Below are positions 1-64,000 of a stretch of 64,000 nucleotides of DNA, piece after piece; position 1 is the first letter of the stretch; each line of letters begins with the position of its first letter. The position numbers were made by a program, and so were the translations under genes. Source of the stretch: Acidovorax sp. A79 (GTDB lineage: Bacteria; Pseudomonadota; Gammaproteobacteria; Burkholderiales; Burkholderiaceae_C); contig NZ_AP028672.1 in assembly GCF_041154505.1 (NCBI RefSeq), positions 4,132,501 to 4,196,500 of the forward strand. Direction: 5' to 3'. The notes beneath the pieces are model-generated. The model worked only from the letters and a program-made list of their open reading frames with translations. It was not told the DNA's origin and did not search any database.

Positions 1-109
1 TGGCCGTGCCTGAGAGCGGCTTTCGGTGCCTGATGCGCTTAGCCGCCGTGTTGTCGCAGTAAAGCCGCAGATAGGCCAAGACGGGCGGTAGACACGGAGC
101 TTGCGAAAG

Positions 110-870
110 TTACAAAGTCCCCAGGCAGGGGGCTGTCGCAGTTCCAAATGCCGCCCCGTAGGCATAAATTTCCAGGGTACGCACCCAGTTACGCGCAGCA
201 ATGAACTGTCCGAGTGGGCGACAAGCTCTCCGGTGCAAGCGGTCCACGCAAGCGCTGCCTCGAGCATGCCGGAAACCAACTTGAGGACCGGACGCTTTGC
301 AATGCGGTAAGCGACGATTTCGCCGTTGTTCAGGTATATGCACGCTGGCAGGTAGAGCTTGTGGCCATTCACATTGAACTCGGTGGCATCGCTTGCACAC
401 TTCTGGTTTGGTGCGGTCGCACGGAAGTCGCGCTGCAGAACGTTCGGCACGTGCGCATCGCTGACGCCTAGAACATGCAGGGAGCGCTTCTTCGCCCGAA
501 TCGACGCGCGCGGCTCCATCTTGCGCGTCCGGATGCTGTACGCACTTGTGATGGACCGGTTCCGCCTTCGAAGTGCGAAGCACGACCGTGATCCGCCGGT
601 AGCCGTAGCGGCCCTGGTGCTCCAGTGCGGATCGTGGCTTCGATGGTGCTTTACCCCCAAGAGCGCTCTTGAGCGCGTGAATGTCCAGGTGCGCCTCGGC
701 CAGCAGCTTCTTGAGCTTGGCGTTCTCAGCTTCGAGTTCACGCAGCCGGTGTGCATCCGATGACTGCATGCCGTCGAACGTGATTGGCCACTTGTAGAAG
801 GTCGCGTCGCCGAAGCCGCCACTGCGACACAGCTCGTTGAGACGCCTAGCCGACAAGCAAAGTGACACGT
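110..870 (-). pseudogene. IS3-family transposase remnant (OrfA plus part of OrfB, frameshifted)
   Basis: Reading the minus strand, about 865 to 650 encodes an OrfA tail with the typical ATFYKW and LRELEAENAKLKKLLAEAHL leucine-zipper signature of IS3-family (IS51/IS407-type) elements. Further on, in shifted frames, GRYGYRRI and then NGEIVAYRIAKRPVLKLV (about 340-270) match the OrfB integrase core, including the region leading to the second catalytic Asp (HSD near 215). The reading frame changes at least twice, and the C-terminal third with the catalytic Glu is missing, so the element cannot move itself. No clear terminal inverted repeats are seen; bases 1-109 hold nothing I recognise. Confidence 0.75.
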
Positions 871-957
871 TACTCTGCAAGAGGAGCATTCCGTGCAAGC
901 GGTTGTACGCAACCCTCTGGAGGGGCGCTAAATCAACAGCCTCGTGCGCAGCACCAC

Positions 958-1860
958 TCAAGCGTCGGCTGATGCCGACACCCTTGACGCCAGGAAATCG
1001 ATAAAGGTACGAACCTTCGCCGAAAGATACTTGCGGCTTGCATAGACGGCGTACAGGGTGTGGAAGAACTTTACGTTCTCCGGCAGGACTGCTTCAAGTC
1101 GGCCTGCTACCAGATCTTCTTGCACCATCCGCGTCGGTAGGAACGCCAAGCCCATGCCGCGCAGCGCCGCCAAGTGCAGCAGCGACTCGTTTTCGCTGAG
1201 CATCGTTGTGCGAAAGCTCACCCGCTGTTGTCCGTGCGGCCCGTCGAGCGTGAGTTGGTCACCCGTATTGATCCCGCTGTAGCGGAGCAGTGCGTGCCCA
1301 TTCAGATCGGCCGTGCTGCCGGGGCGCCCGGCCCGGGAGAGATAGTCCGGCGATCCAAGCAGCAGGAACTCTACCTCCATGAGTGGGCGTGCAACGAGGC
1401 CTGCGTCAAGCCGGTCTCGCGTCATTGCGCGCAGAGCCAGATCGAAACCCTCATCCACCAAATTCGCAATCCTGCCGCTCAAATCCATGGACAGGGAGAC
1501 ATCCGGGTAACGCTGCTGGTACTCGGCCAGGAGGTTCACGAAGAAGGGCGTTGCTGCCCACACAGGAGCACTCAGCCGGAGCGTTCCGCGTGGTGTGACA
1601 GCGATGTTGCTGATCGCCGCCTCTACTTCGTCCAGCGAGCCCAGCATTTCGCTGGCCTGGGCCAGATACAGCGCACCCGATTCTGTAAGGCTTACGCGGC
1701 GGCTGGTCCGGTTTAGCAAGCGCACGCCGGTGCGGCTCTCAAGATGCAGCACATGCTTGCTGGCCATCGCCGGGGAGAGGTTCAGGCGTTGGGCTGCAGC
1801 GGTGAAGCTCTTCGACTCGGCGACGCTGCAAAACACGCGCAAGCTGGTCAGGGTGTCCAT
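958..1860 (-). CDS. LysR-family transcriptional regulator
   Basis: A 300-residue LysR-type regulator: N-terminal winged HTH (about residues 1-60, LTSLRVFCSVAESKSFTAAA) followed by a periplasmic-binding-protein-like effector domain. The ATG at 1860 gives the usual MDTLTSLRVF start; in-frame ATG 1866 and TTG 1869 lie just upstream. It is transcribed away from the dioxygenase operon that starts at 2003, and the intergenic space holds a CATCAA-N11-TTGATG repeat, so it probably controls that operon and itself. The closest functional group (LTTRs acting next to quinone/GST genes) is inferred from position, and the effector is unknown. Confidence 0.9.
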   Translation of the reverse strand: MDTLTSLRVFCSVAESKSFTAAAQRLNLSPAMASKHVLHLESRTGVRLLNRTSRRVSLTESGALYLAQASEMLGSLDEVEAAISNIAVTPRGTLRLSAPVWAATPFFVNLLAEYQQRYPDVSLSMDLSGRIANLVDEGFDLALRAMTRDRLDAGLVARPLMEVEFLLLGSPDYLSRAGRPGSTADLNGHALLRYSGINTGDQLTLDGPHGQQRVSFRTTMLSENESLLHLAALRGMGLAFLPTRMVQEDLVAGRLEAVLPENVKFFHTLYAVYASRKYLSAKVRTFIDFLASRVSASADA

Positions 1861-1885
1861 GATCATCAATCTACGAGAAATGATC

Positions 1886-1908
1886 CATCAACGCAATCGC
1901 AATTGATG
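1886..1908. promoter_or_regulatory. Probable LysR operator (CATCAA-N11-TTGATG)
   Basis: A 6-bp inverted repeat with an 11-bp centre, CATCAA at 1886-1891 and TTGATG at 1903-1908, sits between the divergent LysR gene (start 1860) and the dioxygenase operon (start 2003). The geometry fits the classic T-N11-A recognition box of LysR regulators. Binding is inferred. Confidence 0.55.
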
Positions 1909-2002
1909 CACTCATAAGAAACGACGAAAGTTCATCCCTCAATTCTGAGTACATGCCGGACATTGGCCGACCCGCCAGAGAGTCCTACTCACAGGAATAC
2001 AC

Positions 2003-2869
2003 ATGAATCACCACAGTGTCAGGCTACCGACCTACTTCCTCAGTCATGGTGGCGGCCCATGGCCCTACATGACAGGCGAGTTCCGGGCCGGAATGGCACA
2101 ACTCGAGCAATCGCTGCTGGAAATGCGTCAGGAATTGGCTGACCTGCCCCAAGCGGTGTTGGTGGTCTCCGGGCATTGGGAAGAGCGGGGCTTCGCCGTC
2201 TCTTCGGGCACCCGACCTGGCATGGTGTACGACTACTACGGCTTTCCCGACGAGCTGTACCACATCAGGTACGGCGCGCCCGGTTCACCAGAGCTGGCGC
2301 GGCGAGTGCAAGGACTGCTTGCCGCGCAAGGCATCGACGCCCGGATGGACCCCACTCGCGGCTTCGACCACGGCACGTTCAGCCTTATGAAGCCGCTGTA
2401 CCCCGAGGAGACCCTGCCGGTGGTACAGCTGTCGCTGGACGCCGACCTCGACCCCGCTCTGCACCTTGCTGCGGGGCAGGCCCTGGCTCCGCTGCGCGAT
2501 GAAGGTGTGCTGATCGTCGGCAGCGGCTTGAGTTTCCACAATCTGCGCTTGACACGCGGTACGGCCGGCTTCGCACCCTCGCGCCAGTTCGATGGCTGGC
2601 TTCAGCACGTCCTGACATTGGCTTCACCGGATGAGCGAGTGCACCAGCTCATCGACTGGAAAAACGCCCCTGCAGCACGCATCGCGCATCCGCGCGAAGA
2701 CCATCTTCTGCCCTTAATGGCGGTCGTCGGCGCAGCCTTGGAAGAACCGGGGCAAGTCACTTACCACCAGACCGATTTCTTCGGCGGGATTACAGCATCG
2801 AGCTTTCGTTTCGGTGCAGTACCCGCTGCATTCCTCGCCACGTCGGGGCAACACAATCTGGAGCACTAA
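2003..2869 (+). CDS. LigB/DODA-type class III extradiol dioxygenase family protein
   Basis: A 288-residue member of the DODA/YgiD branch of the LigB superfamily, single-domain enzymes with a mononuclear metal that open catechol-type rings (4,5-DOPA dioxygenase is the reference). The family's metal-site histidines are visible: SHGGGP near residue 15, SGHWE near 57, DHGTF near 122 and SFHNL near 178. An AGGAA ribosome site precedes ATG 2003. It is followed after 1 bp by a quinone-reductase-like gene and then DoxX and GST genes, a grouping often seen where quinones or electrophiles are handled. In such YgiD-like proteins the true substrate is often unknown, so only the family is claimed. Confidence 0.88.
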   Translation: MNHHSVRLPTYFLSHGGGPWPYMTGEFRAGMAQLEQSLLEMRQELADLPQAVLVVSGHWEERGFAVSSGTRPGMVYDYYGFPDELYHIRYGAPGSPELARRVQGLLAAQGIDARMDPTRGFDHGTFSLMKPLYPEETLPVVQLSLDADLDPALHLAAGQALAPLRDEGVLIVGSGLSFHNLRLTRGTAGFAPSRQFDGWLQHVLTLASPDERVHQLIDWKNAPAARIAHPREDHLLPLMAVVGAALEEPGQVTYHQTDFFGGITASSFRFGAVPAAFLATSGQHNLEH

Positions 2870-2870
2870 C

Positions 2871-3773
2871 ATGAAAGCTGTGCTTCTCAATGGCTATGGC
2901 GGCATCGACCAACTGGTACTGGGCGAATGCCCGATACCAAAGCCTGGTCCCGGTGAAGTCCTGGTCAAGATATCCGCTTCCGCAGTGAATCCGTTCGATC
3001 TGATTCTTCGGCAGGGCTACATGGCGCAACTGATTCCACTGCCGCTGCCGGCCGTGCTGGGCGGCGATGCGGCCGGCACCGTGGCCCAACTGGGGCTGGG
3101 CGTTACTGGGCTGGCGGCCGGTGATCGCGTCGTCGCCGATTTCGCACCCAACGGCAAAGGCGCCCACGCGGAATACGGTGTCCTGCCAGCGACTTCGGTG
3201 GCGAAGCTCCCGCCTGGGATAAGTTTCGAACAGGGGGCCTCGCTGGTCAAAGCAGGCCTGACGGGACGACAGACGGTCGATGCGCTTGGCGTAAAAACCG
3301 GTGATCGCGTTCTGGTCTCCGGCGGCCTCGGTACCGTTGGGCGCGTGGCGATCCAGTACCTCAAGCAGATCGGCGCGAAGCCGGTGGCCGGTGTCCGCCC
3401 GCAGCGCCTGGGCGAGGCCCGTGAACTGGCTGGTGAGGCGCTTGACATCACTGCAGCGCCTTCGGCGGCTACCTTTAACTTCGCCATCAGCGCAGCTGCT
3501 CCGGTCGCCGGCCAAGTTTTCGCGCATGTGAGTGACGGCGGCCAGATCGCTGCCATCGTCCCGACCCCGCAGGACGCGAATCCCGGTGACCGGGTGCGCG
3601 TGCACCAGCTGTACCACCGCACCGACGCTGCGATGCTGGACGCAGTGCTGAAAGACGCTGCACTCGGAGCGCTGGTTGTACCGATTGTCCGTGTCCTGCC
3701 GTTGGACCAGATCGGCGAGGCACACCTCGCCGCCGCCGCCGGGGCGCCGGGAAAGCTCGTCCTGCGGCATTGA
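2871..3773 (+). CDS. NADP-dependent quinone oxidoreductase-like MDR protein
   Basis: A 300-residue medium-chain dehydrogenase/reductase of the zeta-crystallin (QOR) type. The GroES-like N-terminal half carries PGPGEVLVKISASAVNP and GGDAAGTV; the Rossmann half carries VSGGLGTVGRVAIQYLKQIGA (nucleotide site, about residues 142-162). Structural zinc cysteines are absent, as in QOR. ATG 2871 comes one base after the stop of the dioxygenase gene, so the two are translated as one unit; a longer frame from 2814 is ignored because it would overlap that gene. The likely role is NADPH-dependent reduction of a quinone or enone. The exact substrate cannot be read from sequence. Confidence 0.9.
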   Translation: MKAVLLNGYGGIDQLVLGECPIPKPGPGEVLVKISASAVNPFDLILRQGYMAQLIPLPLPAVLGGDAAGTVAQLGLGVTGLAAGDRVVADFAPNGKGAHAEYGVLPATSVAKLPPGISFEQGASLVKAGLTGRQTVDALGVKTGDRVLVSGGLGTVGRVAIQYLKQIGAKPVAGVRPQRLGEARELAGEALDITAAPSAATFNFAISAAAPVAGQVFAHVSDGGQIAAIVPTPQDANPGDRVRVHQLYHRTDAAMLDAVLKDAALGALVVPIVRVLPLDQIGEAHLAAAAGAPGKLVLRH

Positions 3774-3817
3774 TCACAGTCCGCATCTCTCCTTGTCATT
3801 CATCAAAAGGACTCACC

Positions 3818-4249
3818 GTGTCCCATACCTCGATTTCGCTTGCATCACAACCTGCCGGGAAGGGTCTCCAAGCCGGGCTGTGGATCGCCCAAGTGCTAGT
3901 CTTCGCAGCCTTTACATTGTTCGGCGCCATGAAGCTATTCATGCCGGTGGAAGCGCTGGCCAGTATGTGGGTATGGCCGGGACAGGTGCCGCCCGCATTC
4001 TTGCGCATCATGGGCGTCATCGATGTGGCCGGCGGCCTTGGCGTGCTGCTGCCCGCGCTGACCCGCGTTCAGCCCCGACTCGGTGTATTGGCGTCGCTGG
4101 GCTGTGTGCTGCTGCAAGTGGCAGCGATGGTATTCCATACATGGCGCGGTGAGTATTCGGCGCTACCTCTGAACCTGATCCTGCTGGCTCTGTCGGCCTT
4201 CATCCTGTGGGGCCGCGGCAGCCACGCTCCAATTGAACCGCGGGCCTGA
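3818..4249 (+). CDS. DoxX-family integral membrane protein
   Basis: A 143-residue protein with about four hydrophobic helices ([70 protein letters not shown]), the pattern of the DoxX/DoxX-like family of small membrane proteins. I chose the GTG at 3818 because AAAAGG lies 7 bp ahead of it; an in-frame ATG at 3770 would overlap the previous gene and has no ribosome site. DoxX-like proteins commonly travel with oxidoreductases and detoxification genes, and here it stands between a QOR-like and a GST gene. Its molecular job is unknown. Confidence 0.8.
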
Positions 4250-4302
4250 CGCCGGCGCGTCCACGGCGGCACCCACCTGTCACCCTCAAAAAGACAGCTC
4301 CC

Positions 4303-4986
4303 ATGAATCTCTACTACAGCCCCGACACCTGTGCATTGGCTTCACACATCGCGCTGCGCGAGACCGGCATGCCCTTCACCGCCGTGAGGGTGGATCTGAA
4401 AACCCACTCCTGCTAGGATGGCCGCAACTACCACAGTTTGAACGCGCGCGGCTACGTACCGCTGCTCGAACTCGATGATGGCCTGCGACTGAGCGAGGGC
4501 CCAGCCATCCTTCAGTAGATTGCGGACCTCGTGTGGGCCAAGCGGTTGGCTCCACAGGTCGGCACCATGCAGCGCCACCGCATGGTTGAGTGGCTGGCCT
4601 TTATCAGCAGTGAACTACACCGCAACTTTGGACTGTTGATTGATCCTGCCGTACCAATGGATCTCAAACCTCTGTACCGAAAGCGACTGGCCGATCGCTT
4701 CGCCTGGCTGGAGTCCAAACTCCCAGAACAAAGCAATCTGCTCGGGAAAGATCTGTCGGTGGCGGACATCTATCTCTTCGTGGTTGTTGGCTGGACCAGC
4801 TTCGTCGACGTAGACATGTCGCCTTGCCACCGCCTGGGTACGCTGGTCGCCCGCATCGGGCAGCGGCAGACAGTTAAAGATACTCTGCTGGCTGAAGGGC
4901 TGAGCTGCCTATCAGAGAGCGCGGCAGCAACCGTGACCAATACACCCAGACCCGAGTTAACTGGGGCGTCAGCACAACAAACTTAA
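4303..4986 (+). pseudogene. Glutathione S-transferase gene interrupted by two in-frame TAG codons
   Basis: From ATG 4303 the frame reads [20 protein letters not shown], the start of a GstA/beta-class-like glutathione transferase with its thioredoxin-fold domain, and continues without any frameshift to the stop at 4984-4986 through the helical C-terminal domain (LADRFAWLESKLPEQ, LSVADIYLFVVVGW). Two amber codons cut it: TAG 4414-4416, just before DGRNYHSLNARGYVPLLELD, and TAG 4516-4518, just after RLSEGPAILQ. Both lie where the family has an ordinary residue (the second normally Tyr or Trp). The rest is well kept, which suggests recent inactivation, sequencing error or, less likely, amber readthrough. 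Confidence 0.82.
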
Positions 4987-5291
4987 CGGCCTTCCTTGAT
5001 GCGCTACTCTTCCTCACTACGGATAGAGTAGCGCGGCTCGTACAGGCGATGGTCCTCGCTAGCTAGACTGACGCCGAGATGTCGAAGATTGCTTCCTCGC
5101 GGACCGCTCGCCAACCACTCGTTTCTCAGCAAGCCCAGCACCTGTTGGGCCGCAGCAGTGCGCCAACCGGTAATAGAGTTGTTAACCCAACAACTTGCTT
5201 AGTCACGAGCCCGCCCCAATCTTCTTGAAGTATCCGGGGCTAGACGTTTGCATGGACTAACCCTGCGAGATGCTGCTGTCCTGAAAATCAA
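4987..5291. other. Intergenic region without recognised content
   Basis: About 300 bp between the broken GST gene and the 3' end of the convergent LysR gene. I see no open frame with family resemblance, no convincing terminator stem and no repeat shared with the rest of the window. Confidence 0.5.
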
Positions 5292-6218
5292 TCAGTAGGC
5301 CGAGGCTTGCCCGAGGGAATAGCGCGCGACGACACCGTCGAGCGCTCTAAGTACCGCCGCAATCGCCGGCCGTCGGAACGTCCCTTGAGCCATTGCAACG
5401 AAGATGCGTCGCGACATATACGGGCTCACCGGGACAACGCTGAAGGCGGTATCCAGACTCGCTCCGCGCAGGGCGAGCGCTGGAAGAACGGTTATCACGT
5501 AGCCCGTCCGCACCATGGCCAGAGTGGCAGCCATGTTCCGGCAGCTGGCCACTACGTTGGGAGTGAATCCAGCGTCATGGCACACGTTGACTATCTGCGC
5601 TTTGTAGGTCTGCGCATTTCTGTTGATTGCCCATCGCTCCCCGGAAAGCTCGGGTACAGTGATGGAACTCCGTCCGGCAAACGGATGACGCGCCGACATC
5701 ACCACCGCGAAGTGGTCTTCATAGACGGGGCGGAAGTACAGCATGCTGGAAAGCGCCTCTGCGCTGATGGAGTCATCGACCAATGCCAGGTCAATCTGCC
5801 TTGAAGCTGCTGCCTTCAAGCTCTCACCTGGTTCAAGCTCTTCGAACCGCAGGTCAAGCGATGGGTACTCCCCAACCAGCTCCTCAATAACCGCGGGGAT
5901 GAAGGTTGTCGCGACGGACCCGAACGCGGATATCCGCACCTCCCCCGAGACGGCCCCCTTCGCAGATGCCAGGTCGCTCTCGATTTCATCGACCATGGCC
6001 AAAACTTTGGACGCGCGGGCAACCAAATTTTGACCCGCGAGCGTGAGTCGCACACCGCGACCTGAACGCTCAAACAGCACGACACCAGTCTCCTGCTCCA
6101 GGATGGCCAGCTGCTGCGACACCGCTGGCCTGGTCAGCTTCACAGCGTCAGCAACCTTGGCAATGGTCCCAAGTACCGCGAGTTCGCTCAACAGATGGAG
6201 ACGGGAGAGATTCAGCAC
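5292..6218 (-). CDS. LysR-family transcriptional regulator of the amino-acid-type operon
   Basis: A 308-residue LysR regulator: HTH at residues 3-60 (LHLLSELAVLGTIAKVADAV, TRPAVSQQLAILEQETG) and a C-terminal effector-binding domain. It starts at GTG 6218; the nearby ATG at 6220 is out of frame and hits a stop at once. It is divergent from the large operon beginning at 6461, and two CCCTA/TAGGG inverted repeats lie in the 240-bp gap. Control of the downstream dehydrogenase, cyclase-like and transporter genes is the natural reading; the inducer should be the transported compound or a breakdown product (inference). Confidence 0.9.
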   Translation of the reverse strand: MLNLSRLHLLSELAVLGTIAKVADAVKLTRPAVSQQLAILEQETGVVLFERSGRGVRLTLAGQNLVARASKVLAMVDEIESDLASAKGAVSGEVRISAFGSVATTFIPAVIEELVGEYPSLDLRFEELEPGESLKAAASRQIDLALVDDSISAEALSSMLYFRPVYEDHFAVVMSARHPFAGRSSITVPELSGERWAINRNAQTYKAQIVNVCHDAGFTPNVVASCRNMAATLAMVRTGYVITVLPALALRGASLDTAFSVVPVSPYMSRRIFVAMAQGTFRRPAIAAVLRALDGVVARYSLGQASAY

Positions 6219-6237
6219 ATCACGATAGAAAAACTAA

Positions 6238-6293
6238 CCCTACAACCTAGGGAAAACCCGTAATGTATTTTCGATTTTCTAGGGTTTACCCTA
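6238..6293. promoter_or_regulatory. Two inverted repeats CCCTA/TAGGG, probable LysR sites
   Basis: CCCTACAACCTAGGG at 6238-6252 and TAGGGTTTACCCTA at 6280-6293 use the same pentamer in opposite arrangement (CCCTA-N5-TAGGG, then TAGGG-N4-CCCTA), about 40 bp centre to centre, in an AT-rich stretch between the LysR gene and the operon start. Two sites about four helix turns apart match the recognition plus activation-site layout of LysR promoters. Binding is inferred from sequence only. Confidence 0.6.
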
Positions 6294-6460
6294 TTTTTTC
6301 ACAGGGGGCGTGTTTGCATGCAATTCCTAGGCCAGCTTTATGACGCCAAGTTGGTGCAAACGAACAAAGGAAAGAAAGTCTAACCGTTCCCGTTAGCATC
6401 AGTCGTCTTATCTTGCGAGCCTTGCACTTCTAAAGTCTGCCCATCTAAACAGGAGTGCAG

Positions 6461-7348
6461 ATGAAGGACTTAGCATTTATTGGTGTCGGAAAGATGGGGG
6501 CGCAGATGGCGGCCCGCCTCGTAGCCGCAGGTTTCAACGTCAAAGTGTTTGACCCCAACCAAGCCGCGGTGCAGGAACTGGTACAGAAGGGTGCTGTCGC
6601 AGCCGACAGCCCCAAGTCCGCAGCCGCTGGCGCGGACATCGTGATGTTCAGCTTGCCCACCCCTGCCATCCTCCGCAACGCGGTGTCTGGCGCGGATGGT
6701 GCACTCGCATCCGCAAAAAAAGGCGCGGTACTGGTCGACTTCAGCACCGTCGACCCTGAGACCACGAAAGCGCTTGCAGCGGATGCCGCCGCAAAGGGCG
6801 CGGAATTTCTGGACTCCCCCGTCAGCGGTGGCGTCGCCGGCGCTACGAACGGCAAGCTGGTGCTAATGGTGGGTGGCGATGCCGCCGCCCTAGAGCGAAT
6901 CACCCCCGTGCTGAACAACCTAGCCGGCCGAATCGTGCACTGCGGTGGCATCGGCGCTGGGCAACTCACCAAGCTGGCACACAACATGGTGGTCGCCATC
7001 AACACGATGGCATTGGGCGAAGTTCTCACCGCCAGTGTTAAGGCAGGGGGCAACCTGGAAGTGCTCTGCGACGTCATGACAGCAGGCATGGCCGGCAGCA
7101 AGATGCTCGACTGGTTCCAGAAGACCCTCTTCACAGCAGACCGTCCAGCGTACTTCGCCATTGACCTGATGAACAAGGACATCGGGCTCTGCCTGGATGA
7201 GTTCTCGAACTACTCGATGCCGCTCAGCCAGCTCGTCAAGCAGTCCTACAACGCTGCCCGTGCCAAGGGCCTCGGCGGCAAGGACTCCACCAGTATCTGC
7301 GAGCTCTATGAAGAGCTGCTTCACGTCCGACTCCAGGCTGCAGCCTGA
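6461..7348 (+). CDS. 3-hydroxyisobutyrate dehydrogenase-family NAD(P) oxidoreductase
   Basis: A 295-residue beta-hydroxyacid dehydrogenase. The Rossmann motif GVGKMGAQMA starts at residue 7, the substrate loop DSPVSGGVAGA is near 118, and the catalytic-lysine segment GQLTKLAHNMV is near 168, all as in HIBADH, tartronate semialdehyde reductase and glyoxylate reductase. AGGAG at 6451-6455 points to ATG 6461; a GTG at 6455 lies within the ribosome site. It opens an operon in which the next gene is an aldehyde dehydrogenase, so the two may oxidise a hydroxyacid to a semialdehyde and then to an acid. The exact hydroxyacid is not evident. Confidence 0.9.
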   Translation: MKDLAFIGVGKMGAQMAARLVAAGFNVKVFDPNQAAVQELVQKGAVAADSPKSAAAGADIVMFSLPTPAILRNAVSGADGALASAKKGAVLVDFSTVDPETTKALAADAAAKGAEFLDSPVSGGVAGATNGKLVLMVGGDAAALERITPVLNNLAGRIVHCGGIGAGQLTKLAHNMVVAINTMALGEVLTASVKAGGNLEVLCDVMTAGMAGSKMLDWFQKTLFTADRPAYFAIDLMNKDIGLCLDEFSNYSMPLSQLVKQSYNAARAKGLGGKDSTSICELYEELLHVRLQAAA

Positions 7349-7380
7349 GCGACTTGCCAATCCAACGAACAGAGGTCTTT

Positions 7381-8880
7381 GTGAGCAATCAAACCAAACC
7401 TATCTACGGCTCCGTGAGCCTTCCCAATGAAGGCCTGGCCGGCAACCTCATCAACGGCAAGTGGGTCGCGCCAATTGGCGGCAAGAAGCTGACCGTCGTG
7501 AACCCATGCCGCTTGGACGCAATCGCCGATGTCGGCGCTGCAGATTCTCGCGACATCGATGCAGCCGTAGCTGCTGCAAAAGCTGCCTTCCCGAAATGGC
7601 GACGCAAGGCTGCGCGTGAGCGCGGCGCAATGCTCATCGAACTAGGTAACCGCATCACCGCGAACGCTGATGAGATTGCAAAAATTCTCGCGGCCGAGAC
7701 GGGCAACGCCTTGCGTACGCAGAGCCGTCCGGAAGTTGCAAGCACCGCCGAAGTTCTGCGCTACTACGGTGGAGTGATTGCTGAACAGAAGGGTGAAACG
7801 CTTCCTCTGGGTCCTGGTCTGTTCAGCTACACAACACGCGAACCGTTCGGCGTGGTGGGGGCCATCATTCCCTGGAACTCGCCTCTGGTGCTAGCTGCCG
7901 TAAAAATCGGCATGTCTCTCGGCACTGGCAACACGCTCGTACTCAAACCAGCCGAAGACGCACCTCTTGCAGTCATCCGCATTGCAGAGCTCGCAGCTGA
8001 CATCTTCCCTCCTGGCGTTTTCAACGTCGTGACCGGAGAAGGCCTGGCCGCAGGTGCACCTCTCAGCCAGCACGCTGATGTGGCGAAGGTCTCGTTCACC
8101 GGCTCGCACGAAGTCGGCCAGAAGGTCGCCCACGCCGTTGCCGACCGCATCGGGCACTTGACGCTCGAACTGGGTGGCAAGAGCCCTTGCATTGTCTACC
8201 CCGACGTGGCCACTGACGCCATGCTGGACACGACGGTGAACAACATCATTGCGGCCATGCGCTTCGCCCGCCAGGGTCAGTCGTGCACCGCTGGCTCCCG
8301 CCTGTTCATCCACGAGTCGGTCTGGAGCAAGGTCATGCCGCGCCTCGTCGAGAAGGTCAACGCCTTAAAGGTTGGCGATGCACTGGATGAAACCAGCGAT
8401 ATCGGCGCAGTCATCAACTCCGAGCGCTACACCGCCGTCTGTGGCTTCATCAAGGAAGCCATCGACGCCGGCGCCAAGGTGGAAACCGGCAAGCTGCCCC
8501 CTGACGTCAAGGACGCCAAGGGCTATTTCCCTACACCGGTCATCTTCAGCGGAGTGGACAACACCTGGCGCATCGCTAAGGAAGAGGTCTTTGGTCCCGT
8601 TTTGGTCGCTATCCCATGGACTGACGAAGCCGAAGTTCTGGAAATGGCCAACGACACCCACTACGGCCTGGCTGCCTATGTCTTCACGCATGACATCAAC
8701 GCAGCGATGCGCGCGACGGAGGCGCTGGATGCTGGCTGGATTCAGGTGAATCGTGCCGGTGGCCAGATTCCCGGTATGTCCTACGGCGGCGCCAAGCAAA
8801 GCGGCATTGGTGCCGAGTACTCCATCGAGGGTGCTCTGGAAAGCTACACCAGCCGCAAGAGCGTGACCTTCGGCCTCTGA
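7381..8880 (+). CDS. NAD(P)-dependent aldehyde dehydrogenase
   Basis: A 499-residue member of the ALDH superfamily with all core elements: PWNSPLVLAAVKIGMSLGTG near 160, the general-base segment LTLELGGKSP near 260, the catalytic cysteine in RQGQSCTAGSR near 296 and the EEVFGPV motif near 395. GTG 7381 is preceded by AGAGG; a longer in-frame ATG at 7354 adds unlike residues and has no site. It follows the hydroxyacid dehydrogenase by 32 bp and precedes the DUF4392 gene by 11 bp. It probably oxidises the semialdehyde formed in this pathway; the substrate is inferred from context only. Confidence 0.9.
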   Translation: MSNQTKPIYGSVSLPNEGLAGNLINGKWVAPIGGKKLTVVNPCRLDAIADVGAADSRDIDAAVAAAKAAFPKWRRKAARERGAMLIELGNRITANADEIAKILAAETGNALRTQSRPEVASTAEVLRYYGGVIAEQKGETLPLGPGLFSYTTREPFGVVGAIIPWNSPLVLAAVKIGMSLGTGNTLVLKPAEDAPLAVIRIAELAADIFPPGVFNVVTGEGLAAGAPLSQHADVAKVSFTGSHEVGQKVAHAVADRIGHLTLELGGKSPCIVYPDVATDAMLDTTVNNIIAAMRFARQGQSCTAGSRLFIHESVWSKVMPRLVEKVNALKVGDALDETSDIGAVINSERYTAVCGFIKEAIDAGAKVETGKLPPDVKDAKGYFPTPVIFSGVDNTWRIAKEEVFGPVLVAIPWTDEAEVLEMANDTHYGLAAYVFTHDINAAMRATEALDAGWIQVNRAGGQIPGMSYGGAKQSGIGAEYSIEGALESYTSRKSVTFGL

Positions 8881-8891
8881 CGGAGCCACCC

Positions 8892-9971
8892 GTGAACCAC
8901 ATCTCTACATCGCCCCAGCACTGGGCAAACACGCTGACGGCGGAACAAGTCGAGTCCGGAAACCGAATCGACCGACTGATGTCGCTTGAGATTCGTCCGC
9001 TATCCGGTGGGCTGCCGCCGGGCATCGTTGTGCCGATGTACGAGGTGTGCCGCGCCCATCATGGCGGCCCTCTGTCCATGGCAGCTGCGGCCGCGCTCAA
9101 GGACCGGGTGACAACCGGCAGTACCGTCATCATCGCCACGGGCGCTGGCGTCGCGCCAAAGCTACCGCTGGGCGAGACGGATGGGCCCGTGGGCGCAGCG
9201 GCCTTGGCTGCAGCCATCGTGAAGGGAATGGGTGCACGCGTCGTGTTCGCGACCGAAGACGCGCACCTTGCGCCCGTTCTCGCCGCAGTCGAACTCATCA
9301 ACGCGAAGCTGGCGGACTGGGCGGAACGCAACCCAGGTCGAATCGTCACGCCCATAACCGTAGAGACGTTCCCCCTCGGTCTGAATCTTGGCCAGACCAG
9401 GTCACGCCAACTCATCGAAGAACTCAACCCGAGCGCTGTGATTTTTGTGGAGCGCGACGGCCCCAACGTGGAAGGCCAGTTCCACGGTGTGCGTGGCGAC
9501 TGCAGGGACCCGCTGAACGTTGGGTACGTGTACTTGCTTGCGTACCACGCAGCGGAGGCCGGCATTCTCACAGTTGGAATCGGAGATGGGGGCAATGAGG
9601 TGGGGTTTGGCGCTGTCAGGGAATCCATCCGGGACGTGCTCCCCTTGCGTGGCCGCTCCCTGGCCGGCCACGAGTCTGGTGTGGTCACCGTGGTTGCCAC
9701 TGACGTAACTGTAAGCGCGGCCGTTTCCAACTGGGGCGCAGTGTCAGTTGCTGCGGCTCTCTCGGTTCTCCTGGCGGACTCAGACCTGCTTCACGACGCG
9801 GACACTGAACACGAGCTGATTGCCGTCACTGTTGCCGCTGGTGCGCGAGACGGCGCAACGTCCAAACGCTCCATGGTCGTCGATGGCATTGGGTTCGAGG
9901 GCCACCTCGCCTTCGTGTCCCTTCTCCGTGCCGTCGCAGAAATCTCCATTCGCACCGCTGCAAAGCAGTGA
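8892..9971 (+). CDS. DUF4392 protein, D-glutamate-cyclase-like (paralogue A)
   Basis: A 359-residue protein of the DUF4392 family, whose characterised member is the C-terminal domain of mammalian D-glutamate cyclase (D-Glu to 5-oxo-D-proline). Family hallmarks visible here: TVIIATGAGVAPKLPLGETDGP near residue 77, VERDGPN near 190, the glycine-rich GIGDGGNEVGFGA near 232 and VSNWGAVSVAAAL near 280. Start is GTG 8892 with GGAG 7 bp upstream. A second DUF4392 gene follows two genes later with the same motifs, and a PLP enzyme lies between them. Whether this protein is a cyclase, a lyase or a partner subunit cannot be told. Confidence 0.82.
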   Translation: MNHISTSPQHWANTLTAEQVESGNRIDRLMSLEIRPLSGGLPPGIVVPMYEVCRAHHGGPLSMAAAAALKDRVTTGSTVIIATGAGVAPKLPLGETDGPVGAAALAAAIVKGMGARVVFATEDAHLAPVLAAVELINAKLADWAERNPGRIVTPITVETFPLGLNLGQTRSRQLIEELNPSAVIFVERDGPNVEGQFHGVRGDCRDPLNVGYVYLLAYHAAEAGILTVGIGDGGNEVGFGAVRESIRDVLPLRGRSLAGHESGVVTVVATDVTVSAAVSNWGAVSVAAALSVLLADSDLLHDADTEHELIAVTVAAGARDGATSKRSMVVDGIGFEGHLAFVSLLRAVAEISIRTAAKQ

Positions 9972-9985
9972 CCAAGGCAATTTGA

Positions 9986-11269
9986 ATGACTACAAAGAAG
10001 ACCACCGATTCCTTCGGCAACCCGCTCGACCCTATCGTCGGCTTTGCACGCGGAAACATCATCAAGTCTAGCGTGGACGAGGCCCGGCGGCTGAAAAACG
10101 GTCAGACGATTGCCGCCGAGCGCTTGCGTCGGCTGGGACCTGATTCCATCGGGGTGTTCACAGGCAACCAGCGGGAATTCCCTTTGAAGGTCGAGGACCT
10201 GAATACCCACTGCGAAGAGTGGGTAGGTCCAGGCCTGTTCGCCGAAGAACTACGCACTGCGGCCATCGCACACATGGGCGGCCAGTCCGGCGATGGCGTG
10301 GCCGTTGTGAATCGTACCAGTGCCGGCATCATCGCAACCATCGCAGCGCTGGCCTCAGGAAAGGGTGTTGTGTCTGTGGTGCCACCTGGTGGCCGCTCTC
10401 ATGCATCAGTCATCCGGGGCAGCGGTATTGCCCAGGTGCCCTTACATGAAGTCCAGGGCGACAAGGACTGGGCTTCGGTGATTGAAGAGCAAACGCCAGC
10501 TCTGGTGGTCATCACGACCGTAACGAGCAGCCTGGAGTTTCTGAGCGATGACGCTGCGATGGATGTTGTCGCAGTCGCCAAAAGAGCCGGAGCACTGGTT
10601 CTCTGCGATGAGGCCTACGGTGCGCGCATGCGGCCGGTCCTGCGCGGCGGCCTGCCCAGCCTGCAACTCGGGGGAGACCTGTCCATCACCAACTGCGACA
10701 AGGCCGGCCTCTCAGGTCCGCGCTCAGGCCTGCTGGTCGGGCGACCCTCGTTGGTCACTCGGGTCTCTGCTAAGGCGTCTGAATTCGGCATGGAAGCAAG
10801 GGCACCTATCGCGGCCAGCGCCCTGCGCTCCCTTCAGCGCTTCTCGCCAAAAGACCTACTCGATGAGGCCCAGAGCGGACAGGCGCTCGGCAAGGCGTTG
10901 CAGAACGCGATGGGAGCAGACTTGGTCGAGGTCAGTGACCTGGGTCCAATGATTGAAGAAGACCTCGCGATGAAGGAGGTGTTCCGACGCGCGGGCAGGC
11001 CAACTGAAGGAAGTGGCATCGCGCCCGCCGAAATCACCTCAGCCATCGGCGCGGTGCTGCTGCGCGACCACGGAATCCTAACAGTCAATACCCATGGTCA
11101 GCCAGGCGCTCGCGTCTCAGTACGCCTGAAACCAACCCACGGAGCCATCGAAAAGGTTGGTGGAATGGAACGGGTCGTTGATGCGATGCAAGCGTCCTTC
11201 GACTCAGTTGCCCGCCTGGTACACGCACCTGCTGAACTCGCACAGCTGATTCTCGGGGAAACGAAATGA
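9986..11269 (+). CDS. SelA/DgaE-like fold-type I PLP-dependent enzyme
   Basis: A 427-residue PLP enzyme of the branch containing selenocysteine synthase SelA and D-glucosaminate-6-phosphate ammonia-lyase DgaE. Features: VVNRTSAGIIATIAALASG near 108 (phosphate-binding region), VLCDEAYGARM near 205 (Asp contacting the pyridine nitrogen), and NCDKAGLSGPRSGLLVG near 233, whose Lys fits the Schiff-base lysine. No tRNA or selenium genes are near, so SelA function is unlikely. The gene sits between two DUF4392 genes and overlaps the second by 4 bp (ATGA), implying a coupled step. An ammonia-lyase, racemase or aldolase reaction on an amino acid is plausible (inference). Confidence 0.8.
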   Translation: MTTKKTTDSFGNPLDPIVGFARGNIIKSSVDEARRLKNGQTIAAERLRRLGPDSIGVFTGNQREFPLKVEDLNTHCEEWVGPGLFAEELRTAAIAHMGGQSGDGVAVVNRTSAGIIATIAALASGKGVVSVVPPGGRSHASVIRGSGIAQVPLHEVQGDKDWASVIEEQTPALVVITTVTSSLEFLSDDAAMDVVAVAKRAGALVLCDEAYGARMRPVLRGGLPSLQLGGDLSITNCDKAGLSGPRSGLLVGRPSLVTRVSAKASEFGMEARAPIAASALRSLQRFSPKDLLDEAQSGQALGKALQNAMGADLVEVSDLGPMIEEDLAMKEVFRRAGRPTEGSGIAPAEITSAIGAVLLRDHGILTVNTHGQPGARVSVRLKPTHGAIEKVGGMERVVDAMQASFDSVARLVHAPAELAQLILGETK

Positions 11270-12261
11270 GCAAAGATGCCAAGCTGATTTCCGCAATCGA
11301 TGAACGCCTGGACAAACTGGTAAGTCTGGACTTGGGCGGTCGCGGCGTTGAGCAACTGTACGAAGCCGCCAGGTCGCGCCAAGGTACCAGCCTCATCGGT
11401 GCAGCTGCGGACTCTCTACTGGACGTACCAGATGGGGCAACCATCTTTGTGACCACTGGTTCCGTCTCGCGTGCATGGATTTCAACCGAAATCGGCGAAA
11501 ACGATGGTCCAGCGGGTGCCGCTGCTGTGATTCGCGCGCTTGCAATCGCAAAGCGCGTTCACTGCGTGCTGATTGCCGAGGAGACTCTCCTTCCAGGAAT
11601 GAAGGCCATCCTCACGAGCGCAGGACTCTCGGTGCTGCCATTCGACCAGGCCCAGATTGCCGCCAAGGATGGCAGCTTGGCGATTGCCTCCCTGCTGCCC
11701 TTCACGACGAGGGACGACAAAGCGAAGTCCGAAGCGGCCAGGCTCCTTGACCAATACCAGCCCTCGCTGTTCTTCTCGACGGAGCGCGTTGGCCGGGCGC
11801 GTGACGGCATCTACTACAGCATGCGTGCTATCGACTATGGGATGGGACGCTCCCGAATTGACATCCTCTTTGAAGAGGCACAGGTTCGGGGCGTGCGCAC
11901 TGTCGCCGTTGGCGATGGTGGCAACGAAATCGGCATGGGCTCAATCACACAGGCAGTTGCCGACCATGTGAAGTTCGGCCCAACCATTGCTGCGGTCACT
12001 CCATCGGACGTTCTCGTGACGGCTGCCTGCTCGAACTGGGGGTGCAACGCGATTGCCGCCGCAATGGCTGCAAGGCGCTCGGACGCTCGACTGCTCCACA
12101 CCCCCGAAATGGAGCGCCAGTTGCTCAATCGTGGCGTAGACATCGGCCTCATCAACTCGGTTCAGAACGTCGTTGATGCCAACGTCGACGGCCTTCCATT
12201 GGAGACGCACGTTGCGTTCTCAGAAATGCTGCGAACAGTCGTTCGCCCAGCCCTTGCATAA
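11266..12261 (+). CDS. DUF4392 protein, D-glutamate-cyclase-like (paralogue B)
   Basis: A 331-residue DUF4392 protein, paralogous to the product of the gene at 8892: it shares EIGENDGPAGAAAVIRAL, VERVGRARDG-like spacing before the GDGGNEIGMGS loop near 215, and ACSNWGCNAIAAAMAA near 260. It lacks the 30-residue N-terminal extension of its paralogue. ATG 11266 overlaps the stop of the PLP gene, so both are translated together. Two diverged DUF4392 copies in one operon suggest either two consecutive reactions or a hetero-oligomer. It ends 44 bp before the first binding-protein gene. Confidence 0.82.
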   Translation: MSKDAKLISAIDERLDKLVSLDLGGRGVEQLYEAARSRQGTSLIGAAADSLLDVPDGATIFVTTGSVSRAWISTEIGENDGPAGAAAVIRALAIAKRVHCVLIAEETLLPGMKAILTSAGLSVLPFDQAQIAAKDGSLAIASLLPFTTRDDKAKSEAARLLDQYQPSLFFSTERVGRARDGIYYSMRAIDYGMGRSRIDILFEEAQVRGVRTVAVGDGGNEIGMGSITQAVADHVKFGPTIAAVTPSDVLVTAACSNWGCNAIAAAMAARRSDARLLHTPEMERQLLNRGVDIGLINSVQNVVDANVDGLPLETHVAFSEMLRTVVRPALA

Positions 12262-12305
12262 GTTCTCTCTTCCTACCAACCGCTAGTCTCATAAAAGGAA
12301 ACATC

Positions 12306-13139
12306 ATGCGCAACGTCCTCCCGGCAATTGTTCTTATGGCCGCCAGCCTGTTGGCCGCCGCTTCTGCATCCGCCCAAGATAAGTCCAAGCTCGACGAGGT
12401 GCTGGCGCGCGGCAAAGTCATTGTGGGCGTCAGCAGCGAGTCCCCTCCATTCGGTTTTGTGAACGAGAAGGGGGAGCTAGACGGCTTTGATGTCGATGTT
12501 GCGAAACTGATTGCGAAGGGCCTCTTCGGGAGTGATGACCCCAAGCACATTGAGTTCGTGAAGCAGAGCTCGGCCGCACGCTGGGAGAACGTGAACAGCG
12601 GGAAAGTGGACTTCGGCATCCATGTCGCAACTATCCTGCCAGACCGCGTCGCGCGGGTCGCCTTCACGCGCGGCTACATCGACTCTTCCATCGTCGTCAT
12701 CGTGAAGGCGGACTCCAAGTTCAAGACCTTCGCAGACTTGAACAACGACAAGGTCGCCACCGCCATCCTATCGACTCCCATCCAAGCAGACCGCGCCAAG
12801 CAATTCTTCCCCAAGGCTAAGACCACCACCCTGGATTCGATTGGCGCCCAGTTCACCGCAGTCAAAGGCGGTCGCGTTGACGCTGCTCAGCTCGACGAGC
12901 CGGTGGCTCTCTGGTACGCCTCGCAGAACAAGGATGTTCGCATCTTGCCCGAGCGCATGGCAGCCATCACTAACAACGCCATCTACATGAAGCAAGGTGA
13001 CTTCAAGTGGTGGCTCACCCTGGACACCTATGTGAGCGAGTTGCGCGGTGGCTCGATGTACAAAGACTACTCCGCCAGCTACTCGAAGTGGTTCGGCAAG
13101 GCTCCGCTGAACGCGAAGTACTACGCCCCGTCGAAGTAA
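12306..13139 (+). CDS. Polar amino-acid ABC transporter, periplasmic binding protein (system 1)
   Basis: A 277-residue binding protein of the HisJ/GlnH family (SBP_bac_3). Residues 1-24 are a signal peptide ending ASA; the mature part begins KLDEVLARGKVIVGVSSESPP, the usual first strand, and continues with GELDGFDVDVAKLIAKGL and LPDRVARVAFTRGYIDSS. It heads the first of two complete transporters in this operon; its permeases and ATPase follow directly. It should deliver an amino acid or a close analogue to the pathway enzymes upstream. Substrate not readable from sequence. Confidence 0.9.
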   Translation: MRNVLPAIVLMAASLLAAASASAQDKSKLDEVLARGKVIVGVSSESPPFGFVNEKGELDGFDVDVAKLIAKGLFGSDDPKHIEFVKQSSAARWENVNSGKVDFGIHVATILPDRVARVAFTRGYIDSSIVVIVKADSKFKTFADLNNDKVATAILSTPIQADRAKQFFPKAKTTTLDSIGAQFTAVKGGRVDAAQLDEPVALWYASQNKDVRILPERMAAITNNAIYMKQGDFKWWLTLDTYVSELRGGSMYKDYSASYSKWFGKAPLNAKYYAPSK

Positions 13140-13165
13140 TTGACCATCTGAACGGAAGGCGAGTG

Positions 13166-13819
13166 ATGACTTGGCTCAGCGTGGTGGCTGCCTGGCTACC
13201 GCAGTTCTTCGACGGCTTCCTTGTGACGCTTGCTCTCGTGGCAATGTGTCTTCCGGCGGCCATCGTGCTCGGCATGATTTTGGTTCTGGCACGCCTATCT
13301 TCACGCGCCTTTGTGTGGGGGCCCGTGTATGGGCTCATCGAGTTCCTTCGCAATGTCCCCACTTTCCTGCTCATCCTGGTCGCTTACTACGGGATGCCGT
13401 TGCTGGGATGGCGCCTCGACGGCCTGTACTGCGCCGCGATGGCCATTGCCATCCAGCACACGGCGTACATCGCGGAGGTGCTGCGCGGCGGTGTGGGAGC
13501 AGTCCCGCGTACCCAATGGGATGCAGGGCGTGCAATTGGACTGAAGCCAGCAGGTGTTTTCTATCGGGTCGTTCTGCCCCAAGCCGCGCTGAAAGTGGTT
13601 CCCGCACTAGGCAACCAGGTCGTGGTTCTCATCAAGGACACATCGCTGGTCGCGGGCATTGGTGTAGTGGACCTCACGCTCAGCGGAAAGCTTTTGATGG
13701 AACGAACTGCTGCTTCATATGAAGTGTTTGTGGTCGTCGCTGCCTTCTATCTGATTCTCACAACCCTAACCAGTGCCCTCTTCGTGTGGCTTGAGGCAAT
13801 CGCGCGCAAGCGTCGTTGA
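13166..13819 (+). CDS. Amino-acid ABC transporter permease 1 (system 1)
   Basis: A 217-residue HisMQ-type permease with about five membrane helices and the EAA loop that contacts the ATPase (DAGRAIGLKPAGVFYRVVLPQA, residues about 115-136). ATG 13166 has GGAAGG 6 bp upstream; the frame is open further upstream into the binding-protein gene but that part is not conserved. Only 6 bp separate it from the second permease, with which it should form a heterodimer. Confidence 0.9.
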   Translation: MTWLSVVAAWLPQFFDGFLVTLALVAMCLPAAIVLGMILVLARLSSRAFVWGPVYGLIEFLRNVPTFLLILVAYYGMPLLGWRLDGLYCAAMAIAIQHTAYIAEVLRGGVGAVPRTQWDAGRAIGLKPAGVFYRVVLPQAALKVVPALGNQVVVLIKDTSLVAGIGVVDLTLSGKLLMERTAASYEVFVVVAAFYLILTTLTSALFVWLEAIARKRR

Positions 13820-13825
13820 GCGACT

Positions 13826-14467
13826 ATGGACATAGCATTCCTGAATCTTGGCTACTTGCTGAAGGCCGCGCTCGTCACAGTCGAGATTGCTGCAGCAACG
13901 GTTGGCCTCAGTTTTATCGTGGGCACCGGGCTGGGTGTGTTGGCTGCACTCGGCGGTCGCGTGACTCGTGCCGTGCTGGCCACTTACGTTTTCCTGACCC
14001 GGGGCATCCCGGTCCTGGTGCTCATCTTCATCGCTTACTTCTGTCTTCCGAAGCTTGGTGTAGATGCACCCAACTACGTGGCGGCGACCATCGCGTTGGT
14101 TTTGTACTTCTCGGCCTTCGTAGCCGACATCGTCCGGGGTTCCATCCTCGCCGTTCCCAGGACGACCGTCGAAGCCGGCATGTCAATCGGGCTCAAGAAG
14201 TACCAGATTCTTTGGCAGATACAGCTGCCGCTTGGGATGCGGCTTGCGCTTCCCCCACTGGTGACGACGGCATCCATCGCAGTCAAAAGCACCTCATACG
14301 CTTCCATTGTCGGCGTCTGGGAACTGACCTACGCATCCCGCGAGGTGGTGGAGAGAACTCTGGCCGCCTTTGAAATATTCACCGCCGTGATGCTCATCTA
14401 TTTCTGCATCTGCTACCCCATCTCGCTTGCAGCCACCGTCCTGCAGCGCCGTCTAAAGACATTCTGA
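13826..14467 (+). CDS. Amino-acid ABC transporter permease 2 (system 1)
   Basis: A 213-residue HisMQ-type permease; hydrophobic segments at about 10-35, 55-80, 85-105 and 180-205, and an EAA loop [20 protein letters not shown]. Paired with the permease just upstream, and followed 10 bp later by the ATPase gene. Together with genes 12306, 13166 and 14478 it completes one importer. Confidence 0.9.
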
Positions 14468-14477
14468 AAGAGCCACG

Positions 14478-15284
14478 ATGAGTCCCATCAGCAACATCCG
14501 CCGCAAGATGATTGAAATCAAAGGCGTTTCCAAGTCCTTTGGTGACAACCAGGTGCTTCGCAACATCTCTTTCGATGTGAAAGAGGGAGAGGTCGTCGTG
14601 CTCGTCGGCCCCAGCGGCTCTGGGAAGTCGACGCTGCTTCGCTGCATCAACTTCCTTGAGGAGTTTCAGTCGGGACAAATCCTAGTCGACGGTGAACCAG
14701 TGGGATACGAGTCATCCCAGTCGGCGAAGGGCCGCGTGCGGAAGTCCGAGTCCGATATTGCACGTTTGCGCACCACTGCGGGAATGGTATTTCAGAACTA
14801 CAACCTGTTCCCTCACAAGACAGCCATCCAGAATGTGATGATGGGCCCGGTCCTTGTCAATGGCGAGGACAAGGAGGCTGCGCGCAAACACGGTCTCGAA
14901 CTGCTTGCAAAGGTCGGCCTGGCTGACCGCGCGAACCACCTCCCGTCCCAACTGTCTGGCGGCCAGCAGCAACGTGTAGCTATCGCACGGGCTCTTGCCA
15001 TGCGTCCAAAGGTAATGCTCTTTGACGAGGTCACGTCTGCCCTGGACCCTGAACTCGTAGATGAGGTTCTCAAGACGCTGAAGAACCTCAGCGCCGATGG
15101 AATGACGATGGTCGTCGTGACGCACGAGATGCAGTTCGCCCGGGATGTCGCCGACAGGCTCTTGTTCTTCTACCAAGGAGAAATCATCGAGGACGGTCCA
15201 CCTGCAGATGTGTTTGCAAATCCCAAGACCGAGCGCTTCCAGGCATTCGCCAAGCGCTACCAGTCCACCGCTCAAAGCGCATAG
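14478..15284 (+). CDS. Amino-acid ABC transporter ATP-binding protein (system 1)
   Basis: A 268-residue GlnQ/HisP-type ATPase: Walker [10 protein letters not shown] near 48, signature LSGGQQQR near 158, Walker [15 protein letters not shown] near 176 and the switch histidine in VVVTHEM near 213. It carries a GlnQ-family insert after strand 2 ([13 protein letters not shown]). It belongs to the first importer; a second ATPase gene follows within 34 bp. Confidence 0.93.
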
Positions 15285-15317
15285 GCCCCTCTGCCGAGCC
15301 AATTTTCGAGCACACAT

Positions 15318-16085
15318 ATGTACGCACAGCCAATCACAACTGCTGCCGAGAAGCCCATTCTCGAAATGAATGATATTCGCCTGTCCTATGGCGAAAACGC
15401 CGTCCTCAAAGGCGTAACTCTGCAGGTGAATCGCGGGGAGGTCGTTGTGATAGTGGGACCGAGCGGCGGGGGAAAGAGCTCTCTCCTGCGATGCGCAAAC
15501 CTGCTTCAACGGATTGATTCGGGGCAAATCCTCTTGGAGGGCCAGGACCTCCTTGGCGGCAGCCTCAATGAGGACAGGGTCCGACAGCAGGTCGGGATGG
15601 TGTTCCAGCACTACTACCTCTTTCCCCACCTCACTGTGCTCAAGAACTTGACGCTGGCGCCGCGACGCGTTCTTAAAGAATCCAGCTCGGTCGCTGAGGC
15701 CCGCGCAATGGACCTTCTGAAGAAAGTTGGTCTCTCTGACAAGGTGGGGAACTACCCGGACCAACTCTCCGGCGGTCAGCAGCAACGGGTAGCCATCGCA
15801 CGGGCATTGATGATGCAACCGCATGTGATGCTATTTGACGAAGCGACATCAGCTTTGGACCCCGAGCTGGTGGGCGAGGTTCTTGCCGTGATGAAGGACC
15901 TGGCCCAGTCGGGGATGACCATGCTTGTCGTAACGCATGAGATGGGATTCGCGCGAGAAGTAGGTGACCGGCTTGTGCTGATGGCAGGCGGAAACATCGT
16001 GGAGGAAGGTCCTCCTGCAGAGGTTCTCGACCGTCCGAAGCACGACCGGACGAAGCAGTTTCTTTCGCGAATGACCAAGCACTGA
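15318..16085 (+). CDS. Amino-acid ABC transporter ATP-binding protein (system 2)
   Basis: A 255-residue GlnQ-type ATPase with Walker [10 protein letters not shown] near 50, signature LSGGQQQR, Walker [15 protein letters not shown] and VVTHEM. It is clearly diverged from the ATPase just upstream, so the two are not a recent duplication. It opens the second importer: ATPase, binding protein, two permeases, a different gene order from the first. Confidence 0.93.
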
Positions 16086-16127
16086 TTGGTGCTCCGACTC
16101 TCCCTCCAGAACCACTGAGCTCATCAA

Positions 16128-17000
16128 ATGAAAACTATCGTCTCGGCGTCCATCGTCGCACTTTGCGCGCTCTCTTCCGTCCACACCCAGGCTGCGGCTC
16201 CAAAGGTCGACGTTCCCCTGCCGCCAGAGGTGAAGGCCGCTGGATTTCTGACGGTCGGCATCAACTGCACATACCCGCCGGCTGGCTACGTGGGCATCGA
16301 TGGAAAACCTGCCGGGTACGAGTACACCATGGTCAAGCGTGTTGCCGAGGCGGCGTTCGGCAGCGGCGATGGGCTGAAGACGCAATGCGTGAACGACAGC
16401 AACCGCATTCCCTTCCTGCAATCAGGAAAGATTGACCTCATCCTCGCCTCCCTCGCATTCACGCCTGCTCGCGCCGAGCAGCTGGACTATTCCTCGCCCA
16501 TCTGGGTCAGCAATCTCCAGCTGATTGTTCCCAAGGATTCCAAAGTCGCAGACTACGGAGACTTGGCTGGGAAGACTGTGGTCACGCCAACAGGGAGCAC
16601 GTATCAAACCTGGCTGCAGAAGTGCTACCCCCAAGCCAATCTGGTCACCGTTCAGACCGCCGCTGAAGGCTCGACCATGCTGTCTCAGGGGCGAACAGAT
16701 GCTTTCGCGTACATCGATGTCTATGGATTCAACTACGCGCAGATGCAGAAGAACTACAAGGTTGTTGGAACGCTGGCTGCGTCGGCCATCCAAGGCATCG
16801 GGGTGCGCAAAGGCAACAAGCCGATGCTGGACTGGGTGAATGCAGTGATTGAGCAGATGCGCCAGGAAGACGCATTCTTCAAGGCGTTCAGTCAAGAAGT
16901 GAAGGACCCAACCTTCGTTGCCAAGTACCGCAACATCGTGCCCGGGCCCACCACCCAACTCGACTATGCCAAGAGTGGCGCTTTGGACTGCCTGAAATAA
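16128..17000 (+). CDS. Polar amino-acid ABC transporter, periplasmic binding protein (system 2)
   Basis: A 290-residue SBP_bac_3 protein with a signal peptide (residues 1-22, ending TQA) and the core GFLTVGINCTYPPAGYVGI, DSNRIPFLQSGKIDLILASL and TPARAEQLDYSSPI. It differs strongly from the first binding protein, so the two importers probably take up different, related compounds. A perfect 10-bp hairpin follows its stop codon by 14 bp, of the kind that protects binding-protein mRNA. Confidence 0.9.
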   Translation: MKTIVSASIVALCALSSVHTQAAAPKVDVPLPPEVKAAGFLTVGINCTYPPAGYVGIDGKPAGYEYTMVKRVAEAAFGSGDGLKTQCVNDSNRIPFLQSGKIDLILASLAFTPARAEQLDYSSPIWVSNLQLIVPKDSKVADYGDLAGKTVVTPTGSTYQTWLQKCYPQANLVTVQTAAEGSTMLSQGRTDAFAYIDVYGFNYAQMQKNYKVVGTLAASAIQGIGVRKGNKPMLDWVNAVIEQMRQEDAFFKAFSQEVKDPTFVAKYRNIVPGPTTQLDYAKSGALDCLK

Positions 17001-17014
17001 CACCACGAAAGGCT

Positions 17015-17041
17015 GCTCTCGAAGCGCGTGGCTTCGAGAGC
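17015..17041 (+). other. Intercistronic hairpin after the binding-protein gene
   Basis: GCTCTCGAAG (17015-17024) and CTTCGAGAGC (17032-17041) form a perfect 10-bp stem with a 7-base loop. No run of T follows, so it is not a normal terminator. It lies between the binding-protein stop (17000) and the permease start (17052), and so could raise binding-protein mRNA relative to permease mRNA. Confidence 0.65.
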
Positions 17042-17051
17042 ACGCATCACG

Positions 17052-17714
17052 ATGACATCTTCTCTATTTGGCGACATGCTGTTGTTGCTCGGGGGCCTTG
17101 GACGTACCTTGCTTGTTAGCGCTATTGGCATCGCACTCGGGCTTCTCCTGGGAATGGTGTTTGGTGCGGTGAGGCATGCCCGCATCCCGGTGCTCTCCCA
17201 GTTGATTGGCGTCTACTGCAATTTGTTCCGTTGCACGCCGCTATTGGTACAGGTTGTGATGCTGTACTTCGCCCTTCCCGACATGGGCATCCGACTCACC
17301 CCGTTCGAGACGTCTTGGCTGGCACTCGGACTGTGGGGGGGCGCGTACCACACCGAAATCTTCAGAGCCGGCTATGGGGCGGTGAATCCGAATGAGGTTC
17401 TGGCAGCCCGTGCGCTGGGTATGTCTGCCCCTCGCTCCTTCCTCGATGTGACGGTACCTCTGGGCCTTCGCACTTCAATTCCGTCCGCGACGACGATGGT
17501 CATCACTCAGTTTCGCTCGTCATCTTTCATGATTGCTGTCGGCTACCAGGAGCTCACGTACGTGGCCAATCGGATGGTTGCAGACACATTCAAGGTGTTC
17601 GAGGTGTTCGGTATTGCAGCCCTGGCCTATTTGGTGGTGTCGAGCCTTATCGCAATCGCATCTAGGCGCATCGAACGCATGGTCGCAGTACCTGGATTGG
17701 GAGTCGCGAAATGA
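17052..17714 (+). CDS. Amino-acid ABC transporter permease 1 (system 2)
   Basis: A 220-residue HisMQ-type permease with the EAA loop AARALGMSAPRSFLDVTVPLG and four to five helices. ATG 17052 gives the common short N-terminus (MTSSLFGDMLLLLGG); an in-frame GTG at 17028 lies inside the hairpin. No good ribosome site is visible, so hairpin-linked or coupled initiation is possible. Overlaps the next permease by 4 bp (ATGA). Confidence 0.88.
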   Translation: MTSSLFGDMLLLLGGLGRTLLVSAIGIALGLLLGMVFGAVRHARIPVLSQLIGVYCNLFRCTPLLVQVVMLYFALPDMGIRLTPFETSWLALGLWGGAYHTEIFRAGYGAVNPNEVLAARALGMSAPRSFLDVTVPLGLRTSIPSATTMVITQFRSSSFMIAVGYQELTYVANRMVADTFKVFEVFGIAALAYLVVSSLIAIASRRIERMVAVPGLGVAK

Positions 17715-18373
17715 GCCAAAACTGGGTACTTCCTGTCGCCTCTCACATGTTGAGCGGGCTTTACGTCACTCTCTGGGTGTCCTTACTTGCAACCGCACTG
17801 GCGACTCTGATGGGCGTGTTCATTGGAGCACTCTCGTCGAGCGCCAAGCGCTGGGTTCAAGTCCTTGTCAGGCTCTACATCGACATCTTCCGTGGCGTTC
17901 CATCACTGATAACCCTCTTGTTCGTGTTCTTCGCGTTGCCGCATCTCGGGGTGATGACAGGGCCGATTACGGCATCGGTCCTGGGTCTTGCCGTTTGGGG
18001 TGGTGCAAACATCGCTGAAGTGGCACGAGGCGCACTGAGCTCAATTTCCGTGCGACAAACGGAAGCCGCTCGTGCCCTGGGACTGAGCAAGCTTCAGGCT
18101 CTCCTGTTCGCGGTAATGCCACAGGCAGTCCGTCGATTCCTACCGCCATACATCGGTCAGCTGACTGTCTTGATTCAAGCCAGCGCGCTCACGTCCGTCG
18201 TGGGCGTGACCGACCTGCTCGGCTCGGCCCGCCAGATGATTGAACGACTGGCCTACGTGAGCAACGACGCCCACGCTGTCGAGATTTACTGCGGAGTACT
18301 CGCCGTGTTCTTCGCAATTTGCTATCCCCTCACTTTCCTGTCCAGCTACCTCGAAAAGAGGCTTCGGTCCTGA
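17711..18373 (+). CDS. Amino-acid ABC transporter permease 2 (system 2)
   Basis: A 220-residue HisMQ-type permease (EAA loop EAARALGLSKLQALLFAVMPQA). Its ATG overlaps the stop of the previous permease, indicating coupled translation of the pair. It is the last transporter gene; a short frame and an NDH-2-like gene follow on the same strand. Confidence 0.9.
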   Translation: MSQNWVLPVASHMLSGLYVTLWVSLLATALATLMGVFIGALSSSAKRWVQVLVRLYIDIFRGVPSLITLLFVFFALPHLGVMTGPITASVLGLAVWGGANIAEVARGALSSISVRQTEAARALGLSKLQALLFAVMPQAVRRFLPPYIGQLTVLIQASALTSVVGVTDLLGSARQMIERLAYVSNDAHAVEIYCGVLAVFFAICYPLTFLSSYLEKRLRS

Positions 18374-18375
18374 CC

Positions 18376-18576
18376 ATGAAATTCCATCTCGGTGACTTCT
18401 ATCCATCCGCAGAGCAGCCCATGCATTCGGCCCCTGCCTGCGCAAACCTGCAGTCTGGAGCTTGTAGAGAGGAGGCTGCAGCCGCTCCTCTTTGCGGCTT
18501 CACCTTTGCAGTAATCCCTCCCGAGCAGGCTGTAGAGGACGAAGTGTCTGGCGTCGCCGTGCTTGGGTACAACTGA
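18376..18576 (+). CDS. Possible small protein after the transporter genes
   Basis: A 66-codon frame begins 2 bp after the permease stop (MKFHLGDFYPSAEQPMHSAP...) and ends 8 bp before the flavoprotein gene. I recognise no family. It fills the gap in the operon exactly and has a plausible start, but nothing else supports it and it may be untranslated leader. Confidence 0.3.
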   Translation: MKFHLGDFYPSAEQPMHSAPACANLQSGACREEAAAAPLCGFTFAVIPPEQAVEDEVSGVAVLGYN

Positions 18577-18584
18577 GTAGCACC

Positions 18585-19937
18585 ATGTTGAGCACTGTCC
18601 AGAAGAGCCCGTCGTCCTCGGACACCAATGGCACCTCAGGCGTCAGACGACATCGGGTTGTGATTGTTGGTGGTGGGGCCGCAGGCATGGAGCTCGCCAC
18701 CGGGCTTGGTCGCAATACCGCCTTTGCGGTCACGCTGGTCGACAAGGCAAGAACCCACGTCTGGAAGCCGAAACTACATGAGATTGCCGCTGGAAGTATG
18801 GACGTAGGCCGTCATGAAGTTGGCTACCTGGCACACGCTCGCCGGCATGGCTACACCTTCCGCGTGGGCGCTTTGGAAAGCGTGGACCGAGTGACGAAGA
18901 CCGTCTCTGTGGCGGCATATGTCGACCAGTTCGGTGAGCAAGTGACCCCAAGCAGGTCGTTCGCGTACGACACGCTGGTGGTTGCAGTCGGCAGCCAGAG
19001 CAATGACTTCGGCACGCCTGGGGTGGGCGCCCACGCGCTACGGCTGGAGTCGCTTGGCGATGCCGTTCGTTTCAACCGAAGGCTAACGAACGCTTGCTTC
19101 AGAGCACAGTCACAAAGTGGCCCCCTGGGCGCGGCTCAACTTCGCATTTGCATCATTGGCGCAGGCGCAACCGGTGTCGAGTTAGCGGCGGAGTTGCACA
19201 GTGCGGGACAGGAGATTTTTGGCGAGGCAGCCATCGACAGTAAGTCCCCAAAGCTAGACATCCATCTGGTTGAAGCTGCTGAGCGAATTCTGCCTGCGCT
19301 TTCGCCGAAGGTCTCTGCGGCTGCGGAACACCTCCTACTCGTGAAAGGGGTGAAGGTTCAAAAAGCCTCCCGCGTTCTGGAGATTCGTCCTAGCTCTGTC
19401 GTGTTGGCTGATGGAGGCGAGCTTCACGCTGAACTGATCGTCTGGGCTGCCGGAGTGAAGGCACCTGATGTTCTCAGCGAGTTGTCGGGGCTGCAGTCCA
19501 ATCGAGCGAACCAGCTGGTTGTTCGCCCAACTCTGCAAACGACGCTGGATGAGAACATCTTTGCTATCGGCGACTGCGCAGCCTGTTCGCGAGCCGATGG
19601 GAAGGGCCTCGTACCGCCTAGAGCTCAAGCAGCACATCAGCAGGCGGTCTTTCTTGCCTCCTCGCTTGAAGACCGTGTCGCCGGTAGGCCACTGCCCCAC
19701 TATGAGTACCGAGACTTCGGCTCGTTGATATCGCTTGGCGCGCGTAGCACGGTAGGAACCCTCATGGGTGGGCTCATTGGACGAGGAATGTTTGTCGAGG
19801 GCATGATGGCCAAGGCGATGTACACATCCCTCTACAAGAGTCACGAGATTGCCCTCCATGGATGGAGACGTGTAGGCATGGAGTCTGTTGCGCGTCTGCT
19901 TCTGCCCTCTTCCGGAGCACGTGTGAAACTGCACTGA
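18585..19937 (+). CDS. NDH-2-like NAD(P)/FAD-dependent oxidoreductase
   Basis: A 450-residue type II NADH dehydrogenase-like flavoprotein: first nucleotide site HRVVIVGGGAAGMELATGLG near residue 23, second site CIIGAGATGVELAAELH near 188, the FAD-binding IFAIGDCAAC near 325 and PRAQAAHQQ near 345, all in NDH-2 order. Such enzymes pass electrons from NADH to quinone at the membrane without pumping protons. It may reoxidise NADH made by the operon's two dehydrogenases. ATG 18585 is used; the frame is open back to 18492 without support. Confidence 0.87.
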   Translation: MLSTVQKSPSSSDTNGTSGVRRHRVVIVGGGAAGMELATGLGRNTAFAVTLVDKARTHVWKPKLHEIAAGSMDVGRHEVGYLAHARRHGYTFRVGALESVDRVTKTVSVAAYVDQFGEQVTPSRSFAYDTLVVAVGSQSNDFGTPGVGAHALRLESLGDAVRFNRRLTNACFRAQSQSGPLGAAQLRICIIGAGATGVELAAELHSAGQEIFGEAAIDSKSPKLDIHLVEAAERILPALSPKVSAAAEHLLLVKGVKVQKASRVLEIRPSSVVLADGGELHAELIVWAAGVKAPDVLSELSGLQSNRANQLVVRPTLQTTLDENIFAIGDCAACSRADGKGLVPPRAQAAHQQAVFLASSLEDRVAGRPLPHYEYRDFGSLISLGARSTVGTLMGGLIGRGMFVEGMMAKAMYTSLYKSHEIALHGWRRVGMESVARLLLPSSGARVKLH

Positions 19938-20287
19938 CGGATTGGGCCCGTTTTGCCGCGCCACGGTCATGCGGCGCGAGAACCTGCGATAGACCTGCCG
20001 GAACGGTCTCGCGCTTCGCTGGTGTCCTACAGGTGACAGCGAGCACTGTGCACGCGATTGGGGCGACGGTGATTCGACTATTTCTCATCCAATACTTCGA
20101 TGGGAAGCAGAACATGAACGCCCTGGTACTACTTTGGTCCGCGCTCATTGGCGCAGTGTCCAGCGCCCGCTCCATAACTCCGATTGCTTCCCTATCTGCG
20201 GCTCGGCTGCTTGGTCATGCGAGCCCGGGAAAGATTGCCCATTTGGACCACCCGTTGTTCAAGTATGACGTGCGCAATGGGGCGGGT
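19938..20287. other. Non-coding stretch before an IS remnant
   Basis: About 350 bp with no frame showing family resemblance on either strand. A short hydrophobic segment can be read near 20090-20165, but without a start, ribosome site or flanking homology I do not call a gene. It may be debris around the IS insertion that follows. Confidence 0.4.
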
Positions 20288-20932
20288 GCCGTATGCGTCT
20301 TACCTTGGCGAGATCAGCCCGGCAACGAAGAACATCATCAATCGTGACTTCCAGGCTGCAGCGCCCAACGAGAAATGGCTTACAGACATTACGGAGATCC
20401 AGATCCCAGTAGGAAAGGTGTACCTGTCACCGATCATCGACTGCTTCGAAGGGATGATGGTGAGCTGGACCATTGACACCAGTCCGGATGCAGAGCTGGT
20501 CAACACAATGCTGGATGCAGCCGTCGACGGCGACGGATACCCCTGACCGGCCTGTGGTCCACTCCAACCGCGGTGGTCACGGCGGCTGGCCAGGCTGGCT
20601 ATCGAGAGTGAACAATGCTAATCTCATCCACTCGATGTCCAGCAAGGCCCGTTCTCCGGACGATGTGGCGTGCGAGGGCTTCTTCAGTTGCCCCAAGAAC
20701 GAACTGTTCTATCCTCGGGACTGGAAAGGCACCACCATCGAGCAGTTCATTGAGGTGGTTGACTCCCACATCCGCTTGTACAACGAGAAGCGGATCAAGA
20801 TCTCGCTTGGCTCTCTCAGCCCTATCGAATACGGGCAAGCCTTGGACTTGCAACATAGACCAGTCCAAGTTTATCCGCATCCCCGGTGGGTCAGGTTTGT
20901 ATGGAAATCAACGCCATCCGTCCCCACTGGAT
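20288..20932 (+). mobile_element. IS3-family (IS150-like) element remnant, copy 1
   Basis: Encodes the OrfB integrase core in broken frames: YASYLGEISPATKNIINRDF and WLTDITEIQIPVGKVYLSPI (first catalytic Asp, 20310-20435), then after a frameshift NELFYPRDWKGTTIEQFIEV and IRLYNEKRIKISLGSLSPIE near the end. The second-Asp segment is corrupted and a stop cuts the first frame at about 20544. It is nearly the same sequence as the remnant at 48.8-49.6 kb, and ends with the same right-end motif (AGTCCAAGTTTATCCGCAT near 20862). OrfA and the left end are missing. Confidence 0.8.
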
Positions 20933-20965
20933 AGCATGTTGAGTGTTCAATGCGCAGCCCGCGGC

Positions 20966-21457
20966 TTATTGACGCAAAGCCGAGTCCCAGTGCTCCGCGA
21001 TCTTGCCGTTTTCGATGCGGAACATGTCGAACCAGGTCGTCGTGTATTTGCGGGACACATCCTTGGGGTCGGCATACTCCCGGACGAAGCTCAGCACCAC
21101 GATGTCCCGCTCGGCCACGATAGAGACCAGAGGCGCCTTCACGTGTGCCTCGACCGGCTTCGGCGTGGGATTCCTGCGCGAGATGAATCCGACCATGGCC
21201 GCGCGGCCGTCGGGGACGTTCGGGTTGTGCTGGATGTAGGACTCGGCGACGTACTTATCTGCAGCCGATACCTGGCCGGCCTCGAAAACCTCTCGCCAGA
21301 AGTCATAGACAAGGCGCTTGTTCGCAGCGAGCCTGGTGTCCGCGCTGCTCAGTAGCGAAGCGTGATCTGGGTGAGGGGTCACCGCAGTCTGGGCGAACGC
21401 AGGTGCCGAGAGGCTGGCAACGATCAAGGCAGCGTAGAAAAGTTTAGATGTGCGCAT
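20966..21457 (-). CDS. Secreted SnoaL-like (NTF2-fold) protein
   Basis: A 163-residue protein with a signal peptide (residues 1-22, ending APAFA) and a SnoaL/NTF2-like domain: NKRLVYDFWREVFEAGQ, ADKYVAESYIQHNPNVPDG, FDMFRIENGKIAEHWDSAL. The IQHNP and EHWD signatures mark the group described as SnoaL-like aldol-condensation or cyclase-type proteins. It is divergent from an HxlR regulator gene, which probably controls it. Enzymatic role unknown. Confidence 0.85.
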   Translation of the reverse strand: MRTSKLFYAALIVASLSAPAFAQTAVTPHPDHASLLSSADTRLAANKRLVYDFWREVFEAGQVSAADKYVAESYIQHNPNVPDGRAAMVGFISRRNPTPKPVEAHVKAPLVSIVAERDIVVLSFVREYADPKDVSRKYTTTWFDMFRIENGKIAEHWDSALRQ

Positions 21458-21635
21458 GAGAAAGAAATCTTTTTCAGGAAAAGGAGAAGGGCCGCCCCGG
21501 TAAAGAGTACCGTCTGGGTAGCATAGGCATGTTCAACAAATCATTGGACGTCCGCAAGAAGGGACGTGAAAGTCACTTGGTAACCTGGCGATAACCACAG
21601 AGCACATCCATTGGAGAATGAGAGAAAATTGACCC

Positions 21636-22016
21636 ATGACGCAGCACGAACTCGGCGCCTCGCCCCATTGCCCGATCCGCGATGTTCTGGATCGAATGGG
21701 GGACCGTTGGAGCATGCTCGTGCTGTTCAAGCTGGAGGCGAACGGCACGCTTCGGTTTTCCGCGTTGAATGCGCTAATTCCCGATGTATCCAAGCGGATG
21801 CTGGCCATCACCCTGCGCCGGCTGGAGCAGGATGGTCTGGTGGTGCGCACGGTGTTTCCCACGGTACCTCCACGTGTGGACTACGCCCTTACGGATTTGG
21901 GCACATCGTTTCTGGCTCCCATGCATGGATTGCTTGACTGGGCGAAGAAGAACCAGGCATCGGTGTACGCGGCACGGGCGGCCTACATTCCGCCACAAGC
22001 CCAACTGGCCCTGTAG
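21636..22016 (+). CDS. HxlR-family transcriptional regulator
   Basis: A 126-residue single-domain winged-helix protein: [40 protein letters not shown] and [20 protein letters not shown] are the HxlR core. Regulators of this type often respond to aldehydes, quinones or redox stress and repress the divergent gene, here the SnoaL-like gene 180 bp away. It lies at the end of the hydroxyquinol cluster but faces its 3' end. Confidence 0.9.
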
Positions 22017-22117
22017 TGTCTGTAGGCTGCCAATGACTTCGGGGTCTGCCACTGCGTTGCACCCCGGAGAGCGCAGGAATTGACTCATGCGCTGGAAAGG
22101 CTTGGGAATGTGGGCTA

Positions 22118-23194
22118 TCAGTCCGGCCGCACCCCTTCGTATGCGCGTTGCAGCAACAGGCGTATTTCGCCGTGCTGCGCCGGGCCGAAGCGGCGCGGGT
22201 TCCAGTAAGGGTTGCGTACTGCAAGGTCTGCCGCATGGTCCAGGTCTGCCGCCTGCATGCCGATGTCTTTGAGGGCCACTGGCGCTCCGTTGTCACTAGC
22301 CAGATCGAACAGCCCTGCCGCAGCGCTGGCACGGTTGGTGGCCCCGAGGGCTCGGACCATGCGGTCCATGGCTTGTGGCGCGGCCTCGGAATTGAACGCG
22401 ATGGCATGCGGTAAAACGATGGTGTGCACCTCGGCATGTGGCAGGTTGAAGCTACCGCCCAAGGTGTGGCACAGCTTGTGGTGCAAGGCCATGCCCACGT
22501 TGCCCAGCACCGTCCCACACAGCCAGGCACCATACAGTGCATCACCGCGTGCCGCCACGTCGTCGGCCTGTTGCCGAATGACGGGTAGGGCCCGTGCGAT
22601 GGCCCGAATACCTTCTTCGGCCATCAGGTCCATCACCGGATTGCTGTCTTGTGCATACAAGCCCTCGGCAGCGTGCGCAATTGCGTTCATGCCGCTGGTC
22701 ACGCTCATTGCCACGGGCAGGGTCAGGGTCAGCTCCGGGTCGTAGATGACCGTGCGCGGCAGCACGCGCGGGTCTTTGCCGGTCTTCTTAAGTCCCGCTT
22801 CCGTGATACCGTAGATCGGCGTCATCTCGCTACCGGCATAGGTGGTGGGAATCGCCAAAATGGGCAAACCCGACTCCAATGCGATAGCCTTGCCCAGGCC
22901 CGTGGTGGAACCGCCACCAATGGCAATCGCGCAATCGGCCCCCAACCGACGCGCGTCCTCCCGCGCTTCACGGGCCGTTTCCATCGGCACGTGCATCACG
23001 GCTCGCGGAAAGATGCCCGCAGCGCGATTCCCGAGCCGGTCTGCCACCATTTGCGCCTGGCTTTGCTGTTCTGGTGTCGACAGCACCAGTGCCCGGCGTG
23101 CTCCCAACAATTCGATTTCTCGTTCCAGGTGCTTCAGGGCGCCTGCGCCAAACACCACGCGCGAAGGCTGGCCGTTGTAGATGAATTCATTCAT
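22118..23194 (-). CDS. Maleylacetate reductase
   Basis: A 358-residue iron-containing alcohol-dehydrogenase-family enzyme matching maleylacetate reductase (TfdF/ClcE/TcbF type), which reduces maleylacetate to 3-oxoadipate with NAD(P)H. Visible motifs: RVVFGAGALKHLEREIELLG, the nucleotide loop GGGSTTGLGKAIA near 95, and the metal-site region GMALHHKLCHTLGG near 235-250 plus NLPHAEVHTIVLPHA. It overlaps the Dabb gene by 4 bp and stands behind hydroxyquinol 1,2-dioxygenase, whose product is its substrate. It is the last gene of the operon. Confidence 0.92.
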   Translation of the reverse strand: MNEFIYNGQPSRVVFGAGALKHLEREIELLGARRALVLSTPEQQSQAQMVADRLGNRAAGIFPRAVMHVPMETAREAREDARRLGADCAIAIGGGSTTGLGKAIALESGLPILAIPTTYAGSEMTPIYGITEAGLKKTGKDPRVLPRTVIYDPELTLTLPVAMSVTSGMNAIAHAAEGLYAQDSNPVMDLMAEEGIRAIARALPVIRQQADDVAARGDALYGAWLCGTVLGNVGMALHHKLCHTLGGSFNLPHAEVHTIVLPHAIAFNSEAAPQAMDRMVRALGATNRASAAAGLFDLASDNGAPVALKDIGMQAADLDHAADLAVRNPYWNPRRFGPAQHGEIRLLLQRAYEGVRPD

Positions 23195-23508
23195 ATACGC
23201 GCCCCTTGCACCACCCCATAGTCGACCTGGTACCGCTCAAAGCGGATGCCGACCAGTTCGTCTCTCACCCGCAGATGCTCGGGGTGGTTCGCGTACGCAT
23301 CCAATGCCGCTTGCGACTCGAACTCGCTGTACAGCACGACGTCGCATGCGTAGCCCACCCGGCTCGTGTCGATACCGATCTCCAGATGGATCAAGCCGGG
23401 AATGAGCCCCCTCAATCCATGAAACCCATTGCGCACGAGTTCAATACTGGCCTGCTTTTCCTCAGGGGTGCTACCGCGCACTTTCCACATCACGATGTGA
23501 CGGATCAT
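23191..23508 (-). CDS. Dabb (stress-responsive A/B barrel) domain protein
   Basis: A 105-residue ferredoxin-like fold protein of the Dabb family (MIRHIVMWKVRGSTPEEKQA, HLEIGIDTSR, YSEFESQAALDAYANHPEHL). Members appear in several aromatic-degradation operons, where a helper or isomerase role has been suggested but is not firmly assigned. It is placed between the ring-cleavage dioxygenase and maleylacetate reductase genes and overlaps the latter. Confidence 0.88.
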   Translation of the reverse strand: MIRHIVMWKVRGSTPEEKQASIELVRNGFHGLRGLIPGLIHLEIGIDTSRVGYACDVVLYSEFESQAALDAYANHPEHLRVRDELVGIRFERYQVDYGVVQGARI

Positions 23509-23517
23509 TCCTGCCTC

Positions 23518-24387
23518 TCAGTCCAGGGCGCCATCCCGCAGGGGCATGGTCGGCTTCGATGTGGTTGGATTGAGCACGAGGTCGTACTCGACGATGTAGC
23601 TGCCGTCGGGCTGAAGCGCCCAGTCGGCCACCAGCGACTGGCGCACGCCGAATACGGCGTCGGAATCGAGGTAGGGATCGTTGCTTCGGAACACATGCGT
23701 GATGAGTGTTTCGTAGCCCTCGGCCTTGACCATGAAGTGCAGGTGGGCGGGCCTCCACGGATGGCGCCCTGCTGCTTTCAGCAGATCCCCCACCGGGCCA
23801 TCGTGCGGGATGGCATAGGGCACGGCCAGGATGGATCGGAAATGGTAAGCCCCTTCGGAATCGGCATGCAGGATTCCGCGCGCCTGCGCATGGTCGATAT
23901 CGGCGTGCTGCACATCGTACAGACCGTCTTCGTCGGACTGCCAGACATCCAGATGGGCGCCTGGTACGGACTCCCCCCCGATGCCGCGCACCGTTCCGCG
24001 AACCAGACAGGGAATGCCCCGGGCACCGTTGGCGATGTCGCCGCCGAGCTCATAGTGCGGCGCTCCCTCCACGTGGAAGGGCCCGAACACCGTGGCTTCG
24101 GTGCAGCCTGCAGGCTTGTCGTTGTTCATCGCCACCGTCAGCATGGACAGTCCTAGCACATCAGACAGCAGAATGAATTCCTGGCGCTTGTCGTCGGTGA
24201 TATGACCGCAGCGCGTGAGAAATTCGATGCCTTTGAACCACTCTTCTTCGGTGAGCTGCACCTCCCTCGCAAATGCGTGCAGGTGGGTCACGAGGCTGGT
24301 CATGATCCGCGTGAAGCGTGGGTCCGCCGCCGCGGCCTGGCGCGCTAGCACGGCGTCGGTGATGGTATTGTGGTCAAGATTGCGCAT
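23518..24387 (-). CDS. Hydroxyquinol 1,2-dioxygenase (intradiol)
   Basis: A 289-residue intradiol dioxygenase with the N-terminal dimer helices and the catalytic beta core of the catechol/chlorocatechol/hydroxyquinol group. The four Fe(III) ligands can be placed: Tyr157 (DGLYDVQ), Tyr181 (EGAYHFRS), His215 and His217 (RPAHLHF). The pairing with maleylacetate reductase and a flavin hydroxylase favours hydroxyquinol (benzene-1,2,4-triol) as substrate, giving maleylacetate; chlorocatechol is less likely because no chloromuconate cycloisomerase or dienelactone hydrolase is present. Minus-strand operon gene. Confidence 0.9.
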   Translation of the reverse strand: MRNLDHNTITDAVLARQAAAADPRFTRIMTSLVTHLHAFAREVQLTEEEWFKGIEFLTRCGHITDDKRQEFILLSDVLGLSMLTVAMNNDKPAGCTEATVFGPFHVEGAPHYELGGDIANGARGIPCLVRGTVRGIGGESVPGAHLDVWQSDEDGLYDVQHADIDHAQARGILHADSEGAYHFRSILAVPYAIPHDGPVGDLLKAAGRHPWRPAHLHFMVKAEGYETLITHVFRSNDPYLDSDAVFGVRQSLVADWALQPDGSYIVEYDLVLNPTTSKPTMPLRDGALD

Positions 24388-24405
24388 GATGGCTCGCTTT
24401 GCTGC

Positions 24406-25371
24406 TCAGTCCAGTTGGAGTTGAGTCTGCCGTGCAACGATCCCCCACTTGGCGAAGTCCTCCCGGCTGCGCTTTTCGGACTCCTGCGGCGTGCTGCCCT
24501 CCACGCGCAGATCCATTTCTGCCAGACGTGCCCTCATGGCCGGCGTCGTCAGCGCGGTGCGGACATCATGCTGGATCTTTTCTGCAATGGCGGCAGGCAG
24601 GCTTGCGGGTGCCATCAAGGTTTCGAAGAAGGTCGCGTCAAAGCCGGCATGGCCGCTCTCGGCCACGGTTGGCACCGCAGGCAACAAGACCGAGCGCTCC
24701 TTGCTGGAGACGGCGACCGCCTGGAGCCGGTGGCTTTGGACGTGTGGCAGCACCACGGAGGAGACAATGAAGCCGCAGCCCACGTGGCCCGCCAGCACGT
24801 CCTGCGCGGCTAGACCGGGGCCCCTGTAGGGGATGTGCGTCTGTTTCGTACCCGTTGCCGCCAGCAGCATTTCCATGGCCATGTGGCTGGGCGTGCCGGG
24901 TCCGCCGGAGGCGTAGGTGTTCGTAGGGGGAAGCTGGGTGAACTTCGCGAGCGTGTTCACGCCGGTGGCCGGATTGCACACCAGCATCTGGTTGAAGCTC
25001 GCGAAATAGGTCACCGGCTTGAGCGATTGCCGTGGGTCGAAACCGAGCTTCCTGTACAGGTGCGGGTTGATCGTCAGCACCGTGTCGGGACCGACCAGCA
25101 GGGTGTGGTCGTCCTTGGCCTGGGCCACTTCCCCTGCGGCGACATTGCCGCCCGCGCCGGGCTTGTTGTCAACGACGACGGGTTGCTTCCAGGCCGCCTG
25201 CAGTGCGGGCTGGATGAGCCGGGCGATCACGTCGCCCGGCGTGCCAGGAGGGAAGGAGGCCACAAGGCGCACGGGCTTGGAAGGCCAGGTCTGGGCCTGT
25301 GCCGGGGCCTGCGCTGCCAAGGCGGCGGCAAGGGCCAGCAACTGAAAAATGAGGCGAAATGCTGCTTTCAT
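24406..25371 (-). CDS. Bug-family tripartite tricarboxylate transporter binding protein
   Basis: A 321-residue TctC/Bug-type periplasmic protein: signal peptide (1-26), then WPSKPVRLVASFPPGTPGDV, KPGAGGNVAAGEVAQAKDD and VAESGHAGFDATFFETLMAP. Bug proteins bind carboxylates, and in Burkholderiales many are next to aromatic catabolic genes. No TctA/TctB membrane genes are in the window, so transport would need a partner elsewhere. It may bind the aromatic acid used by this operon. Confidence 0.88.
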   Translation of the reverse strand: MKAAFRLIFQLLALAAALAAQAPAQAQTWPSKPVRLVASFPPGTPGDVIARLIQPALQAAWKQPVVVDNKPGAGGNVAAGEVAQAKDDHTLLVGPDTVLTINPHLYRKLGFDPRQSLKPVTYFASFNQMLVCNPATGVNTLAKFTQLPPTNTYASGGPGTPSHMAMEMLLAATGTKQTHIPYRGPGLAAQDVLAGHVGCGFIVSSVVLPHVQSHRLQAVAVSSKERSVLLPAVPTVAESGHAGFDATFFETLMAPASLPAAIAEKIQHDVRTALTTPAMRARLAEMDLRVEGSTPQESEKRSREDFAKWGIVARQTQLQLD

Positions 25372-25393
25372 TCAAGTCTCCTTGGTGGTGTTG

Positions 25394-27064
25394 TCATCGG
25401 CCTGTGACGCACTTCAGAACGGCTGCCGCGTCCTCCGCGGTCGTGCCCCGCCATGCGACGATCTGGTCGGGGCGGATCAGTGCCAGCGGCGCCTCGTACA
25501 ACGCGCTCAGCGACGCCTGCGGTAGCCGCACGATGCGCAGGTCCACTGAAAGCACCTGCGCGGCGGCTTCGAAGGCGGTCGTGGAAGGCACCTCTGGCCC
25601 CAATACGAGCAGGGTCCATTCACTGTGGAAGAGGTCAAAAAGCGACCGCCCATCGTCCAGCCAGGCATGCGGTGGCCGCCCGCCCGGGCTCGCGGTGGGC
25701 GTGTAGGTGTTCGGTTCGTCGGGCGGCAGTGCCGCGCCATCGCTGACAATGATGGGCGAGCCGTCGTAGCGGCCTCCGAATGTGACGCCGGGGATGTTGA
25801 ATTCGAGCCGGGCATGTTGGTCGAAGTACCGGGCCGCGAGTTCACGCTCGGCATCGCCCTGATCTGAAGCCTCATCAAGCGCGGACTGGGCGACGAACAG
25901 GCCCACCGAATCGGCAAAACGTCTTGCATAGCCGGTGTTGCGTTCGGCCAGCGGCTTGCGCTCGGCTTCATAACTGTCCAGCAGCTTCGCGGGCGCATGG
26001 CCGCGCACCACGCTGGCGAGCTTCCAGCCCAGGTTCACCGCATCTTCGACGGCCGTGTTGTATCCAAGGCCGCCTGTCGGAGTGAACAGGTGTGCCGCAT
26101 CCCCTGCAATGAACACGCGGCCCCGCTGGAAGCTCTGGGCAACGAGCGCGTGACCCGCCAGCCAAGTCCCCATCGAAAGGATTTCGATCGGAAGCTCTAC
26201 GCCCACGGCTTCAGCGAAGACGCGGCGGGCATCGTCTTGCGTCCAGTGGTCCGCATTCTCTCCGGGTCGAAGCGCGGCGTGGAAGGCATACTCGGACACG
26301 CCATCGACCGAGGCCATGAAGGCTCGCCGCTGGGCATTCACTGCGACGTACATCCAGGCCTTGGGGTGTTGCAGCACAGACAGAAAGGTCGGCGCGCGCA
26401 GGTAGACGGCGAACATCTTGCCGCCCATAAACTCGCGCTGGATGCCGGTGACGCCGCCCCATTCGATGCCCAACTGGCGGCGCACGAAACTACGCGCACC
26501 GTCGGCGCCGACCAAGTACTTTGCCTTCACCTCCTGCGCAGGGCCGCCGGTGGTAGGGCGGACCGCCGCACTCACGGTGTCTTCCTCCTCGGCGAAATCC
26601 TCCAGCGTCCAGCCATAGCGTACCTTGGCCGATGGCCAAGCCTGCGCATGCCGGCGCAGGGCCTGCTCCACGAATTTCTGCGATACGCGGTGCGGTAGTT
26701 CCGCAGCACTCCACGAACCAGTCATGGACTTGATCTTGACGAGCGCCTCGGCTGCGGTGGGCAGGCTGATGCGTGAAAGCTCGTGCCGCGCATAGCGCGT
26801 GAAGTAGGCGATATCGGTCGGGTGATCCGCGGGCAGTCCGAGCGAGCGGATCTCGCTGGCGAACCCCAGGCGCCGGAAATGCTCCATCGTACGGGCCTGG
26901 GTGGCGTTGGCTTGCGGGTTGAAGGCTGTGTCGGGCTTGGCATCCACCACCAGGCAGCGCACTCCACGGCGGCCCAATTCATTGGCAAGCATCAGGCCGC
27001 AGGGGCCACCGCCGACGATCAGAACATCGGTCTCGGGCACGGTCGGTTGGGATTTGTTGGGCAT
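25394..27064 (-). CDS. FAD-dependent aromatic hydroxylase (MhpA/PheA-like)
   Basis: A 556-residue class A flavoprotein monooxygenase: FAD site VLIVGGGPCGLMLANELGRR near residue 14, the DG motif LVGADGARSFVRRQLGI near 188, and the second FAD motif VFIAGDAAHLFTPTGGLGYN near 318, followed by a C-terminal thioredoxin-like domain as in phenol hydroxylase and MhpA. In this operon it most likely makes the trihydroxylated ring (hydroxyquinol) by hydroxylation or oxidative decarboxylation of a dihydroxylated or hydroxybenzoate intermediate. The precise substrate is inferred. Confidence 0.85.
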   Translation of the reverse strand: MPNKSQPTVPETDVLIVGGGPCGLMLANELGRRGVRCLVVDAKPDTAFNPQANATQARTMEHFRRLGFASEIRSLGLPADHPTDIAYFTRYARHELSRISLPTAAEALVKIKSMTGSWSAAELPHRVSQKFVEQALRRHAQAWPSAKVRYGWTLEDFAEEEDTVSAAVRPTTGGPAQEVKAKYLVGADGARSFVRRQLGIEWGGVTGIQREFMGGKMFAVYLRAPTFLSVLQHPKAWMYVAVNAQRRAFMASVDGVSEYAFHAALRPGENADHWTQDDARRVFAEAVGVELPIEILSMGTWLAGHALVAQSFQRGRVFIAGDAAHLFTPTGGLGYNTAVEDAVNLGWKLASVVRGHAPAKLLDSYEAERKPLAERNTGYARRFADSVGLFVAQSALDEASDQGDAERELAARYFDQHARLEFNIPGVTFGGRYDGSPIIVSDGAALPPDEPNTYTPTASPGGRPPHAWLDDGRSLFDLFHSEWTLLVLGPEVPSTTAFEAAAQVLSVDLRIVRLPQASLSALYEAPLALIRPDQIVAWRGTTAEDAAAVLKCVTGR

Positions 27065-27271
27065 CGGGATATCGTCCTTCGTTGGGTGGTATGCGAGGCT
27101 GGTTCGGCTCTCCGCCGTGGGCAGGGCATGCCAAGCGCGGCTCTGTCATGTCCGGCATGCGCCCAAGCCCATCCGGTACGGGTTGGACTCGGCGGCGCAA
27201 ACAACGCTGCGGGATCCTGTGACATGCGGGCGAGATCAGCTCGACTCACAACGGTGGCTTGGCTTCAGTGG

Positions 27272-28240
27272 TCAGTCAGCCTGTATCTTTCGTTCGCGGA
27301 TCAATTGGCCGAAGCGCCGGAAGTCCTCCGCACCCTTGCGCCCAAACTCCGCTGGTTTCAGCGGCAATGCCACGTTGCCGGCGGCGACAATGCGCTCCTT
27401 CGTCGCAGCCGTATTCAGTACGCGATTGACTTCCATGTTGACCCCGTCGATCACAGTCTGCGGAGTACCCGCGGGTGCGTAGAGGCCAAACACTGCATCG
27501 GCATCGAAGCCCTTGAGCCCCAGCTCATCAAGCGTTGGCACATCCGGCACCTGGGGCGCCCGCTGGGGGCTGCCGACCGCCAGCATGCGCAATTTGCCGG
27601 TCTTTACATGCTGGAGGGCGATGCCGGGATCGAACAGGAAGTTGATCTGCCCGCCCAGGAGGTCCGTCAAGGCCGGCGCCGCGCCGCGGTAGGGAACGTG
27701 CACGGCAAACGTACCCGTCTCGCTTTTCATCATCTCCGCAGCCAGGTGCGGCGAGCTGCCATTGCCCGGCGAACCGAAGGAGCGTTGGCCGGGGTGTGCT
27801 TTCAGATCGGCGATCAACCCCTTGAAGTCCTTCACCGGACTGTCGGCACGTACCACCAGGTAGAACGGAACACGGGCGACCGATGCCACCGGCACCAAGT
27901 CCTTCGCCGGGTCAAATGACATCTTCTGGTACAGATGCGGGTTGATCGACACCGTACCGCCGGAGGCCATGAGGAAGGTGTAGCCATCGGCCGGAGATTT
28001 GGCGACGAACTCTGCGCCCAGATTGCCGCCCGCACCACCTCGGTTCTCCACCAGGACCGGCTGCCCCAGCACCTCGTGCAGTGGTGGAGCGATGAGCCTG
28101 GCCAACTGGTCCGCAGCACCGCCGGGCGCGAAGTTGACGACGATTTTGATCGGCTTCGCTGGCCAGCTCTGGGCGTACGCGAGCGTGCCCATACCAAGGC
28201 TGACCGCGAACAGGAAGGTTGCCGGCAGGAGTTTCATCAT
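27272..28240 (-). CDS. Bug-family tripartite tricarboxylate transporter binding protein
   Basis: A 322-residue Bug protein: signal peptide (1-23, ending AYA), WPAKPIKIVVNFAPGGAADQ, NRGGAGGNLGAEFVAKSPAD and LDELGLKGFDADAVFGLYAP. GGAGG 5-10 bp ahead of the ATG pair at 28240/28237 is a strong ribosome site. It is the second Bug gene in this operon and differs clearly from the first. 207 bp without a gene separate it from the hydroxylase. Confidence 0.88.
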   Translation of the reverse strand: MMKLLPATFLFAVSLGMGTLAYAQSWPAKPIKIVVNFAPGGAADQLARLIAPPLHEVLGQPVLVENRGGAGGNLGAEFVAKSPADGYTFLMASGGTVSINPHLYQKMSFDPAKDLVPVASVARVPFYLVVRADSPVKDFKGLIADLKAHPGQRSFGSPGNGSSPHLAAEMMKSETGTFAVHVPYRGAAPALTDLLGGQINFLFDPGIALQHVKTGKLRMLAVGSPQRAPQVPDVPTLDELGLKGFDADAVFGLYAPAGTPQTVIDGVNMEVNRVLNTAATKERIVAAGNVALPLKPAEFGRKGAEDFRRFGQLIRERKIQAD

Positions 28241-28255
28241 GGGTGCCTCCTGTCG

Positions 28256-29707
28256 TCAGAACGGGTAGTGGCGTGCGGTGGTCTGCACCGTGATCCACCG
28301 CAGTTCTGTAAATGCATCGATGCCAGCACGGCCGCCAAAGCGGCCGTAGCCCGAGTCCTTGACGCCGCCGAAAGGCATCTGCGCTTCGTCGTGCACGGTG
28401 GGGCCATTGACGTGGCAGATACCCGAATCGATGCGGTTGGCCACCTCCCAAGCACGCGCGACGTCACGCCCGAACACTGCGGCAGACAGGCCGTAGGGGT
28501 TGTCGTTGGCGACCCGCACTGCTTCCTCGACACCATCGACGCGCACGATCGGCTTCACCGGGCCAAAGCTTTCGTCGTGGTAGATGCGCATATCGGAAGT
28601 CACGTGGTCCAGCAGGGTGGCGGGCATCAAAGTGTTCTCCGCCGTGCCGCCACAGACCAGTTTGGCGCCCTTCGCGAGAGCGTCGTCGATCAGCGCGTTA
28701 CAGCGCTCGACCGTGCTCGCATCCACCACCGAACCCAGCACTACCGGCCCCTTGCGCGGATCTCCCAGCGGCAGCTTCGTCGCCTTGGCGGCAAGCCGCT
28801 CTACAAAGGCATCCGCGATACGGTTGTCTACCACGATGCGTTCGGTGCTCATGCAGATCTGGCCGCTGTTGGCGAATGCTCCGAATGCGGCTCCATTCAC
28901 GGCAGCTTCGAGGTCGGCATCGTCCAAGATGACCAGGGGGGCCTTGCCTCCCAGTTCGAGCACCGCCTGCTTGAGGTACTTGGCGCAGGTCGCCGCCAGT
29001 AGTTTGCCGACGCGCGTCGATCCCGTGAAATTCACGCGGCGCAACGCGGGGTGGGCCACGATCGCCTCCACCACGGCCGACGCGTCGGCCGGCGCGTTGG
29101 TGATAAAGTTGACGACGCCTGGAGGAAAGCCCGCATCCTTGAATGCCTCGACGATCAGGCCGTGGGTAGCAGGGCTGAGTTCGGAGCCCTTGAATACCAC
29201 CGTGTTTCCGCAGGCCAGGGGCGTCGCAATCGCGCGTACGCCCAGGATCACCGGCGCGTTCCAGGGCGCGATGCCCAGCACCACACCGGCCGGACGGCGC
29301 ACAGCCAGCGCCAGGCTGCCAGGCACGTCGGAGGGAATGACTTCGCCGCTGATCTGCGTGGTCAGGCCCGCCGCTTCCTGCAACATGCCTGCGGCAAGGT
29401 GCACGTTGAAGCCGGCCCAGGGAGCAGCCGCACCGGTTTCCGCAGCCATCGACGCCGTCAGCTCCTTCGCCTTGTCTTCCAAGGCATGCGCCGCTTTGAG
29501 CAGCAGCGTGCGGCGCTCGCCGGGGCCAGTGCGCGACCAGGTCTCGAAGGCGGCCGCAGCTGCATCCACCGCCGCGGTCGCATCTGCCACCGTCGCCGCT
29601 GCTGCGGTGGTCGCCACGGTGCCGTCGAGCGGATTGCGGCGCTCAAAAGTAGCCCCGCTGCTTGCCTGCCGGGCCTCGCCATTGATCAGCATCGATATCT
29701 TGCTCAT
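28256..29707 (-). CDS. Aromatic aldehyde dehydrogenase (salicylaldehyde/vanillin/benzaldehyde type)
   Basis: A 483-residue ALDH with APWNAPVILGVRAIATPLAC, general base in VLELGGKAPLVIL, catalytic cysteine in NSGQICMSTERIV and ESFGPVKPIVRV. The GQICMST signature is common to salicylaldehyde and vanillin dehydrogenases. It follows the decarboxylase gene by 35 bp, so it probably oxidises the aromatic aldehyde released by that enzyme to the benzoate-type acid. Confidence 0.88.
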   Translation of the reverse strand: MSKISMLINGEARQASSGATFERRNPLDGTVATTAAAATVADATAAVDAAAAAFETWSRTGPGERRTLLLKAAHALEDKAKELTASMAAETGAAAPWAGFNVHLAAGMLQEAAGLTTQISGEVIPSDVPGSLALAVRRPAGVVLGIAPWNAPVILGVRAIATPLACGNTVVFKGSELSPATHGLIVEAFKDAGFPPGVVNFITNAPADASAVVEAIVAHPALRRVNFTGSTRVGKLLAATCAKYLKQAVLELGGKAPLVILDDADLEAAVNGAAFGAFANSGQICMSTERIVVDNRIADAFVERLAAKATKLPLGDPRKGPVVLGSVVDASTVERCNALIDDALAKGAKLVCGGTAENTLMPATLLDHVTSDMRIYHDESFGPVKPIVRVDGVEEAVRVANDNPYGLSAAVFGRDVARAWEVANRIDSGICHVNGPTVHDEAQMPFGGVKDSGYGRFGGRAGIDAFTELRWITVQTTARHYPF

Positions 29708-29742
29708 GAGTTGTCTCCTGGGTGGTTGGAATGGGAGTTTTG

Positions 29743-31371
29743 TCAGGCCACTTCGACTTCGACCAACATCGGTTGAGCGGACCGCAAGGCCTGTTCGAGC
29801 GCGGGACGAAGCTCGTCAGCGCGTTCGACACGAAGCCCGCGTACCCCTTGTGCCGCCGCCAATCCAACGAAGTCGAGGTCGGGCAGGTCGGTGCCCGGCA
29901 CGGGCTCATCGGGCCGGTAGCCGAAGATCCGCGCAAACTCGTGCAGCGCCGCATAGCGGCGGTTTTTAAGGATCACGATCGTCATCGGCAAGGAAAGCTG
30001 TGCGGCACTCCACAGCGCCTGGATCGCATACATCGCGGAACCATCGCCCACCAGCGCGATGACGCGCGTTCCGGGTTTGCCCATGGCAACGCCGGCCGCC
30101 GCCGGCAGGCCCCAGCCCAGGCCGCCGCTGCACATGGTGTAGAAAGTCTCCGATTCGAAAATCGGCAGGTGGGCATGCATGACAGGCCGTGCGCTGGGCG
30201 CCTCTTCGACAATGATGCTGTCGCGCGGACGGACATCCGTGAGTGTCTGCAGCACCCAGGCCACCGGCAGTCGCTCAGCCCGCAAAGGCTCTGGCACGCG
30301 CGCAGGCCGCGCAGAAGGCATCGGGGTTGGCCTGCGCGGTGGCGCAGCGCGGTCCAAGAGATCCAGTAACCCGAGTCGGATGCTACCGACCACCGAAGTC
30401 CCCACCGGTGTCCAGGCCGCAAGCTGGGGGTCTTCGGTCAACTGCACCAGTTGTGCCCCTTCCGGCAGGTGTGCGCCCTTGCCCTCCACGTGGTAGGTGA
30501 ACGCCGGCGCTCCAAGTGCGAACACCAGGTCATGCCCGGAGAGTCGATCAACGATCCGCTCACGCATCGCCGGCAGGAAGCCAGCCCACAGGGGATGGTC
30601 TTCAGGAAAGCTGCAGCGCCCGGACATGGGTGCGACATAGACGAGCGCGTTGTGACGCTCAGCCAACTCGATCGCCGCGCTCCACGCCCCGTCCCGATCC
30701 ACCGACGCGCCGACCACGATGGCGGGTGCGCGGGCCGCGTCCAGGGCATCGCCGATTTTCCCCAACAAGCCGGGCTCGGGTCGCAGGTAGCGGCTGACCT
30801 CCCGTGCTTCGACCGGCAGGGTTTTCACGCCCCAGTCGTCCGAGGGCACCGACACCAGCACCGGACCGCACGGCGGCGTCATGGCGATGTAGTAGGCACG
30901 CGCAATTGCCAGGGGTACGTCCTCGGCGCGCGCGGGCTCGACACTCCACTTCACATACGGCTTCGGAAGCTCGGGAGCCTGCGCAGACCCAAGAAAGGGA
31001 TCGAAGGGCAGGATCGAACGCGCCTGCTGGCCTGCCGTGATCACCAGCGGTGTGCGATTGCGGAACGCGGTGAAGATGTTTCCCATCGCGTGGCCAACGC
31101 CTGCCGCCGAGTGCAGATTCACGAAGGCAGCGTTGCGCGTGGCCTGGGCATAGCCATCGGCCATGCCCAGTACGACGCATTCCTGCAGGGCCAGGACATA
31201 CTGGAAGTCTTCCGGGAAGTCCATGAACATGGGAAGTTCGGTCGAACCAGGGTTCCCGAAGATGGAGGTCATGCCAAACGACCGCAGCAACCTGAACACT
31301 GCCTCTCGAACCGTCACCAACTCCGCCACTGCATGCGGGGACGGCGCAGCAGGCACAACACGTTGATCCAT
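29743..31371 (-). CDS. Benzoylformate decarboxylase-like ThDP enzyme
   Basis: A 542-residue thiamine-diphosphate enzyme of the benzoylformate decarboxylase (MdlC) group: SIFGNPGSTELPMF, the catalytic Glu in LALQECVVLGMADGYAQ, NLHSAAGVGHAMGN (His of MdlC), and the cofactor site ALVGDGSAMYAIQALWSAA ending ILKN. Start ATG 31371 has GGAGAG 7 bp upstream; the frame continues to 31446 but without support. First gene of the minus-strand operon. It should decarboxylate an aryl-glyoxylate to an aryl aldehyde; no mandelate dehydrogenase is seen in the window. Confidence 0.87.
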   Translation of the reverse strand: MDQRVVPAAPSPHAVAELVTVREAVFRLLRSFGMTSIFGNPGSTELPMFMDFPEDFQYVLALQECVVLGMADGYAQATRNAAFVNLHSAAGVGHAMGNIFTAFRNRTPLVITAGQQARSILPFDPFLGSAQAPELPKPYVKWSVEPARAEDVPLAIARAYYIAMTPPCGPVLVSVPSDDWGVKTLPVEAREVSRYLRPEPGLLGKIGDALDAARAPAIVVGASVDRDGAWSAAIELAERHNALVYVAPMSGRCSFPEDHPLWAGFLPAMRERIVDRLSGHDLVFALGAPAFTYHVEGKGAHLPEGAQLVQLTEDPQLAAWTPVGTSVVGSIRLGLLDLLDRAAPPRRPTPMPSARPARVPEPLRAERLPVAWVLQTLTDVRPRDSIIVEEAPSARPVMHAHLPIFESETFYTMCSGGLGWGLPAAAGVAMGKPGTRVIALVGDGSAMYAIQALWSAAQLSLPMTIVILKNRRYAALHEFARIFGYRPDEPVPGTDLPDLDFVGLAAAQGVRGLRVERADELRPALEQALRSAQPMLVEVEVA

Positions 31372-31456
31372 CGCTCTCTCCACTTGAAAGAAAGGAGTCT
31401 CGCAAGGACAATAATATGCGTCAATGCAATAAATAATACATCGCAAAATTATCCAG
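31372..31456. promoter_or_regulatory. Divergent promoter region, decarboxylase operon and LysR gene
   Basis: An 85-bp AT-rich gap between the divergent decarboxylase and LysR genes. An imperfect dyad TATGC-N6-GCAATA lies at about 31415-31431 and could be a LysR box. The dyad is short, so the exact site is uncertain, but both promoters must lie here. Confidence 0.4.
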
Positions 31457-32368
31457 ATGAATACTGATGAACTAGATATGAATCTGCTTCGGCTCTTCGA
31501 AGCGGTCTACCGGTTGGGCAGCGTCAGCCGCGCCGCAGATGCCTTAGGTCTCTCGCAGCCCTCCGTCAGCCAAGGCTTGACGCGGCTTCGCCTCGCGCTG
31601 GGTGATGCGCTGTTCGTGCGGGCAGGAGGAAGCATGCGACCCACCCTGCGCGCCGAGCGATTGGCCAGCGTGGTTCAGCCAGCGATTGCGGCGATCCAGG
31701 ACGTCCTCAGAGAGGACGATGCGTTCAATCCATCACGATCAACCATGACGCTGCGGCTGCACATGAGCGATATCGGGGAGGCGCGGCTGCTGCCAGAATT
31801 GATCGCGGCGCTGCACCGCGAAGCACCAGGTGTACGTGTCCAGACAGCGCCGCTGCCGCATGCACAGATAGCCGATGCACTGGAGACCGGAGCCATACAC
31901 TTTGCGTTGGGTTTTCTGCCTTCGGTAGCAGGAACGGAGCGGATAGAGTTGCTGCATGATCGCTATGCAGTTTTGGTGCGCTCCGGGCATCCTCTACTCG
32001 CCAGGACGAATAAGCGCGCAACGGTGCAGGACCTGCGCCGGCTGGAGTTCGTTGCAGTGCGCTCGCATTCCGAGACCTTCCGCATCCTGCAAGAGCTCGG
32101 GCTGGACGGCAGATTGGTAGTGACCTCCGAACATTTTCTAGCACTGCCCGCCATCATTGAGCGTACCGACCTTGCTGTGGTGATGCCGCATGCCATCGCG
32201 CTGAGGTTCATCGACACCGAGCGCTACGCTCTACTGTCCAACACATTGCCGCGCAGCACGTTCACCGTATCACTACACTGGAGCCGGCGCTTCAACCTCG
32301 ATCCGGCCCATCAATGGATGCGGCGCCTTTTTGTGGAGCTCTTTACGGCGAACGAGACTGGCTCATAG
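31457..32368 (+). CDS. LysR-family regulator of the hydroxyquinol operon
   Basis: A 303-residue LysR regulator of the NodD/PcaQ-like subgroup beginning MNTDELDMNLLRLFEAVYRL; HTH GSVSRAADALGLSQPSVSQG, then the effector domain (LRLHMSDIGEARLLPELIAA). An alternative ATG at 31478 would give the equally common MNLLRLF start. Divergent from the decarboxylase-to-maleylacetate-reductase operon, which it likely activates on sensing the aromatic substrate or an intermediate. Convergent with the next Bug gene. Confidence 0.9.
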   Translation: MNTDELDMNLLRLFEAVYRLGSVSRAADALGLSQPSVSQGLTRLRLALGDALFVRAGGSMRPTLRAERLASVVQPAIAAIQDVLREDDAFNPSRSTMTLRLHMSDIGEARLLPELIAALHREAPGVRVQTAPLPHAQIADALETGAIHFALGFLPSVAGTERIELLHDRYAVLVRSGHPLLARTNKRATVQDLRRLEFVAVRSHSETFRILQELGLDGRLVVTSEHFLALPAIIERTDLAVVMPHAIALRFIDTERYALLSNTLPRSTFTVSLHWSRRFNLDPAHQWMRRLFVELFTANETGS

Positions 32369-32423
32369 CCGCATGCATCGCTTCAGTCAGCTCTGTGGCC
32401 CCTTTTCTGGAGAGCTCTCCGCC

Positions 32424-33404
32424 CTACTCAGCCCGAATCTGGCGAGCACGGATGACTGCCCCCCAGCGGCGCTGTTCTGATTGCCACAGCGACTCAAATG
32501 ACTCGGGACTGCCGGTCACAGGCTCGGCCGCAGTCTTCGCGAAAAATTGTTGCATTTCGGGATGCTCGACCGCTTTTGATAGGGCACGGTTCAGTTGTTG
32601 AGCCAGAGCAGCGGGCATGCGCGGAGGTCCCGCCAAACCCATCCAGAAGTCGGCTGGTGCATCAAGCACCTTGTCCTCGACCAGTGACGGCACATCCGGC
32701 AGCAAGGGGGATCTCTTGCTGGAGACGACCCCCAGCGGCACGAGCCGGCCAGTCTGAATCCATTGCATCGCTGTGGCGACCTCGCCGAACAACATCTGCA
32801 CCTCGTTGTTCACGGCAGCCTGCAACATTGCAGCTCCGCCCTTGTATGGGATGTGGACGAGGTGCATACCGGTGCTGAGCTTGACCTTTTCCATCACAAG
32901 ATGCGGGTTGCTCCCAATCCCCGTAGAGCCATAGTTCAATTGCCCTGGCCGCGCCTTGGCATAGCGGACCAAGCCCTGGAAGTCGCGAACAGGTACCGAC
33001 TTGTTTACCAACAGAACGGCTGTCGTGCGGATGAACTGCCCGATGGCCGTGAAATCTTTCGCGCCATCATAGGGAGGCTTCTCTAGTAGCAGCGGCGCCG
33101 TGATTTGCGCAGACGGCAGGGATAGCAGCAAGGTGTAGCCATCCGGAGGCGCCTGCACGACATGGGCAGTACCCAGTGTCCCTGCTGCCCCTGGACGGTT
33201 GTCCACGATGATCGGCTGCCCGAGCTCCTCGCGCATGCGCTCCGCAATCGCCCGCGCAACCAAGTCGGCCGGACCGCCCGGCGGCACTGGAACGACCAGG
33301 CGAAGTGGTCTCACTGGGTAGGCGTCCCGTCCCTGAGCCAGTGCCAGAGGCGACAACGCGCCCATCGTGCCCATGGCGAGCAGTTGCCGACGCGACGCGC
33401 TCAT
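32424..33404 (-). CDS. Bug-family tripartite tricarboxylate transporter binding protein
   Basis: A 326-residue Bug protein: Tat-like or Sec signal (MSASRRQLLAMGTMGALSPL), YPVRPLRLVVPVPPGGPADL, NRPGAAGTLGTAHVVQAPPD, LPDVPSLVEDKVLDAPADFW. Its ATG overlaps the stop of the DapA-family gene (ATGA), so it is the last gene of the operon that starts at the semialdehyde dehydrogenase gene. Third Bug protein in 9 kb. Confidence 0.88.
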   Translation of the reverse strand: MSASRRQLLAMGTMGALSPLALAQGRDAYPVRPLRLVVPVPPGGPADLVARAIAERMREELGQPIIVDNRPGAAGTLGTAHVVQAPPDGYTLLLSLPSAQITAPLLLEKPPYDGAKDFTAIGQFIRTTAVLLVNKSVPVRDFQGLVRYAKARPGQLNYGSTGIGSNPHLVMEKVKLSTGMHLVHIPYKGGAAMLQAAVNNEVQMLFGEVATAMQWIQTGRLVPLGVVSSKRSPLLPDVPSLVEDKVLDAPADFWMGLAGPPRMPAALAQQLNRALSKAVEHPEMQQFFAKTAAEPVTGSPESFESLWQSEQRRWGAVIRARQIRAE

Positions 33405-34411
33405 TGTGGGTTGCGTCCGATGAAGAAGGCCTCGTCGGGATCCGATGTGGGCGTCAGGCCGGCGGCCACCAGGCCACGTCGCAGCGAGATCATGTCGCGC
33501 GCATGCAGGCGCGGCGTCGGGTGCGGGATCGGACCTCCGTTGTAGCCCTGAAGCCAGGCTTGGTACTTCCAGATGGTGCGGTTTATGAGGCCGCTCATGG
33601 CCATGGGCACGCCGCTGAAGGCCTTGCGAGCGGGGTCGACTTTGTACCAGGCTTGGGTGGCCTCGTCGTATTTTCCGGCCTGGATCAACTTATGCACGCT
33701 GGGCAGCCAGGGGCCGTAGTAGGACGAGTAGTTGGTGCCACAGAAGGGGATGGGGATCACCTGCGCCAGCGGCACGTACTCGTACTCCAGAGGGCAGGAA
33801 ATTACCACTTCCTTATGGAATTCACGATGCACTTCAATCGCCGACATGATGTACGGCATGCCGCCTTCGGCCTTGATCGACACCACGTTCGGGCAATCGT
33901 CTACAAGCCGGCGCAACAGCGGCAACGGGATGTCCGCTGGGTGCAGGCTGCTGAAGCCCCAGGCCGGCACGGGGAACAGTATCACGCCCAGGTTGGTGGC
34001 GTCGCAGAACGCCTTTGTGTAAGTGTAGATGTCCTCCAGCGACTGTGGATGGAAGAAGGGCGGGTAGCCCAGCAGGACAAGGTCCGCACCGGCTTCCTCG
34101 GCCAGCTTGACGGCCTGGATGTTCTCTTCGAGCGAGTTGAACACAGCATGGTGAATCACCATGATGCGGCCGGCCGCCTGCTCCACCATCGCCCGCGTGA
34201 ACTCGGCGTACTGAGCCAGAGTGATCGCGTGCTCGGAGCAGGCCAGCGTGCCGACGAAGCCATGGCCGATGGCGGTTTCAACGTCGTGTTTCACCGCCTT
34301 GGTGTTGATCCGTTGGAAGTCGGACGTCATGGTGGGAATCGTCACGTTGGCGACCCCATTCATGTGCTCGCGCGCCCATTCGCGGGCTTGCATGCGTGTG
34401 TATTGAGCCAT
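33401..34411 (-). CDS. DapA-family (dihydrodipicolinate synthase-like) lyase
   Basis: A 336-residue TIM-barrel protein of the DHDPS/NAL superfamily, whose members make or cleave C-C bonds of pyruvate-type substrates through a Schiff base. The Schiff-base lysine lies in VVSIKAEGGMPYI near 185. The usual GTTGE loop is replaced by TLACSEHAIT near 54, so it is not a true DapA. It could be a hydratase-aldolase releasing pyruvate from a ring-cleavage product (as NahE does, same superfamily) or act on another 2-oxo acid. Located in an operon with a semialdehyde dehydrogenase. Confidence 0.82.
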   Translation of the reverse strand: MAQYTRMQAREWAREHMNGVANVTIPTMTSDFQRINTKAVKHDVETAIGHGFVGTLACSEHAITLAQYAEFTRAMVEQAAGRIMVIHHAVFNSLEENIQAVKLAEEAGADLVLLGYPPFFHPQSLEDIYTYTKAFCDATNLGVILFPVPAWGFSSLHPADIPLPLLRRLVDDCPNVVSIKAEGGMPYIMSAIEVHREFHKEVVISCPLEYEYVPLAQVIPIPFCGTNYSSYYGPWLPSVHKLIQAGKYDEATQAWYKVDPARKAFSGVPMAMSGLINRTIWKYQAWLQGYNGGPIPHPTPRLHARDMISLRRGLVAAGLTPTSDPDEAFFIGRNPQ

Positions 34412-34444
34412 CTGGTACTCCTCGGTTAGGTTGGTGGTGGCGCG

Positions 34445-35449
34445 TCAGCGCTTGGATTCGAACTGGATGGGAAGTGGCGTCGCCAGGCCGGCCTCCAGGG
34501 CCTTGCGCACGAGCAGTTCGGCCACAACGATGTCCTGGAGCCCGCCGCCGACCGACTTGAACATGCGGATATCGGCTGTGCGCACGCGCTCGTCACAGGC
34601 TCCTCTCACCAGGTCGTTGAGGCTGAAGGACTTGTCGTGAAACGACATGCCGGCGGCCTGGGCAGCCATCATGTCGCCGGTCTCGGTTAACACCTCTTCG
34701 AGACTGTCGCAAATGATCAGGTCGCTGCGCTCAACGACGCTGGCGTCGATCTCGCGTTGCTGCGGAATGGTGGATCCAATGGAAACCACCGTAGCGCCCG
34801 GCTTGAGCCAGTCGCCGAAGAGGATCGGCTTTTCCCCCTGGGACCGGGCAGCCGAGAGCACGATGTCGGCGCCATCAACGGCTTCCTGAGCGCTACTGGC
34901 TGGGCGTGCCGACACGCCCAGGTCGCGGGTGATCCCTTCTGCAAAAGCCGCCCGGCGTTCTGGGGTAGGGCTGTAAACCACCACGTCCGTCAAAGTGCGG
35001 ATCGCAGCGAATGCCCTGGCGTGGTGGGATGCCTCCAGGCCGCTGCCAAGCACAGCCAGGCGCGCCGGGGTTTTCGGTGCGAGCACATCCAGCGCCAGCG
35101 CAGACGTCGCTGCCGTCCGGAAGGCGGTGATGGAGTTCGCATCGAGAAACGCCGCTATCCGGCTCGTCTCCCGATCAAACAGCACAATCACGTAGTCGAT
35201 GCCTGAGGAAACCCCCTGCACCCCGGTACCCATCAATTTGGCTCCGAAGTACTGTCCGCCCGGTGGAAGCGCCGGAAGCGTGCGCAGCCAGGCCTTGCCC
35301 ACCGTCGCAACGGTGCGGGGCGGTGTGGCCCCCGCCTGCTCTGGCAAGCTATAGGTGGCGCGCAGGGATTCGATGGCCTCGCTCCAAGTAAACACTTTGC
35401 GGGCGACTTCTCCCGATACGAAGACGGGACTTTCTGAGAGGATGCTCAT
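34445..35449 (-). CDS. Ornithine cyclodeaminase/ketimine reductase-family protein
   Basis: A 334-residue member of the OCD/mu-crystallin family: TAATSALALDVLA near 112, the nucleotide-binding LAVLGSGLEASHHARAFAAI near 130, and DIVLSAARSQGEKPILFG. Relatives include ornithine cyclodeaminase, alanine dehydrogenase (archaeal) and ketimine reductases, all NAD(P)-using. It sits between the semialdehyde dehydrogenase and DapA-like genes. A reductase on an imine or 2-oxo compound in this pathway is possible; no firm substrate. Confidence 0.85.
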   Translation of the reverse strand: MSILSESPVFVSGEVARKVFTWSEAIESLRATYSLPEQAGATPPRTVATVGKAWLRTLPALPPGGQYFGAKLMGTGVQGVSSGIDYVIVLFDRETSRIAAFLDANSITAFRTAATSALALDVLAPKTPARLAVLGSGLEASHHARAFAAIRTLTDVVVYSPTPERRAAFAEGITRDLGVSARPASSAQEAVDGADIVLSAARSQGEKPILFGDWLKPGATVVSIGSTIPQQREIDASVVERSDLIICDSLEEVLTETGDMMAAQAAGMSFHDKSFSLNDLVRGACDERVRTADIRMFKSVGGGLQDIVVAELLVRKALEAGLATPLPIQFESKR

Positions 35450-35479
35450 GGATTGATGTCTTAAAAATGCTGGCTGATC

Positions 35480-37003
35480 TCAGCCAAATGCGGGTTCGAG
35501 GCCATCCCAGCACAGGTACTTTAGCTCCAGGAATTCCTCAATTCCGTAGTGCGAACCTTCGCGACCCAGGCCGCTCTGCTTGACGCCGCCGAAGGGAGCG
35601 AGTTCGTTGGAAATCAGACCCGTGTTGATCCCAACCATGCCCGATTCGATGGCCTCGGCTGTGCGCCAGATGCGCGCCGCGTCCTTGCTGAACAGGTAGG
35701 AGGCCAGGCCGAACTCGGTGTCATTTGCCATCGCTATGGCCTCATCATCGGTCTTGAAGCGCACAAGCGGCATAACCGGGCCGAAGGTCTCTTCCACCGC
35801 CACCGCCATGTCCGGCGTCACATCCGCCAGCACGGTGGGTTCATAGAAGCATCCGCCCAGTGCATGGCGCTTGCCTCCAGTCAGCAGGCGCGCACCGCCG
35901 GAAACGGCGTTCTTGATGTGTTCCTCGACCTTGCCCACGGCGCCTGCATCGATCATCGGGCCAATCTGTACATCGGCTTCCAGGCCATTGCCGACCTTGA
36001 GCTGATGCACGCGCCCGGTCAGCCGCGCGGCCAGCGCATCGTAGATGCCTTCCTGCACCATGACGCGGTTGGCCGCAATGCACGATTGGCCGGTATTGCG
36101 GAACTTGGCGACCAGGATGCCTTCCACTGCAGTGTCGATATCGGCGTCGTCGAACACAATGCAAGGTGCATTGCCCCCCAGTTCCATCGAACATTTCTTG
36201 ATGGTGGAGGCCGACTGCTGCAAAAGCACGCGACCGACTTCGGTTGAGCCCGTGAAGGTGACCTTGCGCACCAGAGGGTGAGAGGTCAGCACGCCACCAA
36301 TAATGCGAGTGTCGCCACCGGTGATGACGTTGAATACGCCAGGAGGCACTCCCGCGCGCAAGGCGAGTTCACCGAGCGCCAGCGCGGTCAAAGGCGTCTG
36401 GCTGGCAGGCTTCACCACCATCGTGCATCCTGCAGCCAGTGCAGGTGCTGCTTTTCGCGTAATCATGGCCGCTGGGAAGTTCCATGGTGTGATGGCCGCG
36501 CATACGCCGATGGGCTGCTTGAGCGTGACGATGCGCTGGGTCTCCTTCGGCGCAGGGATCACGTCGCCGCGCACGCGCTTGGCCTCTTCGGCAAACCACT
36601 GCACGAAGCCAGCGGCGTAGTCGATCTCCCCGCGTGCTTCGGACAGCGGCTTGCCCTCTTCCAGCGTGATCAGCGTCGCGAGATCTTCCTTGTTCTCGAC
36701 GATGAGCTGCCACCAGCGGTTCACCACTTGTGAGCGGTGCTTGGCCGTGGTTTTGCGCCAGGCGCGAAAAGCCTTGTCGGCCGCCACGATAGCGCGCGTG
36801 GTTTCTTCTTCCTTGCAGCGCGGCAACTTTGCCAGCACTTCGCCGGAAGCGGGGTTGCGCAGCTCCGAGTAGCCGTGCGGTGTTTCGGTGATCCATTGCC
36901 CGTCGATCAACGCGGCTTCGCGCAAAAGATCACGGTTTTTGAGAAGGTGGCGAATGACGGACTCCTTGGGTATGGGTTCCTCGCCTCTGCATGTACCTGG
37001 CAT
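35480..37003 (-). CDS. Succinate-semialdehyde dehydrogenase-like ALDH
   Basis: A GabD-type aldehyde dehydrogenase of up to 507 residues: AAITPWNFPAAMITRKAAPA, MELGGNAPCIVFDDADID, catalytic cysteine in NTGQSCIAANRVMVQ, and ETFGPVMPLVRFKTDDEAI. The start is unclear: ATG 37003 has no ribosome site and adds about 18 unlike residues, while an AAGGAG at about 36957-36962 precedes an ATT-Arg-His-Leu-Leu start; the family normally begins near LLKNRDLLREAALIDGQW. It leads an operon with OCD-like, DapA-like and Bug genes, and a GATAC-type operator lies upstream. Confidence 0.86.
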   Translation of the reverse strand: MPGTCRGEEPIPKESVIRHLLKNRDLLREAALIDGQWITETPHGYSELRNPASGEVLAKLPRCKEEETTRAIVAADKAFRAWRKTTAKHRSQVVNRWWQLIVENKEDLATLITLEEGKPLSEARGEIDYAAGFVQWFAEEAKRVRGDVIPAPKETQRIVTLKQPIGVCAAITPWNFPAAMITRKAAPALAAGCTMVVKPASQTPLTALALGELALRAGVPPGVFNVITGGDTRIIGGVLTSHPLVRKVTFTGSTEVGRVLLQQSASTIKKCSMELGGNAPCIVFDDADIDTAVEGILVAKFRNTGQSCIAANRVMVQEGIYDALAARLTGRVHQLKVGNGLEADVQIGPMIDAGAVGKVEEHIKNAVSGGARLLTGGKRHALGGCFYEPTVLADVTPDMAVAVEETFGPVMPLVRFKTDDEAIAMANDTEFGLASYLFSKDAARIWRTAEAIESGMVGINTGLISNELAPFGGVKQSGLGREGSHYGIEEFLELKYLCWDGLEPAFG

Positions 37004-37039
37004 CGCGCCATAAGCACTCTGTCTCAGCGAGTATATTTC

Positions 37040-37059
37040 GATACGGGACGTATAGTATC
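37040..37059. promoter_or_regulatory. Operator-like repeat, site A
   Basis: GATACGGGACGTATAGTATC: outer GATAC/GTATC form a dyad, and on the minus strand the first 12 bases read GATACTATACGT, identical to the start of site C at 45347. It lies just upstream of the semialdehyde dehydrogenase operon. Probably bound by the cluster's TetR regulator (inference). Confidence 0.55.
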
Positions 37060-37209
37060 CATATCTGAAAGCCCGTCAACCAAGGGAAAACCCACCCCAT
37101 CACTCCCAGCTTCACTGCGTCTGATGAATGGTCTCTTCACTGTTCATGGTCGGGTTTGACCCTATACCAGGTCCCATTGAGGCATTTACCATACATCATC
37201 AACGAGACT

Positions 37210-37224
37210 GATCGTATCGTATTT
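37210..37224. promoter_or_regulatory. Operator-like repeat, site B
   Basis: GATCGTATCGTATTT contains ATCGTATCGT, the same 10 bases found in site D (45468-45477). It lies 19-33 bp before the MFS start codon, over or next to the expected leader, a position suited to repression. Confidence 0.5.
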
Positions 37225-37242
37225 AAACCTGAAGGAGACACC

Positions 37243-38412
37243 ATGAACAGACCTATTGATGGCCTCAAAGGCCGAACCTCTCTTGTGTTGTGCCACTGCG
37301 CCGGCATGATCGATATCGTGGCGCTACCGGTATGGGTAGGTATCGTGCTGATCGGTCAGTATGGGCTTGATCCGCAACGCGCCGGCATGCTTGCCACGCT
37401 CTTTCTGGCGGCAGTCGTTCTCAGCAGCCTGTTTATTTCGCCCCGAGTCCACCTCGTTGAAGGAACGGCATTCGTGCCGGCTTCCTTTGGCGTCGCCGCC
37501 ATTGCTTTCTTCGCGCTGTCTACTACCAAAGACTATGGAACGATGGCAGTGCTACACGCCCTCGGTGGGCTTGCGGTCGGTTGCGGTCTGTCGATTACTC
37601 ACTCGACAGTGGGAGCCAGCGCGAATCCTCATCGGCTGATCGCCATTGCTTTCACCGCACTGAGCGTGTTGTCGTTCGGTTTTCTTGGGGGAGTACCGCA
37701 ACTCGTGAGTGCGAAGGGAGGCTCCGTGCTGTTCGTGGTGCTTGGCTCAATCATGCTGGTGGCTGCGCTGTTTGCACTTATCGGCTTTCCCGTCAAGGAA
37801 AGCGTCCCCGTTCTGAACAACCGGCCGGGCGCACATACTCCGCTCTCACGCGGTGTATGGTTCGCAATGGTCGGTACGAGTCTCATGACTCTGAGCCATT
37901 CCATGATGCTCAGCTACATGGAGCGAGTTGGCGACGCGCACGGTTTCAGCAAGCATCTCGTCCTGAGCGTGCTGCTCGCCGTAGGCATCGTGAACTTGTT
38001 CCCGGGTCCGCTTGCGGCTATTTTTGAGCGAAAGATATCTGCTCGCGCGGTGATGATCGCCGGGCCTGCATTGCAGGGCATCCTGGGATTGATGCTCACC
38101 CAGTCGTCTCAGTTCGAGACATACGCCTTCGCGTCGGCGGTCTTCCCCGCAGTGATGATCTTTACCCACACTTTCGTGTTTGCCTTTCTGGCCCACCATG
38201 ACTCCTCTACCCGAGCAGTCGCGGCAACTCCTGTCATCACGATGACTGGCTCTGCCATTGGTCCGATGCTGGGGGGGGTTGTTGCCCACAATTTTGGCTA
38301 CACAAACATCGGCTGGACCGTTGCGGCCGTGGCGACGATTGGAGTGCTTTGCTTCTTGCAGGCAGCGCGAGGGACGGACCACAGCGGAAGCACGGCAGAC
38401 GCTGCGGCTTGA
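37243..38412 (+). CDS. MFS transporter
   Basis: A 389-residue membrane protein with about 12 hydrophobic helices in two halves, the major facilitator pattern (VLCHCAGMIDIVALPVWVGI, LHALGGLAVGCGLSITHS, GVWFAMVGTSLMTLSHSMML, VITMTGSAIGPMLGGVVAHN). ATG 37243 follows GAAGGAG; the frame extends to 37156 without support. It heads a plus-strand unit with a VOC dioxygenase, Rieske ferredoxin and a binding-protein-like gene, so it probably imports the aromatic substrate or exports a product. Confidence 0.87.
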   Translation: MNRPIDGLKGRTSLVLCHCAGMIDIVALPVWVGIVLIGQYGLDPQRAGMLATLFLAAVVLSSLFISPRVHLVEGTAFVPASFGVAAIAFFALSTTKDYGTMAVLHALGGLAVGCGLSITHSTVGASANPHRLIAIAFTALSVLSFGFLGGVPQLVSAKGGSVLFVVLGSIMLVAALFALIGFPVKESVPVLNNRPGAHTPLSRGVWFAMVGTSLMTLSHSMMLSYMERVGDAHGFSKHLVLSVLLAVGIVNLFPGPLAAIFERKISARAVMIAGPALQGILGLMLTQSSQFETYAFASAVFPAVMIFTHTFVFAFLAHHDSSTRAVAATPVITMTGSAIGPMLGGVVAHNFGYTNIGWTVAAVATIGVLCFLQAARGTDHSGSTADAAA

Positions 38413-38457
38413 GTGTCACCACAGACATCGGATCACATTGCAAAGAGAGTCGATTTC

Positions 38458-39396
38458 ATGAACATCATCGGACCCGAAGAACTTGTATTTGGCGTTACGG
38501 ACGTTGCTGCTGGCGAGCGGTTTCTCGCTGACTATGGCCTTCTCCCACAAGGGCAGGGGCGCTTCGAAGCCCTGGACGGCACGGCCGTCATCGTCTTGGC
38601 TGCCGACGCCCCCTCGCTGCCGAGCAGGACACTGGACACGGCAAATATGCTGCGAAAGACAGTCTACGGTGTCGCCGACTCGAATACCCTAGAGGCCATC
38701 GCAGATGAGCTTGGGCGCGACCGAGAAGTAAAGCGACTGCCCGATGGCTCGTTGGAATGCGTCGATGATGTCGGGTTCGTTCTCGGCTTCAAGGTCACAC
38801 AGCGGCGGCCGGTCGCTCTCCCGGCGGAGCGGGTCAACGCCCCTGGCGATCCCAATCGCCCCGTCAACACACCCACCTCGCCTGCGTCGGGGCCCGGATT
38901 GCAGCCGCGGCCGCGGACATTGTCCCATGTGGTGTACTTCGTCCCGGACATCGAACGGGCCGAGGCGTTCTACACGCAACGCCTCGGTTTCCGTGTCAGC
39001 GACCGCTTCATCGGCATGGGGCCCTTTCTGCGGCCTGCCGGCACCATCGACCATCACACCCTGTTCTTCATCAAGACGCCTGCCCACATGCAGGGTTGCG
39101 AGCACTTCACTTTCCATATGGGGGGGCCGGGCGAGGTGATGACGGCGGGATGGGAGTTCGCGAAAAAGGGATACCAGTCCTATTGGGGACCAGGCCGACA
39201 TCGGTTTGGATCCAACTGGTTTTGGTACTTCAACACTCCGTTCGGCTGCCATATCGAATACGACGCGGACATGGATCTTCACGACGACAACTGGGTGCCG
39301 CGCGAAGCAATGGCCGCAACCGACCTGTCACAGATCTTCCTGTTCGACTGGCGGGAGAAGTGGGCCCCGGGCGGCCCACCAACAGGGGCCGCGTAA
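38458..39396 (+). CDS. VOC-family type I extradiol dioxygenase-like protein
   Basis: A 312-residue two-domain vicinal-oxygen-chelate protein. In the C-terminal domain the 2-His-1-Glu metal triad of extradiol dioxygenases can be placed: His in LSHVVYFV near 160, His in IDHHTLFFIK near 203 and Glu in CHIEYDADMD near 264. The N-terminal domain (ELVFGVTDVAAGERFLADYG) lacks the ligands, as in 2,3-dihydroxybiphenyl dioxygenase. ATG 38458 with AGAGAG upstream. It probably opens a catechol-type ring made by the nearby hydroxylase; the next gene, 4 bp on, is a Rieske ferredoxin. Confidence 0.82.
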   Translation: MNIIGPEELVFGVTDVAAGERFLADYGLLPQGQGRFEALDGTAVIVLAADAPSLPSRTLDTANMLRKTVYGVADSNTLEAIADELGRDREVKRLPDGSLECVDDVGFVLGFKVTQRRPVALPAERVNAPGDPNRPVNTPTSPASGPGLQPRPRTLSHVVYFVPDIERAEAFYTQRLGFRVSDRFIGMGPFLRPAGTIDHHTLFFIKTPAHMQGCEHFTFHMGGPGEVMTAGWEFAKKGYQSYWGPGRHRFGSNWFWYFNTPFGCHIEYDADMDLHDDNWVPREAMAATDLSQIFLFDWREKWAPGGPPTGAA

Positions 39397-39400
39397 GGCA

Positions 39401-39772
39401 ATGCCTCAATTGCGCCTGTGCCACGTCGAAGAACTGCCGGAAGGGTCGGCTCGAGGGTTCGGGATCGTGAGCCCTGGCCGTGACCGGATGTTTCTGGTGA
39501 AACACCAGGGTGTGTTGCACGGGTACCTGAATGATTGCCCTCATTGGCCCGGCAGTCCGATGGCGTGGCGCCGCGATGCATATCTGAATCCCGATGCCAC
39601 CCGCATCGTCTGCAGCGGGCATGGTGCGGAGTTCGACATTACATCTGGCCGCTGCACACTGGGGCCGTGCCTGGACCAGTTTCTCGCCCCCGTCGATTTG
39701 GAGATCGATCACGAAGGCATTGTCCACGCCTACCTGCCTGACACGCAGGTAGGCCCTCATGCGCGGGGCTGA
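39401..39772 (+). CDS. Rieske [2Fe-2S] ferredoxin-like protein
   Basis: A 123-residue single Rieske domain: first cluster box CPHW (residues about 46-49) and second box CSGHGAEF near 70, giving the Cys-His/Cys-His ligand set. It lacks a membrane anchor and an oxygenase domain. Such small proteins serve as electron carriers to oxygenases or reactivate extradiol dioxygenase iron, which fits its position right after the dioxygenase gene. Start ATG 39401 is preceded by TAAGGC. Confidence 0.85.
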   Translation: MPQLRLCHVEELPEGSARGFGIVSPGRDRMFLVKHQGVLHGYLNDCPHWPGSPMAWRRDAYLNPDATRIVCSGHGAEFDITSGRCTLGPCLDQFLAPVDLEIDHEGIVHAYLPDTQVGPHARG

Positions 39773-39848
39773 ACTCAGCTAGCGCCCCAGGCCTTCGCTT
39801 ACCCTGCGCCCGACTGTTCCCCTGAAATGATCCCAAGCGTTAGTATCG

Positions 39849-40700
39849 ATGCACACACTTCGACTGCTCTGGTTCGTCCCATCCCCCTTGGCCATCGTTG
39901 CCGATGCTTGGAAGCTAACGGCGGACGTTGCGCTTAACGCCGAGCGCAACTTCTCATCCGATGCACAATTCGAGGCCCTTGCTAGTGGACGGGTAGACGC
40001 CGTTGTTACGGCAATGGACAACGTAATGGACTGGAATCAGCGCGCGGGGCCGCAAGACCTGCGCCTCGTTGCGCAGCTCGAAAGCACGACACCGTTGACG
40101 CTGGTAGGGCGCACGGGCTGCACTTGGCCCGAAGGCCTTAGAGGTGCCACCATCCTTGTGGATGCGCCTCGCAACGGCTTCATCGTGGCCTTGAGGGCCA
40201 TGCTGGCCGAGAGAGGTTTGGGGCCGGACTCCTATGCGCTGGAGCCGGTCGGCGGCGTCAAGGAACGGTTTGATGCGCTGGTGGCAGGCCGCGGGGATGC
40301 GACCCTGCTTGGCCCCCCTTTCGACTCAATTGCCTTGCAGTCGGGTCTCAGCTACATCGCTAGCGTGCAAGAGCGCTATCCCACGTTTCCGGGTCAGGGA
40401 TTGGTCGTGAGTGCTGAGGCGCTGCCGCGGCTGCATCCTGCGCTGTCCACTTGGCTGGAAGTATTGAACAGGGCCCGCAAGCGGATGGTCAGTAGTCCCG
40501 ACGCAGCGCGGCAAGCTCTGGTGCTAGCAGGTTTCCCTGTACCGGTTGTGGACGTCATGCTGAAGGTGATTCCGAGATCGCTGTGCCCCGACCGCGCTGG
40601 CGTGGAGCTACTAATCAGGCACCGCAGGGAGGTCGAGTTGCCTGGAGCGGACACCACATATGAGGAGCTAGTCAACTTTTCTGTTCTGCCCCAGACCTGA
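39849..40700 (+). CDS. NMT1/THI5-like substrate-binding-fold protein without signal peptide
   Basis: A 283-residue protein with the type II binding-protein fold of SsuA/NMT1-like ABC components: VALNAERNFSSDAQFEALASGRVDAV, TPLTLVGRTG and LRGATILVDAPRNGFIVAL. Unlike exported binding proteins it starts with a short MHTLRLLWFVPSPLAIVADA stretch that is strand one of the fold, not a clear signal peptide, and no permease or ATPase follows. It may be a cytoplasmic ligand-binding or enzyme-like derivative. Convergent with the TetR gene, 15 bp apart. Confidence 0.65.
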   Translation: MHTLRLLWFVPSPLAIVADAWKLTADVALNAERNFSSDAQFEALASGRVDAVVTAMDNVMDWNQRAGPQDLRLVAQLESTTPLTLVGRTGCTWPEGLRGATILVDAPRNGFIVALRAMLAERGLGPDSYALEPVGGVKERFDALVAGRGDATLLGPPFDSIALQSGLSYIASVQERYPTFPGQGLVVSAEALPRLHPALSTWLEVLNRARKRMVSSPDAARQALVLAGFPVPVVDVMLKVIPRSLCPDRAGVELLIRHRREVELPGADTTYEELVNFSVLPQT

Positions 40701-40715
40701 CGTCCTGGACTGGAC

Positions 40716-41429
40716 TCAGCTAGCTTTGCGCCGCCGCGCTGGTGCCGCAACGGCTTCTGCTTCGGGCGGTGCCAGCATTTGCAGAATGGCCGTGCAATGC
40801 GTGTCCGCAAACTTCGTGTCCAGGGGAAGATGCCCCATCAGCAGACGAAAATAGATGGGCGCGTAGAGAATATCCATCTGCAACTCCGTGTCCATGTCAC
40901 TGCGGAATTCGCCGCGGCGCCGCGCATCTTCGACCACTTCGCGCACAACCGCGCGCCGTCCGTACCAGAAGCGCTCACGAAACTCACGTAATACATCTGG
41001 ATCTCCCTGTCCCTCCGCCATGATCTGGGCGACGATTCGCCCCGACCAGCCGCTGTACTCTCCGACCAGCAAATGGATATGGCGGTTTAAGGCCTCGCGG
41101 GGGCTGCCACCCTTCGTCATCGGCGTGTGGCTTAAATGGGTGTGAAGGAATGCATCGATGACCACCGCTGCTTTGGAATTCCACCAACGGTAGATAGTCG
41201 CCTTGCCGACACCGGCCTCGCGGGCAATGGATTCGATAGAAATCTGCTGCAGCGAGGTCGTATCCAACAGCTTCAGCGTCGCGTCCAGGATCGCCACCCG
41301 AGAGGCGTCGCTGCGCACCCGTCCAGGAGAGCGCGGGCGCGGCGTGCTCGCGCCGGCCGCTTCGGATCGAACGGTGGAACGGTCAGCAGCTTTGGCCGGT
41401 GCGCTGGGGGAAGGAGTTCTGGTAGGCAA
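40716..41429 (-). CDS. TetR-family transcriptional regulator
   Basis: A TetR/AcrR regulator of up to 237 residues: HTH RVAILDATLKLLDTTSLQQI, SIESIAREAGVGKATIYRWW near 62-81, and a C-terminal helical domain of the TetR_C_16/YcdC-like type (RFWYGRRAVVREVVEDARRR). The first 38 residues are Pro/Ser/Ala rich and start at TTG 41429; an internal GTG in GRVRSDASRVAI may be the true start. It is the only regulator inside this catabolic cluster and is the best candidate to bind the GATAC/CGTATC sites at 37.0, 37.2, 45.35 and 45.46 kb. Confidence 0.87.
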   Translation of the reverse strand: MPTRTPSPSAPAKAADRSTVRSEAAGASTPRPRSPGRVRSDASRVAILDATLKLLDTTSLQQISIESIAREAGVGKATIYRWWNSKAAVVIDAFLHTHLSHTPMTKGGSPREALNRHIHLLVGEYSGWSGRIVAQIMAEGQGDPDVLREFRERFWYGRRAVVREVVEDARRRGEFRSDMDTELQMDILYAPIYFRLLMGHLPLDTKFADTHCTAILQMLAPPEAEAVAAPARRRKAS

Positions 41430-41552
41430 GGAGTTCCAAATTGAATGGCGAAAACTTCATTATCCGGGACATGGCAGACACCCACATGCATGTCCCGGTA
41501 CGGGCGGACTGCCAATGCCGCAAAAACGCATTGGCAGCCCTATGGAGGTCAT

Positions 41553-42119
41553 TCAGATCTTCGCGCCAGGCTCCACATCCAGCAACACAAAGGCCATTCG
41601 GCAAGACTTCCCGGAGCGGTTCGACCAACTGTGATTGGTGGCTCGCTGGACCAGAATGTCACCCGGCCGCATCAGTGTCTCGCCCTCGTCCATCAGTGCA
41701 TAGATCTCGCCCTCCAGCACGATGGCGTAGTCTAGCGATTGCGTCTTGTGAAACCAAAAATGCCGGGCACTACCTGTATCACGCACGCCATGTTCGTCGA
41801 GAAAGCGTGTCAACCCGGAAGTGTCATAGTTTTCGTCCGGCGGGAAGTCGACCACGCGCAGCAGCGATCCTCCCTTCGAATGGAACGCGAACGCATGGCC
41901 GGCTGGCGCTGGTTCGTTTCCGGGGGCCGCGGCCTCTCCGGTCGCCCACAGTACATGTGCCAACGGAAGGCTTGGATCGCTTGTGTGGTTCGGCGCCGGT
42001 CCATCCGACACGAAGACGGATTTTCCGTGTGCATTCTCACCCGTGATGATCCGGCGCACCTGTCGCAGGCGTGCAGGTGCCTTTTCTCGCTGGCTTTCAA
42101 TAGTGGCTTCAGTATTCAC
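41553..42119 (-). CDS. Cupin-domain protein
   Basis: A 188-residue protein with one C-terminal cupin: ARHFWFHKTQSLDYAIVLEG near 110-130 and DEGETLMRPGDILVQRATNH with the metal-type histidines, ending FVLLDVEPGA. I place the start at GTG 42119, behind AAAAGGA; the longer frame upstream overlaps the hydroxylase gene and is unlike the family. Family members flank aromatic hydroxylase and FAH genes and may be sensors or small dioxygenases. Role not established. Last structural gene before the TetR gene. Confidence 0.8.
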   Translation of the reverse strand: MNTEATIESQREKAPARLRQVRRIITGENAHGKSVFVSDGPAPNHTSDPSLPLAHVLWATGEAAAPGNEPAPAGHAFAFHSKGGSLLRVVDFPPDENYDTSGLTRFLDEHGVRDTGSARHFWFHKTQSLDYAIVLEGEIYALMDEGETLMRPGDILVQRATNHSWSNRSGKSCRMAFVLLDVEPGAKI

Positions 42120-42162
42120 TCCGCGTCCTTTTCTGTTGAGGTTGTTGGTAAGGCCAGCCCAA

Positions 42163-43275
42163 TCACATCGGTTGACCCAGGTACTGGTAGGTCTGCAGTA
42201 GCAGCGCCGCCGCCTGCTGCGGCTGGGGCACAGGATCCTGCTCATACTTACAAAGCTGCAGCGACGCGTCGTAAACTGTCTTGACACGCTCGAAGCGTCG
42301 CGTCGAATAAGCCGCCAGCGCGTCCGGGATACCTGCGCTGGTGGCGATGGATTCAGCAAGAACCACCGCATCTTCGATAGCCATGCCGCCACCCGATGTC
42401 ATCTGAGGCGTTGGGGAATGCGCGGCGTCACCCAGCAAAACCACGCGCCCTCGGTGCCATGGCGGCGGGACCAGTGTGATATCAAAGGGCCGGAACACAA
42501 CCTGGTCCGGCCCTGAAACCTGTGCGAGCGAATCCTGGATCACGGGCGCACTGAAGCCCTCCAGCCGCTCGCGCAAAAGCACATGGAGCTGATCGTTTGG
42601 CATGTGCAAATGTTCCTTACTGCTCTCCAGGAAGAACAGGTAACAGGTTTCCTTGGAAGTTGGGATTGCACCGACCGTGCGCCTTCCATCTGCGGACCGG
42701 TACAGACAGAATCCATCCACTTCGGGAGGGCGCGGGGCGTTGAATCGCCACGCGCTCTGGCCTGCAAATCGGGTCTTGTGCTCGGGACCGAACACTCTGT
42801 CACGCAACTTGGAATAGGCGCCGTCTGCGGCAACGACCAAGTCGTACGTCATTTGACGACCATCCGACAGTGTCACTTCTACCTCTTGCCCGCGATCGAC
42901 GAGGTCGCTGACAGTCAGACCCTTTTCCAGCACAGCGCCTGCGGACTCTGCGGCACCTTCGAGAATGCGCGCAAGTTCCGGACGGCGCATGCCACATCCA
43001 GGAGGTGCCGGGTTGGATACCAGCAGTTGCCCCTTGGCGTCGTGCTGCTTGAAAACCTGAAATGCGAGGCCGCTTTCCTGGCATTGCTCGGCGAGACCGA
43101 CCATAGCGAGAGCCCGCATGGTGTTGTGCAACAGGCAGATGCCTGCCCCAGTGGCGGGCGTCGAAAGCTTGGTGTCAATGCAATGCACCTCAAGCCCCGC
43201 ACGCCGCAATGTGTAGGCTGCCGTTGCGCCACCGATGCCGCTACCCACTACGAGAACTCTTTTTGTCTTTGCCAT
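42163..43275 (-). CDS. FAD-dependent hydroxylase (salicylate/6-hydroxynicotinate monooxygenase type)
   Basis: A 370-residue class A flavin monooxygenase: KRVLVVGSGIGGATAAYTLR (FAD site), DLVVAADGAYSKLRDRVFG (DG motif near 150) and RVVLLGDAAHSPTPQMTSGG near 270. ATG 43275 has GGAGAC just upstream. Size and motifs fit the para-hydroxybenzoate/salicylate/6-hydroxynicotinate hydroxylases, which hydroxylate or oxidatively decarboxylate an aromatic acid with NADH and O2. It likely generates the diol cleaved by the VOC dioxygenase of the same cluster. Confidence 0.87.
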   Translation of the reverse strand: MAKTKRVLVVGSGIGGATAAYTLRRAGLEVHCIDTKLSTPATGAGICLLHNTMRALAMVGLAEQCQESGLAFQVFKQHDAKGQLLVSNPAPPGCGMRRPELARILEGAAESAGAVLEKGLTVSDLVDRGQEVEVTLSDGRQMTYDLVVAADGAYSKLRDRVFGPEHKTRFAGQSAWRFNAPRPPEVDGFCLYRSADGRRTVGAIPTSKETCYLFFLESSKEHLHMPNDQLHVLLRERLEGFSAPVIQDSLAQVSGPDQVVFRPFDITLVPPPWHRGRVVLLGDAAHSPTPQMTSGGGMAIEDAVVLAESIATSAGIPDALAAYSTRRFERVKTVYDASLQLCKYEQDPVPQPQQAAALLLQTYQYLGQPM

Positions 43276-43309
43276 TTTTTGTCTCCTCACCCGCCCCAAA
43301 CGGCGGGAA

Positions 43310-44311
43310 TCAATTGAACCGGCCTTCTTTTACGCAAACGCTGCGCTGCCTGCCCAAACCTTCAATTTCCGAATCCATCACATCACCACCCCGCAGGAAG
43401 CGGTTGTAGTGGGTGCCATTGCCCGCCGGTGAACCTGTGGCGATGAGATCTCCGGGCCATAGCTGCACATGCGCGCTGATGTACTCGATCTGGCGCGCCA
43501 CATCGAACAGCATGTCGGCGGTGGATTCATCCTGCATCGTTTGTCCATTCAGCTTGAGCGTGATACGCAGCTTCTGAGGATCCGGTACAAAACAGGCAGG
43601 CACGAGCGTTGGCCCGAAGGGCATGAAACTGGGGGAGGATTTGGACCGCAGCCAGTCTGTACCCAGCATCTTGTAGTCGGTGCGTGCGATGAGGTCGCGC
43701 GCCGAGACATCATTCACGATTGAGTAGCCAGCAACATAGTCGAGCGCCTCTTCACGCCGAACATTGCGTGCAGGCCGGCCGATGATGACCGCCAACTCCA
43801 GTTCCCAATCCGGCTTATGAGTGGTGACCGGCAGGAACACCGGCTCGAACGCGCCGGTAATAGCCGAGGGCAATTTGGGGAATACGTAAGGCTCCCCATT
43901 GATCAATCTTTCGTCCATCATTCCCTCGGCCCACTTGCGCAATGCATCACCCTCGAGACCATCTGGTCCGACGCCCATATCCATGGTGAGGTCCACGACA
44001 TGCTTGCGGTAGTTGGCTCCCGTGCACAACACCTGTCGCGGCAGGTCTACGGGAGCGTGAACGTTCAGAGTAGACATCGCCACAGCCAATGGGTGTTGCG
44101 AGGGCAGCTGCTCCACAAGTATGCGCATCGTTGCCAGGTTGACATCCCAGTCCTGCAGTAGGTCAAGAACGGAGGCGTCGCTCGCCCATCGGGCGCCGCC
44201 GCGCACCGCCTCAGCGTGCACAGCGGCAAGAGCAAGGACCTGTTCGTCGAAGCAGATGCCTGCAAAGCGGCTCCCACCGGGCTGCGAAAAAGTTCCGAGG
44301 GAGAACTTCAT
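43310..44311 (-). CDS. Fumarylacetoacetate hydrolase-family protein 1
   Basis: A 333-residue FAH-fold enzyme: CTGANYRKHVVDL, FPKLPSAITGAFEPVFLP, DWELELAVIIGRPARNV (acidic metal ligands), GYSIVNDVSARDL and WPGDLIATGSPAGNGTHYNR. ATG 44311; the frame upstream overlaps the previous FAH gene and is discarded. The family contains hydrolases (fumarylpyruvate, acylpyruvate) and hydratase/decarboxylases of meta-cleavage routes. Two FAH genes in a row suggest two successive steps after ring opening. Confidence 0.87.
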   Translation of the reverse strand: MKFSLGTFSQPGGSRFAGICFDEQVLALAAVHAEAVRGGARWASDASVLDLLQDWDVNLATMRILVEQLPSQHPLAVAMSTLNVHAPVDLPRQVLCTGANYRKHVVDLTMDMGVGPDGLEGDALRKWAEGMMDERLINGEPYVFPKLPSAITGAFEPVFLPVTTHKPDWELELAVIIGRPARNVRREEALDYVAGYSIVNDVSARDLIARTDYKMLGTDWLRSKSSPSFMPFGPTLVPACFVPDPQKLRITLKLNGQTMQDESTADMLFDVARQIEYISAHVQLWPGDLIATGSPAGNGTHYNRFLRGGDVMDSEIEGLGRQRSVCVKEGRFN

Positions 44312-44321
44312 TTCATGTAGC

Positions 44322-45320
44322 TCACATGAAGGGTGCGCGTTGCGTAGGCCACCAAGTGCCCTCTTGACGCTGTCCCATGCGATTGCGCAGAACTCCAACG
44401 CCCTCGACTTCTAACTCGACCACATCTCCTGGTTCGAGGCTGCGCCCCAATTCCAGTGCCGACCCGTTGCCCATGGTGCCAGAGCCGATCACGTCCCCTG
44501 GCTGCACGTGGTCGCCCAGAGATACATAGGCAACCAGTTCGTCAACGCTCCAGAGCATCTCCGAAGTGTCGCCTTCACCCCAGGTGTCGCCGTTCACTCG
44601 CACGGCCATGCGGATGTTGTCCAGACGCGGAAACTCGTCAATCGTGGTGATCCAGGGCCCGATACCGTATGCAAAGTCCTTGCTCTTGGTCGGACCCATG
44701 CCAATCGCAAACTCGTTGGCCTGCAGATCGCGGGCAGAGAAGTCGTTGAAGATCGTGACGCCGAACAAGTGCGACCGGGCAGTTTCGGGCGTGATGTTGT
44801 GCGCGCCGCGGCCAATGACCCAACCAATTTCGAGTTCGTAGTCCATCCGTCCGGCTTGTGCTGGCCACGGCACTTCAGCCTCGTGCCCAATCACCGTCCA
44901 CGGAGAACCCTTGAAGTAGCCTGGCACCTGCAGCAGTGCAGGGGCAGGTGTCAGCTTCATGCGTTCATGGAACTGGCGGATGTGCTTGACGAACGTGAGA
45001 CCGTCGCGCACGACGGAAGGGTCACATGCCGCGGCCCAAGATAGGCCTTCGAACGGCATAGAGGCGTCATCCCCATACGTGTGCGCGGCTTGCGCAGCCG
45101 TTTCCAGGAATTCTTGCCCCAGGGCGATTGCGGCCGACATACTTTCGGGGAACACAGCGGAGGCGTAGCGCAAGGCCGCCTCACGGCTGGCCCCCCTTGA
45201 CTGCTGGCGCAGGGCTTCCGCTGCACGCAGGTCGATGATGCGGGATTGCTCTGGCAGGACCATGCAGATGCGCTTGACCGGGCCATCGAGGCCCTGAACC
45301 ACAAATCTTCCGAGTTTCAC
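44322..45320 (-). CDS. Fumarylacetoacetate hydrolase-family protein 2
   Basis: A 332-residue FAH-fold enzyme: YFKGSPWTVIGHEAEVPWPA, DYELEIGWVIGRGAHNITPE, GVTIFNDFSARDLQ and QPGDVIGSGTMGNGSALELG. Start is GTG 45320 with GGAG 6 bp ahead. It is the first gene of the minus-strand unit FAH2-FAH1-hydroxylase-cupin, and operator-like site C lies 27 bp upstream. It differs from FAH1 throughout, so the pair is not a recent duplication. Confidence 0.88.
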   Translation of the reverse strand: MKLGRFVVQGLDGPVKRICMVLPEQSRIIDLRAAEALRQQSRGASREAALRYASAVFPESMSAAIALGQEFLETAAQAAHTYGDDASMPFEGLSWAAACDPSVVRDGLTFVKHIRQFHERMKLTPAPALLQVPGYFKGSPWTVIGHEAEVPWPAQAGRMDYELEIGWVIGRGAHNITPETARSHLFGVTIFNDFSARDLQANEFAIGMGPTKSKDFAYGIGPWITTIDEFPRLDNIRMAVRVNGDTWGEGDTSEMLWSVDELVAYVSLGDHVQPGDVIGSGTMGNGSALELGRSLEPGDVVELEVEGVGVLRNRMGQRQEGTWWPTQRAPFM

Positions 45321-45346
45321 TTTTAGCTCCGTGATATGTTGATTTA

Positions 45347-45362
45347 GATACTATACGTATCG
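45347..45362. promoter_or_regulatory. Operator-like repeat, site C
   Basis: GATACTATACGTATCG: its first 12 bases equal the minus strand of site A, and its last 10 (ATACGTATCG) recur in site D. It lies just upstream of the FAH2 start. Confidence 0.55.
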
Positions 45363-45460
45363 TTTAACTTCCGTTTTGCTAGTGAAAACCCTAAGAATCC
45401 AGTCATGAAATCGAAGATTTCCATATTGACGACTGACTCTTCCACGCATATATTTTCGCC

Positions 45461-45476
45461 GATACGTATCGTATCG
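45461..45476. promoter_or_regulatory. Operator-like repeat, site D
   Basis: GATACGTATCGTATCG: contains the perfect palindrome GATACGTATC and shares 10 bases each with sites B and C. It lies 49 bp upstream of the BKACE start, inside what would be coding sequence if the gene started at 45405, which argues for the start at 45525. Confidence 0.6.
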
Positions 45477-45524
45477 TTTTTAGATGCGACAAGGGACTCA
45501 TTTCAACTTATCTACGGACACACT

Positions 45525-46412
45525 ATGAGCAAGCGCCTTCCTGTCATCATCTCCTGCGCCCTGACTGGGGCCGGTGACACGCGAGCAAAGAATCCGGCGG
45601 TACCCGCCACCCCACAAGAGATTGCGGACCAAGCCATCGAGGCAGCGGGCGCAGGTGCGTCCATCGTTCACATCCACGTACGCGATCCTGCGACTGGAAA
45701 ATCCTCGACAAAGTACGCCTACTACGAGGAAGTCGTGCAACGTATACGCGCTTCGCACTGCGATGTGCTGATCAATCTGACCACAGGCCCCGGTACGATG
45801 CTGAAGGTCCCGACGGATCCGCCATTCCGGGTGGAGTCCATTGCAGATGCCGAGTTGATGACACCGCGCGAGCGAGTGGAGCACGTAGTGAAGCTCAAAC
45901 CTGACATCTGCAGCTTAGACGTCGCTACGATGAATTTCGCCGATGCCGTCTTTGTAAATCCCATCAACCACCTGCGTGAAATGGCTGCGCTGATTGCAGC
46001 GGCTGGGGTCACGATGGAGTTGGAAGTCTTCGATTTTGGCCATGCGCGCCTCGCGAGCCATTTGATAGCCACTGGCGTCATTCCAGCGAGTGCCTACTTT
46101 CAACTCTGCCTATCCATCCCTTGGGGCGCACCGGCGACTCCGACCGTAGTGGCTGAAATTCAGCGCTTGCTGCCCGCAGGCGCCAATTGGAGTGCATTTG
46201 GGGTCGGTCCAGACCAGTTTCCGATGGTGGCCACGGCATCCATACTTGGTGGGCACGTCAGGGTAGGTCTGGAAGACAATCTGTATGTGTCACCGGGCAA
46301 GCTCGCACGCGACAACGCTGAACTTGTCGTAAAGGCTGCGCGGATGATCGAGGATCTTGGCTATGAGGTTGCCTCGCCAGATCATGCTCGTCGCACCCTT
46401 CTTGCCGCCTAA
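45525..46412 (+). CDS. BKACE (DUF849) beta-keto acid cleavage enzyme
   Basis: A 295-residue TIM-barrel protein of the beta-keto acid cleavage enzyme family, which transfers the end of a beta-keto acid to acetyl-CoA, giving acetoacetate and a CoA ester. Hallmarks: VIISCALTGAGDT at the start, the zinc histidines in ASIVHIHVRDPATGK near 50, INLTTGPG near 84 and MELEVFDFGHA near 165. ATG 45525 gives the usual N-terminus. It should act late in the route, when a beta-keto acid has been formed. A thioesterase gene follows 3 bp later. Confidence 0.9.
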   Translation: MSKRLPVIISCALTGAGDTRAKNPAVPATPQEIADQAIEAAGAGASIVHIHVRDPATGKSSTKYAYYEEVVQRIRASHCDVLINLTTGPGTMLKVPTDPPFRVESIADAELMTPRERVEHVVKLKPDICSLDVATMNFADAVFVNPINHLREMAALIAAAGVTMELEVFDFGHARLASHLIATGVIPASAYFQLCLSIPWGAPATPTVVAEIQRLLPAGANWSAFGVGPDQFPMVATASILGGHVRVGLEDNLYVSPGKLARDNAELVVKAARMIEDLGYEVASPDHARRTLLAA

Positions 46413-46415
46413 GCC

Positions 46416-46895
46416 ATGGCATCGCATTACATGTCTGGGGAAACAACAAGCGACAACCCTACCCGTGCGTACATCTCAGAGGTCGTTACTTCAGGGCGTG
46501 GCAGCCTTCCCTTGGATATCAACCCAGCCTTGGTCAGTCTGTCTGCTCAGCTCGTCGAAGCACGGGATGGGGAACTTGTCCTTCGGTTTACCGCACCGCA
46601 CAGTACGACACAGGGGAACGGGGTGGTTGGTGGTGGTGCAATCGCCAGTATGTTGGACCTTGGCATGGCCATGGCTGTGCTCTCGCAGTTGAAGCCCGGA
46701 TTCACTTGCTCGACTATCAACTTGAATGTGAACTTGCAAGCATCGGGCAAGGAAGGCGACTTCATTGCCGAAGCAGGGGTAGACAAAGTGGGGAGACGCG
46801 TCGCATTTGCCTATGCAAAACTTTATGACGCGGATCGCTCCCGAATCATCGCAAGCGCTACTTCCTCACTCGCCGTAATTGCAGCACAACCCTGA
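46416..46895 (+). CDS. PaaI-type hot-dog thioesterase
   Basis: A 159-residue hot-dog-fold protein: [20 protein letters not shown] carries the family's central helix with its acidic residue, followed by [20 protein letters not shown] and [15 protein letters not shown]. PaaI-like thioesterases free CoA from aryl- or acyl-CoA side products. It starts 3 bp after the BKACE stop and so can act on its CoA-ester product. Confidence 0.85.
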
Positions 46896-46971
46896 AAGTT
46901 TTACGAGTGGTAGTGATAGGGTCAAGGCTGAGTCCCGCATTCTGAAATGGACGCTTTTCCAAGGTGTGCAT

Positions 46972-48537
46972 ATGAGATTCAATAATTTGCGTGTGGCCCA
47001 CAAGATGTGGAGTGTCATCCTTGGGTTGCTGACATTGACGCTCGTAGCATCTATCTCTATTCAATGGTACAGCCGACAGGCGGCGGTATCCACGGAGCGG
47101 GCCGTGGCTAAGTATGAGGCAGCAATAACTTCTGCGGTGGGTTGGCGAGGATTAGCGGAACTGGCCATTACGATGTCTATGACAAGTTTTGTCACCACGG
47201 ATGCGGCGCTAAGGGAAGATCTTGGACCGCGTCTTGGGGCGGTTGTAGGGCGTATTACGCCTATGCTGGAGCAGATCGGAAAAACGGCCATCTCGCCGGA
47301 TGACAAAGCCGCGTTGGCGCACGTAGCCGCCACTCGGGCAGAAATTTTGGCCGAATCTGAAAAGCTCAAGACGCTCATTGAAGCAGCTGATCCAGCTGCT
47401 AAGCAGGCCTATCTTGTAAGTGTATATCGCCCTAAAGCTATGGCATCGTTGGAGGCGATAGACAAATTTGTGGCCGTGCAGAAGCGCCAGAGGGACGACG
47501 CCGTCGAGGCAGCGCGTAAGCATCGGAACAATCTGCTGGTGATTGAGGTGGCGGTCGCCATAGCCGTGGTGGCGCTGGGCATGTTGCTGGCGGCCCTGCT
47601 GGTGCGCTCCATCACTCGTCCGCTGGATCGGGCGGTGGTCTTAGCCGAGGCCATTTCAGGCGGCGACCTCACGCAGGACATCCACGACGACCGCAACGAC
47701 GAACTGGGCGTGCTCACGCGGGCCCTGTCTGGCATGGCCACGCGGCTGCGAACGGTGGTGAGCGCGGTGCGGGTGGGTGTGGATTCAGTCTCGTCGGCTT
47801 CGATCCAGATCGCCAACGGCAACCACGACCTGTCGGCCCGCACCGAGCAGACCGCCTCGAACCTGGAGGAAACGGCCGCCAGCATGGAGGAACTCACGGC
47901 CACGGTGAGCCAATCGGCGGACACGGCACGCCAGGCCAACCAGCTCGCGGGCACGGCGGCCCAGGCGGCGGCACGCGGCGGCGAAGTGGTGGGCCAGGTG
48001 GTCACCAGCATGCAGCAGATCACCGACAGCTCGCGCAAGATCAGCGACATCATCGGCGTGATCGATGGCATCGCCTTTCAGACCAACATCCTGGCGCTGA
48101 ACGCCGCCGTGGAAGCCGCCCGGGCGGGCGAACAGGGCCGGGGCTTTGCCGTGGTGGCCAGCGAGGTGCGCAGCCTGGCCGGGCGCAGCGCCGAGGCCGC
48201 CAAGGAGATCAAGAACCTGATCAGCGCCTCGGTCGAAAACGTCGAGTCGGGCTCTGCCCAGGTCGCGCAGGCGGGCCAGACCATGGGCGAGATCGTGGCC
48301 AGCGTGCAGCGCGTGAGCGACCTCATCGGCGAAATCACGGCATCCTCCTCCGAGCAGCGCGACGGGATTGCCCAGGTCAACCAGGCCGTGACGCACCTCG
48401 ACCAGATGACGCAGCAGAACGCGGCACTGGTGGAAGAGTCCACCGCCGCCGCAGCCTCGATGCGCGACCAGGCCCAGCGGCTGGCCGAGGTGGTGGCGGT
48501 GTTCAATGTGGGTGGGATCGTCGCTAGTACAACGTAG
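46972..48537 (+). CDS. Methyl-accepting chemotaxis protein
   Basis: A 521-residue chemoreceptor: membrane helix at about 13-32, a four-helix-bundle periplasmic domain (33-195), second helix (about 196-218), HAMP ([20 protein letters not shown]) and the signalling tip [20 protein letters not shown] near 362-381. It ends [12 protein letters not shown] without the NWETF tether. ATG 46972 follows AAGGTG; the frame extends to 46879, overlapping the thioesterase gene. The signalling half is very GC-rich and the sensor half less so, as if joined from different sources. It may sense the aromatic compound of the cluster. Confidence 0.9.
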
Positions 48538-48767
48538 GTAGGTTGAACGGATGCACGCAAGGAGCCAACCATTGGAGATCTGGTATGAAGCCGGATGAAA
48601 TTTGTGTCTGTCTCTAGATTTCCAATCTTTGCGTGGTTTGAGAAGAACAGGTCGTTACGGAAGAACTGTGAGAGGCTGCTCAACGCCAGCCTGCAGTTCC
48701 GTCGCTCGGCATTCTTGGCGTTGTTGTTCTAAAGACCTTGAACAGGCTCTCACTGAATCGCCCCGGT

Positions 48768-49590
48768 TTTGAACTGACCCCCAGAAGTTGGACAAACTTC
48801 AAGGGGTTACATGAAGAAGTACAAAACGGAGTTCAAGCTGGAAGTGGTCCAAAGCTTCTTGGCAGGCGAAGGCGGCGCGAAGCTCTTGGCTCGGCGGTGG
48901 TCGGTGTTAGCGCTTGATGAAGCAAGAGAGCCTGGTCGTTGCAAAGCCCACGCGGCGGCGGTATACGTCTTACCTTGGCGAGATCAGCCCGGCACCGGAG
49001 AACATCATCAGCCGTGACTTCCAGGCTGCAGTGCCCAACGAGAAATGGCTGACCGACAGCACGGAATTCCAGATCCCCGCCGGCAAGGTCTACCTGTCAC
49101 CGATCATCGACTGCTTCGATGGCATGGTGGTGAGCTGGACCATTGGTACGAGCCCGGACGCTGAGCTGGTCAACACAATGCTGGATGCAGCTATCGAGAC
49201 AGTGGCACAAACCACCGATCGGCCTGTAGTCCATTCCGATCGAGGAGGTCACTATCGCTGGCCTGGCTGGCTCTCGAGAATGAACGACGCGAATCTCACT
49301 CGGTTCGACGTCCAGCAAGGCCTGCTCTCCTGACAACGCTGCTTGCGAGGGCTTCTTCGGGCGGCTAAAGAATGAGCTGTTCTATCCTCGGGACTGGAAG
49401 GGCACGACCATCGAGCAGTTCATTGAAGTTGTCGACTCGTACATCCGCTGGTACAACGAGAAGCGGATCAAAATCTCCCTGGGGGCCCTCAGCCCGATCG
49501 AATACCGGGTGAGTCTTGGACTTGCGGCATAAAATCAGTCCAAGTTTTTATCCGCACCCCCTGTGGATCAGGTTTGCGTGGAAATTACAG
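48768..49590 (+). mobile_element. IS3-family (IS150-like) element remnant, copy 2
   Basis: From about 48811 the OrfA start MKKYKTEFKLEVVQSFLAGE is intact for some 32 residues, then jumps by internal deletion into the OrfB core (RRYTSYLGEISPAPENIISR, WLTDSTEFQIPAGKVYLSPI, VVHSDRGGHYRW) and, after a frameshift near 49335, FFGRLKNELFYPRDWKGTTI with the catalytic Glu. All three catalytic segments survive but in different frames. It ends with AGTCCAAGTTTTTATCCGCA (49537-49556) and further bases shared with copy 1. Immediately downstream lies the flagellin gene. Confidence 0.82.
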
Positions 49591-49712
49591 GCGTGGATAC
49601 CGACCACCGAAGCTCTTTAAAGTTTTTCGCCACCGTGTCGAAATGAAACCCAGGGGCCCCCGCCCTCCCCAGGGCACACGCCGCCAGCCGCAACGCTGGC
49701 GCGGGAATGGAG

Positions 49713-51150
49713 ATGGCGTCCACGATCAACACCAACACCGCGTCCTTGGCCGCCCAGCGCAATCTGGGTATGGGCCAGGCATCCCTGAACGCTTCCGTCC
49801 AGCGCCTGTCGTCGGGCCTGCGCATCAACAGCGCCAAGGATGATGCAGCCGGGCTGGCGATCTCGCAGCGGTTTGCGAGCCAGGTACGCGGCATGGATCA
49901 GGCTGTGCGCAATGCCAATGATGGAATCTCGCTGCTGCAGACGGCAGAAGGTGCGCTCAAGTCGTCGAGCGACGTCTTGCAGCGGGTGCGGGAGCTGGCC
50001 GTGCAGTCGGCCAATGCCTCCAACAGTGCAAGCGACCGCCAGGCGCTGCAGAAGGAAGTCGGCCAGTTGGTGGGTGAGCTGGACCGCATTGCGCGCAGCG
50101 CCGAGTTCAATGGGCAAAAGCTGCTCGATGGCAGTTTTGGCACCCGGCAATTTCAGGTGGGTGCCAACGCGCACCAGACCATCGCGGCCACCACGGCGAA
50201 TCTGCGCACCGGCGGGTATGGCAACCACCAGATCAAGGCTGCTGGCATCGATGTACTGACCGATACCGTGGACACCTGGGGCGCCAACGGCATCAGCGCC
50301 GCCAACCAAACCGCCAAGGAGATCGCGGCACGCGTCAACGCGGCCCAGGGCAGCACAGGCGTCTCTGCGACTGCCCGCACACACGCCGGGGTGATTTTTC
50401 TAGATCCTGGCACGTATTCGCTGCAATTGCGCTCGGACAATACAACGCCCCGCACCATCTCGTTCACGCTGACGTCGAACTTGACCCCCGAGGGGCTTGC
50501 CGTCGCTGTGGATGCTTTCAACGACCAGACCTCCAAAACTGGGGTGACCGCTGCAGTGCACGGCGATGGGATCACGGTGGTCCTCACCCAGGCCTCGGGC
50601 AACGATATCCAGCTGTCCACTTCGGGCGATGCAGCGGCAGGTGTGGTGGCGATGTACAAGATTGATGCGGATGGCAATGCCCTCAATCCTTTTGCCTCCG
50701 TCACTGGGGGAAACGGCTATGCGGAATACCTGCAGGCCAGTGGCCATGTCACCCTGGACTCTGGCAAGGCGTTTGCCATCGACAACTCCACCACGGCGCC
50801 GAACGATGCGTTTGTCGATGCGTTTTCGCGGCTGGACCAGGTCTCCTGGCCTGGATGTTTCCACCACCGCCAGCGCTACCGAAGCCCTGAAGACAACGGA
50901 CGCAGCACTGTCGCTGATCAGCAGCGAGCGGGCCAAGCTGGGTGCGCTGCAGTCGCGCTTTGAGACGTCGATCACCAACCTGCAGGTGGCTTCGGAGAAT
51001 TTGTCCGCCTCGCGATCGCGCATTCTGGACGCAGACTTTGCCGCAGAAACAGCCAACCTCTCGCGCTCACAGATCCTGCAGCAGGCCAGTATCGCCATGG
51101 TGGCCCAGGCCAACCAGTTGCCCCGCAGTGTGCTGGCCCTGTTGCGCTGA
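49713..51150 (+). pseudogene. fliC: Flagellin gene with a frameshift
   Basis: ATG 49713 (also ATG 49707) opens a flagellin: [40 protein letters not shown] and the D1 helices, then a variable centre. At about 50845 (tcctggcctgg) one extra base shifts the frame; the conserved C-terminal domain continues in another frame from about 50851 ([54 protein letters not shown], stop 51150). Without the C-terminal half of D0/D1 the product could not polymerise. An IS remnant sits just upstream where the promoter should be. Sequencing error is possible for the single base. Confidence 0.85.
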
Positions 51151-51722
51151 TCTGCTGCCGACTCGGCCTTGCAACCTGTTCCAAACAGGGTAAAGAGGCT
51201 TCAGGACGAAAACGGAAGGTCGTTGGTCGCATCCTGCCCGCTAGGCAGCTGTCGACCTTCACGGCGGCTACGCACGTTGCCATCCAAACCCGCCCAATGC
51301 TTCCGATTTGAAAATCCAAATACAGGTGTCCCAGCCCGCCCGATTCAAATGGGTCAGATTGCCAAGTGCATAGGCTGTACGCCCACAGTGGTTCCACCAT
51401 CACTCGTGCCGAATTTTAAAAAGAGGGGCGGACTTGCGGCATAAAACCAGTACAAGTTTTTATCCGCCCCCCTTTGGCTGCCTTCCGAAGCGACCGCCAT
51501 AACTCCGATCTCTTGCTTCAAGAGTACCTTACCAGCCTTGACCAGCTTCGCGTATCGCTTGGTATCCCGCCATCGGGCTGTGGTCCTCCGTCGACCGGTT
51601 GAATCCGCCCTGCATTTAGGTCGCCGCCCAATTCGACCGATGGGGCGACGGGTTTCATCCTCGCAGGTATCAGGGTGGTCTTCCCAAGGTAGCATCTTTC
51701 GCTCGCCAAGAAAGGCCGCCTC
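51151..51722. other. Intergenic region with IS debris
   Basis: About 570 bp between flagellin and LysE. It contains the lone IS right-end sequence at 51427-51474, described separately; the rest shows no frame with family resemblance and no strong terminator. Confidence 0.5.
51427..51474 (+). repeat. Solo right-end fragment of the IS150-like element
   Basis: GACTTGCGGCATAAAACCAG and TACAAGTTTTTATCCGCCCC follow each other here and match the right end of IS copy 2 (49518-49556) with only about three changes. No transposase sequence is attached. GGGGCGGACTTG on the left is the near complement of CAAGTTTTTATCCGCCCC on the right, so the fragment is bounded by an imperfect inverted repeat, like a tiny deletion derivative. 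Confidence 0.7.
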
Positions 51723-52343
51723 ATGCTCTCGACACTACTTGCCATCACATTGCTGCACTGGATCGTTCTCGTTACGCCAGGTGCTAACGTCCTCGTGGTG
51801 GTGAACATGGCCGCGAGTGGGCAAAGAAAAGCTGCATGCTTCGCTGCAGTCGGCGTCACCACGGTGGCCGGGATCTGGTCTGCGTTGGCCGTCATGGGTG
51901 TCGGAGCCATTTTTTTGGCCATGCCCACTTTGCGAGTCGTAGTGCAGTGCGCGGGTGGCCTGTATCTGTTCTATGTGGCCGTGCGCCTATGGCGTAGCCA
52001 GCAGATTGATGCGACGGGTGCGGCTGATCGCGTGAGCCCGGTAGCTGCCTTTCGCATGGGGTTCCTGACGAACATCCTCAATCCGAAGTCGGCCCTGTTC
52101 TTTGGCAGCGTGTTCGCCACGGCACTACCGCCCAATCCGTCCGCCGAGTTGCTGGCAGCATCCGTGGCCCTGGTGTTGATCAATGCTCTGGTGTGGCACC
52201 TCTTTTTAGCCTTTGCCTTCGCGGCCACGCCTATCCAGATCGCCTACGCACGCCAGCGACAACGACTGAACAAGATTGCCAGTGTGCTGGTTGGCTTTTT
52301 TGGTGTGCGGCTGCTCGTGACCGCCTTCCAGAATCGCAACTGA
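51723..52343 (+). CDS. LysE-family amino-acid exporter
   Basis: A 206-residue membrane protein with six hydrophobic helices: LLAITLLHWIVLVTPGANVL (the N-terminal PGxN motif of the LysE/RhtB family), GVTTVAGIWSALAVMGVGAI, LYLFYVAVRLWRS and AFRMGFLTNILNPKSALFFG (NPK motif near 125). Members export amino acids such as lysine, homoserine or threonine. It stands alone, with IS debris upstream. Confidence 0.9.
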   Translation: MLSTLLAITLLHWIVLVTPGANVLVVVNMAASGQRKAACFAAVGVTTVAGIWSALAVMGVGAIFLAMPTLRVVVQCAGGLYLFYVAVRLWRSQQIDATGAADRVSPVAAFRMGFLTNILNPKSALFFGSVFATALPPNPSAELLAASVALVLINALVWHLFLAFAFAATPIQIAYARQRQRLNKIASVLVGFFGVRLLVTAFQNRN

Positions 52344-52538
52344 CCGCAGGCCCACGGCGAACCTGTGGGTCAGGCGGCTGCCGCTTTGATCGATGCTCAG
52401 ATGGCTTCGCGTTGTTTTCCGATTTTCACTGTGCCCGCACGGGCTCTGGAGTGTTGAACACGCAAAAGGAACTGAGGGGCCAGAGGGTCTAATTGCGGGA
52501 TGTGCTGAAGATCTGCGATTTTCATGGGACGAAGAGAG

Positions 52539-53015
52539 TCAATAGCCCTCAGCGCCCGCCACTTCGACAACGCGGACCAGATGACCTTGCTCTATGGCCT
52601 GACGCGGTGTTCGACCGCCCAATGCGCCCGATGGCGTCTCCAAGAAGGCGAGCAGCGCCCAGCCCTCAGTGGTTCCCAAGGCTTTTGAAAGCTTGGGCAC
52701 GGCATCCCAGAGAACGGGTTCAAACTGCCAACTTGGCAACTTGAATCCACGCCGGGGTTGAGTCAGCCCAATCGCCCGTCCTTTGGCGATCCACGCATTG
52801 ATCGTCATTGGGGTGGTACCGACCAGATCGGCAGCCATGTCTGGGCTGAGCATGTCCTTGGCTTCCAAGCGAGCCATCCGGGCAGCCACGCTGCCAGCCA
52901 ATAAGGCCTTGGTCTGAGCAGCAGGCGCGTAGGGCGACGGATGTTCAGCTGCGCTTGGGGCGTTGTTTGTGCGGTGGCGAGTCGTTGAGGTTGATGTTGT
53001 CGGGGGTGTTTTCAT
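52539..53015 (-). CDS. MbcA/ParS/Xre antitoxin-like protein
   Basis: A 158-residue protein with an HTH-like segment LSPDMAADLVGTTPMTINAW near residues 57-76 and a C-terminal DUF2384-type region (LSKALGTTEGWALLAFLETP, GALGGRTPRQAIEQG near 110-145), the layout of MbcA/ParS/Xre antitoxins that pair with RES or similar toxins. The first 45 residues are low in order (Ser/Thr/Pro/Ala). No RES-domain gene lies beside it in this window; the upstream minus-strand gene at 53037-53261 is not recognisable as one. It may be an orphan regulator or antitoxin. Confidence 0.65.
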   Translation of the reverse strand: MKTPPTTSTSTTRHRTNNAPSAAEHPSPYAPAAQTKALLAGSVAARMARLEAKDMLSPDMAADLVGTTPMTINAWIAKGRAIGLTQPRRGFKLPSWQFEPVLWDAVPKLSKALGTTEGWALLAFLETPSGALGGRTPRQAIEQGHLVRVVEVAGAEGY

Positions 53016-53036
53016 GGGGACTTCATCAATGGCGCC

Positions 53037-53261
53037 CTATGGCGCGTTGCGGCCGTTGACCTTGCTGCATAAACAGGAAGTGAGGGGCAAGTTCAATGCA
53101 AGAGCCTGCTTCAGCTTAGCCATCGGACGTGAGAACAAGTCGAACACCTCGGCACTATGGCGGGCCGGTACTTCAAGAACCGCAAGGCACATCTCAAGCG
53201 CCATGACGTCGAAATGAGCTGTCCGACGAGCGAGCAGGTTGGACAAGACCCATTGAGACAT
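53037..53261 (-). CDS. Hypothetical protein, translationally coupled
   Basis: A 74-codon frame (MSQWVLSNLLARRTAHFDVM...) whose ATG overlaps the stop of the upstream gene (TGATG), the classic arrangement for coupled translation. An in-frame TTG at 53273 is a weaker alternative. No family recognised. It lies just ahead of the MbcA-like gene on the same strand, so the three may be co-transcribed. Confidence 0.5.
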   Translation of the reverse strand: MSQWVLSNLLARRTAHFDVMALEMCLAVLEVPARHSAEVFDLFSRPMAKLKQALALNLPLTSCLCSKVNGRNAP

Positions 53262-53632
53262 CAGGTTGCCCAAGCGTCATCACCCACGGCCCACTGCAGC
53301 TCATCCACCACCCTGCGCATGATCCACACGCACTGCGCATCGGTGCACCATCGCTTGGCCAGCAGACCCTTCAACGCAGCCTTCACTGTCGCCTCCTGGT
53401 TGCCTTCGTAAGTGGCGAGTTTTCGCTGGCAGTACGCGACCATCTGCGAGACCAGATCGTCACACATCTGGAAGGCCGCAATGACCTCGCCAGGCGACGT
53501 GCCCGGGGCATAGAACTTCCCACCTTCCTCGACCAGGTTCATCTTGGGCTGGGCACCCGCAACCGCAGACGGTACGGCAGTCACCGGAAAGTCTTCCGGC
53601 ACCCCGGGATAGTTGGCACGGTCTATCGACAT
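53261..53632 (-). CDS. Hypothetical protein
   Basis: A 123-residue, mostly helical and acidic-to-neutral protein (SPGEVIAAFQMCDDLVSQMV, ALKGLLAKRWCTDAQCVWIM) with a good start. I do not recognise a family. Downstream on the same strand are a coupled 74-residue frame and the MbcA-like gene; in such settings it could be a toxin or a mobile-element accessory, but there is no direct sign. Confidence 0.6.
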   Translation of the reverse strand: MSIDRANYPGVPEDFPVTAVPSAVAGAQPKMNLVEEGGKFYAPGTSPGEVIAAFQMCDDLVSQMVAYCQRKLATYEGNQEATVKAALKGLLAKRWCTDAQCVWIMRRVVDELQWAVGDDAWAT

Positions 53633-53695
53633 ATCGACTCCTTGCTGGCTGATGCACCATACAACCGGTAGCCGGTGCGGTGCAATCGAATTGCT

Positions 53696-53917
53696 TTAAA
53701 ACGGCGCAGGCGACTCCACCAGCTCCACAGGGCCGGGCCCCGCATACAGCACTTCTCCCGAGTGCTTCACAATCACCCGCCAGACCTCACCCTCCTGCGT
53801 GACCGCATACGCCTCCGCCTCCAGCGGCAGCACGGTCTCGGTCGGGAACACACCGCCGGCTTCGCCCGGTGGCGTGCACATCAAGGTCGGGTAGTTCCAG
53901 GGCGCGTTGATCGGCAT
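53696..53917 (-). CDS. Hypothetical protein
   Basis: A 73-residue protein with beta-strand-like pattern (MPINAPWNYPTLMCTPPGEA, TVLPLEAEAYAVTQEGEVWR). No family recognised. It ends 63 bp before the next minus-strand gene and keeps Comamonadaceae-like codon use, so I consider it a likely real small gene. It follows the 102-residue unknown gene at 53945 on the same strand. Confidence 0.5.
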   Translation of the reverse strand: MPINAPWNYPTLMCTPPGEAGGVFPTETVLPLEAEAYAVTQEGEVWRVIVKHSGEVLYAGPGPVELVESPAPF

Positions 53918-53944
53918 GGCATGTCCTCATGCGGATCACCACCC

Positions 53945-54253
53945 TCACACCAGCCGCACTTCAAAGTACGCTCCATCCCCTTCTCCCAGATCCCGGAACC
54001 CTGCCTGCTTGGCCGCCGCACTGGCCTTGCCCCAGGCCTTGAGCAAGGTGAGATCGCCAGGCGACACCACTTCGGGTGGCGACTCTTCCAGGCTGTGCAT
54101 GGTGTCCAGGGCGGCAGCGACCTGTTCGGGGCCGCCAAGCTGCTTTTCCAGTGCCTTGGCGTACCGGGTTTCGGCCGCAATGCGCTCCTTGGCAGGGATC
54201 TCTTCGGGGTAGTCGCGCAGGGTGACGACATAGGTGGATTCGATGACTTGCAT
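53945..54253 (-). CDS. Hypothetical protein
   Basis: A 102-residue protein starting MQVIESTYVVTLRDYPEEIP at ATG 54253 behind AGGAG. A strand-rich N-terminus is followed by helices (ERIAAETRYAKALEKQLGGP, KAWGKASAAAKQAGF). No family recognised. Divergent from the DUF72 gene 90 bp away. Confidence 0.6.
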   Translation of the reverse strand: MQVIESTYVVTLRDYPEEIPAKERIAAETRYAKALEKQLGGPEQVAAALDTMHSLEESPPEVVSPGDLTLLKAWGKASAAAKQAGFRDLGEGDGAYFEVRLV

Positions 54254-54342
54254 GGCGCTGCTTCTCCTGTGGTTGAATACTGGATAAATATACAGCCTTT
54301 GCCACAAAAGCGCATGTAGGATGAACCCAAGGAGGCCTCCCC

Positions 54343-55266
54343 ATGGAGCACTCTTTCGCCACCCACAGTCCTGGTTTCAATCCCTTGGTCGGGACTGCCT
54401 CCTGGTCGGACAAGACCTTGCTCGACTGCGGCAAGTTCTATCCACCCACGGCCAAGACGCCCGAAGCCCGGCTGCGCTTTTACGCCTCGCAGTTCAACCT
54501 GGTGGAGGTGGATACCAGCTACTACGCCATCCCTGCGGTCACCACCGCCCAGCACTGGGCAGAACGCACACCACCTGGGTTTGTGTTCAACGTGAAGGCC
54601 TTCAGCCTGTTCACTGGACAGTGGACCAGCACAGATGTTTTGCCCAAGGACATCAAGGAGGCGTTGGGGCCGGGTCGGCGCCTGGTCTACAAGGACATGC
54701 CAGCGGAGTTTCGGGAGGAGCTGTGGAAGCGCTTTGTGGCCTGCCTGGTGCCCTTGCAGGTCAACGGCAAGCTGGGTTTGGTGCACTTCCAGTTCTCACC
54801 CAAGGTGGTGCGCCACCCAGCCGCCATGGCCCACATCGAGCACTGTGTGGAGCATCTGCCGGGTCACACCCTGAGCATCGAGTTCCGGCATCCAAGCTGG
54901 TGGGAGAACGATGCGGTGACGGCAGACACCCTGGGCCTACTCAGGAGCCTGGGCCTGGTCCACACCATCGTGGATGGGCCGCAAGGCTCCCCGCACAGTG
55001 TTCCTGCGATCTGGGAGACCACCCACCCCGACCATGCACTGCTCAGGCTGCATGGGCGCAATGCAGTGGCATACGGGATGCCTGCCAAGTCAGCGGCCGA
55101 GCGGTTTGACTATGCGTACACCTCCACAGAGTTGCAGGGCCTGGCCCAGCGGTACAGCTCGATTGCACGGTCGGTGCGACACCCGCATGCGGTGTTCAAC
55201 AACTGCATGGAGGACAAGAGCCAGCTCAATGCGCGGGAGTTTTTGGCGGCCTTGAAGGCGTGCTGA
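54343..55266 (+). CDS. DUF72 (YecE-like) protein
   Basis: A 307-residue DUF72 TIM-barrel protein: GTASWSDKTLLDCGKFYPPT, RLRFYASQFNLVEVDTSYYA, FVFNVKAFSLFTGQ, HLPGHTLSIEFRHPSWW and LLRLHGRNAVAY are all family signatures. DUF72 proteins are widespread and related to sugar-phosphate isomerase-like barrels, without an agreed function. AGGAGGCC precedes ATG 54343. It stands alone. Confidence 0.9.
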   Translation: MEHSFATHSPGFNPLVGTASWSDKTLLDCGKFYPPTAKTPEARLRFYASQFNLVEVDTSYYAIPAVTTAQHWAERTPPGFVFNVKAFSLFTGQWTSTDVLPKDIKEALGPGRRLVYKDMPAEFREELWKRFVACLVPLQVNGKLGLVHFQFSPKVVRHPAAMAHIEHCVEHLPGHTLSIEFRHPSWWENDAVTADTLGLLRSLGLVHTIVDGPQGSPHSVPAIWETTHPDHALLRLHGRNAVAYGMPAKSAAERFDYAYTSTELQGLAQRYSSIARSVRHPHAVFNNCMEDKSQLNAREFLAALKAC

Positions 55267-55503
55267 GGGCCAGGGGAATTAGAAGCGAAGGCGTGAAGGT
55301 ACGGCGTAGAAAGGTTCCGAAAGATTGTTTTCAATACTGGAACAGTTAGTTTGCGACTGGGTGGTTTTTCCGCGGACACCATCGGCGTACAGTTCAACCC
55401 ATCGATGAGCCGAACCCGCAAGGCGACTCACCGAACCCGGTTCAGGAATGGTTTTTGACCCGGCTTTTTTGAGACGCTTTTTTAGCTTTTAAGGATTTTC
55501 ATC

Positions 55504-55797
55504 ATGAACAAGACCGCTCGTTTCCTCTCTGTTGCCGCTGTTGCTGCTTTCGCTGCCTTTGGCGCCCATGCTGACGAAGCCGATGGCTCGCAATTTGCCC
55601 TGAAGTTCGACACGAACCGCACCCGCGCTGAAGTGGCTGCTGAAGCCGCTACCGTGGCCCAGACCCGTTCGATCGAACCCGCTGGTTCGCGTGTGGTGAC
55701 TTACAAGTCCACCGCTGACCGTGCTGCGGTGCGTGCCCAGGCTGCTGAAGCCCTGCGCACCGGCCAGATCCCTTCGGGTGAATTCAGCGCCATGTAA
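55504..55797 (+). CDS. Small secreted protein (DUF4148-like)
   Basis: A 97-residue protein with a signal peptide (MNKTARFLSVAAVAAFAAFG, cleavage after AHA near 24) and a helical, Ala/Arg-rich mature part containing the TRAEVAAEAA repeat-like segment found in DUF4148-type proteins of Burkholderiales. An AAGGA site precedes the ATG. A strong terminator follows at 55923. Codon use is highly biased, suggesting high expression. Function unknown. Confidence 0.75.
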   Translation: MNKTARFLSVAAVAAFAAFGAHADEADGSQFALKFDTNRTRAEVAAEAATVAQTRSIEPAGSRVVTYKSTADRAAVRAQAAEALRTGQIPSGEFSAM

Positions 55798-55922
55798 TTT
55801 GGCAGACCAACTGCTGAGATTGGTTTGAAGCAGTTGCGGGACTTTCCATGGTGGCGGCACTTCGCGCGGTGCGGGGGCCGCTGCCATGGGGAGTGTTAAC
55901 TGAACCGCAGGGGCGGGCAGGC

Positions 55923-55952
55923 AGAAAGGGCTCCCTTTGGGGAGCCCTTTCT
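55923..55952. terminator. Rho-independent terminator
   Basis: AGAAAGGGCTCC (55923-55934) pairs perfectly with GGAGCCCTTTCT (55941-55952) around a 6-base loop, followed by GTTTG. It ends the small secreted protein transcript and may also work in reverse. Confidence 0.8.
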
Positions 55953-56076
55953 GTTTGTGGACGCCATCTCTGCAAGCAGCTGTAAAACCCTGCGGGATCA
56001 GAGCATTCGGGCCGTGATCGTGAAGTGAACGGTGCTCCAATCGGGCTCCGTAAAATTCGACTCGAATGCCTCTTCT

Positions 56077-56880
56077 GTGAATCGTTTCTTCTCTTGGCCA
56101 AGCCGTGTGCGCCTGGCGGCTGCCCTGGCCCTGTCTCTTGCCGGCGCTGCTCTCCCGAATCTTTCCTGGGCACGTTCTCCGCAGTTCGACAGTGCGGCGC
56201 TGCTCACGCCCGAGCCCACCTCTTTTGCGCAGTGTCCGCAGTTCTTTGCGAATGGCACACCACCCGCCATCACGCCCCGGCCGCAGCTGCGCGAGCTCTG
56301 CTATGAAGCGTTTGCGGTGCTGCACTCTGGGACGACCAAGACACCGGTGTTCGTAGCCCAGCGCCTGAACCGCAGGCTCATCGAGGATGCTGACGAGAAA
56401 CGGGCGAAGCGGTTCTTTGCAGATGCGCGACTCCCGAGTGGCGAGCGGGCGGAGCTGGAAGACTACAAGAACTCCGGATACAGCCGTGGGCACATGGCAC
56501 CTGCGGGAGACATGCCGACACCCACCGCCATGGCCCAGAGCTTCAGTCTGGCGAACATGGTTCCGCAGAACGCCCAGCACAATGGTGGCGCCTGGAACAA
56601 GATCGAGCAGGACACGCGGCACTATGTGAAGCGGGCCAAGGGGGATGTGTTTGTGATCACCGGACCGGTATTCACGGATGCGGGGCCGCGCATTGGTGCC
56701 AATGGCGTGAAGGTGCCGACCTATCTGTACAAGCTGGTGTACGACGCTACCACCCAAAGGGCCTGGGCGCACTGGCAGGAGAACCGGGAGGGGGAATCGG
56801 TGGGTCGGCCGATCAGCTATCAGGAGCTGGTGAAACGCACGGGAGTGGAGTTTTTGCCAAGAAGTGCACTGCAGCATTGA
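56077..56880 (+). CDS. Secreted DNA/RNA non-specific endonuclease (NUC family)
   Basis: A 267-residue beta-beta-alpha-metal nuclease: signal peptide (RVRLAAALALSLAGAALP, cleavage near WA), then YSRGHMAPAGDMPTPTAMAQ, which carries the catalytic His of the DRGH motif (Asp replaced by Ser, as in some bacterial members), and ANMVPQNAQHNGGAWNKIE with the metal-binding Asn. GTG 56077 gives the cleanest signal peptide; a GTG at 56032 is possible, and neither has a good ribosome site. It should degrade nucleic acid outside the cytoplasm. Confidence 0.85.
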   Translation: MNRFFSWPSRVRLAAALALSLAGAALPNLSWARSPQFDSAALLTPEPTSFAQCPQFFANGTPPAITPRPQLRELCYEAFAVLHSGTTKTPVFVAQRLNRRLIEDADEKRAKRFFADARLPSGERAELEDYKNSGYSRGHMAPAGDMPTPTAMAQSFSLANMVPQNAQHNGGAWNKIEQDTRHYVKRAKGDVFVITGPVFTDAGPRIGANGVKVPTYLYKLVYDATTQRAWAHWQENREGESVGRPISYQELVKRTGVEFLPRSALQH

Positions 56881-56950
56881 GTCGCAGCAAGGGCCGTGTC
56901 AGCGACGGGGTTATAAATCGATCCCTTCCAACCTCTACACGTGAGCATCC

Positions 56951-57262
56951 ATGAACCGCGCAGAACTCGTTGAAATCCTGGCTTCCAAGAATGATCTGTC
57001 CAAGGCCGCAGCCAATGCGGTGCTGGAAACGCTGATCGACACCATCCAGACCGCCGTCAAGAAGGGCGATGCCGTGCAACTGGTGGGTTTTGGCACCTTC
57101 AAGTCGGCCAAGCGCGCAGCACGCACGGGCAAGAATCCATCGACTGGTGCTGCCTTGAAGATCCCTGCGAGCACGGTGCCCAAGTTTGTGGCCGGGGCCA
57201 AGTTCAAGGCCGTGGTCGATCCCAAGGCTGCCAAGCGCAAGGCGGACAAGGCTGGGAAGTAA
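56951..57262 (+). CDS. HU-family DNA-binding protein
   Basis: A 103-residue HU/IHF-fold protein: MNRAELVEILASKNDLSKAA, VQLVGFGTFKSAKRAARTGK and NPSTGAALKIPASTVPKFV, with a Lys-rich tail DPKAAKRKADKAGK longer than in E. coli HU (90 residues). It bends and compacts DNA. A clear terminator follows at 57291. Confidence 0.93.
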   Translation: MNRAELVEILASKNDLSKAAANAVLETLIDTIQTAVKKGDAVQLVGFGTFKSAKRAARTGKNPSTGAALKIPASTVPKFVAGAKFKAVVDPKAAKRKADKAGK

Positions 57263-57290
57263 GTACCGCTCGTTCGATCTCCACCGGAAC

Positions 57291-57330
57291 AAACCGCCAA
57301 GGGCTCAGGCCTCTGGCGGTTTTTGTTTTT
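57291..57330 (+). terminator. Rho-independent terminator after HU
   Basis: AAACCGCCA (57291-57299) pairs with TGGCGGTTT (57314-57322), followed by a T-rich tail (TTTTGTTTTT) to 57330. Confidence 0.8.
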
Positions 57331-57411
57331 GGGGGGCGCAGAAGGATTGCGACACCGGCTGTGCACCAGGCCCTAAGTGCGCGATAAGGCGTCAAAGTTA
57401 CCATCGGGCAT

Positions 57412-57873
57412 ATGAATACATTTTCCAATGCCTTTCGCGCTGAAGTCGTTCGCATGGCGCGCAAGGAGCTCAAGCCTGAACTGCAGGGCATGCGCAAGGC
57501 GATCACCAGCCATCGTTCCGAGATCGCGGCACTGAAGCGGGAAGTGAAGAGTCTCACTTCGCAGCTCAAGACAGCACAACGCCAAACCAAAGTTGTGGGC
57601 GTTGCTGCTCCAGCTGATCCACCGAAAGTTTCGAAACGCGCCACGCGCGAGGAATTCGTGTTCGCCCCTGAGATGCTGACCCAGATGCGCCAAGCACTGG
57701 GAGCCACCCAGCTCCAAATGGCAGCTTTGCTGGCCGTCTCTCCACTCTCGTATTCGCGGTGGGAGAAGGGGCAGACACAACCCCGAACCAAGCAACTCGC
57801 GAAGATTGAAGAACTGGTGAACATGGGACCAGCCAAGGCCGAGAAGAAGATGCGCCAAGCTGCGAAGGCCTGA
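57412..57873 (+). CDS. Xre-like HTH protein with N-terminal coiled coil
   Basis: A 153-residue protein: a coiled coil at about residues 20-62 (ITSHRSEIAALKREVKSLTS) followed by an Xre-type HTH (MLTQMRQALGATQLQMAALL, AVSPLSYSRWEKGQTQPRTK). The HTH pattern resembles that of HigA-like antitoxins and phage repressors, but no toxin gene lies beside it. It is transcribed toward the DUF2384 gene. Confidence 0.75.
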   Translation: MNTFSNAFRAEVVRMARKELKPELQGMRKAITSHRSEIAALKREVKSLTSQLKTAQRQTKVVGVAAPADPPKVSKRATREEFVFAPEMLTQMRQALGATQLQMAALLAVSPLSYSRWEKGQTQPRTKQLAKIEELVNMGPAKAEKKMRQAAKA

Positions 57874-57915
57874 GGCCCAGTTGCGCGGCATGCGCTGTGG
57901 ACCGCTACGAAGGAA

Positions 57916-58152
57916 CTAGACGAAGCTGGCTTTCTGGATTTGCAGAAGCGTTGCTTGGATCAACGCCAGCCCTTCGGGTTCTTGCAGCACATCCCACGGG
58001 CGGCGGTTTCCGAAGGCTGGGAGTGGCGCTGCCAGCCACTCCTGCAGCCAAGCCTCTGCGTTGAAGCCTTCCGGATTGCCAGACTCCATCACGATCCGCT
58101 GGACCAGGTCCGTCAGAACTTGTGGGGGGCGGGCGTCGTTGGGGTTGGCCAT
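57916..58152 (-). CDS. DUF2384 (MbcA/ParS-type) small protein
   Basis: A 78-residue protein starting MANPNDARPPQVLTDLVQRI at ATG 58152. The C-terminal half (FNAEAWLQEWLAAPLPAFGN, RRPWDVLQEPEGLALIQATL) matches the DUF2384 antitoxin/toxin-binding domain, without the HTH of full-length MbcA. It is divergent from the AbiEi-like gene at 58281, and an array of TGTTA/TAACA half-sites lies between them. Together they look like an autoregulated pair. Confidence 0.7.
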   Translation of the reverse strand: MANPNDARPPQVLTDLVQRIVMESGNPEGFNAEAWLQEWLAAPLPAFGNRRPWDVLQEPEGLALIQATLLQIQKASFV

Positions 58153-58244
58153 GCTGCATTCTGGTCTCGTGCCCCGGCACTCGCAACCCTGGGGCTGGGC
58201 CTCAGTGTGAAGACTTCGGCCCGCGTGTTTGCCTACCACGCGCG

Positions 58245-58267
58245 TGTTAGATAACATGGCCGTGTTA
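58245..58267. promoter_or_regulatory. Operator-like TGTTA/TAACA array
   Basis: TGTTA (58245-58249), TAACA (58252-58256) and TGTTA (58263-58267) form two overlapping dyads, TGTTA-N2-TAACA and TAACA-N6-TGTTA with a GGCC core. The array ends 13 bp before the AbiEi-like start codon and faces the DUF2384 gene on the other side. Confidence 0.6.
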
Positions 58268-58280
58268 CCACGCCACCGCC

Positions 58281-59426
58281 ATGCCCTCCCCCAAGACATC
58301 CCAACGAACTGCACAAGCGCTGCAGCGCGTGGCTGGGCTGTTCGAATCCAAGGGCTGGAAGGTCCAGGCCAGTGAGCCCGGCAGCACGGGGCCGGACCTC
58401 GTCGTTCGGCGGCGGGGTAAGCGATACGGGGTGGTACTCAAAGCCACATCCGAGGGGCGAGCCGACCGGGTGATTCCATTGTTGTCCCAAGCCGTTCTTG
58501 AGGCTCGGGCATATGCGCTTCAGTCGCGTGGATCCATGCCCATGGCCGTGGTGCACGTGGACCATGCGCCGAGAGCGCTCGTTGCCAGTGTGATGGCTTT
58601 TGCGCAGGAGTTTGCTGCGGAGGTTGCCGTGGGCTTCGTCTCTGCGGAAGGGGCGAGTGAGTTTCGGGGGGAAGGGCTGGGAGATCTCAACGTCTCCGCG
58701 CCCTTCAGGCCACGACAGGTCAAGGGCACGCTGATTCGCACAGACAACCTGTTTTCTGATCTGAACCAGTGGATGCTGAAGGTTTTGTTGGCGCCAGAGT
58801 TGCCAGAAGGGATGCTGAACGCTCCCCGGGGCCGGTACCGCAATGGGGTGGAGCTTGCGCGGGCTGCGCAGGTTTCTGCGATGACCGCCTCCAGGTTCTT
58901 GCAGCAGCTGCGGCGCGAGAGATTCCTGCTGGAGTCCGAGGAGTTCCTCACGCTGGTGCTGAGAGAGGAGCTGTTCGAGCGCTGGAGCGCAGTCGCACCC
59001 TACGGCACTGCAGATGTGCCTGCACGGTTCTTGGCCAACATTCAAATTGAGGATCGTGTTCGAGAGCTCTTGAACAAAGTCGAAGGCGATGCCTGCCTGG
59101 GACTGTTTGCGGCAGCGGATGGGCTGCGCGTGGGACATGTGAGCGGCGTTCCCAGGTACATCAGCGTTCGCCGCATGCCTCGGTTCAATCGGGCGTCTCC
59201 GGGAAGCAATCCATGGAATGCCCTCCAGCCGTTTCCGAAGGAAGCGCCGCACGTGTTGCTGCGGGTGGTGAGGTTTCCGGAATCGACGTTTCGTGGAGCA
59301 GTGCGGCGGGACGGGGTGATGGTGGCTGACGTGATCCAGGTCTGGCTGGACGTGTTGAATCACCCGACGCGGGGGCAGGAGCAGGCGACGCACATCTTTA
59401 GGAAGGTGCTGCAGGCGTTGTGTTGA
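58281..59426 (+). CDS. AbiEi-like regulator with restriction-endonuclease-like N-terminus
   Basis: A 381-residue protein in three parts. Residues 1-130 resemble a restriction-endonuclease fold: GSTGPDLVVRRRGKRYGVVL has the Asp and, after VVLK, the Lys of PD-(D/E)xK, but Leu stands in place of the acidic residue, so it is probably inactive. About 190-225 is a winged helix (VELARAAQVSAMTASRFLQQ). The end (MVADVIQVWLDVLNHPTRGQ EQA) matches the C-terminal signature of AbiEi-type type IV antitoxins/regulators. No AbiEii nucleotidyltransferase is adjacent. It probably binds its own promoter with or against the divergent DUF2384 protein. Confidence 0.65.
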   Translation: MPSPKTSQRTAQALQRVAGLFESKGWKVQASEPGSTGPDLVVRRRGKRYGVVLKATSEGRADRVIPLLSQAVLEARAYALQSRGSMPMAVVHVDHAPRALVASVMAFAQEFAAEVAVGFVSAEGASEFRGEGLGDLNVSAPFRPRQVKGTLIRTDNLFSDLNQWMLKVLLAPELPEGMLNAPRGRYRNGVELARAAQVSAMTASRFLQQLRRERFLLESEEFLTLVLREELFERWSAVAPYGTADVPARFLANIQIEDRVRELLNKVEGDACLGLFAAADGLRVGHVSGVPRYISVRRMPRFNRASPGSNPWNALQPFPKEAPHVLLRVVRFPESTFRGAVRRDGVMVADVIQVWLDVLNHPTRGQEQATHIFRKVLQALC

Positions 59427-59627
59427 AACTCGTGAGAGATGACCAGTGTGGTCCTGTGAACTTCGCTTCAACCTCAATACCTGCGCGGAGAGAAGCGTGG
59501 TTGAACCAGCGGTTCTGACCGAAAAATGCTGAACTGAACGGAAATCGTTTACTCGATCAACATCGCCCAGGGGGCACGTGACCTATCTTTAAGGACAGGG
59601 GTGGTTGATGTCCGCCCGCTGAGGCGA

Positions 59628-60344
59628 CTACCTTGATGCCTCGAAAAGCGCTCGAGCCGCTGGTAGGTGTTCAGCCAACACACCGACCAGGCGCTTGATC
59701 AAATGAGGGGGTGGACCTTTTACCTCTGTCCAGAATTGAACCCATTTGACTACGAGCAAGGCACACAGTTCTTCGCTCGGTGTGCCTGAATTGGTCTTGA
59801 GCGCAATCACTAGCGCTGTTAGCGCATCAAGCTCTGGACATTTCAGGAAGGTGATCGCGTCACCTGGCGAGACTCCGATCGGAAACCAGAACAACGGCAG
59901 GCTGCGGTCCGATGGACGCACGCCCCTGAAAGCCGCGAACATCATCTCTCGCGGTATGGTGCTCGATTTCCATAGATCCACAGACAAATCGGTGAGCGTT
60001 TCAAACTCATAGCCCGATTCGATCGCAGGAAAAAGGAGTGAATCGTAAGTTCTGATAACAGCTGGGTATCGCGCTAAAGCCCAGTGCAGAGGACTCCTCT
60101 CGATATCGCGGTTGCGTGGAGATCTAACTCCACGGGAGTATTTTCCAAAGTCATCCGGGTCGTCCTCCATTCGTTCGATGCGACCAGGGAAACAATCGGA
60201 CAGGTATTGACGTTCCAACTTGGCCAGCGAGAGACCACTCTCCCTCTTGAGGGAGAAAAACGTCATTGCGGTTCGCAAGCGCTGAAGCTCTGTCTGATTA
60301 GGTCTCCCACGTCGACGCGGCTGCGATGAGTTATTGCAAGTCAT
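59628..60344 (-). CDS. Unknown protein next to the Tn7-like genes
   Basis: A 238-residue protein; an N-terminal basic segment (SQPRRRGRPNQTELQRLRTA, AT-hook-like RRRGRP) is followed by a mixed helical domain (FFSLKRESGLSLAKLERQYL, SLPLFWFPIGVSPGDAITFL). I recognise no family. It is divergent from the small HTH-like gene at 60438. Position beside tnsA makes it likely transposon cargo or an accessory of it. Confidence 0.6.
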   Translation of the reverse strand: MTCNNSSQPRRRGRPNQTELQRLRTAMTFFSLKRESGLSLAKLERQYLSDCFPGRIERMEDDPDDFGKYSRGVRSPRNRDIERSPLHWALARYPAVIRTYDSLLFPAIESGYEFETLTDLSVDLWKSSTIPREMMFAAFRGVRPSDRSLPLFWFPIGVSPGDAITFLKCPELDALTALVIALKTNSGTPSEELCALLVVKWVQFWTEVKGPPPHLIKRLVGVLAEHLPAARALFEASR

Positions 60345-60437
60345 AAAACCCGGCGAGAAATTCGATCAGACCTGCATTTTCGCGTCGGCTTCCCAAGTAA
60401 GCAATAAGACAGAACAATTGCAGGAGCTGGAGATGCT

Positions 60438-60683
60438 TTGAAAACAGAAGATATCGCCGCCCAGGAAGAGGTCGGCAGTAACGCTGCGATGGACACACCG
60501 CTTACTGAAGAGCAAGCGCGCAGTTCGATCCTGCGTGCGGAATCGAGCATTGCGTCCTGGGCGCGCAAAAACGGGTTCAGCGTGGAACTGACACGAATGG
60601 TCCTCGCTGGAAAACGCAAATGTTTGCGTGGTCAGTCACTTCAGATAGCGGTTGCTCTGCGTCTCAAGGTCCTCGCGGAGTAA
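60438..60683 (+). CDS. Small putative DNA-binding protein
   Basis: An 81-residue protein starting at TTG 60438 behind GGAG (60429-60432). Its centre (AESSIASWARKNGFSVELTR, MVLAGKRKCLRGQSLQIAVA) has the layout of a phage-type HTH repressor such as those of the DUF-type Cro/Nil family: IxxWAxxxGF...VxxVLxGxRK. It lies between the divergent unknown gene and tnsA, where a regulator of transposition would be expected. Confidence 0.6.
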   Translation: MKTEDIAAQEEVGSNAAMDTPLTEEQARSSILRAESSIASWARKNGFSVELTRMVLAGKRKCLRGQSLQIAVALRLKVLAE

Positions 60684-60909
60684 CGTCCAACCAAGCGTAA
60701 CAAACCACGAAGAAAGGAAAAACACCTCTAGAAAGCAAAAACCGACCACCCATTACGAATGATCGGCGTCGCCGGCAGCACCAGATAGTGCAACCTAAGG
60801 TTTCCAGGCCTACAGCGTGAATCTACTCCTGCAGCCGCGATGACGTCAAGCTGCGCGCGCGACTTTTTTGTTGCGTGTGCAGCTCACCAAGTCCCCTGTA
60901 GGAGTCACC

Positions 60910-61575
60910 GTGACGAGAAAAATCCTCACCCGCGCCCCGCACCGAGAAGTCGGCGTCATCAACGCAGCGTGGCTGCTCAATCACCCGGTCGAGCACGAAT
61001 CACACCTTGAGCGGCGCTTTGTAGTCGCTGCCCTTGCCTGCCCTGTCGTCAAAGACATCATCCACCAACCGCTCACACTTTCGTTGACAGGGGGCGAAAA
61101 GCCGGAGCGGTACACCCCTGATTTCAAAGTCGTCTTCAACGACGGCGGCAGTGCCATTGTTGAAGTCAAGCCCGAGGTCTTTCTGCAAAAGCATGACGAG
61201 AAACTGAAGCGTGCTGAACGCCTGCTGCGCGCAGATGGGCAGCGCTTTCTCGTCATCACCGACACGCTCATCGACAGCCAGGCGCTCGCTGCCCGCGCGC
61301 TTCTGCTGATGAGGTATGGGCGGTTGCGCTTTACAGACGAGGAAGCCATGGAATGCCTGCAGACCATGCGCCGTGTTTGTGATGGAAATTCCTCGGTCAA
61401 GACACTGGTTGCCCAGGGCCTCTCCGAGCCACTTGTCTGGAACCTGGTAGCCAGGCACAAGTGCCGCGTCCCCGTGGACTTCACGGTCGATGCCGAGCAA
61501 ACCGTTTTCGTCGATCCTGTGCAGGGAGACAACCATGATTACTTTAAGTCGTGGTTTGGTATTGAGGCACGGTGA
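60910..61575 (+). CDS. tnsA: TnsA-like transposon endonuclease
   Basis: A 221-residue TnsA-family protein. The PD-(D/E)xK site is complete: Glu34 (ESHLERRF), Asp71 (RYTPDF) and Glu85-x-Lys87 (IVEVKPE). In Tn7, TnsA cuts the 5' ends of the element while TnsB cuts the 3' ends, giving cut-and-paste movement. GTG 60910 has AGGAG 5 bp upstream and is preferred over the open frame from 60868. Its 3' end overlaps tnsB by 41 bp. Tn7 TnsA is longer (about 273 residues), so the C-terminal TnsC-contact region is short. Confidence 0.88.
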   Translation: MTRKILTRAPHREVGVINAAWLLNHPVEHESHLERRFVVAALACPVVKDIIHQPLTLSLTGGEKPERYTPDFKVVFNDGGSAIVEVKPEVFLQKHDEKLKRAERLLRADGQRFLVITDTLIDSQALAARALLLMRYGRLRFTDEEAMECLQTMRRVCDGNSSVKTLVAQGLSEPLVWNLVARHKCRVPVDFTVDAEQTVFVDPVQGDNHDYFKSWFGIEAR

Positions 61576-63517
61576 TCGGCAGCTTGAGTTTGAGCGTGAC
61601 CTAGGGGATGGGCGCGTTCAGTTCAAGTACCTGGACACTTTCGAGGTGTGCACATTCAAGACGTACCGTCTTTTGCAGCATATCCACGAGGGGAAGTTCA
61701 ACCCGACATCCATACCGGCAGCACAGCCTGGCCCACAGCCGTCGGGGCACGCTCTACCCGTCAGTTGGAGCCCAAAGCAGCTGGAGCTCATCGACTTTCG
61801 AATGCGATTCGTGCAAGGTGTCTTGAATCTACCTTGCCGTAGCTATTCGCGCGACCAATGCGCAGCGGTTGCTGAGCAGATCTGGGCCAAAATCATGGAC
61901 GCGGTGCGGCTTGGCGAGGCATCTTCACCTCGCCACAAGCGCCCCTCAGGAGCCACGGTCGAGCTCTGGTTGCGCAAGTACCTTCGTGCCGATCGCAATG
62001 CCTACGTGCTTGCTGATCGACGCGGATTCATCGTACGACCCAAGCGCATCTCTGAATTGGTGGACGAGATCGTCAACCAGATTCTGTCCAAAAGCTACTT
62101 GTCGCTCCGTGGACCCACCGTCAGAGAGGTGCACGGAGAGATTAAGCGGGCTGTGAATCAGCATAACCGTCAGCATGGAACGGATCTGAAAGCGCCATCG
62201 GAGCGAACGCTAGATCGAAGGGTTGCAGATATCCCGCCCTACATTCGCGATTGCAAGCGCATGGGGGTTGCTTACGCAAAAAATCATTGGCGCTACAGCC
62301 TTTTCGGAGACATGAGCACGCGCATCATGGAGCGGGTGGAGGTGGACCACACTTTGCTGGATGTGTGGGTCATTGATCCGAGAACAGGTGTTCCCTTGGG
62401 GCGACCTTGGATCACGCTTCTGATCGACCGCTATTCAGGCTACCTGCTTGGTCTGTACGTGAGTTTCTATGGCCCATCTGCAGCAACTGTGGCCAGAGCG
62501 CTCAAATTTGCGATCCTGCCAAAAGAGGAATTGGTGGAGGCGCTTGACGAGCATCCTTTGCGGTGGACGGCCATGGGCGTGCCCGAGCTAGTGGTGGTTG
62601 ACAACGGCCTGGAGTTTCACTCACTGCAGTTCAAGCGGATTGGTTGGGAACTGCGCTGCGACATGATCTTCAACCCGGTCCGGCAGCCGTGGTTCAAACC
62701 GGCAATCGAGCGTGCAATCAAGGAATCGAATCGGGTACTACCAAGCCACGGTCGTGTGCACACGGTCATTCGCAATGCAATAGCCCCAGATCCCTCCAAG
62801 ACTTCCGCCATCATCTTCGATGACCTGTGCACATGCCTCATCCAGTGGGCTTCCCAAGCCTACCCTCTGAGCATCAATCCCAAAACACTCTGCAGGTCCT
62901 GGGACTTGTGGGAGGAGGATCGTCAGTCCTGCCCACCCGCAATGTTCCCTGAGCAGTTGTCGGGGCTCGACATCCTCTGCGGTCTCAATGCCCATCGGAC
63001 CGTGGATGGGGACGGTGTGTTCTTCAACTACCTGCGTTTCAACTCTGAGGAGTTGCAAGACTACCGGCGGCTGAAACATGAGAGTTTCCGCACAGAGATC
63101 CGGTTCAATCCTGATGATCTCAGCAGCATCTTTGTGAACCTCCCCAAGGCGCAGTCATGGCTGAACGTGCCACTGCAGCGCCCGTTGTTCAATGATGGTT
63201 GTGGTTTGTCGCTGGTCCAGCTGGAGATCATTCGCGAGGAGGCCAAAAAGAAGCTGACCCGCGCAAATGCATACGAGGAAATGGAGAAGGCCATCTGGCG
63301 CCTTCGCGATAGCTGGGAGCAAGCAGCAACCCGTGGCCTTCGCGTTCGCAAAGACGCCAAACTCATTCGCATGCAGGGACTGACGTCTGTGCCGGTCGCC
63401 CCTTCCAGCCCACTCCTCCCCTCTTCTCAGGAGCCCACGATGCTCGTCAGCCCAGCGATGCAACAAGCGTTGCCTAAGGTCATGCCATTTCCGGCTTTTT
63501 CTCTGGAGGACGAATGA
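61535..63517 (+). CDS. tnsB: TnsB-like DDE transposase
   Basis: A 660-residue retroviral-integrase-fold transposase of the TnsB/TniA/MuA group. Catalytic residues: Asp271 (VEVDHTLLDVWV), Asp356 (ELVVVDNGLEFH) and Glu392 (FKPAIERAIKE), the last two 35 residues apart as usual. The N-terminal DNA-binding part and a Mu-transposase-type C-terminal beta-barrel (YRRLKHESFRTEIRFNPDDL, LSSIFVN) are present. ATG 61535 has AGGGAG upstream. The tail PSSPLLPSSQEPTMLVSPAM is the expected disordered TnsC-binding region. Its stop overlaps the tnsC start. Confidence 0.92.
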   Translation: MITLSRGLVLRHGDRQLEFERDLGDGRVQFKYLDTFEVCTFKTYRLLQHIHEGKFNPTSIPAAQPGPQPSGHALPVSWSPKQLELIDFRMRFVQGVLNLPCRSYSRDQCAAVAEQIWAKIMDAVRLGEASSPRHKRPSGATVELWLRKYLRADRNAYVLADRRGFIVRPKRISELVDEIVNQILSKSYLSLRGPTVREVHGEIKRAVNQHNRQHGTDLKAPSERTLDRRVADIPPYIRDCKRMGVAYAKNHWRYSLFGDMSTRIMERVEVDHTLLDVWVIDPRTGVPLGRPWITLLIDRYSGYLLGLYVSFYGPSAATVARALKFAILPKEELVEALDEHPLRWTAMGVPELVVVDNGLEFHSLQFKRIGWELRCDMIFNPVRQPWFKPAIERAIKESNRVLPSHGRVHTVIRNAIAPDPSKTSAIIFDDLCTCLIQWASQAYPLSINPKTLCRSWDLWEEDRQSCPPAMFPEQLSGLDILCGLNAHRTVDGDGVFFNYLRFNSEELQDYRRLKHESFRTEIRFNPDDLSSIFVNLPKAQSWLNVPLQRPLFNDGCGLSLVQLEIIREEAKKKLTRANAYEEMEKAIWRLRDSWEQAATRGLRVRKDAKLIRMQGLTSVPVAPSSPLLPSSQEPTMLVSPAMQQALPKVMPFPAFSLEDE

Positions 63518-64000
63518 CCATGAATGACGACATGAACAAGTACTCAGGGCCTCGATCTCCGGAGACCCTCAAGGTCGGTGAACAGGTGTTGAACGTGGTG
63601 GTGGACCATCAGGTCTTCAGACGCATTCGGGATGCCTGCAGAGACCTGATCCACACCATGCGAACGTTGCGTACTCCCAGCGGGATTCTGATCCTTGCTG
63701 AGCCTGGCATGGGAAAGACGCTGTTACTCGACTTGATCAATCGAGAGTTCTCCAAAACGTCGCAGTTGGAAGGTAACTGTCTTCAGGTTGCATTGGACGA
63801 CGCCGTGGATCAGCGCGGGATCGCGTCAGCGATGGCCCTCGCCCTGGGGTACCCAGCGCTACCCTCGCGCCCAACGCTGGTGGCACTCAACCATATGGTG
63901 GGCGTTGGGCTGGAGCGCCGACGCGCTGCCGCCCTCCTGATTGATGAAATGCAGCATGTTTGCGAGGGGCACAAGGACATCACAGCCAGGGCAGCGACCG
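63514..64000 (+). CDS. tnsC: TnsC/TniB-like AAA+ ATPase (cut by window end)
   Basis: The first 162 residues of a TnsC/TniB ATPase: Walker A ILAEPGMGKTLLLDLI near 58 and Walker B RAAALLIDEMQHVCEG near 141. TnsC links the target selector (TnsD/TniQ or TnsE) to the TnsAB transposase. ATG 63514 overlaps the tnsB stop (ATGA); in-frame ATGs follow at 63520 and 63532. The remainder, and any tniQ/tnsD gene, lie beyond 64000. Confidence 0.9.
   Translation, partial: MTMNDDMNKYSGPRSPETLKVGEQVLNVVVDHQVFRRIRDACRDLIHTMRTLRTPSGILILAEPGMGKTLLLDLINREFSKTSQLEGNCLQVALDDAVDQRGIASAMALALGYPALPSRPTLVALNHMVGVGLERRRAAALLIDEMQHVCEGHKDITARAAT

What the first reader, a model, noticed from the sequence alone, without database searches (positions are those of the whole stretch)
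8892..12261. DUF4392 - SelA/DgaE-like PLP enzyme - DUF4392 triad: candidate new amino-acid catabolic module
Two diverged D-glutamate-cyclase-like proteins flank a fold-type I PLP enzyme, with 4-bp overlap on one side and 14 bp on the other. No selenocysteine or D-glucosaminate genes are near. Upstream are a hydroxyacid dehydrogenase and an aldehyde dehydrogenase; downstream two amino-acid importers. Seen directly: gene order and motifs. Known: DUF4392 includes D-glutamate cyclase; SelA-like enzymes include ammonia-lyases. Inferred: breakdown of an unusual amino acid (D-form or lactam) through a PLP-dependent elimination or epimerisation.
Basis: partly seen in the sequence, partly recalled or inferred. 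Interest (0 to 1): 0.85.

Follow-up and report, generated by a model that had tools for sequence, protein, structure and literature searches.

The report
Orphan-enzyme operon for amino-acid breakdown
A set of genes that probably takes up and breaks down a still unidentified amino acid contains two enzyme families of unknown role side by side; the same pair is found together in very different bacteria, which gives a practical way to learn what these enzymes, one of them related to a human protein, really do.

Summary
The triad is real: DUF4392-A (8892-9971), a PLP enzyme (9986-11269), DUF4392-B (11266-12261). The PLP enzyme is not SelA: TIGR00474 finds nothing in the genome; its nearest solved relative is the orphan MJ0158. 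The neighbourhood is conserved: of 43 PLP genes in 42 loci, 40 have DUF4392-B directly behind, and the same 18 plasmids hold both, though each family is rare (1 and 3 of 369 class genomes, own included). A and B keep all six metal ligands and form separate clades. Upstream enzymes swap: 25 loci have a beta-hydroxyacid dehydrogenase, 11 an omega-aminotransferase, 1 both, before one ALDH. Rhodobacterales-type loci add demethylation-type genes. A remote DUF4392 lies with DUF1445 and 5-oxoprolinase genes in two genomes, favouring lactam/D-glutamate-type chemistry. Best reading: a mobile catabolic module that oxidises a terminal CH2OH or CH2NH2 of an imported amino acid and passes the amino-dicarboxylate to the PLP/DUF4392-B pair. 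Substrate and reaction are unknown; the paper searches made found nothing on the system.

The parts
5292..6218 (-). LysR-type regulator, divergent to the operon
   Evidence: PF03466/PF00126; LysR of 81-83% identity in the same place in L023-L026; 41-44% in the minimal loci L048, L024 second copy, L058, L060
6280..6293 (.). palindrome TAGGGTTTACCCTA in the LysR/HIBADH gap; candidate operator, weak
   Evidence: sequence; copies with 2-3 of 12 fixed positions different in the gaps of L023-L026, but also 3 differences in L032 and L052; no chance expectation computed
6455..7348 (+). beta-hydroxyacid dehydrogenase of the HIBADH family (ORF start GTG; ATG at 6461 possible)
   Evidence: PF03446+PF14833; nearest solved 3cky 2-(hydroxymethyl)glutarate dehydrogenase 177.8 bits, 1vpd tartronate semialdehyde reductase 176.8 bits
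7354..8880 (+). aldehyde dehydrogenase, specificity unknown
   Evidence: PF00171 488.2 bits; best NCBIfam model BADH 409.3 bits, below cut-off; homologue upstream of 38 of 43 related PLP genes
8892..9971 (+). DUF4392-A (PF14336), subfamily with ERDGPN motif
   Evidence: six metal ligands invariant in 22 of 22 rows; model pLDDT 91.0 matches TON_0340 structures
9986..11269 (+). MJ0158-type fold-I PLP enzyme; Lys239 (NCDK) aligns with the DK lysine of MJ0158, taken as the Schiff-base lysine
   Evidence: K239 and D208 invariant in the 44-row alignment, at most one gap allowed per column
11266..12261 (+). DUF4392-B (PF14336), motif ERVGR(A/N); 4-bp overlap with the PLP gene
   Evidence: six metal ligands invariant in 42 of 42 rows
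12306..14467 (+). importer 1: binding protein 12306-13139, permeases (ORF 13007-13819) and 13826-14467
   Evidence: permeases by synteny with annotated plasmids
14478..16085 (+). two ABC ATPases, 14478-15284 and 15318-16085, presumably one for each importer
   Evidence: ORFs; homologues in the same order in L023-L026; annotated as amino-acid ABC ATPases in homologous plasmid regions
16128..18373 (+). importer 2: binding protein 16128-17000, permeases 17028-17714 and 17711-18373
   Evidence: nearest solved relatives 2yjp and 1xt8, amino-acid binding proteins by name
18492..19937 (+). NDH/SQR-like FAD oxidoreductase, possible accessory
   Evidence: 61% identical to the protein behind the same importers in L024; related gene near 5 of 43 PLP genes

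Best explanation
This is a horizontally mobile catabolic module for an imported alpha-amino acid. Step 1 (inferred): the acid enters through the ABC importers. Step 2 (inferred from gene swaps): its terminal CH2OH is oxidised by the HIBADH-type enzyme to an aldehyde; Rhodobacterales-type relatives reach the aldehyde from CH2NH2 with an omega-aminotransferase, probably after N-methyl groups are stripped. Step 3 (inferred): the ALDH makes a carboxylate, giving an amino-dicarboxylic acid. Step 4, the conserved core: the MJ0158-type PLP enzyme acts on that acid (a lyase, or an epimerase that sets D configuration), and DUF4392-B, a dimanganese-type enzyme, makes or opens an amide/lactam of a D-glutamate-like intermediate. 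DUF4392-A does a related step on a different compound. Shown: gene content, conservation, intact catalytic and metal residues, interchangeable upstream enzymes. Inferred: direction, substrate class, stereochemistry, reaction type. Likelihoods: catabolic module about 0.85; amino-dicarboxylate at the core about 0.4; D/lactam chemistry about 0.45.
For: DUF4392-B directly behind the PLP gene in 40 of 43, 21 of these with exactly a 4-bp ORF overlap. The 18 plasmids with the PLP gene are the same 18 that have a DUF4392-B of 55% identity or more. Pairwise identities of the two proteins correlate, r 0.92 over 39 loci. Both families rare: 1 and 3 of 369, own genome included. ALDH in 38 of 43; of these 37 have HIBADH (25), omega-aminotransferase (11) or both (1); the last, L049, is cut about 800 bases upstream. 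In L041, L042, L045, L046 and L052 the ALDH ORF overlaps the PLP ORF by 4 bp. The 5 PLP genes without ALDH have a LysR and/or a TctC-type binding protein near them. The window binding proteins are closest to amino-acid binding proteins, for importer 1 after two reconstructed ancestral proteins. Remote DUF4392 genes lie beside PxpB/PxpC and DUF1445 (2 genomes), Asp/Glu racemase or Thr/Ser dehydratase and RidA. Mammalian D-glutamate cyclase contains a DUF4392 domain (passages of PMC5339696). All six metal acids of TON_0340 (passages of PMC5132392) are invariant in A and B.
Against: No substrate is known for any member. The mammalian cyclase activity may belong to the DUF1445 domain, which Pfam itself names D-Glu_cyclase and which is not in this operon; in this genome it lies on the second contig. 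TON_0340 was reported as a weak Mn-dependent phosphatase (passages of PMC5132392). 3 of 43 PLP genes have no DUF4392-B beside them, and a remoter PLP subfamily (about 29% identity) has no DUF4392 in the stretches held for 6 of 6 loci, so the PLP enzyme can work without it. L050 and L051 combine a divergent HIBADH (30-40%) with demethylation-type genes, so the split between front ends is not clean. Of six remote DUF4392 plasmid contexts opened, two give no amino-acid hint beyond an importer or none at all. HIBADH enzymes normally need a beta-hydroxy acid (recalled), which fits only some omega-hydroxy amino acids.
Confidence: 0.5

Rival explanations
1. The PLP enzyme is an aldolase-type lyase: it splits a beta-hydroxy-alpha-amino acid into glycine and an aldehyde, and the ALDH and HIBADH oxidise or reduce that aldehyde. 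DUF4392-A and -B prepare the substrate by opening a lactam or amide.
Against: A shared fold shows no function. Five PLP genes have no ALDH near them. It does not explain why HIBADH and an omega-aminotransferase replace each other.
Confidence: 0.2
2. [quoted passage not shown] the HIBADH and ALDH only widen the range of precursors.
For: A remote DUF4392 lies with DUF1445 and PxpB/PxpC-type genes in 2 genomes, one also with a D-amino-acid-transaminase-like gene; mammalian D-glutamate cyclase; the window's DUF4392-B keeps the loop of those remote proteins better than A does.
Against: No oxoprolinase gene is annotated in the five plasmid regions with the module that I opened; the genome loci were not searched for it. 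D-glutamate is common and would hardly need a rare module with two importers. DUF1445 is absent here.
Confidence: 0.15
3. DUF4392-A and -B are metal-dependent phosphatases or metabolite-repair enzymes and the PLP enzyme a companion; the module degrades a phosphorylated or damaged compound.
For: TON_0340 shows Mn-dependent phosphatase activity, highest on AMP among 20 compounds, kcat/KM 1.9e2 per M per s (passages of PMC5132392).
Against: That activity is called very low by its authors; the operon's importers are of amino-acid type.
Confidence: 0.08

Closest known systems
Mammalian D-glutamate cyclase (9030617O03Rik / C14orf159, DGLUCY)
   Same: Contains a DUF4392 domain (passages of PMC5339696 and PMC5132392)
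   Different: The mammalian protein also has a DUF1445 domain; here two diverged single-domain paralogues flank a PLP gene
TON_0340 of Thermococcus onnurineus (DUF4392; PDB 4dwz, 4fc5, 5gkx, 5gl2-5gl4)
   Same: Same fold and metal site; best scores 114.3 bits for DUF4392-B and 72.9 bits for DUF4392-A
   Different: Studied alone as a weak phosphatase; physiological substrate unknown; A differs in the loop after the third ligand
MJ0158 (TIGR03576/UPF0425; PDB 2aeu)
   Same: Nearest solved relative of the PLP enzyme, 27-28% identity
   Different: No paper found; the window protein scores below the TIGR03576 cut-off and N61, R63, E78 and W79, invariant in its own family, are other residues in the MJ0158 alignment
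[quoted passage not shown]
   Different: Not among the hits shown; no direct comparison made
Ectoine-type DoeD/DoeC pair (aminotransferase III + ALDH; recalled)
   Same: An omega-aminotransferase followed by an ALDH turns a diamino acid into an amino-dicarboxylate, as proposed for the Rhodobacterales variant
   Different: Here followed by the MJ0158-type PLP enzyme and DUF4392-B; no sequence comparison made

Membership tests
SelA (selenocysteine synthase) | match to the SelA model TIGR00474 | tested here: not met
   no match at E <= 0.001 in the whole genome, which includes the window gene; control rings in 4 of 14 genomes, over the cut-off in 1
SelA (selenocysteine synthase) | Sec machinery beside it (selB, selC) | not tested
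   only: no tRNA gene in the window; selD lies elsewhere in the genome
TIGR03576 (MJ0158 family) | curated score cut-off 304.45 bits | tested here: not met
   192.9 bits, E 8.1e-57
MJ0158-like proteins in the wide sense | sequence and fold match to 2aeu with aligned PLP lysine | tested here: met
DgaE / D-glucosaminate-6-P ammonia-lyase | sequence or structure match | tested here: inconclusive
   not listed; no direct alignment made
DUF4392 (PF14336) | score above 27.9 bits | tested here: met
   A 190.7, B 220.4 bits
DUF4392 (PF14336) | six metal-binding acids of TON_0340 | tested here: met
   invariant in 22 of 22 A and 42 of 42 B rows, window included (residues named, placed by the alignment)
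D-glutamate cyclase (mammalian type) | two-domain make-up with DUF1445/PF07286 | tested here: not met
   only PF14336 found in A and B; a PF07286 gene lies on contig C2
D-glutamate cyclase (mammalian type) | conversion of D-glutamate to 5-oxo-D-proline | not testable with these tools
   needs purified protein
Amino-acid catabolic operon | importer, regulator and enzymes conserved together | tested here: met
   importers of this type in only part of the loci (binding protein 1 near 9, binding protein 2 near 6 of 43)

The most novel reading that the evidence does not exclude
The PLP-DUF4392-B pair is a hitherto undescribed two-enzyme core for amino-dicarboxylate (probably D or lactam) catabolism, onto which evolution has bolted exchangeable front ends: hydroxy-acid oxidation in soil and plant bacteria, quaternary-amine demethylation plus transamination in Rhodobacterales. 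The pair holds the key to the physiological substrate of DUF4392, a family that includes the human protein.
Probability: 0.4. Interest if true: 0.8.

Novelty: new variant of a known kind. Interest (0 to 1): 0.62.

Why it matters
Two enzyme families without a settled function, DUF4392 (from archaea to the human protein) and the MJ0158-type PLP enzymes, turn out to be locked together in one operon in dozens of bacteria, in many with importers or binding proteins that can be used to find the compound. That makes an open question (what do these families act on?) testable in a tractable bacterium. Copies on plasmids of Bradyrhizobium and Sinorhizobium, most of them from soybean nodules, and in Rhodobacterales hint at a widespread nitrogen compound that has gone unnoticed; that last step is inference.

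Tried and rejected
Considered and rejected: (1) housekeeping SelA: no TIGR00474 match in the genome. (2) A recent tandem duplication giving A and B: the tree puts the 42 B rows on one side of a branch (100/100) and the 22 A rows on another (70/92), with remoter DUF4392 proteins joining each; many of those outer branches are long, so their places are unsure. (3) The triad as the unit: DUF4392-A stands directly upstream in only 19 of 43 cases; L040 and L043 have it elsewhere in the locus. (4) Class V aminotransferase as an essential part: related genes near 7 (c18) and 11 (c11) of 43, and the best match in this genome is 33% over part of its length. (5) Phage carriage: no match in 50,697 phage records.

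Led nowhere: naming the substrate from binding-protein or HIBADH similarity (3cky and 1vpd are tied). Literature, in a library of open-licence PMC papers only: UPF0425, TIGR03576 or MJ0158, 0 papers; at least 2 of 3 of glutamate cyclase domain-containing / D-glutamate cyclase / oxoproline, 0; at least 3 of 4 gene names, 0; at least 5 of 6 demethylation terms, 0; selenocysteine synthase with rhizobium and ABC transporter, 1 review, listing only; listing only. GC content of the module lies within the range of the window. Sigma-70-like promoters between 6100 and 12400: 0 found, 1.3 expected. In one search SelA and DGL are not among the 50 rows shown, which does not exclude them. Substrate ideas (5-hydroxynorvaline, homoserine, trimethyllysine, 2-hydroxymethylglutarate and others) are recalled chemistry without a test.

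Limits and rows dropped: the scan rests on two exact peptide patterns, so loci are missed; of its 44 loci, L063 and L066 hold only pieces of the PLP gene and are outside the 43 genes counted (L063 has DUF4392-B after the piece). L024 counts twice (two PLP genes). Correlations use only loci with both genes (39, 19, 37, 26, 25) and are not corrected for shared ancestry. What counts as 'present' follows identity and distance limits that I set, with marine-type reference proteins taken from the same loci, and some contigs are short. ORF starts are first possible starts, so overlaps are ORF-level. Alignments A1 and A2 hold 16 and 36 of the 120 proteins listed (444 found among 7996 scored). In the PLP model residues 77-81 and 370-374 are below pLDDT 50. 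L087's match has one in-frame TAG. Several neighbours were named from models below their curated cut-offs: MttB type by TIGR02369 (but above the Pfam cut-off), the flavoproteins, PxpC by NF045499, PxpB by TIGR00370, the D-amino-acid transaminase by TIGR01121.
Full report
OBSERVATION. The window holds, in one direction, a HIBADH-type dehydrogenase (6455-7348), an ALDH (7354-8880), DUF4392-A (8892-9971), a PLP enzyme (9986-11269), DUF4392-B (11266-12261) and two amino-acid-type importers (12306-18373), with a divergent LysR gene (5292-6218). Both DUF4392 genes score far over the Pfam cut-off (190.7 and 220.4 bits against 27.9). In the whole genome (5.87 Mb, 2 contigs) these are the only two PF14336 matches at E <= 0.001.

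CONSERVATION. One pattern-based scan of the 84,980-genome collection gave 44 loci. Of 43 sufficiently complete PLP genes in 42 loci, 40 have DUF4392-B directly downstream on the same strand (21 with exactly a 4-bp ORF overlap) and 19 have DUF4392-A directly upstream. Among 72,556 plasmids the PLP protein hits 18 records. DUF4392-B hits 69; those of 55% identity or more are exactly the same 18 (accession lists compared by eye), and the next falls to 34.9%. In samples drawn evenly, both families are rare, own genome always included: the PLP profile in 1 of 369 class genomes, 7 of 399 order genomes and 1 of 398 phylum genomes, the 6 other order hits belonging to a remoter subfamily; PF14336 in 3 of 369. 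Of 148 genomes of the 'relatives' set (own included), 29 had a match at E <= 0.001: the own gene, one of 29% identity (E 2.0e-33), and 27 weak ones (8.9e-8 or weaker). So the module is an accessory block, probably transferred. Its hosts include Paracidovorax, Variovorax, Paraburkholderia, Pandoraea, Bradyrhizobium, Sinorhizobium, Shinella, Pantoea, a Mycobacterium, Saccharopolyspora and many Rhodobacterales (record titles). MOB-suite typing of the 18 plasmids conjugative. Pairwise identities of PLP and DUF4392-B correlate at r 0.92 over 39 loci, and PLP and ALDH at 0.94 over 37, without correction for shared ancestry.

ARCHITECTURE. tabulates the 43 PLP genes. ALDH precedes 38. In 37 of these there is either the HIBADH-type enzyme (25), a class III omega-aminotransferase (11) or both (L056); the remaining one (L049) is cut about 800 bases upstream. 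The aminotransferase passes the cut-off of a general aminotransferase subfamily (NF004767) and its nearest solved relatives are class III transaminases. The simplest reading is that the two make the same kind of aldehyde for the ALDH, one from CH2OH, the other from CH2NH2. Rhodobacterales-type loci (mostly marine genera, from recall; L053 is an Oceanospirillaceae MAG) add an MttB-type methyltransferase (10 of 43) and DAO/GCV_T flavoproteins of dimethylglycine-dehydrogenase type (13 and 12 of 43), families that strip N-methyl groups (families; the reaction is recalled). Two of these loci (L050, L051) carry a divergent HIBADH and no aminotransferase upstream, so the pairing is not strict. Minimal loci exist: LysR, PLP, DUF4392-B and a TctC-type binding protein (L048 and the second copy in L024); LysR, PLP and TctC (L058); L060 with LysR and L062 with TctC, both without DUF4392-B. 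A remoter PLP subfamily (about 29% identity) has no DUF4392 in the 3-18 kb held for 6 of 6 loci, with a TctC-like gene close by in 4 (L083, L084, L086, L088). Thus the PLP enzyme probably acts on the imported compound or on the ALDH product directly, and DUF4392-B works next to it.

DUF4392-A AND -B. The six metal-binding acids named for TON_0340 (E59, D61, E115, D157, E161, D246; passages of PMC5132392; placed with the alignment) are present in every A (22 of 22) and B (42 of 42) row. A and B are separate groups with different loops: ERDGPN...FHG in the window's A; ERVGR...DGIYYSM in its B, close to the loop of the DUF4392 proteins found beside 5-oxoprolinase genes (ERPGQAADGGYYNM). The DUF4392-A model (pLDDT 91.0) fits TON_0340 structures (TM 0.85 by target length). 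What DUF4392 does by itself is open. The mammalian protein makes 5-oxo-D-proline from D-glutamate (abstract and passages of PMC5339696) but also contains DUF1445. TON_0340 showed a very weak Mn-dependent phosphatase activity (passages).

INDEPENDENT CONTEXTS. In G507 the order on one strand is PF07286, LamB/YcsF (PxpA), PxpB, PxpC, DUF4392 (Pfam, NCBIfam, order). In G412 PxpB, PxpC, PF07286 and, after the DUF4392, a D-amino-acid-transaminase-like gene are present; PxpA was not checked there. PxpC, PxpB and the transaminase are below the curated cut-offs of their equivalog models. On plasmids I opened 6 of the 51 records with only a remote DUF4392: it sits beside Asp/Glu racemase and an aminotransferase, Thr/Ser dehydratase and RidA, a TctCBA importer with oxoprolinase-type genes further upstream, an arylmalonate decarboxylase, an ABC importer, or among chemotaxis genes without a metabolic hint. 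Together these favour amino-acid or lactam chemistry, most simply around D-glutamate-like compounds. In the searches made (open-licence papers only) I found no description of the system; DUF4392 occurs in 2 of the 20 papers listed (31 held one of its terms).

MECHANISM. My best model: import of an alpha-amino acid, terminal oxidation by HIBADH (or aminotransferase) and ALDH to an amino-dicarboxylic acid, then PLP chemistry coupled to metal-dependent amide/lactam chemistry by DUF4392-B. The 4-bp overlaps ALDH-PLP in several loci and PLP-DUF4392-B in 21 of 40 fit sequential steps. Which PLP reaction it is (elimination, epimerisation, retro-aldol) cannot be read from the sequence. Against the model stand the unknown activity of lone DUF4392, the PLP genes that do without it, the loci that mix front ends, and the usual need of HIBADH enzymes for a beta-hydroxy acid (recalled).

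VERDICT. The finding is a new variant of a known kind (an amino-acid catabolic operon) built on two orphan enzyme families. Interest 0.62, because it makes the function of both families testable.

Noticed in passing
22118-40000: A catabolic island rich in TctC-type binding proteins follows: maleylacetate-reductase-like, hydroxyquinol-dioxygenase-like, FAD monooxygenase, two ALDH, ThDP decarboxylase-like, OCD-like and DapA-like genes (names from reading the ORFs, not searched).
   Followed up: no
18492-19937: NDH/SQR-like FAD oxidoreductase directly behind the importers, 61% identical to the one in the same place in Pseudorhodoferax soli.
   Followed up: partly
L024:892-5248: Pseudorhodoferax soli carries a second, minimal copy (LysR, PLP, DUF4392-B, TctC) back to back with the full module.
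   Followed up: partly
L090:8276-12376 and L089:7922-13070: DUF4392 with DUF1445 and 5-oxoprolinase-type genes: the two domains of mammalian D-glutamate cyclase as separate genes in one neighbourhood.
   Followed up: yes
L044-L047, L052, L056, L057, L059, L065: Rhodobacterales loci link an MttB-type methyltransferase and dimethylglycine-dehydrogenase-like flavoproteins to the module; the quaternary amine is unknown.
   Followed up: partly
G000 contig C2:30721-31149: A separate PF07286 (DUF1445) gene lies on the second contig of this genome.
   Followed up: no
6280-6293: Perfect palindrome in the LysR/HIBADH gap, imperfect in four close relatives; chance level not computed.
   Followed up: partly
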